This document shows, piece by piece, positions 1-64,000 of a DNA stretch of 64,000 nt. Below the pieces are notes generated by a model. That model ran no database searches and was not told the DNA's origin. It was given only the letters and a program-made list of their open reading frames with translations. The DNA is from Artemia franciscana (taxonomy: Eukaryota > Arthropoda > Branchiopoda > Anostraca > Artemiidae). A program made the position numbers and the translations under genes. Positions within the stretch are counted from its first letter, which is position 1. Each line of letters opens with the position of its first letter. The stretch spans positions 23,617,637 through 23,681,636 of the forward strand of contig NC_088883.1 in the NCBI RefSeq assembly GCF_032884065.1. The letters run 5' to 3'.

Positions 1-720
1 TTAAGGTTTCACGAGAGCACAGTGATTTTTGAAAGTAAGATTTTCGTACAATAGAATACCCAGGAATCGAACGAGTCTATCAGGGGGATGAGTTTCACCA
101 CCATGAGTGGTAGAAATAGTTTGAACCAAAAGACAAAAGTACCTGATCTGGAAAAAATAAGTAGACTAGCTTTAGCTAGATTTAAGGCAAGGCGATTTGC
201 ACCGAACCAAGAAAAAGTTCTTTCTAGAACAGAATCCACTTTCTTGACAAGGGAAGATTCCTTAATTTCTGAATACAAAAAACTACTTTCACCTGTAAAT
301 GCAAATAGCACTGGGTCTTGAGTTGCCTCATAATGTGGAACAAAATTGTGATCACAAATACTACAACAACCTTGTTTAGTTTGTTCAGATAAAGCAATAA
401 AAAGATCATTGATGAATATAAGGAATAAAACAGGTCCTAAGGCAACAAACAGGTAAAACAGAACAAAACCTTTGAGGGACACCAAAATCAACACTGAACT
501 AACCTTGAAGCTTAGGGTCAATACTGATAGACCTTTCAGATAAATAATTTTCAAACCAGTGATAACTGTTTCCCCGTATCCCTATCTGTTCCACTTTGGA
601 GAGAAGGATAGTACGTGGGATGCTGTCCGCTAGTGGAATGACTAATGGAGAATTGTTGCCATTCAAATGTGGCATATTTACAAAGAAAGAAACACCATAG
701 CATTCCAAACTTCAGAACAA
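1..720 (-). pseudogene. Degenerate non-LTR reverse transcriptase fragment
   Basis: Read on the minus strand, pieces of a LINE reverse transcriptase occur in order but in different frames. Around 560-640 there is a stretch like ILLSKVEQIGIRGNSYHWF followed by ENYLSER, typical of the region before the RT palm. At 430-500 there is GPVLFLIFINDL, the usual GSVLGPxLFxIYINDL box. Near 270-300 the catalytic YADD-type box is destroyed (LFAFTGESS). At 1-110 a frame reads FLGILLYENLTFKNHC, the post-palm region. Several frameshifts are needed, so this is a dead copy, and it runs off the left edge of the window. Clade uncertain (CR1/Jockey-like). Confidence 0.7.
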
Positions 721-956
721 ATATATAATATAACGAAAAGCATAAAACACATAAAATGCACACAATTATTTTTTTTAGTGAAATGAATCTCAAGTTTTAT
801 TTTAATATAAAAAATTTTTGAAACTCACTCTCCAACTCAATCAACAATTTTTGGCAATAACGCTTCGATTTATTAGAAAATTTACAAACAATTGTTACTA
901 TTTCTGTCAACTTGCAAAAACACATTTCTCAGTTTAATTGCTATTAAGAAACTATT

Positions 957-1885
957 GTCGGGACGGTGGAAACACGCCGTATATGCAGCAACATGACAAA
1001 GTGGAACAGAATTTCTAGACAAAAATCAAGCGTCACTAGTGCTATCTAGTGTCACTTTTCCGTACTAAATTGCAAATTAATCATGCGCCTTCATTAACTG
1101 AAGTGCCAGCATTGAAAATATGGAATTGAATAGAATTGGCAATAACCAAGCTCCAAACTTAATTAAATCTAAATTTATATTTTTAGTCGGGACGGTGGAA
1201 ACACGCCGTATATGCAGTAACATGGCAAAGCGGAACAGAATTTCTAGACAAAAATCAAGCGTCACTAGTACCCTCTAGTGTCACTCTTCCGTACTAAATT
1301 GCAAATTAACCCTGCGCCTTCATTAACTGACATGCCAGCAATGAAAATATGGAGTTGAATAGAATTGGCAACGGAATTGGCCATAATCAAGCTCTAAACT
1401 TAATTAAATCTAAATTTATATTTTTAGTCGCGACGGTGGAAACACGCAGTATATGCAGTAACATGACAAAGCGGAACAGAATTTCTAGATAAAAATCAAG
1501 CGTCACTAGTACCATCTACTGTCACTCTTCCGTACTAAATTGCAAATTAACCCCCCGCCTTCATCAACTGAAATGCTAGCAATGAAAATATGGAATAGAA
1601 TAGAATTAGCAATAACCAAGCTCTAAACTTAACTAAATCTAAATTTATTTTTTTAGTCGGGACGGTGGAAACACGCAGTATATGTAGTAACATGAAAAAG
1701 CGGAACAGAATTTCTAAACAAAAATCAAGCTTCACTAGTACCATCTTCTGTCACTCTTCCGTACTAAGTTGCAAATTAACCCCCCGCCTTCATCAACTGA
1801 AATGCTAGCAATGAAAATATGGAACTGGATAGAATTGGCAATAACCAAGCTCTAAACTTAATTAAATCTAAATTTACATTTTTAA
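957..1885. repeat. Four-copy ~230 bp tandem repeat
   Basis: Four head-to-tail copies start with GTCGGGACGGTGGAAACACG (or a close variant) at 957, 1186, 1427 and 1656. Periods are 229, 241 and 229 bp; the 241 bp unit has a short internal insertion. Each unit contains the same CACTAGT...TCTAGTGTCAC and AAATCTAAATTTA segments. The last unit ends near 1885. The open frames at 1077-1265 and 1547-1744 are only the repeat read through. Looks like a short satellite-type array; no coding role is visible. Confidence 0.9.
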
Positions 1886-3264
1886 TTTTGTTTTAGAATC
1901 AACAAGCTATCTGTGACAGGTCCCTAGAAACCAAGATGACTGCTCAAAAATATTAATAAGAGTTAAATTTTTTAATTCCACCTAGAGTGAATTGTATAGT
2001 CGTACAATGCATGCATTTTTCAATTTCTCAGTTGAAAAGTTCAGAAACTGTCAGTGATTCATTGTAACACAAGGACTAGTGTTACCAACCCAGTACAACT
2101 GCACCGTTTTTGGAACAATTAAGAGATCCTGGAGCAAGTTTCGGTAGCCTATAGTTGGATTGTATTTACCTGGTCAAGTTTTACTTTTTCAAAACTTTGG
2201 AACCTCTCTCAGTCAGCTCTTATGGATGTAAGCAAAATAAAATGGGCATTCGTAGAACGAAGGAAAAAAAGAAATCTCCACAAATATTTAACTAAATATT
2301 GTGCATTGAAACACTGCTCGAAATTATTTTCTAGCAGAAGATGCAGATTCTAACAGAAAAAAAGGTGTTTTCAGTTCATTCTAGTTTTTCAGTTATTCTC
2401 TGAAACTGAAATTCACGTTGAATACTACAAAAGATCTACAAAGAATCTTTTATAGTACAATTTTGGTAAAAAAAAAAAACGGCGAAATTCCTCACAAAGC
2501 TTGACAACACTGTCAAGGACTCGTAGAAAATAGAAGATAAAACAGCCTTGCATCTCGTGTTTTTTTTAAGAAAACACAGCATATAAGACGGGAGAAGACA
2601 CTCAGTCGTCAAAATATTAAGTCCAAGTCACAACCATGATTAGGGGGACCTCAATTATCAGCCATAATCATTATCAACCAATCACAATTTGTTTTCTCTT
2701 TTATAAGCACCCCTGATTAGTCCAACGTAGCGATGGTTAGACATTGATGTCTAGCTCAGCTCGCGTTTGAACGCCGCTTAAGCAGAATATAATCTGGATC
2801 CACGCCTGACTCTAAGACATATTGCAAATGGCTTCGAGATATGAGATAACAAGTCTGGAGATATCATAACGCGACAAGAATCACCTTTCAAAACATCTAG
2901 ATAAGAAACTACACAATATAAAGTAAGACAAAATAGCAGACACAAAAAAGAAAAAAATATCTTCAACGAAGGATTATTTACTTTTTATGGTCTAGAAGAT
3001 GACAGTATCAGAAATGAAATAAAAATAATCAATATTATAATCTTCAATAGACAATTTTGTTTAAGAAGGTTTAAAGACCCGAAGTGATCGGGTCTCTAAT
3101 GACAGCTCGGACTTAGCCCCAATACCCAGTATTGCCACGCAGAGACAATCCACCCAGTGATGTTAATTCACAAAATTTATGGGGGATATAATTTCAATAT
3201 CTAATGGGGGGGGGGGGGTAAATTAAAAAATTTATATATAATATCTCTTGACTTCCGGGACCTA
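1886..3264. other. No gene recognised; AT-rich spacer
   Basis: AT-rich sequence with no convincing open frame. It includes a small hairpin, TAGACAT-TG-ATGTCTA, at 2738-2753. The same sequence recurs as a stronger hairpin at 5694-5715 beyond the LINE. Flanking text around 2680-2720 (AACCAATCA...AATT...TATAAGCA) also resembles 5950-5985, so the LINE at 3.2-5.5 kb may sit within an older repeat. A G-run lies near 3205-3218. Confidence 0.6.
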
Positions 3265-5438
3265 GTGGTCGATGTTCCCACTCATGAAAGTGGAAGTATA
3301 CTAGACCTCATACTAACGAATCTTGAGGTGTTTTATGAACCACCAGTTTCCCTCGGACCACTCGCTAAGTCAGACCACAACGTTCTCTGGTGGAAACCAA
3401 AGAGTAGAAATAATATACCAAAACCAAAAAAGGTTAAAATAGTTTATAGACCCGTCAGTGAAAGCTCCATTCAAACATTTGGCAGGTGGATCGCTAACTT
3501 TGACTTTGATCCAATTTGTGTTATAACAAATATTGATGAAAAGGTCGAGACATTATACTCGATTCCGCAGCAAATGTGCCATGAATTTTTTTCAGTTAAA
3601 GAACGCACGATATGTGAGACGGATAAGCCGTGGTTAGATACTAATATAAAAAAAAATGATCAAAGAACGATGCAAACTCCATGCTGCAGGAGACATACTG
3701 AATGCAAACAAATAAGAAACAAAGTCGTCTCAGCCCTCCGAGCTTCCAGAAAAAGATATGTACGGGAAAAAATAGCACCACTCCTCAAGTCAGATTCTCA
3801 TAAGTGGCATGACGCAGTAAAACGGCTTAGTGGGAAAAAGAAAGGAAACGAAATACGAATTAATAACCCAGACGATAGTCTGATAAAAGCCTCGGAAGTC
3901 AACGAATTCTTTACTCAGATTTGCACTACCCACGCAACCGTAAGTGATGAACAAATGTGTGACATAATTAACACCTAAGTTCTGATAAAATCGTAGAGGT
4001 GTCAGAAATGGCAGTTCACTATGCAATTGGACGACTACGTAACAACTGTGCCTCATACCCAGGTGAACTCCCCGTGAAATTACTGAAAGAGTACTCACCT
4101 TTCTTAGCCAAGCCTATTGCATCAGTGATAAACCAATGTTTTTCAGAACAATCATTTCCGAAGATGTGGAAAGCTGCATATGTCTGTGTTATACCGAAAG
4201 TCAAGACACCCGAGTCCTATGACCAACTGAGACCAATATCGATAACTCCTAACTTAGCAAAAGTAGCTGAAGGTTTTATCTACCGTTGTTTGTTAGAACA
4301 AATTGCTCCTGCGATCGATCCGTACCAATATGGTTGCATACGAGGCATTAGCACTTCAATATATCTAGTGCAAATGTATCACTTAATCGTCCAGTGGTTG
4401 GACACTTCTAATAGTACTGTCGACTTATTTCTGGCGGACTACCGAAAAGCATTCGACCTTATCAAACACATGACTGCATTCACAAATCTGAAAGAAATGG
4501 GAGCTAAAACACAAATACTACTATTAGTGAGAGAATTTTTACAAGGGAGACAGCAATCAGTTTACCCTTTGTTTGCAGAAGATCCCTACTCTGAGTGGTC
4601 AGAATTAACCTGTGGATGCCCCCAAGGAACGAAATTAGCTACTCTTTTATTTCTTGCCGTTATCAACCCTATCCTTGCAGAATTTGAAGAGCGTTTCAAG
4701 TTTGTTGATGACTTATCTGCACTTCTCAAATATATAGTCGAAAATGCAGTAACAAAGCAGCAGTCTGACCCGACTTTCTTCACAGACTTCATCAACCAGT
4801 GTAAGTCGAATAGTCTACAAGTGAATGAACAGAAATCAAAAGTTTTACGATTTAATCCACTCAAGCGGGATATCACTATCCCAGATGCTCTGTTTCCAAT
4901 TGTTTCCTCTGCAACAATCCTAAGCGTAACATTTACAAGTGACTGCTCGTTTAAGCTGCATGTAGACAATATTGTGCACAAGGTTCACTATTCAATCCAG
5001 AGTTTAACAAGTGTGCGCAGGTTAGGCTTCTCTGATCGTCAGCTCCTGCTGGCGTATACAACCTACATCAGGCCTTTCCTCGAGTATTGCTGTCCCGTTT
5101 GGGGTCCCCAAACTCAGAACATAGCTTACATGACAGATGAACTAGAACATGTCCAAAGACGCGCTACTAGAATAATACTTGAACCCAGTTTCAGCAGCTA
5201 CGAAAGTGCCCTTGAGCTCTTGAATTTGCCCACCTTATTCGATCGAAGACATGAGCTAATAATGAAATTTGGGAAATCACTATTAACAAACGAGAAGCAC
5301 CGATCCATACTTCCACCATCCGCATCAATCAGCAGACATACTAGGCATTACAACAAACTAGAGCCAGTCAAGTGCCGTACGAACAGATTTGCAAACTCCT
5401 TTGTACCATATTTCGTAAGAACATTTAACAAGTGTTAA
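3250..5438 (+). pseudogene. Non-LTR retrotransposon: endonuclease end plus reverse transcriptase, one frameshift
   Basis: The first frame (3265-3978, 237 aa) begins inside the EEP endonuclease: SILDLILTN, then SDHNVLWWKP, the conserved SDH box. A basic linker follows. It stops at 3978, and the second frame (3999-5438, 479 aa) continues in another register with the RT: PISITPNLAKVAEGFIY (fingers), LADYRKAFDLI (palm motif A), GCPQGTKLATLLFLAVINP (motif B), FKFVDDLSAL (motif C, FVDD rather than the usual YADD), then the thumb region with SFRLHV-type and RPFLEYCCPVWGP segments. The 5' part of the endonuclease and any ORF1 are absent, so the copy is 5' truncated. One frameshift near 3980 separates two otherwise long frames, so it is fairly young. 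Clade not assigned; CR1/Jockey-superfamily-like. Confidence 0.85.
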
Positions 5439-5545
5439 TTGTAATTTTGTGATTGTAAAAGTAGCGTAATTTAGCGTTCATTTTTGAGTGCTACGATAGC
5501 TATTTAAATAAACGAATACGAAAAATACGAATACGAATATCTTTG
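5439..5545 (+). repeat. LINE 3' UTR and terminal microsatellite
   Basis: Follows the RT stop directly. It ends with AATAAACGAATACG and then imperfect repeats of AATACG to about 5540, a common kind of non-LTR 3' end. This marks the 3' boundary of the element starting near 3250. Confidence 0.6.
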
Positions 5546-6921
<1,376 letters not shown>

Positions 6922-6995
6922 CATGTCTGAAATCTAGTTAATGTCGACATTCATCGGTGAATCTTCAAAATTCCCTTTTCTGTGTTTCGATTGCA

Positions 6996-7330
6996 GGACC
7001 AGTAGTATGGAATTCTTTACCAATGAGTATAAGGTTATCAGAAAATGTTGGCCAGTTTAAGAGTAGACTGAAGAATCACCTTCTGGGAAGATATTAAGTA
7101 AATAATATAAATGGGATGGTTTATTGTCTTGTTTTTTAAGTGTGATTTTTTTTTCTTATCTTTCCCCACTTTTTTGTCTCATTTCATTTCATTTTTTTTT
7201 AATGTTGTCGGTATTGTTGTTCATTGAATGTTTATTAGCCACTACAAACAAGTCTTTGACTTTCGAAAGTGGATGATGTGGTTCTCTTGTATACTTATGA
7301 TACGTATAATAAAAGTGTCTCTGTCTCTCT
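6996..7330 (+). pseudogene. LINE reverse transcriptase C-terminus and 3' tail
   Basis: From 6996 the frame reads GPVVWNSLPMSIRL, then FKSRLKNHLLGRY, and stops at 7095-7097. This is the typical WNSLP...FKxxLKxHLL ending of CR1/Jockey-type RTs. A U-rich 3' UTR follows, with AATAAAA near 7308 and a short (TGTCTC)n end at about 7316-7330. Only the last 34 codons remain; the (TA)n array abuts the 5' break. Confidence 0.75.
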
Positions 7331-7385
7331 GATTCAATTAGTTATGCGAGTCAGCTTTTTCAGTCTTATGCAACCTATGATGATA

Positions 7386-7500
7386 AAAGTTAAAGTTAGG
7401 TTAGATTATGTCAGTTTATACAAGGTTAGGTTAAGCTAGATTAGGATTAAGCTAACCTAAGCCAACCTAACCTCGTCTAACCAAACCTAACCTAATGTGT
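7386..7500. repeat. Degenerate TTAGG-type repeats in inverted arrangement
   Basis: The left half carries GGTTAG/GGTTAAG words (7393-7447) and the right half AACCTAA/AACCTAAC words (7455-7497), so the two halves pair imperfectly. TTAGG is the ancestral arthropod telomere unit, but these words are dispersed and degenerate, so this is at best an interstitial remnant or a foldback repeat. Confidence 0.5.
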
Positions 7501-7689
7501 CAGCATCAAACCTTGCTTTATATTGAAAAAATTGACTGGCAGCATTGACTAAATCCAAGGAGAGAAAAAAAAGTATTTCGGACATTCACCAGTGAATGTC
7601 AACATTAACCAATTTGTGGACATTCACCCTGTATATAGCACTGTAGTTTAAATAACGCTGATCATTCCCTCACAATAAAAGAAGCTTGA

Positions 7690-8520
7690 GAGAGGAAGAA
7701 GAGGAAGTGAGATTTCAGGTTGGGAGAATTTGAGAACAGAAACGGAGACAGAAACAGAAACGAACATAGGAGGAAGAGAAGAAGAGATAGAGAAACAAGA
7801 GAAAATGCAAACTAAACAAGCTTTTATCTATTACAATTACAATACAAAGACAAATGAAAATGGCTGAAAAAAAAAAAAAAAATAAATGAAGAGAAAAATC
7901 GAAAGTGAAATTTAGATTAGCACTTTTCGGAATTGATTTTCATTTATTCTTAGCATTTAAAGCACTGACGACTCTCTGGAGTCGTCAAAATCAGGAGGCA
8001 AAAAGAACATCTATAAACTATTCATTCGGTAAAAAACAAGAAAAAAAGAGGGGAGCAGTGGGGAGAGATTGGGGATTACTGACAGCATGAAAATGAGGAA
8101 AGAAACGGAGATTGGGGCGAAGGAGGAAAATAGGAGCAGCTAAAGATACAGCAGAAAATGTAGCTGATGTTTTCTTCCTATCACAATTAAAGAAACAAAA
8201 CAAAACAAAAAACGAAATACTTGAAGAAAAATATCAAAAAGAACATTTACACTAACACTGTTTGGAATGGATTTGCGTTTATTTTTAGGGTTAAAAAACA
8301 CTGCAACTCTCCTTCTGTGCAATTGGAGGCTAAAATAGGTTATTAACAGGGTGAGAATGAGGAGAAAAACGGATCTTGAGACACAGGAGTAAAAGAGAAG
8401 GAGCTAGAGAAACAAGAGAAAACGCAAACTAACGAAACAATTTCCTATTATGATTACAATAATAGTAAATAATAATAAATCAAACAAAAATATGAAACAA
8501 TAATAATACAGATAATAAAA
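7690..8520. repeat. Diverged tandem repeat, about three units
   Basis: A purine-rich block, GAGAAACAAGAGAAAA followed by GCAAACTAA, occurs near 7790 and 8410, with a weaker match at 8090-8200. Each is linked to a segment like TTTTATTCTTAGCATTTAAA...CTCTCTGGAG (7940, 8275). Units are about 250-330 bp and well diverged. Open frames here (7905-8090, 8018-8203, 8140-8322) show no recognisable protein. Confidence 0.5.
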
Positions 8521-9609
8521 AATAACATAAACCATAAACCAAAACAATAATAATAAATAAACAGTTCCCCCTGGGCCATCTATGGTGCATGGGGTATCAA
8601 ATGATGTTTCATGAGAATATATTAGACCGACGGGACCTTCTCCGTCAGTCCTGCGGTAGCCAGGATAGACTCTGGGTCCTGATTTGCCACTGTGTTACCC
8701 TCAAGCTATATTAAAAAAAAAAATCCCGAAGATTTTTGATGAACACGGTTCAGGATGGATTGTTGAAGCGAGTTTCAATTCACAGTAACAAAGTGGCTGA
8801 GGTTGACCATGGAACAACTAGAAATAACTCTGTTGAGCAGCCTATATAATGACATATATATAATGATATAATGACAGGCTATATAGACACCAGTTGCGCA
8901 AACATTTTTCAAAGCAACACATAGCTATCGTCGCGACAATAATTGGCGCTGCGTCAAAACCAACCACTCTCGCAGCTGGAAACTGGATTTCGAACACAGC
9001 TGTAGGTCACAACATAAATTTCTGTTTTCACTCCCGGAATAGAGCCAAGATCTTTCCGAACTGATTGGCTGTGGGAGCACTGGAGGTTAACACATAGTCT
9101 AAAGATGTGTGTTGAAATCCCTCTATGGGCAAGATACGACTCCACGCAACTGGTGTCTACACAAGCTCTGCTGTTGAGAGGAAAAATAAGGTATACATCC
9201 AAGGAGACATCGACGGTGTCAACAGCGAGTGACATCTACCATGCGCAATACGTGACCTAAACACAAATAAGCAGCAAGTCTCACAAAAAATTATATTATC
9301 TCTTAATATAATTTTAACCACAGTTGAGTGTCATAGCTACAGTGTTAGAAATCAGTCAATTTAGGAGACCGCAGGTGATATCAACGCATTCTAGTTTTTC
9401 TATACGTATGTGCGGACTGTGATTCCGGAGAGTGTGTGTGATGTGGTCTGGAGACAATCCTCCGTATGCTGCTATAAACTACCTGAGATACTACGAATTA
9501 TGGCACCCTTTATTGGCCCTGCACAGTTTCTTTTTGGCTATCTCTCGTGCAATTTATGGTTATATATTTTTTTTCTAATGAGCCTATACTATATAGAACC
9601 CCTCCCCTT
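8521..9609. other. No gene recognised
   Basis: No recognisable protein. A 93-residue minus-strand frame at 8954-9235 has no family resemblance I can name. The segment around 8570-8715 ends in a short A-run and could be a retroposed fragment. A small imperfect hairpin (AGCCTATATAATG / GGCTATATAG) lies near 8840-8895. Confidence 0.4.
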
Positions 9610-10260
9610 TATGACAATAGTGTTATAGAATCACGAAAAGATGTTGAGATGAGTCTTGTGTTTAGAGGTATAGATATATCACTGTTAAATTATGCCAATG
9701 ATATACTAAATTTAAGCCGTTCTTTTGGGATGATAGAGAAGAACTTCGATGTTCTAAGCAACACTTATTCCGAATTAAACCTGTCTTTTAACAAAAGTAA
9801 CAGCGAAATTGTTGTTTTCAACCGTCAAAGCTCAGATGACGTTCCTGATATCCGACTTGGAAATTGTGTCGTGAGACCAGCGCCTAGTTTAGCTTACCTC
9901 GGGCTCCCAATCGGTTGTGATGTGAGATCTACAAGATCACTGCTAGTTGAACATTTGACCAGCAAGATCCAAAAATCTTTTGGTCTACTTATATCTGCCA
10001 AGGCAAATTATAATAGACATATCAGAGCAAGGCTTTTCAATGCGCTGGTGCAGCCACACGTTATTGGTCTTTCCCCGTTTTGGGCTCTATTAACCGATCG
10101 AAACAAACGTACCATCCGGTCATGCTTTTATCGATTTTGTAAGTTCTTGTTAGGCCTACCACTCTGGACTAGAGACTCTTGGATTAGTGAAAGATATAAT
10201 TTCATTAGTGAAATTATATTTTCTCTTGTCATTTATGTATATTATAGGATAAGTGTTTAG
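9610..10260 (+). pseudogene. Non-LTR reverse transcriptase fragment
   Basis: The frame from about 9610 to the stop at 10258-10260 contains LLNYANDILNLSRS, a mutated YADDILNLSRS catalytic box (D to N). It continues with the region seen in this RT family: LNLSFNKSNSEIVVFNR, LAYLGLPIG, and the thumb ending with LPLWTRDSWISER. The endonuclease and N-terminal RT are missing (5' truncation). The mutated catalytic Asp means it could not be active. A short 3' UTR follows to about 10360. Confidence 0.8.
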
Positions 10261-10360
10261 TTTTTTAGTCGTTTTATTAATTTAGTTTGCTTGTTCTATC
10301 CTCGATTGGGATATCTTTGTGGGTTAATAATAAATGATGAACATGATGAATACGAAATAT
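10261..10360 (+). repeat. 3' tail of the preceding LINE fragment
   Basis: T-rich 3' UTR ending in AATAATAAATGATGAACATG and ATGAATACGAAATATG. It resembles the ATACGAA-rich end at 5520-5545, which suggests a related element. Confidence 0.45.
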
Positions 10361-12135
10361 GAGTGGCGGTCTATACTGTTTGTAAATACTTCTAATTGTC
10401 AATGCAGCTTTACTTCTTCTGTTCTACTGATCTGTTAGTCTATTTTATTATACTGCTTTTCTTTGTTATATTAGCTTTGTTGTGCTTGCCATTGTTGGCA
10501 CTCAAAACGTCGGGGGAAAGGCTCCACTCTCGCGTAACCACACCTTTCAAGCGACAAATTGATACGTGTTTTTGTTCGGTTTATAACCGCAAGTTAGATA
10601 ATCAAATATAGTGAAGCCTATCATCTTTGAGGGCTATCTGAATCCGTAAAAGAATAATAATTTTTATAGGCCAAGGAAAAAGTGTCAACATTTTTGTCTG
10701 TCACTCCCCGTATCAGCTCTTCAAATAACAAAGTGGACAGATAAGATACAGATGGAATTCGTAGATTCCTGATTTACTGAGGTCATCATATTAAAAAGAA
10801 AAAACTGGATCGTATTGCGTAGGTGGATCCTTATCAGATTAATAATAGAAACACAATAGTGCATAAGAATTTATAGGTGATGAGAGACGCCGAAAAATTT
10901 TCGATTCCAATCCCAACTCCATCTCAATCCGATCTCCAATTCCAAAATATCTAGCTTTTTTTTACGTTTTTTGCCATCACTAACAATTGCATTACCTAAC
11001 CAAGAAGGTTTTATCTGAAAAGTAGCTAGAGTCTCTCGCAGTTACTTCCCTGACAAGGCTGTTCAACCCTGTTACAATTTCCACCCAAAGTTACTATAAT
11101 CATTCCAAAACAAAAACCACGAAGAAGAGAGAAACGAGGACAATAATAGCCAGCAAAAAAACAAAAGAAAAAAATATTTCGGTTGAGACCCCCACTCAAC
11201 CGTCCTCAGTGCAGAATAATAAAAGGAAATGTACAAATAAAAGTCCAAAGGGCTTTTAAAAACAAAACCTCAAAATAAACACTGAAACTAAACTTATTCA
11301 CTGGCTCTTATTGTTCTCGTTTCTCTCCTTGTGGCTTTTTGTTTTGTCATGATTAGCCAGTGTGGTCTCAAAAATTATTTATAATCATTCTGGCCCTCAA
11401 AATTTACAGGCATTTGGCTCTGCCTTTCTTACTATTTTCATTCCAACCAATTTGCTATAGTCGACTACAGTTGACCAAGCCCACCGAATATAGTAAGTGG
11501 TAGTAACTATTGACATTTATAAAAAAGCTTTGAAACAAAATCACAAGAGAACAAGAATAGATTAAAAAGATTAGTTAATATTTTTTAACTGATTGAGAAT
11601 TTTCAATTATTTCCGCCTATAGGACTATAAGCTGAATCGAAATCCGTTATATTTAAATTGATTATAAACACTAAAAATTACATGACTTCCACATAAAAAC
11701 AGCACAAATACGAAAATATTGTGGCCTCTAATGCCATTAAGGCCGTAGCCATAAAATGGTATTAAGGCCGTAGCTCAGAAAACAAATTTATATGTGTATT
11801 TCTGTTGCTTTTTTGCGATTCGCACAACAATTTTGTAGAAAGGGGATTCAACCCTGGTAATCCCCCCGCTGGATACGATCTTGAATGGAACATACTCTTT
11901 TGCTCTCAGCTGAATCAGGGTCTACAAGCATTCGTGAAATTTCAAGAAAGATTCTCTCGTCGATTTTTTAAACTTTGATTTTGATTGCTTAAAATATAAC
12001 ACCTGATAACTACAAACGTTCCGCCCCCATAATAAATCATGAAGTTACTTACTACTGTAACAAATGAAAGTTCTTAAGCCGAACTGGCCAGCTATGACAA
12101 AAAAGAACAAAAAGAGATACAACTCAATGAAAAAA
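10361..12135. other. No gene recognised
   Basis: AT-rich. The 71-codon frame at 10396-10611 begins with a hydrophobic stretch but has no recognisable family or supporting splice or poly(A) context. A short direct duplication containing ATTAAGGCCGTAGC occurs at 11737-11780. Confidence 0.5.
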
Positions 12136-12381
12136 AAGAGATGAAAGACTAAAACAACGCGGATATTTCGCCTATATGTAAACTAGGCATCTACAGCACA
12201 AGATAAAAAGAAAAAACACCAAACTAAAAAAAAATAAAACCACCACCAATATTAATAAATACAAATATTGGTGGTGGTTTTATTTGTTTTTAGTTTAGTG
12301 TTTTTTCTTATTATCTTGTGCTGAAGACACCTAGTTTACATACAGGCGAAATACCCCCATTGTTTTAGTCCTTGATCTCTT
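12136..12381. repeat. Foldback element with ~118 bp arms
   Basis: A near-perfect long inverted repeat. The left arm 12136-12253 pairs with the right arm 12264-12381 around a 10-base spacer. The inner ends CCACCACCAATATT and AATATTGGTGGTGG match exactly. Further out, GTAAACTAGGC pairs with CCTAGTTTAC, and AAAGACTAAAACAA pairs with TTGTTTTAGTC. This is the form expected of a foldback or MITE-type DNA element; a T-run (12404-12434) follows. Confidence 0.85.
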
Positions 12382-12405
12382 TTCTCTTTACTGGCCGTAG
12401 TATCG

Positions 12406-12436
<31 letters not shown>

Positions 12437-13231
12437 TTTTATCGATGTTGTTTACAAATATATTGGAATCACTTACAGCCAACAAAAACCATTCTCTTTC
12501 AAATAGAATCGTTTTAATTGGCTAGGGAAGTCGAGGTAGGAAAGTTGGCAATTCCTGTCTAGTCAAAAGAAATCGATGTATCGTCAGTCCATTTCCAATG
12601 TTTTTCAACCCATTTGTTTTTAGTTGTTACTGTTATGGTAAAACGGCGGCATCAATCTATGAAAATGTTAAGGAGAGGAAACTATATTTTAAAAATTTAA
12701 GCAAAAGGAGGAGGGGGGGTTAATTTTCTTTTCAATAGAAATACCAAAAAAGGTATTGATATGAAAATAACATATTTTTTTTCGAAATCTAATGGAGAAA
12801 GATCAAAATCCCCATACCATGCAGGTGGGGTTGAGGTGAGGTGGTGTTGGTCAGGTGGCAAAATGTATTTTTCAAAATCTAGAGAATGTTGGTTCAATTC
12901 AGTTTTTTATCGATTTTTTCAATGAAAATACCAAAGAGGATGTACTTTCTAATGAAAATCAGGAAAAAAGATCAATTGCTATAATCTATATTGAACTCAG
13001 GGTAAATCACTAGTAGATAGCGGGAACAGCTCCCATGTTTTTGACGCGACAACTGTCTATTAATCATCTGTTATTCAGGATTTCATACTTTAAGACTAGT
13101 AATGAAAAACATATTATAAAGCTAATCGCGTGTCACTGAGCTAAGTTTAGTTTCTATATGAGGTGTAGGTGAGAAGACATACCCAACAATTCCACGTCAG
13201 AAACAAGGAAAAATAAAGACTACTAAATTCT
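12382..13231. other. No gene recognised; poly(T) run
   Basis: A run of about 30 T lies at 12404-12434, possibly the poly(A) tail of a minus-strand retroposon, though no body is recognisable. The rest is AT-rich without a credible frame. The 12697-12897 minus frame shows no family. Confidence 0.45.
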
Positions 13232-13677
13232 ATTATAGGATAGCTTTGTTTTTATAGGAAAAAAACAGAATTCCCGTAATAATTGCTTACTTTTTTATGA
13301 CTGGTTCATCAGCATAGAATATACGAAGAAGAAGTGGAAGTTCAGGCCTTGTGGCTCTGGAATCCAAAGATTTTTCCACTCTTCCTCACAACCGAGGGGT
13401 TACCCGCTCTCAAAATTCTTTACACAGGTGTCGCGTGCCAAGTGTGGCGGATTATAGGATAGCTTTGTTTTTATGTGAAAAAAGTAGAATTCCCGTAATA
13501 ATTGCTTACTTTTTTATGGCTTTTTAATGGTTGATCAGCATAGAATATACGAAGAGGAAGTGGAAGTTCAGGCCTTGTGGCTCTGAAATCCAAAGATTTT
13601 TCCACTCTTCCTCACAATCGAGGGGTTACCCACTCTTAAAAATTCTTTACACAGGTGTCGCGTGCCAAGTGTGGCGG
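13232..13677. repeat. Tandem duplication, ~220 bp unit, two copies
   Basis: Copy 1 (13232-13450) and copy 2 (13451-13677) both start with ATTATAGGATAGCTTTG and end with GCCAAGTGTGGCGG. They differ by small indels and substitutions, for example in the segment after TTTTTTATG. The downstream 13678-13760 carries further short words related to GTGCCAAG. Confidence 0.9.
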
Positions 13678-14532
13678 AACTGTGGCAAGCGTTTTGACTA
13701 GTGTGCCAAGCATTTTGGGGACGTGCAAAGTATGACAGAACTGTACGGCGTATGAGATGTTCAATGATATACACCAGGTGACGGGAATACCCAATCATTT
13801 GCCCACAATACCACGTGCTTTTCGTCTACTTTGCAACTTGCTGGTGTTCCCCCTTTTAAGTGTTTGCCCCTTCCGAGACAAAATCCCGCGTATGTGCTCT
13901 GTCGTAGTTAGGAAGTTTTTTATGCATGTCAAAGTAATTCCCAAAATTTTATAGGATTTTAGAGGTATTTCTTTCAAGAATATTTTATTTTTATAAATCT
14001 CAAAAGTAGGTTATACAGGGAACACGAATATGAATAGATAAGAGAATTCGAATTTATATTATTTTTAAAAAACATGCTAGATGTTCTCAGAGGATTTATC
14101 TAAGGATATTAATATAATTGATTAATTAATGTTAAAAATTAATATTGGAAACGATTAATAATTAATATTATTGAATCAAACTTAATTATCATTAAAATAA
14201 TGATATTAATTCAATAATATTAACAGGACCGGATTAAAAATTTTGACACCCCTAGGGCCAAGCGCTTCGTTTTTGGCAAGATTCTAAGGGAGATCCCTGA
14301 AAACCCGGGGATTTCCACGAATTTTGAATCCCCGAACTTCTACGATATCACTTTTCTGCGAATAGGTAGCACAGCAGCGAATTCTTTACAATCCAGATAT
14401 TTGCCCCCCCCCCCCCCCAAAAAAAAAGAACCAGTTTTTTATTATGAGATCCAGGCACATGTCCAAGAATTTACCTCGTTAAAGTATACTTGAATCAGGG
14501 AATATACTAGGGAATATGCGTACACTGTCTAG
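13678..14532. other. No gene recognised
   Basis: AT-rich. Includes TTAAT/ATTAA-rich sequence (14100-14225) able to fold locally and a C-run followed by an A-run at 14403-14428. Short frames here are not supported. Confidence 0.5.
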
Positions 14533-14641
<109 letters not shown>

Positions 14642-14769
14642 TTAATATAAGGGTATATACTAAATACAGGGAATATACCTTTTATAATAAGATTGAATAG
14701 AAAAAGTCAAAATGTAAAAAAAGTTAAAAACTTTAAAAACATGAAAAGTCGCAAAATTGAAAATGGCTT

Positions 14770-14905
14770 CAATTAGGATTGATTTAACTGGAAGTTAGTT
14801 CAAGGAAGCTTGCCAATACAGGACCCGGGGCTCGATCCTCGCTCCCGCAAGGTTAAGTAACAGCTCTTACACCTGTCTCTGTAAAAATATGTAAAAATTT
14901 TCAGT
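14770..14905 (+). repeat. Possible tRNA-derived SINE fragment
   Basis: GGCTCGATCCTCG (about 14830-14842) resembles a Pol III B box, GGTTCGAnnCC. An upstream segment around 14795-14812 (GTTAGTTCAAGGAAGC) is vaguely A-box-like at a suitable distance. The following ACACCTGTCTCTGTAAAAAT could be the SINE body. The evidence is only these weak motifs. Confidence 0.3.
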
Positions 14906-14984
14906 TTCGTCTATTTTAGAATTTTATTTTTATTTAGAATTCAAATAAGATGGTTTATTTGCTTTAATATAATTTACAGGGAAT

Positions 14985-15260
14985 TTGCAAGCTTCATAGG
15001 AATGAATGAAGGATTACAGACTGCCAAACATTGTCCTTGTCGGCCAACCGTCTAGGGCTAAACCAAAAGCAGGTCATCCCGAATTGGGTAGGAGGATGTT
15101 GTAAGGAAAGAGTCGCGGGAAAAAGGAAGTTCTAGGTGTGGGGGGGGAGGGAAGCTTTAAATAGATTAGGATGGGGGAGGATTAGGCAAAGCTGTGTTGG
15201 CCTCAGTCGGTTTGGTGCTGCAGTGAGTTGTCAGGAGTAGCAGTAGTAGTTTTCAAGCCT
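14985..15260 (+). pseudogene. RTE-like LINE 3' coding end
   Basis: Plus-strand reading gives GHPELGRRMLxRK, and later ALNRLGWGRI and CVGLSRFGAAVSC, with a frameshift. This resembles the C-terminus of RTE/CFDP2-like retrotransposon proteins (RPRxxWxxxVxxDLxxM...). It lies within the Drp1 gene downstream of exon 3, oriented against it. It probably belongs to the same family as the endonuclease fragment at 16.9-17.5 kb. Degenerate. Confidence 0.45.
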
Positions 15261-15359
15261 GGATCAGTTTCACAAATAGAAATTCATCTTGGCTAACTTC
15301 TAAGTTACCATGGTTGTTTTATCTCCAGATAGTCATGGTATTTTTTCTCCAAAAATTAC

Positions 15360-15565
15360 CTTTGTTAGGCCGGGCAGGTCCACCAGCGTTAAGTTCACCA
15401 CTTTTTGAGAATATACCTTCAAGTATAAAGCATCGCTACTAACTCCCTTGTTACTTCCAGCAATTTTATTGGTGTATGCTTGAATCTCTTCTTGAACTTT
15501 TCTGAAGTCTGTAAAAACTGTATTTGTGTGCAAAAATCTGGCCCACTCATCATAATCGCCCGTAC
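15360..15565 (-). CDS. DNM1L: Dynamin-related GTPase (Drp1/DNM1L type), exon 3
   Basis: On the minus strand a TTTTGTTTTAG acceptor precedes 15565 and a GTAATT donor follows 15360. The 206 nt exon enters in phase 1, matching exon 2, and leaves in phase 0. It encodes the stretch after the G2 region: EWARFLHTNTVFTDF, then NKGVS, then VVNLTLVDLPGLTK. The last includes the dynamin G3 box DLPG, required for Mg-GTP binding. Drp1 is the cytosolic GTPase that assembles on mitochondria and peroxisomes and drives fission. The segment between NKGVS and VVNLTL (SDALYLKVYSQK) departs from the usual Drp1 wording, so a diverged paralogue is possible. The next exon was not found in 1-15359. Confidence 0.85.
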
Positions 15566-16859
15566 CTAAAACAAAAGTTATGCAAGTTAATTTACATTTT
15601 AGTTCAGAAATTATTTATTAGCGTTTGATCAAATAATTAAAAAAATAAGTTAGTTTTATAAGTAGAAGATAGGAGTTATTCATAATTAACTAAACATGGA
15701 AAGAAAAACCTGGTGTTATTCCCCAAAAGGCTCTTAGGCTTGTAAAGAAGGGGAAAGACTGTTTCAACTAAGCACTAAATAAAAAAACGATTATGAAGAT
15801 TAAAATATCACTCATAAAATAAGTTAAATGCAATAAGTATATAAATTAAATCAATCCTGCTCAAAATCAGACAAAAGAAACAAAGCAAAGGAAAGACGAA
15901 AAAGAAAAAACAAAAGAAAGAAAGAGAAAAAAAATAAAAAGCAGAAATTTTTTTACGATTCTTATAAACTGAATGAAACAAAAATAAGAGGATACCAAAA
16001 AGGATGAAATTCTTTCCTTTACTGATACTACAACGAAGACACACCTGAATAAGGTCATTTTCTGATAAGATTCACAATCAACCGAAAACAGGGAAACGAG
16101 AAAACATCGATAAAATTCACAAAATAGGGAAGGACAGGCCAGTTTGTGACTAACACCCGAAAATATTGAAATATATAATACAAAGATGTTAAATTTTTTT
16201 AATAATTCTTAAGAACTTAGAGATCCAAAATCGCTCTTTTTATGCTTGGAGGAGGAGAGGTTGAGGGGGTTGCAAGAGAGAGAAGAATGGAGGAATATAG
16301 ATTAAATTTTAACATACATAGACCTACGAGATTAAATACGTTACTGCCATCTACTTTTGACCTACCCAAGAACGAATAATGTTTCATACTTTTTTGCTAG
16401 TAAACATAATGAGAAACACCATAGTTGTCAAGCGTTTCATAGAAACCTTTTGAGTGGACTTCCTCCCCCCCCCAAAAAAAAAACAAACTGATACGTGTAA
16501 CAAAAACTAGATAACTTCGGTATTTAATTTCACGTAATTATAAAGGATGGGGTTCGTCCAGGATAAGGCTCTGCTAATCATGTGCCTCTGGGTATGGATT
16601 ATCCAAACACAATACTACATTATAAAAGGCTGACCTCAACCTCACTGGCAGGTGGAGCCCACCCCAGGGAGCGTATCTAGGTTTACCTAGCTCTACTCAA
16701 ATCCCAGGCCTAGGGTTTTTTTGGGCTTCCAACCTTCCACCTGAAACTGATCGCAATGAAAAGCGTAAAAACTGCCTCATATGAAGAATCTTCCTTTATC
16801 CTAACCATTGTCTGTCCCTGGACCAAAAATGACTGTCATTAAAATCTTTTACTCTAAAG
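15566..16859 (-). other. Drp1 intron 2, right part: no recognised element
   Basis: AT-rich intronic sequence. A-rich minus-strand frames at 15808-16058 are low-complexity artefacts. From about 16550 the sequence becomes less AT-rich (TGACCTCAACCTCACTGGCAG near 16632) and may be the 5' UTR of the RTE-like fragment that follows. Confidence 0.5.
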
Positions 16860-17560
16860 TAGCCGCCATATTGCCATCTGGAGTGTTTTGACCTTGAATT
16901 TTCCTAAAGGAACATCACTTCTGGCAATGAAACTTAAACGATTCATCACCCTAGATGTAATACGGGAACGGAGCTGAATCCATCGGTGAGGTGCATCATT
17001 TTCTGTGGTCGGACCAGCAAATTACCAGAAAGACCGGGGTTGTGCTAGTCCTCAAGGATAGGTCAAAGAATTATAAACTGCCATTCCATCCTATCTCAGA
17101 TAGAATCATAAGTGCTAATCTCAGTCGGAAGCATTGAAAAGCGACAATCTCTATCTGTTAGGCTCCAACAAATGGAGCTGAAACGAAAACGAAATGTAAT
17201 TTCTATTCAGCGTTGCCCAACGACCTGTCTAAGACCTCGCCCTATGATGTTGTGATTATGTTGGCTGACCTCAAAGCCACCGCGTGTTAAAGCCAAGTGT
17301 TATAGCAGCAAGTTATCGGACCAGTTACTCCGCACTGAAGCAATGACAGCAGACGAAGGCACATAAAACTGTGCAGTATTCACACCCTTATCATCTCGAA
17401 CACCATGTTTGATAGGAAATATATCCAAAAACAGAAATGTCTTCCAGATATGGCAGTCTTGCATTAGCAACTGCAGAACATTTGAGATCAGTAATATTGA
17501 CCATCGCCTAACGATCACAAACGCAAACTGAGCAAGTTTGGAAATGTAAATTAGTAGGAG
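16860..17560 (+). pseudogene. RTE/CFDP2-like endonuclease, degenerate
   Basis: With frameshifts and stops the plus strand reads ESIGEVHHFLWS, TGVVLVLKDRSKN, FHPISDRIISANLSRKH, then a YAPTN-like segment, NFYSALPNDLSKTSPYDVVIMLADLKA, and remnants of the FPHRxIHKxTWxSPDG region (17400-17500). This order matches the EEP endonuclease of RTE-class LINEs (RIIxARL...YAPTE...FYxxL...DVVxxxGDFNA). It lies inside Drp1 intron 2, antisense to that gene. Dead copy. Confidence 0.6.
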
Positions 17561-17867
17561 AAATAAAGGCTGTTTTTAGTATAGTTGAAACTTCATACCT
17601 TGATTTAAACCTAACTATAGGTTTTGGGAACCAGAGATTATTCAGTTTATAGTCAACATACTTTTTTTTAGTTTAATATTATCAGATGCTAAAGTTTCTT
17701 GTTCTTTTTTTGGACGTATTCATTTGGTAGAAAACGAACCTAATAAAAGAAAACAAGACATAAATATAAAACCAACTTCTATTTATAAATAACGTTTGTT
17801 TTTCATACAATCTTCTTTTTTAGAATGGTACATTACCTTCCTCTTCTGCAATATAAACAAAAATTAC

Positions 17868-18012
17868 CTTCTTCTTCACTCTTGTAGTCAGAGCCCTCTT
17901 TGGAAACGTGAATAAGCTGTAAAACAATAGGACATCTTGTGACTATACCAGTTCCTCTGGGCAAAAAGGATTGACCAACTAAGCTTTCAAGTACTGAACT
18001 TTTCCCAGAACT
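17868..18012 (-). CDS. DNM1L: Dynamin-related GTPase (Drp1/DNM1L type), exon 2
   Basis: Minus strand, 145 nt, acceptor TTTCTTTATAG before 18012 and donor GTAATT after 17868. It enters in phase 0 and leaves in phase 1, consistent with both neighbours. It encodes [13 protein letters not shown], the second half of the dynamin P-loop (GSQSSGKSS when joined to exon 1). Then comes [17 protein letters not shown], containing the switch-I threonine of the G2 region, then a short charged variable segment ([12 protein letters not shown]). The P-loop and G2 residues are intact. RCP replaces the RRP usual in this family. Confidence 0.92.
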
Positions 18013-18507
18013 CTATAAAGAAAAGCCACTTCACAATATGTTACTGCATTTGAAGCCACCAGAAAAATGTCTTTTTTTGTATTAATCTGCCTTGTAAACA
18101 TGTCTATAATGCCAATGATTCTAGCTTGTTTTTTAATGATTTCTTATAAACATTTTTTATTTTATTTTCAATGTGATTAAAAATCCTGTCTAGATCTACC
18201 TTGTAAACTGTGCTAAAGGTAGTAATAATTTCATAATTACTTAACTTTGCGTATCAATTAAGATTTAAACAACTTATATATTAATAATAATCATAAATTA
18301 ACAAAATAAGAAAGATTTAAGATACTTTTCTCTAGCTTGGGCGTCTGATGGGACTGTGCCGGGACCTATACTTCTATAACTACCACCACTACTACTACCG
18401 AACGACAACATTTATAATATTGAAGGAAAATTTGAACTAAATCAAAATACGCTTTGTGCATGTACATTGTCAAAAGAGCGTATCTTGGGAATATATATAT
18501 ATATATA
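18013..18507 (-). other. Drp1 intron 1, proximal end
   Basis: The exon 2 acceptor polypyrimidine tract (18013-18025) is the only feature I can name. The rest, up to the first Helitron, is AT-rich without recognisable elements. Confidence 0.5.
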
Positions 18508-19405
<898 letters not shown>

Positions 19406-19984
19406 GGTGGGGCGCTTCGCGCCCCCCAAGCCCTCCCGCGCGCGTAAGTCGTTACGTCTCATTGTAGTTGCGTCCCTGTGTCCCACCTGTGAAGAGATAG
19501 ATATATATATATATATATATGTGTTTTTAACTACGTAAAACATGCGAATATACAACATTCTTCGCTGTCCCATTGTCTATGCATATAAATAGATTTTCAG
19601 GTTTACTGACTCTTGAACATCCAACATATAATTGTCCATGGGAAAAACAATCCGTATTCAGATCTATACCTCATTATTCTAACGATGTGTCCCTGTGTCC
19701 CGGTCGTCATTTATATTCCCTGTGTCCCGGTCGTCATTTGTGTCCCGGTGTCCCGATCTGTAATTTCTCTTTGAGGTTCCCGGTCGTCATTTATATTCCC
19801 TGAGTCCCGGTATGTAATTTCATCAGTTGACAAACATGACGTCAGTCGACAAACAACTTCATGACGCATACAGCTCAATCCTTAAAATAACGTCAGTCGA
19901 CAAACTGACGTCAGTCGACATAAAAACCTGACGTCACTCGACACACACACACACACACAGACAACTTATTTTTTTATATATAGA
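19406..19984 (-). mobile_element. Non-autonomous Helitron, abutting the previous one
   Basis: The minus-strand start is at 19984 (TCTATATATAAAAAAATAAG). It contains TGACGTCA octamers (about 19836-19935), the GTCCCGGT minisatellite (19685-19815), a helicase C-terminal remnant (19580-19670) and the GC-rich hairpin GGGGCGC-GAA-GCGCCCC at 19408-19424. It then runs directly into the start of the next Helitron at 19405, a head-to-tail junction without spacer. The final hairpin plus CTAG seen in other copies is missing here. Confidence 0.7.
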
Positions 19985-20290
19985 CTAGCTGTTGTTCGGC
20001 TGTTGTAAACTAGCCGAATATACAGGTCGTCATTTGTGTCCCGGTGTTTTTTTCTTTTTAGTTTTTTACTTATGAGGAAAAAAACATGTGACATTTTTGA
20101 AATCTATATATATACAAATAAGTATTAACCCCCTCTCTTATGTTGGAAACCAAGTCAAACACAAGGTAAAATTGCCTCTATTTTTCTGTCATTAGATACG
20201 CTGTGAAGATACTTACATATATTCTGTCTGTGTTTGCATGCATAGTAAATTTATCAAACTATTTCAGCTAGAATCATGAAAATCTATATC
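19985..20290. other. Helitron end fragment and unassigned sequence
   Basis: CTAG at 19985-19988, read on the minus strand as the 3' terminus of a further Helitron, directly abuts the 5' end of the copy at 19984. The rest of that upstream copy is mostly lost. A short piece of the GTCCCGGTG minisatellite remains near 20027-20047, then unassigned AT-rich sequence. Confidence 0.5.
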
Positions 20291-20453
20291 TATCTATATA
20301 TATATAAATAAATTGTCTGTGTGTGTGTGTCGAGTGACGTCATGTTTGTGTGTCGAATGACGTCATGTTTGTTGATTGACGAAATTACACACCGGGACAT
20401 CGGGACACAAATGACGACCGGGACACCGGGACATCTATCTATATATATAAAAA
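20291..20453 (+). mobile_element. Helitron 5' end fragment, plus orientation
   Basis: TCTATATATATATAAATAAA and TTGTCTGTG at 20291-20320 match the Helitron 5' end on the plus strand. TGACGTCA octamers follow at about 20335 and 20358, then CCGGGACAC minisatellite units. It stops where the minus-oriented 3' end begins at 20454, so two fragments meet in opposite orientation. Confidence 0.6.
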
Positions 20454-20785
20454 CTAGCTGTTGGGGTGGCGCTTCGCGCCACCCCAACACCTAGTTGGTG
20501 GGGCGCTTCGCTCCCCCCCAAGCCCCCCCGCGCGCGTAAGTCGTTACGCGCCATATTAGTTACGCGCCATTGTAGTTGCGTCCCTGTGTCCCACCTGTGA
20601 ATATAGATAGATTTATATATGTGTTTCAAACTACGTAAAAATTGCGAATATACAACATTCTTGGCTTTCTCATTGTCTGTCCATATACAAAGCCGTATGT
20701 ACTAATAATGACGTCATATGCAAACGCTCTTTTTACAAACAAACAAATATGCATACACACAACTCGTTTTTATATAGATAGATAG
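20454..20785 (-). mobile_element. Short Helitron derivative with intact 3' hairpin
   Basis: The minus-strand 3' end is well preserved: perfect 12 bp stem TTGGGGTGGCGC / GCGCCACCCCAA with loop TTC (20461-20487), then CAG and CTAG at 20454-20457 followed by T. A possible 5' end, TCTATATAAAAACGAGTTGT, lies at about 20765-20785. If that is real, this is a ~330 bp internally deleted copy. Otherwise it is the 3' end of the large Helitron to the right. Confidence 0.6.
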
Positions 20786-20805
20786 ATAGATAGATACAAT
20801 ACAAA

Positions 20806-21305
20806 TTAACTACGTAAAACTTGTGAATATACAACAGTCTTCGCTGTCCCATTGTCTGTGCGTATAAATAGATTGTCAGGTTTACCGACCCTCAAAGATG
20901 CAACATACAATTGTACATTGGTAAAGCAATCTGTATTAAGATCTATACCGCATTTTTCTAGTGATTGCCCTTGAGCTTTGTTGATGGTGGTTGCAAATGC
21001 TAATCGAATTGGGAATTGCAATCTTTTAAATTGAAAAAGCAGATCCGTTGGAATCATGGGAATGCGAGGAATAAGAACAGCCTCACCCTCATAAGGCCCT
21101 GTCAAGATTGTGGCCTCTATTAGGTTTTCCATTTTTTTTTTTACGGCAAGTCGCGTGCCATTGCAAAGCTTTGGTGGGTTGATATTTCTTAAAAGGATTA
21201 TTGGTACGCCTATTTTTAGTTGTAGCACGTGTGGTGGAAACCCTGAAGGATCTATGGAATTTAAAAATTCAGATGGATAATTAACCGCTTCATTTGGTTC
21301 CAAAA
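20806..21305 (-). pseudogene. Second copy of the Helitron helicase C-terminus
   Basis: The minus-strand frame 20806-21369 contains, after a read-through start, LEPNEAVNYPSEFLNSID, LQLKIGVPIILLRNINPPK, then RLAFATTINKAQGQSLEKC (helicase motif VI region), and ends VVYSQVLRS. It repeats the C-terminus of the adjacent helicase with 5-10% differences: ATT for AIT in motif VI, LRVGKP for SRVGKP. It is an extra downstream domain produced by tandem duplication. It cannot be joined to the helicase without crossing stops. Confidence 0.8.
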
Positions 21306-21311
21306 TACAAA

Positions 21312-21675
21312 TTAACTGCGTAAAACTTGCGAATATACAACATTCTTCGCTGTCCAATTGTCGCTGCATATAAATAGATTGTCAGGTTTACCGACCCTCG
21401 AACACGCAACGTACAATTGTCCATGGGAAAAACAATCAGTATTAAGATCTATACCACATTTTTCTAATGATTGACCTTGAGCTTTGTTAATGGTGATTGC
21501 AAATGCTAATCGAATTGGGAATTGCAATCTTTTAAATTGAAAAGGCAGATCCGTTGGAATCATGGGAATACGAGGAATAAGAACAGCCTCACCCTTAAAA
21601 GGCCCTGTCAAGATTGTGGCCTCTATTAGGTTTTACATTGTTTTTTTTTACGGCAAGTCGAGTTCAATTGCAAAG
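21312..21675 (-). pseudogene. Helitron helicase C-terminus, out of frame
   Basis: The minus-strand frame continues the 1057 aa helicase after its stop at 21664-21666. Alignment with the duplicate shows NPPKLCN followed by a stop (TGA where the other copy has GGC context). A one-base length change in the A-run at about 21640-21652 then shifts the register. The shifted frame carries GEAVLIPRIPMIPTDLPF, RLAFAITINKAQGQSLEKC (motif VI; QGQS conserved) and the end VVYSQVLRS. The helicase is therefore broken near its end. Confidence 0.8.
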
Positions 21676-24600
21676 CTTTGGTGGGTTTATATTTCTTAAA
21701 AGTATTATTGGTACGCCTATTTTTAGTTGTAGCACGTGTGGTGGAAACCCTGAAAGATCTATGGAATTTAAAAATTCAGATGGATAATTAACCGCTTCAT
21801 TTGGTTCCAAAACTGTGTTGACTGACTTGTAAAGGACTGCCTGGTCTCGAATCTTGGTCAAAACAATATTGTTGATTTCGTGGACGTCTATATTTTTGGG
21901 TGCGAGACTCGCTCTTTCACTTAGCCATTTATTATTTTTATAATTTTTTAGAATATTCGGAAATACTTTTTCAATCAAATCATTTTTGGACGTCACTAAA
22001 TTACAGAAATCAGCAGGTAGTTGTATACGTCCTGAAATTGAGTCTACTGGGAGCTTTCCGTTTCCCATTGCCAGCAATTGATCTGAAAACGTTTGACCAG
22101 AGTCATCGTTTTGCAATCGGACACGCATATTTGTAGTTAATTTTAATGTTTTTACGTGTGCCCATAAATTAGAATTTTTCAGGCAAGCATTCATTTCGTC
22201 TGCAGGAGTTGATCTAGGTATTATAGGTAATGTTTGCCTGAAATCTCCCGCAAGCAATATTAATGTGCTGCCAAAGGGTTTGGACTTCCCTCGCAAATCT
22301 TTCAAGCATTGATCCAGAGCCTCGAGCGATTTTTTGTGTGCCATTGTGCACTCATCCCAAATAATAAGTTTGCATTGCTGCAATACTTTACCCATCCCAG
22401 ATGATTTGGAAATATTGCACGTGGGAGTTTCTGTAGAATGCAAGTTCAGAGGCAATTTCAAAGCAGAATGAGCAGTTCTTCCACCAGGCAGCAATGTTGC
22501 GGCTATTCCGGACGACGCAATTGCCAACGCTATATCATTTTTTGATCGAATTGATGCCAGAATCAGTTTTATCACAAACGTTTTACCAGTACCTCCTGGC
22601 GCATCCAAAAAGAAAATTTCTCCAACGTTGTTATCGACACAATGCATTATCGTATCATAAATGTCTTTTTGTTCCGACGTTAACTTGGAAATGTTATTTT
22701 GTACATACGACAATAGATCACTCGTACTGTAACTTTGTTCACGATCCAATTCTACACATGTCGAAACAGCAGCGATACGGTTAGGTGAAGGCATTCCCAA
22801 ATCCTGAAGAGGTTTGTTTGCCATACGTACGCACAGATCTTCTATAACAACTAAAGTGTAGTTATAAATTTCTGATGTAAAATCAAAAGTCATATCTGAC
22901 GTCTCTAACTGTTTTCGATGGAGTATATCTTCGGACATTTTTGACTTATATTTTTCCCATAACTCTGTAGGAGCTGATGGAGAGCAAGTTGTTAAAATGA
23001 TGCCAAACAATGCACGAATTTGACTTGGGGTTGACGTTTCGCACGCGTCATTGATGCAGTTATCCCAGTGTTGGTCATTCTCCAATAAATTCAGAGCTTG
23101 GCATGCACTACGGTAAGTGTCATGTATAGTACCATTTACAGTCCTCAAATACTCAAAGGATGTCGGACCGGGTACATTCACCAAAAGCAGGCGCAGAAAG
23201 AAGCATTCATGTTGATTGGGGTGAACGGTGTAGAGTCTTCCTATCGTGGTATCTTTGAAGATGGTAGGTTGGCCGTCGACTGACTTACCCTGTTTTCGAC
23301 GTTCAAATACTTTATTTTTAGTATTCCACGTGTAATACGAAGGCACTTCAGTATACAGCAGTTTTTTTGCAAAAGAATCATTTTTGCAAAGCGAAAAAAA
23401 AGCTGTTAATGTTGTATCCGGTGGATTCAGGACTCTTTGTTGCACGTTGGTTTCCGTGAAATAAACACGTTGACCATTCTGTAAATGTACCGCTAAGTGA
23501 ACAACAGCTGGACTACGTTCATGTATCGGAAATGAAAGAATTCGCCAAACAGCTTCATTACTGCTTATGTATCTTCCAGCCTGATATTCTACGATTTCAT
23601 CGAAATCTTTGATTTCGGGCTGCAAGCCAAAAACTGCCATGTCACTGCCTTTGTTGACGTATTTACATATGTATTTGATTGCCTTTACGGAGTTACAGTA
23701 TTCAACGTTTATGTGTGCATTAAATGTTTTTGATAATAATGGGGAATATGGAACAACCCACTGGTTATCTACTTCGATGGTGGTACCGTTACGCTTCTTT
23801 ATTATTGCTGTTTTACCGCCATCTTCAGTAGATCTTCTTCTATATTGTGGGTAACCATCATTGCCAGTAATTGTGTTTGATACTAAAAGTCGAGGATATT
23901 GCTTTGTGCACCTTCCTTTGGCCATGCATGGTGAATTTTCGTTCAGTGCACCGCAAGGTCCATGTATCATATTTTTTACAATAATATCATGTAACCCCTT
24001 ATCGACATTTTTATCAGGTATTTCAGCGGAAATCACATCATCAATTTCGTTCGAAGTAATTTTTTTATGTAGCCAGATTAGTATATGTGCGTGTGGCAAA
24101 CCTCGTTTTTGCCATTCCACTGAGTACATCCAGCATCGCACTGACCCAAACACTTCAAGTTTTACAATGTAGTTTATCAGTGATTTCAACTTTTGCCGGA
24201 AGACACGGGCCGTAATGTCATGCCTATGAACCGCCGATTGTCCTTGAAGTAAAAGCTGCAGTATCTCGTCCCAAGATTGATTACATGTAAATGTAATAAA
24301 TAAATCTGGACGACCATAGAGACGAACATACGCAATAGCATCTTGAGCATATTCATGCATATGACGGGGACTGCCAGTATATGACGAAGGTAAAATTGTT
24401 AATCTTCCAACGTTTGTGGTATTACCGTCATTTATAACTGCATCTCGCAAATGAATGTATTGTTCAGAGCGGAGCTTGGTCTGATTCAGGCGGATATATA
24501 GCAAACGTTCTGATTCAATTTTAGCATACATATCAACGACGAATTGGTGAAACAATTCACGGCATTTTAAAATATAATTTTCTTCATCCTGCCGAATCAT

Positions 24601-24837
24601 TAGTCTATAGGAATAATAATGCATTGCACTGCATTTCTTATTCATTTCTTTGTTAGTGGCTGGATTCATCAATTTAATATTAAAGTGATAGCCGTCGGCT
24701 CCATCCCAAAAAATGATAGGATATTGTAGGGCATCGTAGCATCGATGAGTTTCAGCAATTCTTAACAACTGAGCGTTTCGCTTATGAAGAATAATATCTC
24801 GAGGTAAAAACTGATCACCGACCATAACGATTGCCAC
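21664..24837 (-). CDS. Helitron Rep-helicase, main frame (1057 codons)
   Basis: This is the replication initiator and helicase of a rolling-circle transposon. Near the N-terminus is a region typical of Helitron-like N domains (YDALQYPIIFWDGADGYH). The HUH motif HAHILIW is at residues 249-255 (His249 and His251 bind metal). The two catalytic tyrosines of the Y2 motif are in YICKYVNKG (Tyr389, Tyr393). Together they nick and rejoin single-stranded DNA. The PIF1-like SF1B helicase follows: Walker A DAPGGTGKT at 745-753, Walker B IIWDECTMAHK (Asp828-Glu829), GDFRQTLPII, and TNMRVRLQNDDS. The frame is intact over 3.1 kb but starts just after a nonsense codon shared with the N-terminal frame, and ends before helicase motif VI because of a stop plus frameshift. 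Recently active, now broken. Confidence 0.95.
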   Translation of the reverse strand: MAIVMVGDQFLPRDIILHKRNAQLLRIAETHRCYDALQYPIIFWDGADGYHFNIKLMNPATNKEMNKKCSAMHYYSYRLMIRQDEENYILKCRELFHQFVVDMYAKIESERLLYIRLNQTKLRSEQYIHLRDAVINDGNTTNVGRLTILPSSYTGSPRHMHEYAQDAIAYVRLYGRPDLFITFTCNQSWDEILQLLLQGQSAVHRHDITARVFRQKLKSLINYIVKLEVFGSVRCWMYSVEWQKRGLPHAHILIWLHKKITSNEIDDVISAEIPDKNVDKGLHDIIVKNMIHGPCGALNENSPCMAKGRCTKQYPRLLVSNTITGNDGYPQYRRRSTEDGGKTAIIKKRNGTTIEVDNQWVVPYSPLLSKTFNAHINVEYCNSVKAIKYICKYVNKGSDMAVFGLQPEIKDFDEIVEYQAGRYISSNEAVWRILSFPIHERSPAVVHLAVHLQNGQRVYFTETNVQQRVLNPPDTTLTAFFSLCKNDSFAKKLLYTEVPSYYTWNTKNKVFERRKQGKSVDGQPTIFKDTTIGRLYTVHPNQHECFFLRLLLVNVPGPTSFEYLRTVNGTIHDTYRSACQALNLLENDQHWDNCINDACETSTPSQIRALFGIILTTCSPSAPTELWEKYKSKMSEDILHRKQLETSDMTFDFTSEIYNYTLVVIEDLCVRMANKPLQDLGMPSPNRIAAVSTCVELDREQSYSTSDLLSYVQNNISKLTSEQKDIYDTIMHCVDNNVGEIFFLDAPGGTGKTFVIKLILASIRSKNDIALAIASSGIAATLLPGGRTAHSALKLPLNLHSTETPTCNISKSSGMGKVLQQCKLIIWDECTMAHKKSLEALDQCLKDLRGKSKPFGSTLILLAGDFRQTLPIIPRSTPADEMNACLKNSNLWAHVKTLKLTTNMRVRLQNDDSGQTFSDQLLAMGNGKLPVDSISGRIQLPADFCNLVTSKNDLIEKVFPNILKNYKNNKWLSERASLAPKNIDVHEINNIVLTKIRDQAVLYKSVNTVLEPNEAVNYPSEFLNSIDLSGFPPHVLQLKIGVPIILLRNINPPKLCN

Positions 24838-24858
24838 TTCGTCGATAGTTGGAGCATT

Positions 24859-25887
24859 TTATCTACGCACATGTTGGCCAGGAGGCGTTTTGTCAGCGGA
24901 AATAACAATTTTATGCGTATCAGTAGGCATCGAATCGATGGCTGTTTTGAACAGACGCACTAAATTATTATTTTCGTGGAAAAGATGTTGCAATTGGGAA
25001 ACGATTGTCCTTTCAACGTTGGGAGAAATTTCGCAACGTGCATTCAATTCAGAATTTCTATCACTGATGAAGTACAATTGTAAAAATTTATGATTCTCGC
25101 CTGAGAATGGTAGAAGGGACCCTGCTCTATGATAAATTTGCCCTTTTACTTTGAAAGTAGACATAAATTGATCTGGATTTTCGATTTGGGCTCCAAACGA
25201 CGTCATTTGGAAACATGAGTTGTATTTTCTGACTTTTGACAAAAAACGCTTAGATTCTGACGTAGTTCCAGTAAGGAAAGTCTTCAATGGCTCTGGTGGT
25301 GCAGCCAATAGAGGAAGTTTAACTTTTCCTGAGGCGCAACACATTCCCATTGTTTCACCATTGAATTTCAAGGCCTTGCAATAGGGACAAATTTTAGACA
25401 TTGTCCCGATTTGAACACATCTACTCAAGCTATAATCATCGACTGGGTTGTACCTGAATGCCAGGCGATAACTTTCAGGTTGCTCTGATTCCTCGGCACG
25501 CTTTCTTTTCTTACTTTCTCTATCAGCAGCAAGCCTGCTTCCGCGTTGCTCTGGTAGTTCCTCGGCACGCTTTCTGTTCTTTCTTTCTCTATCAGCCTCA
25601 AGCCTGTTTCCTTGCTGTTCTTTTGATTCCTCGGCACGCTTTCTGTTCTTTCTTTCTCTATCAGCCTCAAGCCTGTTTCCTTGCTGTTCTTTTGATTCCT
25701 CGGCACGCCTTCTTTTTTCACTTTCTCTTTTAGCAGCAAGTCTGCTTTCGCGTTGCTCTGGTAGTTCCTCGGCACGCTTTCTTTTCTGACTTTCTCTATC
25801 AGCAGCAAGTTTTTTGGCATAGACTCTTTGAGCATCTTCATCGGCTTTTGTCATGGTAAGTTCATCAGTCATTGTAAACTTAAACAT
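24859..25887 (-). CDS. Helitron protein N-terminal domain (342 codons)
   Basis: Starts with MFKFTMTDELTMTKADEDAQ. It holds about five copies of a ~23-residue basic repeat (RLAADRESKKRKRAEE type, residues ~25-140) that could act as nuclear-localisation or DNA-binding tails. A Cys-rich motif CPYCKALKFNGETMGMCC (~170) follows, then a globular region conserved in the second Helitron copy at 44.9-45.4 kb. It ends HVRR then TAA at 24859-24861. The other copy has TAC (Tyr) at this codon and reads on into the Rep domain. The stop is therefore a single-base nonsense change (24859), and this frame and 21664-24837 were originally one protein of about 1,400 residues. Confidence 0.9.
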   Translation of the reverse strand: MFKFTMTDELTMTKADEDAQRVYAKKLAADRESQKRKRAEELPEQRESRLAAKRESEKRRRAEESKEQQGNRLEADRERKNRKRAEESKEQQGNRLEADRERKNRKRAEELPEQRGSRLAADRESKKRKRAEESEQPESYRLAFRYNPVDDYSLSRCVQIGTMSKICPYCKALKFNGETMGMCCASGKVKLPLLAAPPEPLKTFLTGTTSESKRFLSKVRKYNSCFQMTSFGAQIENPDQFMSTFKVKGQIYHRAGSLLPFSGENHKFLQLYFISDRNSELNARCEISPNVERTIVSQLQHLFHENNNLVRLFKTAIDSMPTDTHKIVISADKTPPGQHVRR

Positions 25888-26067
25888 TAATAGATTTCTA
25901 CGTGAACATATGTCTTAAATATCTTGAATGACGTCACCGTCACTTGAATGACGTCACCGTCAAAGCAAAAATGACGACAACTAATTTCATGACGTCAGTC
26001 AACACAGAAACATGACGTCACCTGATCCACAGACAGACACACAACTTATTTTTATATATATAGATAT

Positions 26068-26068
<1 letters not shown>

Positions 26069-26153
<85 letters not shown>
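26069..26153. repeat. (TA)n microsatellite at Helitron 5' boundary
   Basis: TA repeats just outside the minus-strand 5' end of the large Helitron. An A-run at 26181-26215 follows. The frames across it are artefacts. Confidence 0.95.
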
Positions 26154-26156
<3 letters not shown>

Positions 26157-26177
26157 ATTTTGGTAGTAGCGGACACC

Positions 26178-26217
<40 letters not shown>

Positions 26218-26639
26218 TTGATAAGAAATCAGCGAAAAATAAGCTAGAATCATTGGCATCAAACAGCTTAAGAAGGTGCTGCTTTCCTTTGGTGGGGCAG
26301 TTGTCTTTGGGAATGAACAGATTATCAATATTTAAATTTTTGGTTTGCTATAATTGCTATCACTCAACTTTTCCTTTGTGGCTCATTTGATCACTAGGCT
26401 CCACTATATCAACTTCTTAAAGTGTCACTTTTGTAAAACAAAGATTGTCAAAGGTCACCTAAGTGTTAATTTGGGACAGTTTATATTACTGACCACCAAA
26501 TAAGGTGAACATACTACTCAATGCCTTTTTTGTACTCTGTTCAAATATAGCCTCATAGTTGTTTTACTTAGAAATTTATTTTTAAGCAGCTGAGGTCTGG
26601 AGGGGGCAGTCACCCCATAGTAAATTATGCTCCTGCCCC
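26154..26639. other. Unassigned, with long A-run
   Basis: A run of about 35 A (26181-26215), possibly a retroposon tail. 26440-26540 contains a copy of the dispersed repeat also seen near 49.4-50.8 kb (CTCAATGCCTTTTTTGTACTC). No gene recognised. Confidence 0.45.
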
Positions 26640-27840
26640 CTTCCATTCTTTGTTTTAGTTTCCACAATTTTGTAAATTTGTCTGGATAAATTTGCAATGG
26701 GTAAATCAGAATTTTGAGAAAATTTTTCAAATTGGAAAAGTGAATTTTACAACTTTGAATGTGCAATCTCAAAGGTGTTGCCAGTTGCCCATAATACCAG
26801 ATTGGCATATTGCAAATTTGTGTGTGGGAGGTTCATGTTACAGAGAAATAGGGAGAAGAGGGGGCAGCTCAGGACTGCATCCTGCATTCGATTTTCTACG
26901 AAAGATTTGATAAAGGATACTAGCTTGGGGGGGGGGCAATCCAAGACTTGCAAGTTTAACTAAAAATATCTGGTGGTTAACATTGTTGTATGCCCCTTCA
27001 AAGTCTAGGAATACAGCAGCTAGGACATTGATTTTAGATAGGGATTAATTTATTGCATTTGTTAACAGTATAAAAGCATCTGTTGATGAGTGGTGTTTCC
27101 TGAATCCAGTTTGTGTATGAGGTATCATATTATTCTTCTCAACAAACCATAGCAATCAATGATAAATCACTACTTTTCCCTCCATTACTTTTTCCAGGAC
27201 ATGAGTAAGCATTATAGGCCTGTAAGACCCATGGTCATATTTGGGTTTATTTTTCTTTAATATTGATAGAAGAGATGAGCATTTCCAAACATTGGGGAAT
27301 GTGGATGTGGCCGATGCATGGTTAAAGAAATTAGGGAGTTCCGGTTTGTAAGAAGGGGTGAGAATCTTTATCCATGAAGGGTATATATTATTGTAGCTAA
27401 AAGTAGCATTAGCCCTAAAATGTTGAATTGCATCATTCAGTTCATGAACTAAGAATGGACAGCTCAGATCCTGGGCGAGGCTGGTATATCAGATTTATTG
27501 AGATTGGGGTGATGATACTTTTATTACTTGATGTTAGCCTTTTTTAGAAAAGTCGCAAATAATTTTGTATTTTCGTTATCATTGTTGTAATGGGTATTAT
27601 TATAATAGTAGCTCATACTAGAGTGGGATGGGGGACGTTTTTTTTCCCACAGATGTGGCTTATGAGTTTATGTATAATTGGCTCACCATGTTTCTCTGGA
27701 TAGACTATTTGTAAAAGTATCCCAGCAATTATATTTAGCATTATTTATAGTTCTCTTGAGATTAGCCTCTGTTTGTTTACTTAAATATGTAGCAGAGAGA
27801 TGTTTTTAGGTATATTCTCCTAGCTGCCTTTTAAATAAAG
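26640..27840 (-). pseudogene. Non-LTR reverse transcriptase, degenerate (I/Jockey-like)
   Basis: Minus-strand reading with frameshifts gives FPNVWKCSSLLSILKKNKPK, GSYRPIMLTHVLEKVME (fingers), LLWFVEKNNMIPHTQTGFRKHHSSTDAF (residues before motif A), VFLDFEGAYNNV (motif A), LSCPLFSLFLCN (motif B region) and QYANLVLWATGN (motif C, YADD damaged). The order and spacing fit an I/Jockey-type RT. Several stops and shifts; old copy. Confidence 0.75.
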
Positions 27841-27862
27841 CAAATAAATAAGCCATATCAAC

Positions 27863-28160
27863 TTGATCAGTCTGCCCAGAATTAGGGGACATATTCGGAA
27901 ACTATATCAGACGAGAGCTGCCACTAGACTACGCAATAACTTCTTCACTAATAGAATAGTGAGTTTGTGGAATTTGCTCACCAAAGAAGCGGTCACTACC
28001 CCCAGTACTGCTGCCTTTAAAAGAGCCGTTGATGGAAAATGGTCATCAAAGCCATGGCGAACTGAGTGGGATGCTGTTGAGACGTCCAACCATCATCATC
28101 ACTAACCAGCATTTCTACAGGATTTAATTCTTATTTCGCTGATTTAAGGTAATTTGGCAC
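27863..28160 (+). pseudogene. LINE RT C-terminal tail and 3' end
   Basis: The frame reads RNNFFTNRIVSLWNLLTKEA, FKRAVDGKWSSKPWRTEWD, the FFxNRVVxxWNxL...FKxxLDxxW ending of CR1/Rex1-like RTs. The 3' end is followed by GATTTAAGGTAATTT at about 28141-28155. The same tail closes the copies at 29.8, 38.3, 40.0 and 52.2 kb and defines one LINE family in this window. Confidence 0.75.
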
Positions 28161-28713
28161 CCTTTTGTCCACCATACTTTAGGAGTGTGTTTAGGGATTG
28201 TTTTTCTGGATGTTATTTTGGGGATAGCCTGATTAACTGTATTTACCACAGTTCCTATTTACCTTTAGTTTTTTCAAGGCAGTAATTTTTGGGCTATTGA
28301 CAGTGTTGCTGCTAAATAAGCAGCAAAAGCTAAATAATATCAACAGAAAGACTAGCTAAACAGAAACAATTATCAACACGAAAATCAGGGGAAGATAATT
28401 GAGCTGGTTGTAAAACCAAATTAATACCGGTTTCACCTGTGTTGAATTGTGACAACTGTATCAAGAGGCTCTGTATATTGGGCGGAGATATGCTGATAGC
28501 AAAGTACAGCCTCAATAATAGGCTGAGGGATGGAAGAGAGTTTCATTGGCTGTGCCCATTGTGTTAAAGGTACCCCTAAGGCCTGATACAGTATAACAAA
28601 ACAAGAAGTCAACAATATTGTCAGTAACTATGAAAGAACCAAGGAGAGATATGGAGGTCTTTGTTGCAGGGGTTGCATGAAGAGTAGATTGTATTGAAGA
28701 CAATTAAAGCAAA
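28161..28713. other. No gene recognised; likely 5' UTR of the following LINE
   Basis: Short minus-strand frames (28330-28703) show no family. Position suggests untranslated leader of the plus-strand LINE whose first frame starts at 28714. Confidence 0.35.
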
Positions 28714-29805
28714 ATGTGCACTGTTCAACAAATGCAGCCTGTGGTTGAGAAGTTACAGGCTGAAATTGCTTGTTTGAACCAGCAGTTTCCAACTAAACAA
28801 GATCTTGCTGCAAAAGTTAATAAGAAGTTAAGTGAGTCTATGAGAAAAGACAGAGTCTGTCAACAAAGGAAGAACAATATGGTAGCCTTTGGTGTGCCTG
28901 AAAATCCTTTGTACAGCCATGATCAGCAATGTAAGGCTGATGTTGTTTTCATACTTCCTCTTGCAAAACTATTCAATTTACACTGATGTTTGTAATATGC
29001 AGAAACTCAGGCCAAAAAAAAAAAACAATCACCAGTACTCCAGCTGGACAAGCACCAATTGTCCCAGTATAGTTCACAGTGAATATTTCTTCAGTTAGAT
29101 TTAAAATAGCCAAACAGTCTTTTGAAACGTGTGCACTCAAAGATGCAGTACAGTTTTGTAAAGACAACTCAAAAGAGGATAGAAAAAAAAAGCATAGAGC
29201 TGCAGGACCAGATGTCAAAGGACAAAAACAATCTTGTCATAAGAGGTGAAGAAATTGCCCAAGAAAAAATTGCAGCCAATGGAGTATTTGTAGTGATGTT
29301 CCACCTTCTTTTTATAGTGTATTTAGTAAGCATATTTTTTCTTCTGAATGTAAAGACTTTTCATCTGTGAGTGTTGCTGATATAAATAATGGAATGCAAA
29401 GTGATTCAATATCTAGTTCAAAATCAGCAACATTTGTCACTGCTGAATCTCCCTCAAGTTGTACTAATGCTTCATCCCTTCCATTTCAGTTGATGTCTAG
29501 TGACAACAGTGTTTTAGAACCAAGCAGAGCAGATGAGGATGAAAAAGATTATATACAAAAACGTAAGGTGTTTTTATTACTGGTAGCCAATCCAGATCAG
29601 TTAACCAATAAGATTGAGGAAGAGAAAAGCCTTGGAACACATAAGGGATATAATTTGGTGATGTTAACAGAGCTGAGTCCCAAGAATAGTAATACTTGAT
29701 CAGAGGATAGTTATATCTGTATTCCTGGATACCGGGTAATATCAAACTTGAGTTGAAATTATTGCAGAAGGGGTATATGGGTAATAGTTAGAGTAGAATA
29801 TGATT
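28714..29805 (+). pseudogene. LINE ORF1-like plus start of endonuclease (left half of a split element)
   Basis: 28714-28986 encodes a coiled, RRM-leading segment (VEKLQAEIACLNQQF, QRKNNMVAFGVPEN) like the ORF1-type N-terminus of the minus-strand LINE at 31.4-33.0 kb. 29367-29699 holds a serine-rich linker and the beginning of the EEP nuclease (YNLVMLTELSPKNS, equal to the TEISPNNS segment in the other copy). Stops and shifts are scattered. The reading breaks at about 29805, where the opposite-strand LINE is inserted, and resumes at about 32986. Confidence 0.7.
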
Positions 29806-29889
29806 ACCTTAAATTACCTTAAATCACATCTTGGAGTGAAATAAGGACTTTTGATCCTGTTGAATCACTCCTTGTGATGACAGTTGCAT

Positions 29890-30120
29890 ACGTGGTTGAT
29901 TAAATTCTGGCGGAAGATTCTGGTACATCCCAGTCAAATCTCCATGGTTTGTCACTCCACTCAGCATCCAGACGGCGTTTAAATACATCTGTTGATCCAG
30001 CAGAAACAGTGTTCTCCTTGAGGTTGTTCCAGAGGTTCACAATCCGGCTCGAGAAGAAGCTGCATCTTGGTCCAGTCTTTGCATGAATTTTGCAGATTTG
30101 TTTTGGGTGTCATCGAGTTA
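29890..30120 (-). pseudogene. LINE RT C-terminus and 3' coding end
   Basis: The minus strand encodes, with shifts, the FFSxxIVNLWNNL...WxxxPWRxxWD ending (compare 38074-38277), followed by QLSSQGVIQ. It then reaches the untranslated end with CAAAAGTCCTTATTTCACTC and the TTTAAGGTAA tail. Confidence 0.65.
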
Positions 30121-30930
30121 TGTGGGAGGGGTCAATCTCTAGGAGCTCATTTTCTTGATTGGTAGAGAGGAGTTTATGTGCCTGGATCATATCCCCACGT
30201 GTCCGCCTGTAGACTAAAGAGGGGAGGTTGAGTTCCTTCAGCCGTTCATTGTAGGGCTTATTTTCCATATCGGCAATCAGCTTAGTGGCCCTACGTTGGA
30301 TTTGCTCAAGCACTACCTTATCCTTTTTGAATCGAGGGGTGGCCAGGATGGTTCCCACCTCCAAACACGGTCTTACCAGTCCTTTGTAGAGCTTGGTGAT
30401 TACATGTCTACTTCTGCTGGTAATGCCGTGTTTAATGATACCTAGGGCTCTGCTAGCATTGGCTGAGATCTTCTGTGAGTGGGAGCTGAATTTCAACTGG
30501 GAGTCTACAATAACTCCAAGGTCTCTCTCCTCCTGAACATGCTCCAGTATGCAGTGACATCCAGGGTTTTGGGTCATTAGGTATTGTTGCTGGGGGTTGC
30601 TGTGTCCAAGGTGTATGACCTTGCATTTTTCAGCGTTGAATTCCAGCAACCATCTTTTGACCCAGGAGCACATGTGGTTGAGATCATTTTGGAGGGATTG
30701 GCGGGCAGAAGGGGTATTGGCAGGACCTATAAGTTTTGAATCACCCGCATAGAGAGTGGTTTTGTTACTAGTGATAAGGGTTAGCTCATTTACGTATATA
30801 TTGAACAGGGTAGGGCCCAGGACACTGCCCTAGGGGACCCCGCTGGTGACATTGACATCAGAGAGTGCGTAACTATTTGGTCCATTGGTCACTTTCACTT
30901 GCTGCGTTCTGTCCCTCAGAAAATCCTCGA
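30110..30930 (-). pseudogene. LINE reverse transcriptase palm and thumb
   Basis: The frame 30110-30673 starts within CSWVKRWLLEFNAEKCKVIHLG and continues with RDLGVIVDSQLKFSSHSQK, RALGIIKHGITSRS, YKGLVRPCLEVGTILATPRF, EQIQRRATKLI and LNLPSLVYRRTRGDMIQ, the post-palm region. Upstream (30680-30930), past a stop, come SGVPxGSVLGPTLFNIYVNEL (motif B) and TLYAGDSKLIGP, where the catalytic YADD is changed to YAGD. The RT is inactive. Confidence 0.85.
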
Positions 30931-30939
30931 TCCAACTGA

Positions 30940-31362
30940 TCACTTTTGGACTAAGAGACAGGGTGCATAGCCTGTAAATGAGTTTCTGCCTGGTTTACGT
31001 AGGGAGATATGTTTCCAGAATAACTTAGGGTTTTCCTTGACATTTTTGGCCAGATGTTCTTCGTAGTTTACAGTGAGTTTCCGCGTTTCTTTTCTGAGGA
31101 GATTCCTGGCGATTTTGTACTTCTCATATACTGTTGTTGTTTTTTGTTTCACAAACTTCTCCCAAAGTTTTTTCTTCCTATTGCATAGTTTCTTGATTTT
31201 TGGGGTGAGGAAAGGTAGAGTTTTTGGTTTCTTTTTCCATGTCACGCTGGTATGTTTGGCTAGGCTCTCTAGTAGGGTGTTTTTTAGGATTAGCCATGAA
31301 GCTTCCACGTCATCTGAGATCAGAATTTCCAGATTGGCATCCATCAGCTCTTCCACCATCAT
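30940..31362 (-). pseudogene. LINE EN-RT linker with RT deletion
   Basis: Encodes the helical, Lys-rich linker between endonuclease and RT (PFLTPKIKKLCNRKKKLWEK, NLLRKETRKLTVNYEEHLAK, NPKLFWKHISLRKPGRN). Immediately afterwards the sequence jumps to an RT segment preceding motif B (KLIYRLCTLSLSPKVISWIE in another frame). The RT fingers and motif A (roughly 150-200 residues) have been deleted. Confidence 0.75.
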
Positions 31363-32985
31363 CTTGTAATTAGTAAAGGATGCTTAGTATATTTTGATGG
31401 TTTGGAGTTGAGTTGTATAGATGAGAGGACTGGCATGTGGTCACTTGAGCCAATCGGACAGAGAGTCTGTGTCCCGATCACCTTTTTTGGATCATTGGTT
31501 ATGACTAGGTCGAGTATTGAAGGATTTTGTCCCGGACGCATTCTTGTGGGCACAGTTACTGTTTGGTACAGAAAATTATCAGCAAGTACTTGAATTAGTG
31601 GGTTTTGCTCAAGGCTTGACCTGGTCAAACCCTGGCCATCCATCCAGAACACGCTTGGGAGGTTGAAGTCCCCTGTCATGAGCAAAGTTGCCTTTGCAAA
31701 GTTGCATAGTATGAATTGCGTCATTTCAGCAATTGCTCTTTGAGAGGACAGCTGGCAAGGACTAATGGGGCTCGTGTAAATTGAGCTTAGGACAAACATT
31801 TCGTTAGGTAGGGACAGGGATACCCAAGTGGCTTCAACCCAAGGTAAGTAAGAATTCGGGACAGAAATTTCTCTTACCTGGAATTCCTTGGAAGCCAGAA
31901 CAGCAACTCCTCTTCTGCAGTTTGGATCGGACAGATTGCTGAAGATGTTGTATCCAGTGGGGCATATGGAGTCTTCTGTCAGTTGAAATATGGAATTGTT
32001 AGGGCTAATTTCTGTCAGAGTTGCAAAATCTATCTGACTTAATTTGAGCACTGTTGCCAGTTCTGGCATCTTATTGGTGATAACATCAACGTTAGCTGTC
32101 ATAATATTTACAAGTTTTCGGGTGTGTCTAGGCAACTTTTGGCTATGCACACTATTGTTCTCACTAATGGTTGAAGTGGGTGAGTTACAGCTGAGGTACA
32201 CGGAGCTACTATTGAGGGACAATGCAGAGGGGCATGGGGACGTAAATGTTAATTTACTATTTTTACTTTCACACACGTTTACTGTTACATAATTATTATC
32301 ACTCACACATAGACTATTTACAGGGGGGCTGAGAGGGTAAGAGGTACTGGTTATTTGTCCATGCTCGAGCAGCCCGCCATCGAAATTGCTCGAGTTTGCC
32401 CGTTTTTTTGTGATTTTTCCTTTTCTGATCACTAGGTCTGTTTCTCCGTTTGCCTGTCTCTTCTTCATCTCCTCCAACAGGGTTTTTCTGGCGTTGCGAT
32501 CTTCTTTGGAGCTGTCGCCATAGAATCGAATTGTGTCTTTGCGCTGGTAGGAGACATCCAGGATAAGTTTCTTTTCAGTAAAGCTGGCTACCGTGAATAG
32601 GATTGGTGGGTATCGCAGTGGTTGTCCAGCCGTGGGAGACGAGGCTGGTAGTCTCTTCACAGTGAAAACTTTGGTCACTATTTTGTAGGTATCCTGGAAA
32701 TATTTGGCAAGGAAGTCTTCATCACTTTCTTGGATCGGAATCTCGTATCCGACGATGTTGAGTTTGCGTCGCTGCCGATCTTGCTCGCTTCTGACTGTGC
32801 GGCGTATGTATTCATCTAGTGCATCTGGTGCAAGCCCTGTCACTTGTGCAGTGATTGCAGAGTCAACAATCGCTTTTACCTCGCTAACATTGCATTTCGT
32901 GGCAAGTTCCTCGTGAATCTCTTTGAGGATGTTAGAGTGGTATTCACTCCCCCTGTTAATGATTATGTTGAGTTGGTCTGATTTG
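31359..32985 (-). CDS. LINE ORF: ORF1-like domain fused to EEP endonuclease
   Basis: A single open frame runs from the 5' truncation point to the stop at 31359. The 32843 position sometimes taken as a start is GTG; I see no ATG and the frame is open upstream (QLNIIINRGSEYHSNILKEI), so the 5' end is cut. Domain order: short coiled segment, RRM-like region (RKLNIVGYEIP, VFTVKRLP, PPILFTVASFTEKKLIL, FYGDSSKEDRNARKTLLEEM), Ser/Asn-rich linker, then endonuclease with NIMTANVDVI, TEIS, GDFNLPSVFW, SILDLVITND and GSSDHMPVL. All nuclease signature residues are visible. ORF1-type RNA-binding and EN parts in one frame is unusual for this class. Confidence 0.85.
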
Positions 32986-34375
32986 ATCTAAAGATTCCAC
33001 TTGACCTTGGTATCACAAGAATTGCCTGTATATATAGAACCCCTTCAGCTCAATCTAAAATTGTTACAGAACAAGCCATAGCAGATCATGTTTTAACAAT
33101 CAGTGCATCACATAAAGGTAATTTGGTTATAGCTGGGGAATTTTATTTCCCATAAATATCATGGACAGATGGATTTGGTTATCATGAAGATGGTGCAACA
33201 TAACAACCAAGGAAATATAGAATCTTCCAGAACCTAACTCTATTATACCTTATTTTCCTTAATAACCAAGACCTTTCAAAAGAAATGAGAACTTACACCC
33301 CCCCCCCCATTGGTAACAGTAACCACATAGCTATAGAAATACAGATCTTTCTAAAGACTATAACAAATGGATTTATTAAAGGGTCTTCACAGATTACAAT
33401 TGCATCAGGAGGGAACTGGAGTGAGATTTTGCAGGGATCAGTAGAGAAGCAATGAGAAAACTTCAAATTAACTTAACTTAGAATCTAAGAAAGCAACTCT
33501 TCTGTAGCTTACAGGAGAAAGCTAAAGACTCATCCATACATGACCAAGGAAATTAAAAAGCAAATCAATAAAAAAAGAGATCTTGGAAAAAATACAAAGC
33601 AACTGAGAGTCTAGACCAGTACAAAAGTTTAAAAGACCAGGAGATAAGTTGAGAAATTTAACCAGGAAACTTTATCAGAATCATGAAGCCATACTAGTTA
33701 CAATACGTAACTAGTGTAGCCATTACTAGTGTAGCCTATTAACAATATGTATATAGTGTAGCCATTACTAGTTACAATATGAATATACTAGTTACAGAAT
33801 GCAAGCATAACCCAAAGAAATTTTGGCAATATGTATCATGTTCAAGTCCTGGTAGGCAATCAATATCTAAACTAACTGATTCAGGAGATGAATAAACAGA
33901 TGTCAAAGAACTTGCAGATGAACTGAACTGCCCAGTTTATGTCTGCTTTTAGTAGCACATCAGGTACAGCCCTACTCAAATGAACCTACACAAATCCACC
34001 ATCCAATGGAGCCTATTGAGATTGATATTTCAAACATCCTTTAGAAACTTAAATTGCTAGATGTCAACAAATCATTGGGCCAGACAGGTTACATCCATGT
34101 CTTCTAAAAGAAGTTGCTGAAGACATTGCCAAGCAACTCACCCAATTATTCAGATTTTCCCTATGTACCAAGGAAGTGCCAACAGATTGGAAAAACAGAC
34201 CTGATTGATCAAGGCTTACCTGTGGATGTCTTCTTGCTTGACCTTGCAAAAGCATTCAGTAAAGTTCCACATCCACACTTAAACAAATAACTTATATCAT
34301 GCAGATTTAATATAAACCTTGTGGCCTGGATCTGAGCTTTTCTTAAAGATAGATTAAACAAACAAAAAAGTTTTT
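32986..34375 (+). pseudogene. Right half of the split LINE: endonuclease, linker, RT start
   Basis: It continues the plus-strand LINE after the insertion. ITRIACIYRTPSAQSK, HKGNLVIAGEFYFP (GDFN box degraded to GEFY) and a linker (KTHPYMTKEIKKQINKKRDL) are followed by the RT N-terminus (ISNILxKLKLLDVNKSLG) and, after a deletion, VDVFLLDLAKAFSKVPH (motif A). Multiple stops. It is interrupted again at about 34375 by another repeat and resumes at 36024. Confidence 0.7.
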
Positions 34376-36023
34376 TTTTTTTAAATGAAAGCAAGGAGAG
34401 ACATTAAAACTTAAAACAAACAGAAATTACTCCATATATGAAAGGGGCTTTTCTTCCTCAACGCCCCACTCTTTACGCTAAAGTTTGACTCTTTCTCTTT
34501 ACTCTACATTTTAAAACAGTAAAAACTTTAGCGTAAAGAGCGGGGCGTTGAGGAAGAAAAGCCCCTTTCATATACAGAGTAATTTCTGTTCGTTTTAAGT
34601 TTTAATGTCGCTCCTTGCTTTCATTTAAGAAAACTTTTTTTCTGGACGTTTTTGAATTTATGCATGTTTTGATCTTGGCTCTCCGCACATACATAATTAA
34701 AACAAAATTTGCATATTGATTAATTGCAATTAATCGGAAAATTTGAGAAAAAACGAGCAAGGGAGGAGGCCTAGTTGCCCTCTAATTTTTTGGTTACTTA
34801 AAAAAGCAACAAGAACTTTTAATTTTTTACAAACGTTTTCATTGGTAAAACATATAAGTCACTTACGAATTAATTTACGCAACGAACTTCTATATTCATA
34901 TGTTTTTGCTGCGTGTATGAGGGGGTTCAACCCTCGTCGATTCCTCGCTCTTTACCCTAAAGCTTAAATTTTTCCCAATTCCTTAAGAATGAGCTCTGAA
35001 TCACAAAGGCTGTAGAATAAATAATTGAAATTACTAAAAATACTTTAGCGTAAAGAGTGAGGTATAACGAGGAGGTAAGCCCCTCATACGCGTAATAATT
35101 TTTGTTCGTTGCAAGTGTTAGTGCTGCTCCTTATTTTCAGCAGAAAAAACTTTTCATATTTATTTTTTCATTTTTTTTTTCAAATAATGCTAGAAAATCC
35201 TGTGCCCCCTTCATTGAAATTCTCTTCCCCCATGACATGTTTCTCCATGGAAATATCCTCCCACGTAATACCCCCTCCCTCAAATCTCCCCTTAAACAAA
35301 AAAAAATCCCCCTGAAAACGTCTGTACACTTCCCAGTAACCATTACTACATGTAAACACAGGTAAAAGTTTGTAACTTGCAGCCCCTCCCACAGGGACTG
35401 CAGGGGAATAAGTCGTCCCTAAAGACATAGTTATTAGGTTTTTTGACTATGGTGAATAAAATGGCTACCTCAGAATTTTGATTTGGTGACTTTCGGGAAA
35501 AAATGAGTGTGGGAAGGGGCCTAGGTGCCCTCAAATTTTTTTGGTCTCTTAAAAAGGGCACTAGAAATTTTGATTTCCGTTAGAATGAGCCCTCTCGCGA
35601 CATTCTATGACAACTCAGTCGATAAAATCATCACTGGGGAAAAAAACAAACAAACAAAAAAACAAATAAACACGCATCTGTGATCTGTCTTCTGGCAAAA
35701 AATGCGAAATTCCACATTTTTGTAGATAAGAGCTTGAAACTTCTACAATAAGGTTCTCTGATACGCCAAATCCGATGGCGTGATTTTTGTTAAGATTGTA
35801 TGACTTTTAGGGGGTGTTTCCCCCTGTTTTCTAAAATGAGGCAAATTTTCTCAGGCTTGTAACTTTTGATGGGTATACTGATCTTGATGAAACTTATATA
35901 TTTAAAATCAGCATTAAAATGCAATTCGTTTGATGTAACTATTGGTATCAAAATTCCATTTTTAGAGTTTTGGTTAATATTGAGCCAGGTCGCTCCTTAC
36001 TACAGTTTGTTACCACAAACTGT
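34376..36023 (-). mobile_element. Dispersed repeat with terminal hairpin, inserted in a LINE
   Basis: The right end carries the hairpin ACAGTTTGT-TACC-ACAAACTGT (36002-36023) next to GGTCGCTCCTTAC. The left end has AAAGCAAGGAGAGACATTAAA (34386). The interior includes a ~180 bp foldback (34420-34600) and segments matching 47209-48400 in reverse. Splits the RT of the plus-strand LINE between motif A and motif B. The two frames 35102-35365 and 35137-35428 are not convincing proteins. This repeat resembles sequences I associate with Artemia. Confidence 0.7.
34415..34600. repeat. Foldback module (CAGAAATTACT...AGTAATTTCTG)
   Basis: Left arm: ACAGAAATTACTCCATATATG, AAAGGGGCTTTTCTTCCTCAAC, GCCCCACTCTTTACGCTAAAG. 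Right arm is its complement: CTTTAGCGTAAAGAGCGGGGC, GTTGAGGAAGAAAAGCCCCTTT, CATATACAGAGTAATTTCTG. Arms are ~70-75 bp around an unpaired ~40 bp centre. The same module is at 48170-48350 and, diverged, at 55410-55610. Confidence 0.85.
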
Positions 36024-36400
36024 TTGAATACAGAGAGTAAGGCTTTTTGATAATGAAGGAGAATCAATCCTCTGAAAGAGACGCAGGGTGTTGTCTTAGG
36101 ACCTACCCTATTTAATATCTATGTAAATGATATCTTTTGATTAGCTACAAATCATCTAACTCTTTAAACTGATGACTCAAAATTGTTTGATGCAGTCAAT
36201 CATGAGTCACTACAAGCAGATCTTGACCATATTCAAAACTGGGCAAAAACATGGCACATGAGCTTCAATGTTGACAAAAGTGGTGTTATTCATTATGGCA
36301 AATCCAACCCAGGTTTCAAGTATGCCATGATCAATCCAGTTGTAAATAACATTCAAGAGCTCCAAAGTGTGGAAGTGCAGATCATTACTAAAAAAAACTC
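36024..36400 (+). pseudogene. RT palm fragment of the split LINE
   Basis: After the repeat, plus-strand coding resumes: GVVLGPTLFNIYVNDI (motif B), TDDSKLFDAVNHESLQADLD (motif C with YADD changed to TDD) and WAKTWHMSFNVDKSGVIHYG. It stops at about 36400. Confidence 0.7.
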
Positions 36401-36539
36401 CTGAAAACTTTGTGTGGCAAGGGTTCTTCTACTTATAAAAGCTACAGCAGGATGGCATATCTTTCAGCATAAATTTGAAGACAGACAAAACACTTATCAA
36501 ATGCATTACTTTTTTTGAAAATTTTATTTAAAAAAAAAT

Positions 36540-37200
36540 GACTTCAAACAGTCATGCACTCTCTGATGAAGTCAAAGTCACCAGCAGGGTCCACTAGGGC
36601 AGTGTCCTGGGCCCTACCCTGTTCAATATATATGTAAATGAGCTAGTCCTTATCACCAGTAACAAAACCACTCTTTATGCAGATGATTTAAAACTCATAG
36701 GTCCTGTCAACACCCCTTCTGCCCTCAACCACATGTGCTCCTGGGTCAAAAGATGGTTGCTGGAATTCAATACTGAAAAATGCAAGGTCATATACTTTGG
36801 ACACAACAACCCAAAGCAACAGTAGCTTATGACCCAAAACCCTGGGAGTCACCTCATACTGGAGCATGTTCAGGAGGAGGGAGACCTTGGAGTTGTTGCA
36901 GACTCCCAGTTGAAATTCAGCTCCCACTCATAGAAGATCTCAGCCAATGCTAGCAGAGCCCTAGGCATCATTAAACACAGCATTACCAGCAGAAGTAGAC
37001 ATGTAATCACCAAGCTCTACAAAGGACTAGTAAGATTGTGTTTGGAGGTGGGGACCATCCTGGCCACCCCTTGATTCAAAAAGAACAAGGTAGTGCTTGA
37101 GCAAATCCAACAAAGGGCCACTAAGCTGATTGTTGGCATGGAAAACAAGCCCTACAGTGAACAGCTGAGGGAATCAACCTCCCTTCTTTAGTCTACAGGC
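36540..37200 (+). pseudogene. Second RT palm and thumb fragment
   Basis: The plus strand reads GSVLGPTLFNIYVNELVLI, TLYADDLKLIGPVNTPS (intact YADD), MCSWVKRWLLEFNTEKCKVI, DLGVVADSQLKFSSHS, RALGIIKHSITSRSRHVI and YKGLVRLCLEVGTILATP. This is closely related to the minus-strand LINE at 30.1-30.9 kb, with in-frame stops. It is a separate insertion or a rearranged piece next to the split LINE. Confidence 0.75.
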
Positions 37201-37239
37201 AGAAACATGGGGATATGTTGAGGGTGTCAACGGTTTATG

Positions 37240-37740
37240 CAGTCAGCCCTACTGCAGAAGATTACAATCTGTTAACCTCCCAACACTCGTTTTTCAGCGT
37301 AGGCGTAACGACATGCTGCTCACCTACAGGTACCTCCAGCAAGCGGATCAGAAGCTGTTCACTTTCTCTCCCCACCAAAAGCAAACACAAGGACTTTACA
37401 AAAAGCTGTTCAAATCCAGCGTTAACACCAAAGTCCGACTAGATTTTTTCAGCCAGCGAGTGGTGAACTATTGGAACCAACTTAGCCAAGAGACAGTCTC
37501 AGCAACCTCGCCCAAGGAATTCAAAAAGAGGCTTGACAAGGAATGGGAGGCCAAACCATGGAGATTCCAGTGGGAAAACCCCTCCCAGCCCTCACTACCA
37601 TAGCAGTCGTGGAACACAATAGAGTTAGCTTGGAGGATGATGCGGCTTGTCATACTCAACCATCTCACACACTCTATCCAAAGTTGCTGTTGTGCGGTGG
37701 TGCCAACTCTAAATTGCTGGAGAATGGTCCTTGAACCATA
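37240..37740 (+). pseudogene. LINE RT C-terminal fragment
   Basis: Frame at 37313-37603: MLLTYRYLQQADQKLFTFSP, VRLDFFSQRVVNYWNQLSQE, EFKKRLDKEWEAKPWRFQWE. This is the C-terminal end of the CR1-like family; the PWR motif is shared with the other copies. A frameshift around 37300 separates it from the preceding fragment. Confidence 0.75.
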
Positions 37741-38290
37741 CCTACCATGTGATCACCGTTACCAAGTGGGCTTAAATTGCATCTCTCCAGCACTCTCTAG
37801 TCCCTATGGTTTGTTGCTTGACCTTAGCACAGCAACCAGATCTATCGCCATCATCAACTACGGAGCATCACAGTTCTTGCAACTAATTTGCTCTGAAGTG
37901 CGAATTAAGGTAATTAAGGTAATATGATCCAGGTGCAAAAACTCCTCTCTAACAATCAAGAAAATGAGCTCCTGGAGATTGACCCCTCCCACATAGCATG
38001 AGGACACCCAAAACAAATCTGCAAACTTCATGCAAAGACTGGAGTAGGATGCAGCTTCTTCTCAAACTGGATTGTGAACCTCTGGAACAACCTCAAGGAG
38101 AACACTGTTTCTGCTGAATCAACAGATGTATTCAAACATCATCTGGATGCTGAGTGGAGTGACAAACCATGGAGACTTGACTGGGATGCACCAGAATCTA
38201 ATCAGCCATGTATGCAACTGTCATCACAAGGAGTGATTCAACATGATCAAAAGTCCTTATTTCACTCAAAGCTGTGATTTAAGGTAATTT
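37741..38290 (+). pseudogene. LINE 3' pieces with (TTAAGGTAA) tails
   Basis: 37889-37925 contains GCTCTGAAGTGCGAATTAAG followed by GTAATTAAGGTAA, a LINE 3' tail. 37930-38277 encodes ENELLEIDPSHIA, then NLWNNLKENTVSAESTDVFK, WSDKPWRLDWD and LSSQGVIQHDQKSLFHSKL, ending with the TTTAAGGTAATTT tail at 38278-38290. Two 3' ends of one family lie in series. Confidence 0.7.
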
Positions 38291-38689
38291 ATTACAAACT
38301 GGAAAACAAAGGAAAGAAATTAAGATAAAGGTTCTCCTGTTGTGAAATGTGTTAACCAGGCCTAGGATAATTTTTGCATTGTATGAAGTAAGAACTGTTT
38401 CCTTAACATGCCTCTGTATGTGGTGGACTCTTTATATATTTACACAAAAAAAAAATTAGAATATTTGAAGAGTACAAAAAAAGAATTCAAGCAGCATGTT
38501 CAATTTAATAGTAGGTCAGTAATGTAATCCGTCTGAAATTTACCCACTTAAATTCAATGTCTTTTGGAAGGAGTAGAGGTAAGTACATTACCCCTTTGAG
38601 AGACCACCATGGCTCTGGATCTCTTCTTGAAATTCATTAAAATAATTTAACAAACCTACTTACCAAAATGCAAAATAAGATCTAGAGTT
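38291..38689. other. No gene recognised
   Basis: AT-rich intronic sequence of Drp1 between LINE tails and the inverted repeat; an A-run lies at 38445-38455. Confidence 0.45.
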
Positions 38690-39114
38690 TGACCTTTTAC
38701 CCATTTGGGTAAATGATTACTTTTGTTCCAAGTGCTCTATAGTGCATATTACAGCATATAGCAAGATTCTGATGATTGCATATTGTTTCTTTATCATTAT
38801 TAGAGAAGCATATTCATTTTTTAGGTTTCTAAAATCCCTCTCCAATGAGACCAAAAATGCATAAAGTGGTCTTACTTAAAGGTAAAACTACCTACAGAGC
38901 AAAGCATATTAGTCCATGAGCCCTGCAGGCAGTGGGGCAAGGTCTGCATTCTATAATAGGCCAATTTAATAAAACTTGTTTTTTTTTAGTTTTATCACTC
39001 TTTTTTGAATAGATATAGAACACACACCTCACCCTGCTGCCTGCAGGACTCATGAACTAATAGGCTTTGCTCTATAGGTAATGATACCTGTAAGCAAGCC
39101 CACTTTATGCATTT

Positions 39115-39290
39115 TTCTTACCAACCGTGTTGCCAACCTCTGGAATAAATTACTGCCAGATACCACAGACAGCTTTAAGCATTTAAACCACAGACAGCTT
39201 TTAGAACCATCTTGACAATGAATGGTCAGAAAAAAGAATGGAAGTACAACTGGGAAGCCCTTGAATCAGCAACATCAAACCACTAGTCAA
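39115..39290 (+). pseudogene. LINE RT C-terminal remnant
   Basis: It reads LTNRVANLWNKLLPDTTDSF, then a short internal duplication of CATTTAAACCACAGACAGCTT and a degenerate end. Another C-terminal WNKL...F piece of a CR1-like LINE, sitting inside the split inverted repeat. Confidence 0.55.
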
Positions 39291-39300
39291 GTGTATGTAT

Positions 39301-39940
39301 TTGGTAAAATTCTAGTTAATTGACTTCTTGCTATCTTGGAAAGGGTTTAGGTTAGGAAAATAAAACTTTCAGGGATGAGTCTACAGGCTAAAGTATGTCC
39401 CGGGAAGGTATTTTAAAGTACCCACTTCCACTTCTTCTCCCTCTAGAGGACCCTGAACTTTGCGTACATGACAGGTCTATACCTATTGAAATTTTGACAA
39501 AACAACATTTACCTTAATTTTCAGTTACTAGTTGCTTTTTCTCTGCCTTTAGTTGTGAAAATGCAATTCCTGTTATTTGACCAGCATTTTGAGCCATATT
39601 AATGTTTTTTTTCAAGATTTAGGAAATGTATTTGCATGTCTTTAAAACCTTATAAAATGGAATTGAGCAAAGTTATGAAGCTGAAAACAATTTTGTTGTA
39701 CTTCAATTAAGCAAAAGATTTATTTTGCAAGGTTTCATTTTTATAACACACATATTTTTAAAGGTCATCAAAGGTCAGGGCCCTCAAGAGGGAGAAGGAG
39801 TGGAGGTAGTTGCTTCAAAATACCTTCCCGGGACATACTTTAGTTGGTAGATTTATCCCTAAAGGTTTCATTCTCCTAACCTAAACCCTTTCTGAGATAG
39901 CAAGAAGTCAATTAACTAGAATTTTACCATGTATTCAACT
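39301..39940. mobile_element. Non-autonomous DNA element with ~115 bp TIRs, copy 1
   Basis: The left terminus (TGGTAAAATTCTAGTTAATT...GACTTCTTGCTATC...GGTTAGGAAAAT...CCCGGGAAGGTATTTT) is matched in reverse complement by the right terminus (AAAATACCTTCCCGGG...GATAGCAAGAAGTC...AATTAACTAGAATTTTACCA). The two flanks share TGTATT, a possible target duplication. The ~400 bp centre has no coding frame. A second copy lies at 48632-49245. MITE-like. Confidence 0.75.
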
Positions 39941-39999
39941 ATGTGTCATGTGTTATCAACTCTGGAGTTTCTACAAGTAAAAGTCCTTAGATTGCTTCA

Positions 40000-40025
40000 A
40001 GCTGTAATTTAAGGTAATTTTCAGT
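40000..40025 (+). repeat. LINE 3' tail
   Basis: GCTGTAATTTAAGGTAATTT, the same tail as at 28.15, 29.8 and 38.3 kb. Confidence 0.5.
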
Positions 40026-40289
40026 TTGCTCCATGGAGGAGGAGGGTCAACCAGAAATAGATGTGCTTCTATATTAATAACAAGGAAACAATATGTGATT
40101 GTCAGAATCTTGCTATATGCAGTAATAGCCTATGTACTTTAGAGCACTTGGAATGAAAGTAAACATTTACCCCCATTAGTGTTCTAAATTGGTAGTTTAG
40201 GCTAACAGATTGAATTTCAAAATTTTATTATGAATACTCCATTATTATAAATATTTACCAACTGATTCACTGTACAAAGGTTAACCTAC

Positions 40290-40391
40290 CTGACTTCCAA
40301 CAACAACAATCTGTGGAAGTTGAATTAAATCAGTCCCCACTGTCGTGCAGACTTCTTGAAGCTTGTTGATAAGTGGTATGAGGAACTCCAT
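40290..40391 (-). CDS. DNM1L: Dynamin-related GTPase (Drp1/DNM1L type), exon 1 with start codon
   Basis: Minus strand. ATG at 40391-40389 in the context AGTTAATGG, 34 codons, donor GTAGGT after 40290, phase 0. Encodes [19 protein letters not shown], then [13 protein letters not shown]. The start matches the known N-terminus of Drp1-type proteins (MExLIPxINKLQDV...[11 protein letters not shown]). The last residues form the beginning of the P-loop that exon 2 completes. The intron to exon 2 is about 22.3 kb. CCCGGAAGT (40394-40402, minus) just before the ATG is an ETS-type site often found at housekeeping promoters, but the transcription start is unknown. Confidence 0.93.
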
Positions 40392-40962
40392 TAACTTCCG
40401 GGTTTCACTTTAGAATTATACAAGTTATAGCCAATTTATGAAAAACGTTAAAAAATTTAATAGACTTCTATTTCTTTACTCAACCAGTGTTGCAAAAACA
40501 GTATTTTTGTTTTATACTAAACGAAGCCTTGAAAACACAAACAAAAAGTGTGTCGAAAACTTTTGTCCGTGCTTGAAAATAAAGGCTATTTCGGAGTCTA
40601 ACACTCCAGAGTCTAAACACCAAAGAGACTTTTTTTTTCATACAAAAGAATCAACTAGCTTTAGATTTTAATTTAAGATAGTGTTTATGAAGGTAATCTA
40701 AGCAGGTTTTTAAGGATGATACTCAAAAAGAGAATTACAAATATGCTAATAGTGACTCAAGGTTTTAAAGCACGACAAATTATGCTTCTTCCCTAAAGAA
40801 TAGTGTAAAATTAAAAGGCATTCAAGAATTTAGGGCTATAGCAAGAACTGTTACATTTTATATAAGACTGAAATCTCATATGGGTGAATCATTTTTACAA
40901 AACATGAGAATTTCTCTTTTTCATTTTTTTTCTCTCTCTTCCTCCCCTATTTTTTATCATAA
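40392..40962 (-). promoter_or_regulatory. Upstream region of Drp1 exon 1
   Basis: Sequence 5' of the Drp1 start codon. An ACCCGGAAGT ETS-like site lies at 40394-40403 on the minus strand. No clear TATA box at a defined distance; AT-rich throughout. The Helitron boundary at 40963 lies only ~570 bp upstream of the ATG. The plus-strand frame 40438-40671 shows no family. Promoter assignment is by position only. Confidence 0.4.
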
Positions 40963-41044
40963 TCTATATATATAAAAATAAGTTGTCTGTGGATGGATGG
41001 ATGGATGTGTCAGGTGACGTCACCTGAAAAAACTGGATCAGGTG

Positions 41045-41710
41045 ACGTCAAAACTGAAAAAACTAAAAAAAGGCAAAAACTACAAAAAAAACTAAAAACT
41101 AATAAAAAAAATAAAAAAGCTAAAAAACTAAAAAAACTATAAAGGTAAAAACCAATAAAAAACTAAAAAAAAAACTGAAAAAACTAAAAAAAGGCAAAAA
41201 CTACAAAAAAAACTAAAAACTAATAAAAAAAGTAAAAAAGCTAAAAAACTAAAAAAACTAAAAAAAGGTAAAAAACTAAAAAAAATAAAAAATAAAAAAA
41301 CTAAAAAAAAGGAAAAAACTGAAAAATAAGCTAAAATAAAGGTAAAAACCAATAAAAAACTAAAAAAAAAAAGGAAAAAACTAATAAATGACGACACTCA
41401 AAGAGAAAAAAAAGGCAAAAACTACAAAAAAAACTAAAAACTAATAAAAAAAATAAAAAAGCTAAAAAACTAAAAAAACTAAAAAAAGGCAAAAACTACA
41501 AAAAAAACTAAAAACTAATAAAAAAGCTAAAAAACTAAAAAAACTAAAAAAAAGGCAAAAACTACAAAAAAACTAAAAACTAATAAAAAAAATAAAAAAA
41601 CTAAAAAAAACTAAAAAAACTAAAAAAAGGTAAAAAACTAAAAAAACTAAAAACTAAAAAAAACTAAAAAAGGTAAAAACTAAAAGAACTAAAAAAGAAA
41701 AAAATAAATG
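41045..41710. repeat. A-rich minisatellite (AAAAACTAAAA type)
   Basis: Irregular repeats of ACTAAAAA with longer units containing GGCAAAAACTAC or GGTAAAAACC recurring at variable spacing. The Phe/Leu/Ser-rich minus frame (41137-41397) is an artefact. Related A-rich sequence recurs at 41840-41960, 42180-42300 and 45790-46045. Confidence 0.9.
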
Positions 41711-41749
41711 ACGACACTCAAAGAGAAAGCGACCAGGACAAAAGGAATG

Positions 41750-42460
41750 TTCGATTAGCAATCAACAAAGCACCGGGACACAGGGAGTATAAATGACGAC
41801 CCGGGGGAAACAGGGGGATATAAATGACGACCGGGACAAAAAAACTAAAAAGAAAAAAAAACTAAAAACTAATAAAAAAACTAAAAAATCTAAAAATCTA
41901 AATAAGCTAAAAAAGAAAAAAAAAGGAAAAAAATAAAGGAGAAAAACAAAACTAAAAAACGAATGTATATACAGACCGGGACACCGGGATACAAATGACG
42001 ACCGGGACCCGGGACACAGGGAATATAAATGACGACCGGGACACAGGGACACAACTCCGGTACACCGGGATACAAATGACGACCGGGACACAGGGAATAT
42101 AAATGACGACCGGGACACAGGGACACAACTACAACGGGGACACCGGGGGAAACAGGGGGATATAAATGACGACCGGGACAAAAAAACTAAAAAGAAAAAA
42201 AAACTAAAAACTAATAAAAAAACTAAAAAATCTAAAAATCTAAATAAGCTAAAAAAGAAAAAAAAAGGAAAAAAATAAAGGAGAAAAACAAAACTAAAAA
42301 ACGAATGTATATACAGACCGGGACACCGGGATACAAATGACGACCGGGACCCGGGACACAGGGAATATAAATGACGACCGGGACACAGGGACACAACTAC
42401 AACGGGGACACCGGGGGAAACAGGGGGATGTAAATGACGACCGGGACACCGGTACAGGGA
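41750..42460. repeat. CCGGGACAC minisatellite with ~310 bp higher-order duplication
   Basis: Units like GACCGGGACACAGGGAATAT followed by AAATGACGA recur every 25-35 bp. The larger block 41807-42120 is repeated almost exactly at 42142-42440, including the A-rich part and AACGAATGTATATACAGACC. The long minus-strand frame 41762-42475 is the repeat read through, not a gene. Confidence 0.85.
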
Positions 42461-42839
42461 ATGGTCGATTAGCAATCACCATCAACAAAGCTCAAGGGCA
42501 ATCATTAGAATCATGAGGTATAGATCTGAATACAGATTGTTTTCCCATGGACCATTATATGTTGCATGTTCAAGAGTCGGTAAACCTGACAATCTATTTA
42601 TATGCAAAGACAATGGGACAGCAAAGAATGTTGTATATTCGCAAGTTTTACGTAGTTAAAACCATATATATATATCTATCTATATTCACAGGTGGGACAT
42701 AGGGACACAACTACAATGGCGCGTAACTATTATGGCGCGTAACGACTTACGCGCGCGGGGGGGCTTGGGGGGGGCGCGAAGCGCCCCCACCAACTAGGTG
42801 TTGGGGTGGCGCGAAGCGCCACCCCAACAGCTAGTAATC

Positions 42840-43260
42840 TATAAATTATTTTTATAAATCGAACAGTATTTAGACATAAAAAGACATCATCAACATATTC
42901 GATAATACCATGATTATTTTTTTTTATCCTTCCTCCAATGAAATATTGAATCGTTATAATGAGAACAGGAATAAGGCTTAGGGAGTTTTGCCCGTAAACA
43001 AAAGGAGCTGCTGATCAGCTACGAGAATCAATTTTGTTATTTGATCTTCAACAAAAGGCAAATTGAAATTGAGCGCTGCTTTGAGCCACTTAGCATGATA
43101 TTTGAATGAACGAGACTTGCATCAATTCGAATTATATTACTCATAGTTTCAGTTCTGTCCGTTCATTAAGCCTAATATTTTATATTGTTTAGATTTTTCC
43201 CCAAAGAATTATCTAAGCTTGCTCAAAAAAGGAGACACTCTTACAGCTGGATGGTATTAG
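42840..43260 (-). pseudogene. Possible Penelope-like RT fragment
   Basis: Minus-strand reading across frames gives WLKAALNFNLPFVEDQITKL, QLLLFTGK, then VYGQNSLSLIPVLIITIQYF and finally EYVDDVFLC. The FxxxGxxYxQ...SPLxPxL...YVDD order is that of Penelope-like element RTs, with several substitutions and at least two shifts. No GIY-YIG part is seen. Lies between two plus-strand Helitrons. Confidence 0.45.
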
Positions 43261-43299
43261 TCTATGAGAATCTTCTTATAAAAAAATTCGGCGGACAAA

Positions 43300-43939
43300 C
43301 CATAAAAAGACAAACCGGGGGGCACAGGGGGATATATAAATGACGACGGGGACACAGGGAATGTTTGATTAGTAATCACCATCAACAAAGCTCAAGGGCA
43401 ATCATTAGAATCATGAGGTATAACTAAAAAAAAAGTGAAAAACAAAAAAAAAAGACCAATTTAAAAACGAATGTATATACAGACCGGGACAATGGGACAC
43501 AAATGACGACCGGGACACCGGGACACAGGGAATATAAATGACGATCGAGACACTCAAAGATAAATTACAGACTGGGACCCCGGGACACAAGTGACGACCA
43601 GGACACAGGGAATATAAATGACGATATAAATGACGACGGCGACACAGGGAATGTTCGATTAGCAATCACCATAACCAAAGCTCAAGGGCAATCATTAGAA
43701 TCATGAGGTATAGATCTGAATACGGATTGTTTTTCCCATGGACATATGTTATATATATATATATATATGTTGTTATATATATGTTATATATTATAATAAC
43801 ATATATAACATATTATGTTATATATTATATGTTGCATGTTCAAGAGTCGGTAAACCTGACAATCTATTTATATGCACAGACAATGGGACAGCAAAGAATG
43901 CTGTATATTCGCAAGTTTTACGTAGTTAATAACATATAA

Positions 43940-44036
<97 letters not shown>

Positions 44037-44158
44037 TCACAAGTGGGACACAGGGACACAACTACAATGGTGCGTAACTAATATGGCGCGTACCGACTTA
44101 CTAGCGCGGGGGGCTTGGAAGGGGGCGCGAAGCGCCCCCCCCCCACCCCAAAAGCTAG
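43300..44158 (+). mobile_element. Helitron remnant with intact 3' end
   Basis: CCGGGACAC minisatellite (43310-43640), two copies of the helicase-end remnant (AAAGCTCAAGGGCAATCATT at about 43388 and 43677), LRS-type C-terminal coding remnant (43840-43929), a (TA)n tract (43944-44033), then the CACAGGGACACAACTACAAT and GCGCGTAAC region. It ends with a GC-rich hairpin (44113-44130 region) and CTAG at 44155-44158. The 5' end is missing. The next Helitron starts three bases later. Confidence 0.7.
43944..44033. repeat. (TA)n microsatellite inside Helitron
   Basis: Pure TA repeat at the same internal position as in other copies, after the helicase-end remnant. Confidence 0.95.
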
Positions 44159-44338
44159 TCTTCTATATATATATATAAATAAGTTGTCTGTCTGTCTGTC
44201 TGTCTGTCGAGTGACGTCATTATAAGGATTTAGCTGTATGTCGTCATGAAGTTAGTTGTCGTCATGTTTGTTATGACGATGCTTAGTATATGACGTCATT
44301 ATTAGTATCAAAGAGAAATTTTTAATTGTAAGAAGATC

Positions 44339-44872
44339 GTGGACAGAAAAATTTTTAATTGTAAAATGACTGAAGAACCTACAATGGCAACAGCCGAGAA
44401 AGCTGCTCAAAGAGTCTATGTTAAAAAACTTGCGGCTGATAGAGAAAGTAAGAAAAGAAAGCGTGCCGAGGAATCCCAAGAACAGCATAAAAACAGGCTT
44501 GCGGCTGATACAGAAAGTAAGAAAAGAAAGCGTGCCGAGGAATCACAAGAACAGAAAGAAAACAGGCTTGCGGCTGATAGAGAAAGTAAGAAAAGAAAGC
44601 GTGCCGAGGAACCACAACAACAGTGTGAAAACAGGCTTGCGGCTGATAGAGAAAGTAAGAAAAGAAAGTGTGCCGAGGAATCACAAGAACAGCAAGAAAA
44701 CAGGCTTGCGGCTGATAAAGAAAGTAAGAAAAGAAAGTGTGCCGAGGAATCACAAGAGCAACCTGAAAATTATCGCCTGGCATTCAGGTACAGCCCAGTC
44801 GATGATTATAGCTTGAGTAGATGTGTTCAAATTGGGACTATGTCTAAAAGTTTCCCTATTGCAAGGCCTTGA
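44339..44872 (+). pseudogene. Helitron protein N-terminus, frame 1
   Basis: Starts MDRKIFNCKMTEEPTMATAE. About five 69 bp (23-residue) repeats encode RLAADRESKKRKRAEE-type units (44430-44765), then NYRLAFRYSPVDDYSLSRCV. At about 44850 one base is missing relative to the copy at 25.4 kb (MSKICPYCK there, MSKSFPIARP here). The frame is thrown off at the start of the Cys-rich motif and ends at 44872. The opposite-strand frames in this repeat are shadows. Confidence 0.85.
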
Positions 44873-45740
44873 AATTCAATGGTGAAACAATGGGAATGTG
44901 TTGCGCCTCAGGAAAAGTTAAACTTCCTCCACTGGGTGCACCACCGGAGCCACTGCAGACTTTGCTTACTGGAACTACGTCAGAATCTAAGCGTTTTTTA
45001 TCACAGATCAGAAAATATAACTCATGTTTCCAAATGACGTCGTTTGGTGCCCAAATCGAAAATTCAGATCAATTTATGCCTATTTTCAAAGTAAAAGGGC
45101 AAATTTATCATAGAGCCGGGTCCCTTCTACCATTCTCAGAGGAGAATCATAAATTTTTACAACTGTACTTCATCAGTGATAGAAATTCTGAATTGAATGC
45201 ACGTTGCGAAATTTCTCCCGACGTTGAAAGGACAATCGTTTCCCAATTGCAACACCTTTTCAACGAAAATAATAATTTAGTGCGTCTGTTCAAAACAGCC
45301 ATCGATTTGATGCCTACTGATACGCATAAAATTGTTATTTCCGCTGACAAAACACCTCCTGGCCAACATGTGCGTAGATACAATGCTCCAACTATCGACG
45401 AAGTGGCAATCGTTATGGTCGGTGATCAGCTTTTACATCGATATATTATTCTTCATAAGCGAAACGCTCAGTTGGTAAGAATTGCTGAAACTCATCGATG
45501 CTACGATGCCCTACCATATCCTATCATTTTTTGGAATGGAGCCGACGGCTATCACTTTAATATTAAATTGATAAATCCAGCCACTAACAAAGAAATGAAT
45601 AAGAAATGCAGCGCAATGCATTATTATTCCTATAGACTAATGATTCGGTAGGATGAAGACAATTATATATTAAAATGCCGTCAATTGTTTCACCAATACA
45701 TCGTTGATATGTATGCAAAAATTGAATCAGAACATACTAT
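44869..45740 (+). pseudogene. Helitron protein, continuation after frameshift
   Basis: Continues the N-terminal domain (KFNGETMGMCCASGKVKLP, then KRFLSQIRKYNSCFQMTSFG). It crosses the point where the minus-strand copy has a stop: here HVRRYNAPTIDEVAIVMVG is open. It then runs through the start of the Rep region (YDALPYPIIFWNGADGYHF) to MIR and TAG at 45649-45651; the other copy has CAG. Beyond the stop, homology continues to about 45735 (NYILKCRQLFHQYIVDMYAK) and ends in minisatellite. The HUH motif is absent. Useful as a reference for the ancestral reading frame. Confidence 0.85.
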
Positions 45741-46128
45741 CTAACAAATGACGACCGGGCCACATGGAGTATAAATGACGACCACGACATAAGTAAAAAA
45801 AAACTAAAAAAAAGGGTAAAAACTACAAAAAAAAACTAAAAAGAAAAAAAAACTATAAAAGCTAAAAAACTAAAAAAGAAAAAAAAGAAAAAACGAAAAA
45901 AATGAAAAATAAAGGAGAAAAAAAAAACTAAAAAAAATTAAAATAAAAAAAAAACTAAAAACAAAAAAGAAAAAAAAAACTAAAAAAAACTAAAAGTAAA
46001 AACCAAAAAAAAACTAAAAAGAAAAAAAGGGGAAAAATACAAAAATTTATAACCTGACAATCTATTTATATGCACAGACAATGGGACAGCGAAGAAGGTT
46101 GTATATTCGCAAGTTTTACGTAGTTAAA

Positions 46129-46648
<520 letters not shown>

Positions 46649-46790
46649 GTGGGACATAGGAACACAACTACAATGGCGCGTAACTAATTTGGCGCATAAC
46701 GACTTACGCGCGCGGGGGGCTTGGGGGGGGCGCGAAGCACCCCCAACAACTAGATGTTGGGGTGGCGTGAAGCGCCACCCCAACAGCTAA

Positions 46791-47060
46791 TATATATAAA
46801 AATAAGTTGTCTGTGTGTGTGTGTCGAGTGACGACATTTTTGTGTGTCGACTGACGTCATGTTTGTCGACTGACGTCATTATAAGGATTGACCTGTATGA
46901 GTCATGAAGTTGTTTGTCAACTGACGTCATGTTTGTCAACTGATGAAATTACATACCGGGACAAAGGGACACAGGGAATATAAATGACGACCGGGACACT
47001 CAAAAAGAAATTACAAACTGGGTTACCGGGACACAAATGACGACAAGGATACAGGGAATA
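46791..47060 (+). mobile_element. Helitron 5' fragment
   Basis: Begins immediately after the CTAA end of the previous Helitron with TATATATAAAAATAAGTTGT (initial TC altered). Three TGACGTCA octamers follow (46853, 46871, 46923), and CCGGGACAC minisatellite to about 47060, where the element is cut off. Third head-to-tail junction in this cluster. Confidence 0.75.
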
Positions 47061-47208
47061 TGTGGGTTTCTTGAGCTGATGACTGATTAACCGTCCTCTC
47101 TTGTCAGAGGATCCTTACACCCTAGGACGTCTTTCTTTGAGTTGATTCACTTACACTGCTGTTGTAAGTTCCAATCTTCTTGAAACATAATTAATGACGA
47201 TTGATCAA
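47061..47208. other. Unassigned spacer
   Basis: No recognisable feature between the truncated Helitron and the dispersed repeat. Confidence 0.4.
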
Positions 47209-48400
47209 ACAGTTCGTGTTAACGAACTGTAGTAAGGAGCGACCCGGCTCAATAGTAACATAAATTCTAAAAAATGAAATTTTGATACCAATAGCTACAT
47301 CAAAAGAATTCCATTTTAATGCTGATTTTAAATATATAAGTTTCACCAAGTTTAGTCTTACCCATCAAAAGTTAAGAGCCTGAAAAATTTGCCTTATTTA
47401 AGAAAATGGGGGGAAACACCCCCTAAAAGTCAAAGAATCTTAACGAAAATCACAATATCAGATTCAGCGTATCAGAGAACCCTATTGAAGAAGTTTCAAG
47501 TTCCTATCTACAAAAATGTGGAATTTTGTATTTTTTGCCAGAAGGCAGTTCACGGATGCGTGTTTTTTTTTCAGGGGTCATCTGATCGACCCAGTGGTCC
47601 TAGAATGTTCCAAGAGGGCTCATTCTAACGGAAATCAAAAGTTCTAGTGTCCTTTTTAAGTGAGCAAAAAAATTGGAGGGCACGTAGTTCCCAAAGTCAA
47701 CGGATCAAAATTCTGAGATAGCCATTTGATTCAACGTAGTCGAAAAACCTTATAACTATGTCTTTGGGGACTGCTTACTCCGCCACAGTCACCGTGGGAG
47801 TGGCTACAAGTTACAAACCTTGACCAGTGCTTACATATAGTAATGGTTATTGGGTAGTGTACAGACGTTTTCAGGGGGATTTTTTGGTTGGGGAAGGGTT
47901 GAGAAGAGGGGATACATCGGGGGAACTTTCCATCGAGGAATTGGTCATGGAGGAAGAAAATTTCCATGAAAGGAGCGCAGGATTTTCTAGCATTATTTTA
48001 AAAAAAAACAATGAAAAAATAAATATGAAACAGTTTTTTTTCAACTGGAAGTAAGGAGCAGCATTAAAACTTCAAACGAACAGAAATTATTACGTATATG
48101 AGGGGCTCACCTCCTCCTAATACTTCGCTCTTTACGCTAAAGTATTTTTAGTAATTTCAACTATTTATTCATTTAACAGAAATTACTTCGTATATGAAAG
48201 GGGCTGCTTCCTCATCAACGCCCCGCTTTTTACGCTAAAGTTTTTTACTGTTTTAAAAAGTAGAGTTGAGAGAAAGAGTCTAACTTTAGCGTAAAGAGCG
48301 GGGCGTTGATGAGGCAGCACCTTTCATATACGAAGTAATTTCTGATCGTTTTAAATTTTAATGTCACTCCTTACTCTCAGTTAAAAAAAACCTGTTTTTT
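47209..48400 (+). mobile_element. Dispersed repeat with terminal hairpin, second copy
   Basis: Starts with the hairpin ACAGTTCGT-GTTA-ACGAACTGT (47209-47230) followed by AGTAAGGAGCGACCCGGCTC. It matches the element at 34376-36023 in reverse orientation over AATGCTGATTTTAAATATAT, AAACACCCCCTAAAAGTC and AGAGGGCTCATTCTAACGG. It ends with GTAAGGAGCAGCATTAAAAC and foldback modules. No coding capacity seen. Confidence 0.7.
48170..48350. repeat. Foldback module, second copy
   Basis: ACAGAAATTACTTCGTATATG, AAAGGGGCTGC, CGCCCCGCTTTTTACGCTAAAG pair with CTTTAGCGTAAAGAGCGGGGCG, GCAGCACCTTT, CATATACGAAGTAATTTCTG. Same module as 34415-34600; arms ~70 bp. Confidence 0.88.
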
Positions 48401-48631
48401 TTATTTAATCCCAAAAAACGTCACCAAGCCCCGCTCTTATTATCATTAATCATGATTAGTCAACGTGGAACGCATCCCGTAACGGTTTTCCCGCTTTTTT
48501 CCTTACAATAATCACTATGCCCTTTGTTCTGAGCAATCCATAGTTCCTTTAGTGTGAATTTAGGTTTCTGGTAAATTTGTTATGTTTTTTACCTAATCCT
48601 AAACGCAGCGTTTGTTGCACTTTTGATTTTT
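48401..48631. other. No gene recognised
   Basis: Short unassigned stretch; GATTAGTCAACGTGGAACGC near 48455 loosely resembles GATTAGTCCAACGTAGCG at 2716. Confidence 0.4.
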
Positions 48632-49245
48632 GGTAAAATTCTAGTTGATTGACTTTTGGCTATCTCAGAAAGGGGTTAAGTTAGGAAAATCAAACTTTCA
48701 GGGACGGGTCTAAAGGCTAAAGTTTGTCACGAGAAGGTATTTTTGAGTAACCACCTTCACTTCTCCCTCCAGAGGGCCCTGAAATTCACCTCCATGACAG
48801 GTCTATTGAAATTTTGACAAAACAACGTTTTACCTTAATTTTCAGTTTTCAGATGCCTTTTCTCTGCCTTTAGTTCTGAAAATGCAATTCCTGTTATTTG
48901 AAGAGAAGTCTGAGCCATATCAATGTTTTTTTTTCCAAAATTTAGGAAATGTATTCGCATATCTTTAAAACCCTATAAAATGGAATTGAGCAAAGTTATG
49001 AAGCTGAAAACAATTTTGTTGTACTTCAATTAAGCAGAAGATCAATTTTGCAAGGTTTCACTTTTATAACACAAATATTTTTAAAGGTCAGGGCCCTCTA
49101 GAGGGGGAAGGAGTGGAGGTAGTTGCTTGGAAATACCTTCCCAGAATATACTTTATTCTGTAGAGTCATCCCTGAAAGTTTCATTTTCCTAACCTAAACC
49201 TTTCCCAAGATAGCAAGAAGTCAATTAACTAGAATTTTACCTTTT
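48632..49245. mobile_element. Non-autonomous DNA element with ~115 bp TIRs, copy 2
   Basis: About 85-90% like 39301-39940 throughout. Terminus TGGTAAAATTCTAGTTGATT at the left and AATTAACTAGAATTTTACC at the right, with the same internal landmarks (ACAGGTCTATTGAAATTTTG, CTTCAATTAAGCA, CAGGGCCCTCTAGAGGG). No coding frame. No clear target duplication visible by eye. Confidence 0.75.
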
Positions 49246-52138
49246 AGTGCTGAGATATTGTAGCATTAGGCCTATTTTTTTTCAAAAATGATGGAAAAGA
49301 TGTTATTAAGAAAATGCAGTATTATTTTGTGGAGAGCAAGGGATAACTCATATTTTAATTGAAAATTTATCAGTTCTAAGAGTTCAAAAAGTGATTCAAT
49401 TTGAATTTGTGATAGAAGCAGTTACTATATTCTTAAAGAAGATAAAAAAGACAAGTCTTATGTTCACTTTATTGGCAAGTCAGTTATACCCTATGAACTC
49501 AGAATGTTTTGAAAATGTGACATTTTTAAGAGCTCCAAAAGTGCTTAAATTTGAATTTATGGTAGAAGCAATTATTATATTCATAAAGAGCATAATAAAA
49601 GGCATTGAATAGTATGTTTATTGATAAGTCAGTTATATGAACTGCTGTAATTTTACTGCTCACTTTGTGTAGATTTAGGCTATCTATATTATGGCACCAA
49701 AATTTAAGGCTGAGGTTTTTTATCCATAAATTTTTTGTAGTTTTAAAGAATACATGGTAAAGATCTATATTAGGGGGTATTGAGAAAGAAATAGCCTAGG
49801 TTAAGACAACAATCCTTACCTCATAAAATGCAGAACAGTTGTAGCCACCACACTTTGACTGCAGCTCAATTTTTTTATCCCCAATCCCCTGAATATGCTG
49901 TTATATAACCTGTATTTTATATTTTTCATGCCCTCTGGCAATACATCTCTTTTGGTTTAACATATGTACCCATAAAATGAATCAGTTGTGACAAAACAAG
50001 CGTTATGGGTGACAGAATCCATAATTTGGAATGTATCTTCATATTAGGGGGGTTGGGGGTAAACTAAGCTATACTGGTGCTGTATTCTTAATGTGTTAGC
50101 CACAACTGTTCTGTATTTTATGAAGTAAGAATTTATTTCCTAACATGTTTCCTTCTTAGTAGCCCTTCCTGTAAACCTTCACTGAATGTATTAAATGTCA
50201 AATTAGGTTACACTAGTCTTTTTAATTAAAGTCTTACAAGTCTAGACATTTGTGAAATTTATTTAGATTTAGTTGTAGACCATTAGGCCTAGTAGCCCAT
50301 TTCTTTTTATTTTATGCTTATTTATTAAATATAACAGTTCAGTCACAACAAATGTAAAAGGGAAATAGCCTAGCATACTTCTTATGGGTATCCATGAACT
50401 GAATTTTGGTAAATATATCACTGTTCATATTATTGACTTACCAATAAAGTGAAAATAGCCTATCATTCAATGCCTTTTTTATGCTCTTTACAAATATAAT
50501 AATTGCTTCTTTTGCAAATAGAATTTGCACCTAACCTAACATTATTATAAATAGTTTTGGCTCTAAGAAAATATAGCATTATTTTGTCAAAAATGACCAA
50601 GAAAGCAGCACTAAGAAAATGTAGTATCATTTTGTTGAAAATAACAGATAAGTCATACATTAATTGAAAGTTTGTCATTTTGAAGAGCTCAAAAATTGCT
50701 AGAATTTTAATTTGCAATAGAAGCAATTATTATATTTGTAAAGAGCACTAAAAAGGCACCAAGTGCTATGTTCACTTTATTAGTAAGACAATAGGCTAAT
50801 ATCAACTGATATATTTGCCATTTTTTTGGGGGGGGGGGGGTTGGCTTACCTGGTCTAATCTGCACTTCTGATGCTGTATAATAGAAATATCAAAACATTA
50901 GTATAAAAATTGAAGGTAGCTTCATTCAGCCGGGGGGGGGGGTATAGAACCCCCTCCTCCCTCCATATAGGTGCTCATGCTATTTCTATAAGTAAACCTA
51001 CAAGTGTAAGTTATGTCACAATTCACAAAATTCATGCTCACAAAATCCACGCAATTTTAGGAAGAGAGCAAGAATTTATATTCAATGCCTTAGCATACTA
51101 AAAAATTATTAATTTTGTAAATCTAGGGGTGACAGTTGCTGTCAAGTTTAAACTAAGCAACTAAATCATAGATACATGCAATCTAAGGCAAGTGTTGAAA
51201 AAAAAATTGTCTTAGATCAGTCAGCTAAACCTAACTAGCCAAATCCCTAAAGTTCTGAATGGAGTCTTAGGCTGTATTTGGTACTAGTAGGGTGTCATTT
51301 TACTAGAGTAGCAGATATCTCATTTGGATAAAGTATCAATGGGAGAATTTAATGGTATTGCTATTTGTTTAATAGTGTTCCCTTCAGAAGATAATTAACT
51401 ATTACCAATTAAATAACACTCTTGTCTTTGCCCTCTTCTGAATGAAATGCTATAATATCAACATTCCCGTTTTGTAATATGTAGAAAAACGTATTTTGTA
51501 AAATTACTGGTCTGACTACACTTTGTTTTTTGTTTGACTGAGACTAATCCAAAGTTAAATTTTGCAGTTCTTCTAGGACAAACCCAATACTCATGGGGAG
51601 TGACAAATCTGAGAAAATATTATTGTTAAAATGTATCTTATAAATATGGACATTTGGTTCCTTATGTGGATGTGATAAAGATGGTTTTGTGTAGTTGAGA
51701 TTGGATGATGGTCATTACAGGGCTATGTAGGTTTGGCTGGCTACAATCTATGAAAACTTCTTTTAACATTTAAACTTAAACAAAAGCCACCCTTAATTCC
51801 ATCCTATTTTAAGTGTAATTATTCTGCTTCACAACCCTGACCTGACACAAACACTGAAATGTATCCATGATAAAGTATGGCTATAATTTAAAAACATGGT
51901 TCAAACTTTGAGATCCCATGTATGAAATTAGATAGCATTTTCTAAGATTATGCTCAATCTTTAAGTGTGTGCCGGTGATTAGGCTTAACTGTTAAGATAA
52001 TTTAGACAAAATTCAATGGTTAAATAATGCACTTTGTTCAAGGCATAACAGATATCTGATAGTGATTCAACTGTTGAAGTGATCATTAGCTTTCCAAATA
52101 ATGAATATTTTACCCATTTCATTTATTGATTTTGTTTC
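49246..52138. repeat. Dispersed diverged repeats; no gene recognised
   Basis: A ~110 bp repeat occurs at 49385-49515 and 49530-49635 (plus), 50405-50525 (complement) and 50690-50800 (plus), with landmarks GAAGCAATTATTATATTTGT, AAAGAGCA and AAAAGGCA. A piece also lies at 26500-26540. G-runs occur near 50828 and 50932. Remaining sequence to 52138 is AT-rich. Frames 49391-49612, 50463-50726 and 50910-51101 are repeat or chance. Confidence 0.55.
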
Positions 52139-52186
52139 AGAGCGACCTTGTCGCTCTGAAGTGCGAATTAAGGTAATTAAGGTAAG
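52139..52186 (+). repeat. Hairpin plus LINE-type 3' tail
   Basis: CAGAGCGAC-CTT-GTCGCTCTG (about 52139-52159) is a perfect 9 bp stem. AAGTGCGAATTAAGGTAATT and AAGGTAA follow, the same ending as at 37889-37925. Probably a very short 5'-truncated retroposed tail whose 3' end folds. Confidence 0.6.
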
Positions 52187-53001
52187 GTTTTAAAAATCAG
52201 TTTTGTTAATTACAAAAGATAATTTAAACAATTAATTATGAAGGATAATCAATCGTATCATGGATTTAAATTGTAACTTGTTAAATATCAAAATATATTT
52301 TATGCCAAAGAATCTTACTCCATTTTGAGGGACTATGGGGTATTATAGTTTTTTATAGGACATGATTGTCTCTTACTAGGTTGCTAGCTGTTGCTACAAC
52401 CCTGGTTAAGTTAAGCTGCATACATTTAATTAGCAAGGGGGGGGGGATTTTATTTCAATTAATCATTTGTCAAATTAATGAAGATATATATGTTTTTTTC
52501 TTAGTTCTGCTAGTGTTTCAAATATAAATTATGCAAGGAAAAGACAATTAGCTTAGAAAATTGCACAAAAATACTATATGAAAAGAGATAATCTTGGTCG
52601 TAGGTCTATCAAAGATACCCAAGAATTAGATGTGTTGTTTCTTTCCTAAGAATCAAGTGGTAATTTAAACAAATGATTTGTGAAGGATATTCAATCTTTT
52701 CATGAATCTAAATTGTAACTTCTTAAAAACGAAGATGTATTCTATGTCACTCACTAGCTAAGAAAATGATACGTTGATAGAAAAATTATTCAAAAAATTT
52801 TAAACTCGCAATTTTTATAAAACTAATAATTTAAAGTTTTATTATTTATAAACTTTAATAAATTAACTAATAAACTAATAGATGATAATTCAACAACCAC
52901 TGAAATCGTCAGGACAGTTTTTATAAACAAGCTCATTCTTGATGTGATTTATGCAAATATAAAAAAATTGCTTTTTGTAGTTTTTTTTTTTTTTTATATA
53001 G
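52187..53001. other. Upstream region of the cysteine-rich gene
   Basis: AT-rich, no protein frame. A T-rich tract ending in ATATAG at 52996-53001 looks like a splice acceptor just before the ATG at 53004, so a non-coding first exon may lie upstream. I cannot place it. Confidence 0.45.
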
Positions 53002-53003
53002 AT

Positions 53004-53175
53004 ATGGCCGATTCAAAAAGAGGTCAATGTGGCAAAGCATCTGCTCAAGCACCAGAGAAAGCTGTGGGCGAAGTAAAAATGAAGGATAAAAAGTCAGAAG
53101 ATTTTCAGACTAGTCAGTCTCTAGATGAAGACTATTTCAGTATTATGTCTCTGAGTTCATCAGAAACAGATGAAG
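53004..53175 (+). CDS. Cysteine-rich small protein, coding exon 1
   Basis: Unrecognised gene. ATG at 53004 in the context ATAGATATGG, followed by 57 codons plus one base. The segment is hydrophilic and starts MADSKRGQCGK, with a Lys-rich part (EVKMKDKKSEDF) and an acidic/Ser part (SLDEDYF, SLSSSETDE). No signal peptide is visible, so a cytosolic or nuclear product is expected. A strong GC-type donor (GAAG|GCAAGT) ends it at 53175 in phase 1. With that donor, exon 2 joins to recreate a GAA codon in the open frame. The alternative GT two codons later would put exon 2 out of frame. The next in-frame stop, if unspliced, comes shortly after at 53187-53189. Confidence 0.7.
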
Positions 53176-53865
53176 GCAAGTTATTTTAACTGCAATATAC
53201 CTGCACACAGGAGTAAGGGATAGTGAAATGGAGTGTATTGATTTAACAATCTAATGGTTACTTAAGTTTCCTTAGTCTAAATTTCTTTTCTTAAATTTTT
53301 CCTAAAGTGGTAAGCATCTTTATGTTCAAAATACAAGCCTGGGATTTTATTATTCAATATAAACAGAATTCACAATAGCAGTAATTCAGGCAAAGGTAGG
53401 CCTACTTTAGGCAGGATTTGAGTTTTCCTAAGTATACATATTCTGCACCTTTCGATAAATTTTCCTGGCAGTACTTCTCTCTATTGATATGATGACTTAA
53501 TATTTATTCAATGCTGATATAACAGAACTCCAGTCAAGACAGGTCATTCTTTACAAACCACGCCACTTTCTCTAATTTTAAAACACTCTTTCTATCTATT
53601 AATTCACTAAAACCAATGGAAATAACAAATCAGAAGAAATAATGAACTTTTGGTAATTGCACAGCAATCCCTCTACTGCTTAATTTGTTCATTCATTGAT
53701 GCATTCTAGAGCTTTTTTGCCAGTTCCTTTCAGCTTAACACGAGACAAGACACAGAGAAGTGACAAAATAGATGGGAAATATATAATTTGGGCTATATAT
53801 TTCCAAATTAGGAGGCTTGGGGGTAAACTATTTGGACAGTTGGAAGTTAGAAAACAATTGTTATT

Positions 53866-54030
53866 ACAGGGTGCGCATAATAATTGTGCCTAACACATTA
53901 GGCATGCAAACCACTATACTTCACCCCCACCCCCTAATTTGCAAATATAGCCCAAATTTGTTTCAAAAATAGGTCATTTCATATTTTTGGTATATTTCAT
54001 TAAAATTGAGCATCAGAGAACCATAATAGA
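53866..54030. repeat. Dispersed repeat shared with 60380-60520
   Basis: Shared words: ATTAGGCATGCAAACC / ATTAAGCATGCGGACC, CACTATACTT, TATAGCCCAAATTTGTTTC, and TTTCATTA near the end. In the second copy a hAT end (60362) abuts its left side. Confidence 0.65.
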
Positions 54031-55409
54031 AGAATGTTAGATAGGGGGTATATCATAAAAGTACCAAACATTCTTTTATATTTCAAAGAAAGCTGTTGAG
54101 CTAAATGAACTCATAGGAATAAATTCAAATATAAATATATTATTTTGAAAACCCTTCCATAAAAACTTTATATGCCCCAAGGCATAGCTTACAGTACCTC
54201 TACCTGGGCTCTAGGGGGTTTTATTAGCCCTGGAATTTTTTGTCATTTCATCTTTGGACTATGTCTAACAAAATGGCTATCTGAAACTTTATCAGAAGCA
54301 TTTGGGTGAAAAGGGGCAGGGTAGCTAGTTACCCTCTAATCACTTTTGACTCTTAAAAACTGTAATAGAAATTCCAATTTATAATCTAATGATCCCTTCT
54401 AAAGTTTCTGCTACTATCCCTTCCCTATGAAGTGCCTCGGGCAAAAGCAAATAATAAAACAATGAAGCCTTATGGTCTTTACTATAGACAATGCTATAGA
54501 GTTGTCTGTTTAAAAACCCTAGGCTTTTCTCCAGCAGCAGTTCTTTTCCTGGGCAGAAATGAGGGAGGGGCAAATGTCCCAAGTTCTTCTAAAGTCTAAC
54601 ATTAAAGTTTATTTTACATTCTTATTGTATACCTACCCCCTCCCCCCCCCCAGGTTATGAGGCCTAAAACCACTACTGCTTTCCTATGTTGGAAATTTCA
54701 TATTTAATTTATCTTATAATTTACAATAAAAGAGCCAAATTCCATTGCCCAAGATCTCAAAACATTTTCTAAACCTTTTGCTTCTGTCTTATTCAAGTGT
54801 CAAATAACAATTACCACATTATAACTCTTTATAAAAAAAAAATGTCAAATACTATCACCCAGAGAACCTAGTCCCTCCCTCCTGTAACTTGATATAATGA
54901 CTCTTTGTGAAAGTACAATCACTAGTACAGCCTAAGAGTTGACATGAAACTACACTGCTTTTGTGTATGTCCAGGCTATCAGCATTTTAAAAACCTAAGT
55001 TACACTACTTTTTGAAACTGCTATTTAATGAAGAAATGGATAAAATTCATTGTATTAGAGGTAAACTAACTTAATATTTAGTCTTATGAATTGATAATTT
55101 AGATATATCTGTATTTACCTTTCAAGTTGGGAGCTATGGGTTCTGGGTATTAAAGTATTTGTAAATTGGTTGCTTTTGGTGCTAATGGATGCTAGATTTA
55201 AAATATTGTTGGTGGGCAAAATCACTCAAGTTAAAAAGATTTCCTCCAAGCAGGGTCGCTATAGGTAGTTGGGCCAATGCATTACTAATTCAATGCAAAG
55301 TTATTATTAACCTAACACATTGCAGAAAAATTAGCCTAATCATAGTTGTAGCAACAGCTGCAACCTAGGTCCAAAGCAACCTCCAATAAATGCAACACAA
55401 ATTATCACA

Positions 55410-55615
55410 TATTTAGGGGGTTGCCCCCTCCTCAATACCTTACTCTTGATGCTAATGTACTTCAGAACTTAAAAAAAAACTTCTTATTCTAATTAAATTA
55501 CTGTTTAGTTGCAGAAGTTGTTCTTAAGGAATCGGAAAGCTCAACTTTAATGTAAAGACCAAGGTATTGAGGAGGAGAAAACCCCTCTCATACATAAATA
55601 TTTACTGTTTATTTA
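55410..55615. repeat. Diverged foldback module, third copy
   Basis: GGGGTTGCCCCCTCCTCAATACC...TACTCTTGATGCTAA on the left and TTAATGTAAAGACCAAGG...TATTGAGGAGGAGAAAACCCC on the right, arms about 50 bp. Same architecture as 34415-34600 and 48170-48350 but much more diverged. Followed by TTTAAGTTTCATTTTGCACT as in the others. Confidence 0.65.
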
Positions 55616-57976
55616 AGTTTCATTTTGCACTTCGTTTTAGCTGAAAAACACTTCTTTTTTTTATCTAATTTAATATCGTTTTTCAACTGGTGCCAGAAAT
55701 CCAGCTCCTCTTCATGAAAAATTCTCCTCACTCACAGACAATTCTTAAGATTTAAGTTCCAAAACTCTTCCCAGACAATCCCATCATTGCTGAAATCTCC
55801 CAGGAAATGTTGTCTGAAAAATTATCTTAAGCATATTTTTATTTGAAAATGACTAATTTATGAGTTTAAACTACTTTTTTATTTAAAACTACTAAAATCA
55901 TGTTCGAAATCTACCCTGGATTCAGATAGATTTCTAGGAATCCCTTTAACTCCAGTGGAAAGTTGCTCCAGCAGAGAATTCCACTATTGAAAACTGTCCC
56001 CCCCCCCCCTTAAAAAACCCCAAGACAATCCCATCCCTGTCAAAAACTTCCCCTGGAACATTTGCACATATTAAATTTAGTTAGCAAAGACATATAAAAA
56101 GAGTTTTGTATAGGAATTTTGGCAAATTCCCTAAGCCTAAATTACCCATAAAAAGTCGAGGTTTAATTTGCTAATGGGCTGGGGCAACTTTTAGGTTTAT
56201 GGTAGTTTATGGCTCATTTTTCACTTTACTAAAATATTACAAAAATGGGGAAGGGGTCAATTTTTATAAATCTTTTGGATAGCTAGATTACTGGTTTTTT
56301 TTTCTTAAAAAAATTCAGTAGAATTGCATTCTCTATTTTTTAGATTGGGTATCCTTACCTTCCCTCCAAATGAAATGTATTCTTTCCATTGAAGAATGCA
56401 TTTTTAAGAACTATTTTTACTGAAAATCAAAAAGATAGCTGTTCTCCCTGTGATTGTTGATAAATATATTTTATCATATATGGATTTTTACATTCTTTTT
56501 ATTATAGCCTGGCTAGTTAATTCAATTCAACTTTCATCTTCAGGGACTTGTACTATTTACAGTTTACAGGACAGATGTATACAATTTTACTGTCTGTAAG
56601 GTGGACATAGCCAGCCACCCACTTGATTCACCCTAGTGGGAGTAATTTGTTGTCATGAATTCAAAATACCATCTCAGTTTTGACTAACAATTGAAAAGAA
56701 AAAATTGTATTTAATATTCTTGAATTTTAAAATAAATATCAAACAATACAAGTTATATTTTTAGAATCAGTAAACAACCAGCTTTCTGTTAATATGTGAA
56801 AAAACCTGAAACACTGAAAAGATGTATACATCAAAATAGGATAATTGGTATTTCTGAAGAGGTTCTTAGATGTAAGTCAATGAACTAATGATTTCAAGTG
56901 CTTAATCTTGAATAATTTTGGCAATAACTATATTGATGCATAGCTTAGATTCTTAGCTACTAATTGATATATACAATTCTTCTCAATACCTCTTTGGTAT
57001 CAAGATGTGAGGGTTTTAGTCTTACATAATTTTGTTCAATCAGATACTGATTTTTTACCCTACCCAAGTAGTGCTATTTTTTACTTTTTCATCAAAGTAG
57101 TCCTATTTTAACAATTTTTTATCAAAATAGTTATTTTGAATACTTTCTGTGAAAGTAGTGGTTTTTAACACTTTTTGTTAAAAGTAGTAGACTATGTTTT
57201 CAGTAATTTTGTTAGAAGTGTTGACTTTTTAAAATTTAACATTCAAAAAATAAAATTACTCATTAGAAATAACTTTTAAGTTGAAATGGAGGACAAAATA
57301 AGGAATCTAATGATATCAAAATGCTTTGACCCCAATGGCAACTGCCAATGGTCAAACATAGTCGCCATTGACAACAGGGGCAGATCTAGAGAAAAATCTT
57401 GGGGGGGGGCTAGAACCAAGGGTGCCAATATAATTCAAGAGTAATGATAGAGGGGGGGGGTATAGATAACGCTTTCATCTGACCAGTTTGTTTGTGTGAA
57501 TCTGGTTGGTGCTGATGTAAAATGACAAAGAAACCTCTTTGAAAGCCAATAATGTTTTCCTATAACAGTAAAATGCATATTTACAGCAGACACGAGCAGA
57601 TTCTTTGATGTTTATGGCTTCTTTGAGACTTTCTGAATGAGCAGACCAGACTATTTTTTTTTTCTTTAGAATTGGATAAAAAAAAAAACAATTAATGGGA
57701 AAACCTATAATTTCTAGCTATGGTAGACAAATTAATATACAATGATATGGTCATTATCTATTTATCTACCATAATTTTGGGGTAATAATAAACAAAATAT
57801 TCGTTGGCTTGTTTGTTTGCACAACCTAATTTAGTTTTGGTAAAAATTCTAATTTTTTTGGGAAGTAGGGCTGAAAAGTTTATAAATAATATCGTGAAAT
57901 ATATGTTGGGTAAATGTGTTTATGATTTGTTTATTTGGCATTAGTTGTTTTGTTATTGCTATTACTTTACTTTTAG

Positions 57977-58095
57977 AACCAGCACCGGCAATGTCAATGA
58001 AAAACCAGCTCCCGGAAAGACCAGATCTCATCGAGTCGGTCCACAAGAAGGGCTACTCTGCTGAGGTGGTCCCCAAGAAGGGCTGCTGTGCTGAG
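57977..58095 (+). CDS. Cysteine-rich small protein, coding exon 2
   Basis: 119 nt, acceptor TTACTTTTAG before 57977 and donor GAG|GTAATT after 58095; enters in phase 1, leaves in phase 0. Encodes EPAPAMSMKNQLPERPDLIE then SVHKKGYSAEVVPKKGCCAE. The last part is an internal duplication: KKGYSAEVV and KKGCCAE derive from a ~27 bp DNA repeat (AAGAAGGGCTACTCTGCTGA and AAGAAGGGCTGCTGTGCTGA). In the second copy Tyr-Ser has become Cys-Cys. So the start of the cysteine cluster arises within a local duplication. Function unknown. Confidence 0.72.
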
Positions 58096-58199
58096 GTAAT
58101 TGTTCTATATCTTTCAGTGAAAACTCTTATTTGGACAAGAAGGGGGATTTTTCTTGTATCAAAACGATTGGGGCGAGTTGGAGGGGGGTAATGATCACT

Positions 58200-58890
58200 A
58201 GGGACAACAGAAGTAGTGCGAAGGTTATGCACGGCATCGTGGGGCAAAACTCAAGGAAATTTGTGCTCTCCTTCTCTTAAGGGTGGCTAGATTTGCTGTT
58301 CGAAGAAGGGAAATGTAAGGCACTTTACCCTCATTGAAGATAATTCTTAGGCACCTTTTTTGAACTGCCTCTATGTCCGACAATTCATTGAAGATGCCAG
58401 GATGCCAAACAGGACAAGCGTATTCGAGGGTAGTAGAAAAATCCTCAAACGATGTGATTTAGGACATTTAAATTTGTTAAGGAGTTTTAGGAAAGAAAAT
58501 GCAGTATCTGTACTTTTAAGAAATCATTAACGTGGCATTCCCATTTTACGTCACTTGAGATGGTAATACCCAGTAATGTCATAGTATTAACAGACATTTA
58601 AGGCGGGATAGGACAGGAGAAAGAAGGGGGAGTTCTTAGGAAACTAATTGTTAAAGCTGTTGACTTTAAAGGGTTGACTCTCATATCACTAGCATCAACT
58701 TCATCTGATATTGAATCCAAGATGTCCATTGGGTTACTTTTTAGATTTTTGAAAGATGTTTCTAAGACAGTTAAAACGTCATCGAATTTCTATCTATCCG
58801 GGAAAACGACACCAAGACTGTTAATTATGGTAAGAAATCAACTTTGGCCTAAGAGGGTTCCCTGGGGTACACCATTATAAATTTGGAGGA
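58200..58890 (-). pseudogene. Non-LTR RT fragment
   Basis: The minus strand reads NGVPQGTLLG (motif B), then with a shift KFDDVLTVLE (motif C area), SDEVDASDMRVNPLKST, and further on LEYACPVWHPGIFNELSDIE, VQKRCLRIIFNE and LLRTANLATLKRRR. This gives palm and thumb of an RT whose motif order fits CR1/Jockey-like elements. Stops and frameshifts present. Confidence 0.75.
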
Positions 58891-60362
58891 GATCAGAGTA
58901 TCTCCACATCCAATGAGATGGATGTGTCTTGTTTTTTATTGCATAGCAGATCAAATCTTGGTGTAATGTTTGAAACTGCTGGACGTAAGACCTCTTCAAC
59001 ATTTTTTATCGCTGAACGATATTGGGATTTAATGTGATTTAAAGCTGAGAAAGTAACTTCACATGAATATGTGGTGTTGAATGGCAGAAGTACAGTTAAC
59101 ACCATATCGGCGATTTTGGGAAATTAAGATCTAGTGCCAATCCAGAATTCAATCAAGGGTTTTTTTATAAATTGTAGTTTTAAGTTTGAGTCACGCGAAA
59201 GCTCAGCAAATTCCTCTTGAGCTTTAAGTGGCAGATGATCAATCTCACTTAAGTCAATCCAAAACAACTTTTGAGTCCAAACTATTTTTGTAAATCAATA
59301 TTTAATATAAGATATGTCCGGAACTGTATTTCTAGCGCTTTTAAGGGATCTACAATGGTTTTTGCAATAAAAGTTTTACGATGAATTTTCTCAATTACAA
59401 AATTGTCAACACTGGAAAACATTTCGAACGAATTTTTTCGACCCAACTTTTCCAAATGCTGATCTTTTTAATAAAACTTTCAATTTTATCGTTTGAAGTA
59501 CATATATCGCAATTTTTTCCTTGAAGAGACAAGTTAAGATCGTATAACTTCGCAAAAATATCTGACAAATAACACAGCTTGGATAGCCACAAGTCATTTT
59601 AAAAAAACCCAGCAAATTCACATTTTCGTTCAATTAAAAATATTTCGATCTCGTCCTTTAATAACAATAATCTTTTTAAACTTTGACCTCTTGACAACTA
59701 TCTTACTTATGCATGTAATAACAAAGTTGTGTAGTTGGAATCCGTATCCTTACAGAGATTTGAAAATAAACGACTGTTAAGGGCATGGCTCTTACTAAAA
59801 TTTATGACCTTAACAGCATTCTGAAGCACATCGTTCAATTCTGGTGCTATCAATCAATTATGAAGCACCCAAACGATTTTTATATGCCGGGACTGTAAGG
59901 TCCCGTCGGTCACGAAAGGGTTAAACTGACTAATTCGGAATAACATGCACTTCGTTCACAATCATACAATGGCTCAATGAAAATAACACGAAATGTTTAC
60001 ATAGTTTCTTCGAAATAACACTTAGAAATTTTGTTGATAATATTTATTAGGATTATTTCGGTTTTAATAGATTGACAAAAATAAATCTACATTTTTTATA
60101 AGTTTCTATAACATCTTTTAATTCATAGTAAGTTTATACAAGATATTATAATGATCGGAATAGAAATGCTGGAATAAACAGTCTTTCCGAACCAGAAGAT
60201 TTTATTATATATTTATCTACGATGATTGTTATTTTTCTTTATAACAATAATTTTACAAGTTAAAAAACATTTTTTGTTAAATTGTATTTTTATCACTTGC
60301 GACCCCATAATTTTGCTACGCGACCTCAAATGGGGTCGCGACCCATAGTTTAATAAGCCCTG
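58890..60362 (-). pseudogene. hAT transposase fragment (ZBED5-like)
   Basis: Minus strand, broken into frames: APELNDVLQNAVKVINFSKS, ALNSRLFSNLCKD, YTTLLLHA followed by a degenerate WLSRG (59650-59850), WLSKLCYLSDIFAKLYDLNL then SLQGKNCDICTSNDKIESF (59440-59592), and the C-terminal dimerisation end VLLPFNTTYSCEVTFSALNH, IKSQYR, PRFDLLCNKKQ (58893-59105). This is the order in hAT transposases related to the ZBED5/FAM200 group. The right edge is CAGGGCTTATTAAACTATGG (complement, ending at 60362) followed by a GTCGCGACCCC palindrome, a plausible terminal inverted repeat. The DDE catalytic region is mostly lost. Confidence 0.75.
60331..60362 (-). repeat. Probable hAT terminal inverted repeat
   Basis: On the minus strand, CAGGGCTTATTAAACTATGG then GTCGCGACCCCA. 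CAGGG-type ends and a nearby GGGGTCGCGACCC palindrome are common in hAT elements. ATGTAGAT next to it would be the target duplication; no second copy was found at the other end. Confidence 0.5.
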
Positions 60363-60379
60363 ATGTAGATCATGAATAG

Positions 60380-60520
60380 TTGTACCTAATATATTAAGCA
60401 TGCGGACCCACTATACTTTAATCCCCCCTAATATCCAAATATATAGCCCAAATTTGTTTCTAAAGTATCATATTTAAAACCTTACTTCGGTAAATTTCAT
60501 TAGGGTAAGCGTCAGATAAA
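60380..60520. repeat. Dispersed repeat, second copy (see 53866-54030)
   Basis: ATATTAAGCATGCGGACC, CACTATACTTTAATCCCCCC, ATATAGCCCAAATTTGTTTC match the copy in intron 1. Confidence 0.6.
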
Positions 60521-60600
60521 CAAATTAAAAAACAGCAGTTTCAAATCTAGGACAGGATTTTTATTTAGAAATTATTGATAAATATTTCTTTCCTTTGCAG

Positions 60601-60765
60601 TGTGGAGAATGTTGCGGCGGAGTTATCGGAGAGTGTGGCCGATGTTGTGAGAGGACTCTCAACGCTTGTGGGACATGCTGCCCAAATTGGAGTATGCGTG
60701 CACGGGTACAAACGGGTGAACTAGACGCGAAATTAGAGTTGGAAAAGTCCATGAATAAAAAGTAG
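60601..60765 (+). CDS. Cysteine-rich small protein, coding exon 3 and stop
   Basis: 165 nt to TAG at 60763-60765, acceptor TTTCCTTTGCAG, phase 0. Encodes CGECCGGVIGECGRCCERTL then NACGTCCPNW, with nine cysteines in 27 residues (CxxCC...CxxCC...CxxCC spacing), and a charged tail (QTGELDAKLELEKSMNKK) without cysteine. Whole protein: 151 residues with 12 cysteines, 11 of them in one block of about 30 residues. The regular CxxCC triplets suggest metal binding or lipid attachment (palmitoylation) rather than secreted disulfides, since no signal peptide is seen. I do not recognise the family. The opposite-strand frame 60561-60752 is a shadow. Confidence 0.72.
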   Translation, partial: CGECCGGVIGECGRCCERTLNACGTCCPNWSMRARVQTGELDAKLELEKSMNKK

Positions 60766-61135
60766 ATTTCGAGCTCGTTTTTATTGTCTGACAGGTTCTT
60801 AAAGACGGGGATTCAGTAAGCTCATGTTTTTGTTCCTCCTGAGAATCAAGAAAAAAAGTAACTGAAGCTTACCTTGCGGTCAAAGACATGATTTGAGGTA
60901 ATTCCGATTGACCTGGCTAATCCATTAGAAATTGCACAGTCCTCTGTGTTTGTACTTGAACTTGTACTAAATCCTGAGGTTGGCATATGCCAATAGCAAG
61001 AACTCGCCGTTGGATATTACTATGTAATTAATTGAGGCTGGGCTTTATTTACTAGTATTAGTAGGGAGTGGGGTGGAATGCCATGGTTAGGTATCCACTG
61101 GGTTTGTCAGGCTGTTACTATATGCTGGCCAGGAT
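60766..61135. other. Downstream of the cysteine-rich gene
   Basis: 3' UTR presumably starts here. No AATAAA within the first few hundred bases; candidates are at about 61873 and 62091-62103. No other feature. Confidence 0.4.
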
Positions 61136-61640
61136 TGATGACATTTTGATCATCATTTTTAGCTAAAACTGGTTGAGGGTAAGCACTTTGAAGAATTTCA
61201 CTTAAAAAAAGACAACTCACATTTTACTGATTACAAATTAGAATTTTCTGATGGTACATTTCTTAGCTGTTTGGTGACACTGCTGCACTGAAGAAAGTGA
61301 CTATTTGGTGATCATCGATGCTCTGTCTGAGTCAGACATAAACTAGCAATTAGTGCTGTTGCTAAGCAGCAATCAATGGCATTGATGACAATTGTGCATC
61401 ATTTTCACCTAAAGTTGTTGAGGATAAACACTTTGGAGAATATTAGATAGAAACGAATCACTCGCAATTAACTGGTTACAGATCCTAATTTGGATATAGC
61501 ATCCATTTTGCTGTTTGGTGATATTGCTGCACACAAGAAGGTGACTATTTGACGACTCCCAGTGCGTTGTCGGATAGACTGAGAGCACAACTTGACATTT
61601 CTTAAAACTAGCGATCAGCACTGTTGCTAAATGTTTTGTC
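61136..61640. repeat. Diverged tandem duplication, ~240 bp units
   Basis: Unit 1 (about 61136-61375) and unit 2 (about 61385-61640) share GATGACA...ATCATTTT...CTAAA...GGTTGAGG, AAGCACTTTGAAGAAT / AAACACTTTGGAGAAT, CTGTTTGGTGA, GCTGCACT / GCTGCACA and GTGACTATTTG. The minus frame 61409-61753 (114 aa) lies partly in unit 2 and has no family I recognise. Confidence 0.6.
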
Positions 61641-63196
61641 TCAGTATATTTGTTTGTAAAGATGGCTACTTTTACCTTGGAAAGCAGGATAATTAGAATA
61701 ATCACCTTTCGAATAAAAGGCCACACAAACACATTTTTACTTGCTTGAAACAACTGCAGACATCACTGAAAGTCACTAAATTCATTTAATCCTGTTAAGA
61801 CACTTCAAGCTGATTCTTCTAGGTCACTTGCACTGATAGTTCCATGCTGTAAATACATCTGAAATGGAAAATAAAATAATAATCCTCTCCCTGTAAACTA
61901 ACTTTTCTTTTCAGTCCTCAGATAAAGTTTTCTTAGAAATTAGAGCATGCGCTCTGTTTCTACTGATTAAATCGAAAATACTTGCTTGACAAGATTCGTT
62001 TCCAACACCTCTATGATTTAGACATAACAAATATTATAATGTCTGCTTATAAAATTTGTAATTTTGAATGATGTTTATCATATCACTCAAATAAAAGAAT
62101 AAACATAAGAGACAATTGGCTTTAAGTTAAAAGCGGATATCGTCTTATTTTCGAGTAAAATATATTAAGTGGAAATGTTGGTTTAAAAAAGGCTGAACTT
62201 TATTAAGCATAAATATTGCTTTTTAACGGACTAAACCTTATAGACCAAAATCGGATTAACGTAGAGTAAGCTTATTTCCCGGGAAATATTCAACTCTGCA
62301 TGGAAAAATTTTCTCCTCCCCCGCATAAAATTCCTCCATAGAAGGTCCCTCCCGAGTAAAATCTTTACTATCCTAGGGAGATTAACCCCCAGACGGCTCT
62401 ATCCTCCCTGCCAATTCCTCCTTTCTTGCGGACCTTTTCGCTTTGAATAAATATCCTTAGGACACTTTCAGTTGAAAAAATAAGTTATATATTTTATTTC
62501 TGATCGTTCTTTCAAGCTATGCCAAAAACCCCACACCCTAAAAGAAATTTTTCATAGGTCGTCCCCTCTCCCTCAACGAAAAGTCTTTCCTACTGAAAAT
62601 TTCCCCATGGAAAATTTATTCTGGTGATAATCTGCGCATGGAAAAATTCTCCTGCAGAATAATGATGTTTATCCTGCCGATTGTCCGAAAGGTGTATCTC
62701 AAAAATAGATTTGGGCTTGAAGTTGGAAGTTTCTGAGAATGCTTAAAGGAGAAAATGGATGGAACGAAGGGCTATGCATCCATGCTACTGCTGATACCAG
62801 TAGGAAGTTCACTTTTAATCATGGATCCCTAATCCTATCCAACAGTTGCAGTTCCGTTTTTGTTGTAGTTCTACTGACAGAAATTTTACTTCCCAATCCT
62901 TCTGTTTGAAGCTAGTGTTTCCACTTGGCATTGTACAGAAAGAAGTAGGCAGAAGTATGTAGATTGGAAGTAGAAACGAAATTCAAATATAAGTAGAAAA
63001 TAAGTAGTTTACGTATAATTTGTTTGAATATTTGAATAGGAAATTAGACTTTCCAAGGCTCATATAAGGCTCGGATAAACGACTTTCATTGCAAAACCAG
63101 CACAAAAATTGAAAGGGATAAAATCAGATGAAATTAGATCTACGTTGTATGGGCAACGTGAGGTGCTACGGCAACGTTTGTTCAGCTTCGCCAAGC

Positions 63197-63220
63197 AAAG
63201 TGTTGCGAGAGCAACACTTT
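63197..63220 (+). repeat. Perfect hairpin, 10 bp stem, GAGA loop
   Basis: AAAGTGTTGC-GAGA-GCAACACTTT. Lies in a GC-richer island (63155-63235) with CAACGTGAGGTGCTACGGCA. Probably part of a repeat end. Confidence 0.7.
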
Positions 63221-63904
63221 GGTTTTGTTTCCTCGTTTCGATTAAACACTGAAGTTGTTAATCTGTAAGGATCATAAAATAAACAAGTCCCCTACATGTC
63301 TTACCACTGGAACCAACATGGTCTTACAATCAAATACACCGGCAACAAATAATAGATACACCAACTAAGCAAACTCATTGCCAAGATAATTATGAACTAT
63401 CAGCAGACTGTTGCTTAAAACTTCCGTATATGTCTCTCAATTGGTATTGGCCTATTTTTGGTTTCAGTGTGTACCTTAATAATGAAGTTACCCCTTTCAA
63501 ACTTTCAAACTGGTACATCTCATGAAGAAAATTGTCTACCAAAAAATGAATGACATATACTATGATCAGCTCATCAAGAGCTATCGACTGCCGTCAAAAA
63601 AAAATAATCTGTGTTAGTTCAAAAGTTGACTTTTTTTGCCGTAAGCCAAGTTTCTAACATCATCACTTAGAAAGGAGCAAAGGATAAACTCTAATTTCTG
63701 TAGCACTGAGAGAACTTTTAAAGTTTAAGAGGCACATCTGATACCATTTCTTTATAGCAATCCCAAGTGCAAAAAAAAAAACAACAAAAAACGAATGATA
63801 AACTCAGTCGATGTTTCTGTAAATTTTTCTATTTATCACTATTATCTATTATCACTTATGAGAATTTTTCAATTATCACTTAAGATATATTGGCTGTGGG
63901 GCCG

Positions 63905-63932
63905 GCATTGCCTGACATTCGTCAGGCAATGC
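63905..63932. repeat. Perfect hairpin, 12 bp stem
   Basis: GCATTGCCTGAC-ATTC-GTCAGGCAATGC, 12 paired bases, 4-base loop, in an otherwise AT-rich background. No T-run follows, so it is not evidence for a terminator. Confidence 0.75.
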
Positions 63933-64000
63933 TCGAAAGTTTACTCGTCCGTCGATACAGAGCACCAACAAACACGTAAAAAATGCTAATTCTGTAAGCT

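What the first reader, a model, noticed from the sequence alone, without database searches (positions are those of the whole stretch)
53004..60765. Unrecognised three-exon gene for a CxxCC-repeat protein
Three short open segments each end at good splice signals with matching phases (1, then 0) and together give a 151-residue protein. The last exon has a striking CxxCC...CxxCC...CxxCC cluster. Only the splice join shows it; no single long frame does. Coding support: no stop in any exon, phase agreement at both junctions, and a repeat-poor coding sequence in repeat-rich surroundings. I recognise no family. The cysteine spacing suggests a metal-binding or palmitoylated protein (inference).
Basis: partly seen in the sequence, partly recalled or inferred. 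Interest (0 to 1): 0.75.

Follow-up and report, generated by a model that had tools for sequence, protein, structure and literature searches.

The report
Brine-shrimp genes with hypervariable exons

Summary
The host is Artemia franciscana. The locus belongs to a dispersed family. Against three relatives, DNA outside the exons is 1.5-2.3% diverged, but exon 2 differs by 17/119 (C18) and 11/89 plus a 30-base in-frame gap (C379), and exon 1 by 10/121 (C379) and 6/93 (C21inv). In these four tests no non-exon window reaches the exon value; a fifth, C21inv exon 2 (2/119), is not raised, nor is exon 3 in C109 and C5614 (2/164 each). Six of six exon-2 copies keep phase and frame; in C478 the flanks align at 91-93% but exon 2 does not. 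Exon-2 silent sites are raised too (dS about 0.2), so selection on new point mutations alone is not enough. Best reading: a real, undescribed, fast-diversifying gene family; the exon-confined process is unresolved. Closest known pattern: snake three-finger toxin genes. No RNA evidence; metal or lipid binding untested.

The parts
52981..53001 (+). T-tract and AG directly before the ATG: probable splice acceptor, so exon 1 may not be the first exon (inference)
   Evidence: kept in nine of nine ATG-bearing copies listed; two further copies (1B of C379 and C21inv) have the tract and AG but ATT in place of ATG
53004..53175 (+). exon 1, 57 codons + 1 base, donor AAG|GCAAGT (GC-AG intron)
   Evidence: relatives at 6 further places by exon alone and 10 further copies by exon plus flanks; divergence peak against C379 and C21inv
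53176..57976 (+). intron 1, about 1-2.5% diverged among window, C21inv, C379 and C18 where alignable
57977..58095 (+). exon 2, hypervariable, six copies seen, all open in the predicted frame
58096..60600 (+). intron 2, GT-AG; begins with a dispersed repeat at about 58100
60601..60765 (+). exon 3 with three CGxCC units of 11 residues and the stop codon
   Evidence: 99% copies in C109 and C5614; in C379 only its first 31 bases align, then a different open sequence to a stop

Best explanation
A protein-coding member of a small dispersed gene family of Artemia franciscana whose exons diversify while its introns stay alike. Shown: the exon model in sequence, the relatives, the open frames, the in-frame indels, and divergence peaks confined to exons with exon-2 silent sites raised as well. 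Inferred: the copies (paralogues or unmerged alleles) exchange DNA by recombination or gene conversion, which keeps introns young and similar, while diversifying or balancing selection keeps old and different exon types, as in MHC genes (comparison recalled). The product would be a small charged protein, in this copy with a cysteine-rich tail, in some molecular arms race (reproductive, immune or intragenomic; inferred from the pattern alone).
For: Non-exon divergence 1.53% (C21inv), 1.80% (C379), 2.32% (C18) against exon 2 14.3% (C18) and 12.4% plus a 30-base gap (C379), exon 1 8.3% plus 51 gap bases (C379) and 6.5% (C21inv); 0 of 4,646-8,770 non-exon windows reach these four values. Frames and phases kept in 6 of 6 exon-2 copies; C379 gives a full three-exon reading frame of 107 residues. 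Exon types are not proportional to intron age: window, C379 and C18 are mutually 2.2-2.55% apart in intron 1 and 14.3-14.6% in exon 2, window and C21inv 1.12% and 1.7%. Exon-2 dS 0.23-0.24 is about ten times the intron value, as expected if exon types are older than their flanks.
Against: No expression evidence. C21inv exon 2 and exon 3 in C109/C5614 are not raised. Several copies are partial or broken: C21inv exon 1 has two stops and lacks its 3' part; no exon 1 or exon 3 was found in the 20 kb of C18. Edges of the divergent stretch are sharp on the donor side (no change for 93 and 127 bases), sharper than random conversion tracts would readily give. dN/dS in exon 2 is below 1. Few sites: 5 and 4 synonymous changes.
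Confidence: 0.5

Rival explanations
1. Exon-targeted change: the exons are rewritten by a process that meets only exons, such as conversion templated by spliced cDNA of diverged relatives, or focused error-prone repair; the introns are simply recent duplicates.
For: Changes stop at the splice sites; silent sites of exon 2 are raised with the others; the same contrast at an older level (C18b: exon 42/113, flanks 13/152 and 10/174) and in C478, where exon 2 cannot be aligned between 91-93% flanks. In C18, 12 of 17 exon changes lie within 3 bases of another, against 24 of 122 outside, and transversions are in excess (12 of 17 against 49 of 122, p 0.02).
Against: Spectrum not unusual in C379 (11 of 21 transversions against 71 of 162) or C21inv (5 of 8 against 49 of 103), and clustering weaker there (8 of 21 against 33 of 162; 4 of 8 against 19 of 103). 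C21inv exon 2 is hardly changed.
Confidence: 0.15
2. Ordinary positive selection on new mutations, including multi-base mutations, after recent segmental duplication.
For: Exon 1 window against C379A: 12 nonsynonymous, 2 synonymous (dN 0.138, dS 0.086); C379B against C4b dN 0.231, dS 0.100. Several synonymous changes in exon 2 of C18 lie next to nonsynonymous ones (substitution list), as multi-base mutations would give.
Against: Exon-2 dS is 0.23 and 0.24 where introns differ by about 2%, and 1.4-1.5 in C18b where flanks differ by 6-9%; dN/dS there is below 1. Three other exon-1 pairs have dN/dS 0.56-0.82.
Confidence: 0.2
3. Not a gene: chance open segments or dead repeats in a transposon-rich region.
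For: No RNA evidence; partial and broken copies; GC first donor; no family match; exon-1 relatives on C4, C12 and C2 lie in larger stretches shared between those places at 97-99%.
Against: The exon coordinates were fixed before the comparison and are the top divergence windows in C379 and C18 (exon 2) and in C21inv (exon 1), second in C379 (exon 1); 6 of 6 exon-2 copies keep phase and frame; gaps of 30 and 51 bases keep the frame.
Confidence: 0.07

Closest known systems
Snake three-finger toxin genes (ASSET, accelerated segment switch in exons; PMC2711939, passages seen)
   Same: The paper says that introns of these genes are over 85% similar where present and that profound differences are restricted to exons
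   Different: Unrelated, secreted toxins with a known fold; here a crustacean, no signal peptide seen, no known fold
MHC-like genes with old exon types in homogenised introns (recalled, no call)
   Same: Exons older and more diverse than introns, silent sites raised too
   Different: No immunoglobulin or MHC domain; dN/dS in exon 2 below 1; allelism not shown
Pfam PF03940 MSSP, male-specific sperm protein
   Same: Exon 3 gives a sub-threshold match: E 0.15, 12.2 bits
   Different: Below the cut-off of 21.2 bits; repeats there are CGP-like (recalled); most likely shared composition
Dscam hypervariable gene of arthropods (PMC3364881, search listing and abstract start only)
   Same: Variable exons in an arthropod
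   Different: Variation there is by alternative exons of one gene; here by copies at several places, with only a few doubled exons

Membership tests
Protein-coding gene | Open frame and phase kept in relatives | tested here: met
   exon 2 in 6 of 6 copies; C379 has all three exons in frame; C21inv exon 1 is broken
Protein-coding gene | Spliced transcript | not testable with these tools
   no RNA data held
Exon-confined hypervariable family (ASSET-like pattern) | Introns alike, differences restricted to exons | tested here: met
   for exon 2 in C18, C379, C478, C18b and exon 1 in C379, C21inv; not for exon 2 in C21inv or exon 3 in C109 and C5614
Snake three-finger toxin | Three-finger fold, signal peptide, four conserved disulphides | tested here: not met
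MSSP (PF03940) | Score above the gathering cut-off | tested here: not met
   12.2 bits against 21.2
Metal-binding or palmitoylated cysteine protein | Bound metal or lipid; cysteines kept across relatives | tested here: inconclusive
   C109 and C5614 keep all nine cysteines of the three units; C379 does not; binding not testable
MHC-like balanced polymorphism | Different exon types as alleles of one locus | not testable with these tools
   no population data

The most novel reading that the evidence does not exclude
An animal multigene family in which a process that recognises exons (for example conversion by spliced cDNA) rewrites coding sequence at silent and amino-acid-changing sites alike while leaving introns untouched: an exon-specific generator of diversity outside venom and immune receptors.
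Probability: 0.15. Interest if true: 0.92.

Novelty: new variant of a known kind. Interest (0 to 1): 0.62.

Why it matters
Coding sequence about six times as diverged as its own introns, with silent sites raised too, is unusual; the case I found in print is venom genes. Here it appears in a free-living crustacean, in a family with no Pfam match, with several exon types in kept frames. It offers a test of whether such patterns come from old variants kept by selection or from a process that acts on exons alone.

Tried and rejected
Rejected: membership of a known Pfam or PDB family (nothing above cut-off; the single PDB row has E 1.5). Rejected as sole cause: positive selection on new point mutations (exon-2 dS about ten times the intron value). 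Rejected: a GT donor just after exon 1 (wrong phase). Tried: a coding exon with a signal peptide in window 41001-53000 with a good phase-1 donor: 12 rows, 5 in or beside AT-repeat frames, 6 inside the ORF at 44306-44872, one of 12 residues at 41005; none credible; weaker donors and non-coding leaders were not scored. Tried: further exons as divergence peaks upstream against C21inv: peaks at 48523 and 46734 (8 in 60 bases each) without a clear exon shape. Tried: exons 2 and 3 by tblastn in the C4, C12 and C2 copies (E up to 0.05): none in the roughly 17-28 kb held downstream of each exon 1. Discarded: the first dN/dS script cut three exons wrongly; one search replaces it. In one search the cut of exon 1B failed; one search has it right. 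My note gives 108 residues for C379; one search shows 107. Papers: searches listed no Artemia family of this kind; I saw listings only, and 10 of 66 papers. Papers seen: PMC11492255 abstract and section 2.1; PMC10827361 abstract; PMC2711939 and PMC3847720 passages.
Full report
What was checked. The three exons are present at the stated coordinates, with lengths 172, 119 and 165 and phases 1 and 0, and give 151 residues without an internal stop. The first donor is AAG|GCAAGT, so intron 1 is of the GC-AG type; intron 2 is GT-AG. In nine of nine ATG-bearing exon-1 copies listed a T-tract and AG end two bases before the ATG, which looks like an acceptor, so an upstream (perhaps non-coding) exon is likely (inference). 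A simple scan for a signal-peptide exon in window 41001-53000 found nothing credible.

Where it comes from. The genome has 1,270,528,402 bases in 6,468 contigs and its contig C2 has 67,337,973 bases. The Artemia franciscana assembly of Jo et al. 2024 (PMC11492255, section 2.1) has a longest scaffold of 67,337,973 bases, 1,270,721,445 bases in all and 6,486 scaffolds. I take this as the source; the small difference in totals is not explained.

Relatives. DNA searches with each exon found exon 1 at 7 places, exon 2 at 4 and exon 3 at 3, the window included each time. A search with exon 1 and its flanks gave 17 rows: 11 copies (window; two on C21 inverted, about 233 kb away; two on C379; four on C4; one each on C2 and C12) and 6 short pieces of flank. 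A search around exon 2 gave 41 rows: window, C18, C379, C21inv, two pieces of C478, and 35 other copies of a dispersed repeat that starts at about 58100; only 40 of 884 candidates were scored, so the count is a lower bound. The genome search with the protein did not complete.

Exons vary, introns much less. Outside the exons the aligned DNA differs by 1.53% (C21inv, 103 of 6,732), 1.80% (C379, 162 of 9,012), 2.32% (C18, 122 of 5,259), 0.90% (C109, 8 of 888) and 1.01% (C5614, 9 of 888). Exon 2 differs by 17 of 119 in C18 (Fisher p 7e-9) and by 11 of 89 plus 30 gap bases in C379 (p 9e-7; another aligner gives 13 of 89); exon 1 by 10 of 121 plus 51 gap bases in C379 (p 9e-5) and by 6 of 93 in C21inv (p 0.004). 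Not raised: exon 2 in C21inv (2 of 119), exon 3 in C109 and C5614 (2 of 164 each). These tests ignore clustering. Against all non-exon windows of the exon's length, 0 reach the exon value in four of five tests (of 6,417, 8,661, 8,770 and 4,646 windows); for C21inv exon 2, 3,055 of 6,359 do. The windows overlap, so these are ranks, not p-values. In a blind 119-base scan exon 2 is the top window in C379 and C18, and exon 1 is top in C21inv and second in C379.

Edges. In C18 and C379 the changes in exon 2 begin 10 bases past its first base; the nearest change upstream lies 13 bases before the exon, and downstream the first lies 93 (C18) or 127 (C379) bases past its end. In C478 the flanks are 93.0% (157 columns) and 91.2% (397 columns) alike and exon 2 cannot be aligned; it has 107 bases, keeps the phase, has no stop in the frame and ends WYER, as the second exon-2 copy of C18 (C18b) ends CYER. 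C18b differs from the window by 42 of 113 in the exon and by 13 of 152 and 10 of 174 in the flanks.

Silent sites. Window against C18: 5 synonymous in 25.7 sites, 12 nonsynonymous in 91.3 (dS 0.23, dN 0.14). Against C379, at the gap positions with fewest mismatches: 4 in 19.3 and 7 in 67.7 (dS 0.24, dN 0.11). Against C21inv: 1 and 1. C18b against window and C18: dS 1.47 and 1.39, dN 0.88 and 0.89. Exon 1, window against C379A: 2 and 12 (dS 0.086, dN 0.138); C379B against C4b: 3 and 24 (0.100, 0.231); the other three pairs have dN/dS 0.56-0.82. So exon 2 is under some constraint, yet its silent sites are about ten times as diverged as introns; exon 1 alone would fit positive selection. Either exon types are older than their flanks, or something changes exons in particular.

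Age pattern. Over 2.7 kb of intron 1, window, C379 and C18 are 2.20-2.55% apart and their exons 2 14.3-14.6%; window and C21inv are 1.12% and 1.7% apart. In C18 changes are clustered (12 of 17 in exons within 3 bases of another, 24 of 122 outside) and rich in transversions (12 of 17 against 49 of 122, p 0.02); in C379 and C21inv the spectrum does not differ (p about 0.5) and clustering is weaker.

Exon 3. In C379 intron 2 is conserved up to the exon, apart from an insertion of about 65 bases, but only the exon's first 31 bases align; it then runs on in another sequence to a stop. C109 and C5614 match 59713-60764 at 99% and then go into other sequence at the stop codon. No copy seen shares the DNA directly after exon 3 with the window, so exon 3 lacks the two-sided control that exons 1 and 2 have.

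Product. The joined protein has a charged N-terminal half, a 10-residue repeat in exon 2 (read by eye; C379 lacks one unit) and three CGxCC units of 11 residues in exon 3. No Pfam family reaches its cut-off; the best for exon 3, MSSP, has E 0.15. Metal binding or palmitoylation remains a guess, and a role in an arms race is inferred from the evolutionary pattern only.

Known comparisons. The ASSET paper (PMC2711939, passages) says that introns of the snake toxin genes compared are over 85% similar where present and that profound differences are restricted to exons. That is the same pattern in an unrelated family. The MHC comparison is recalled. Searches listed no crustacean case except Dscam, where variation is by alternative exons.

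Limits. Copies on small contigs (C379, C478, C5614) may be alleles that the assembly did not merge.

Noticed in passing
window 58100-58400: A dispersed repeat begins 4-5 bases inside intron 2, right at the exon-2 donor; 35 other copies were scored of 884 candidates. It looks like the end of a LINE on the minus strand (my reading, not tested).
   Followed up: partly
L018 (C379) and L016 (C21inv): Both copies carry a second exon 1 (1B) about 2 kb downstream with ATT in place of ATG; in C379 it is open and phase-symmetrical, so it could serve as an internal alternative exon.
   Followed up: partly
L019/L020 (C18): A second, much diverged exon 2 (C18b) lies about 3.5 kb upstream of exon 2.
   Followed up: partly
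L024, L025, L043-L050 (C4, C12, C2): An exon-1 subfamily (MAGPKRGRGGKASAQAP...) sits in stretches shared between C4 places and with C12 at 95-99% over kilobases; C2 shares only about 0.5 kb at 91%; no hypervariable exon there and no exon 2 or 3 found.
   Followed up: partly
window about 59849-61849: C18 lacks this 2 kb, which holds exon 3; the junction shares TGCT, so a deletion in C18 is likely.
   Followed up: partly
window 60745-60765: AATAAA overlaps the end of exon 3 just before the stop codon, so a poly(A) site could lie directly after it (by eye).
   Followed up: no
window 21664-24858 (-): Long Helitron-type open frame: Helitron_like_N and PIF1 helicase; similar pieces at 44306-45651 (+).
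   Followed up: no
window 3972-5438 (+) and 31359-32987 (-): LINE-type open frames: reverse transcriptase, and endonuclease domains.
   Followed up: no
window 48523-48582: Local divergence peak against C21inv (8 changes in 60 bases; mean 2%), not explained.
   Followed up: no
window 6499-6950 and 46018-46790: Long AT-rich dinucleotide arrays open in several frames (YIYIYI).
   Followed up: no
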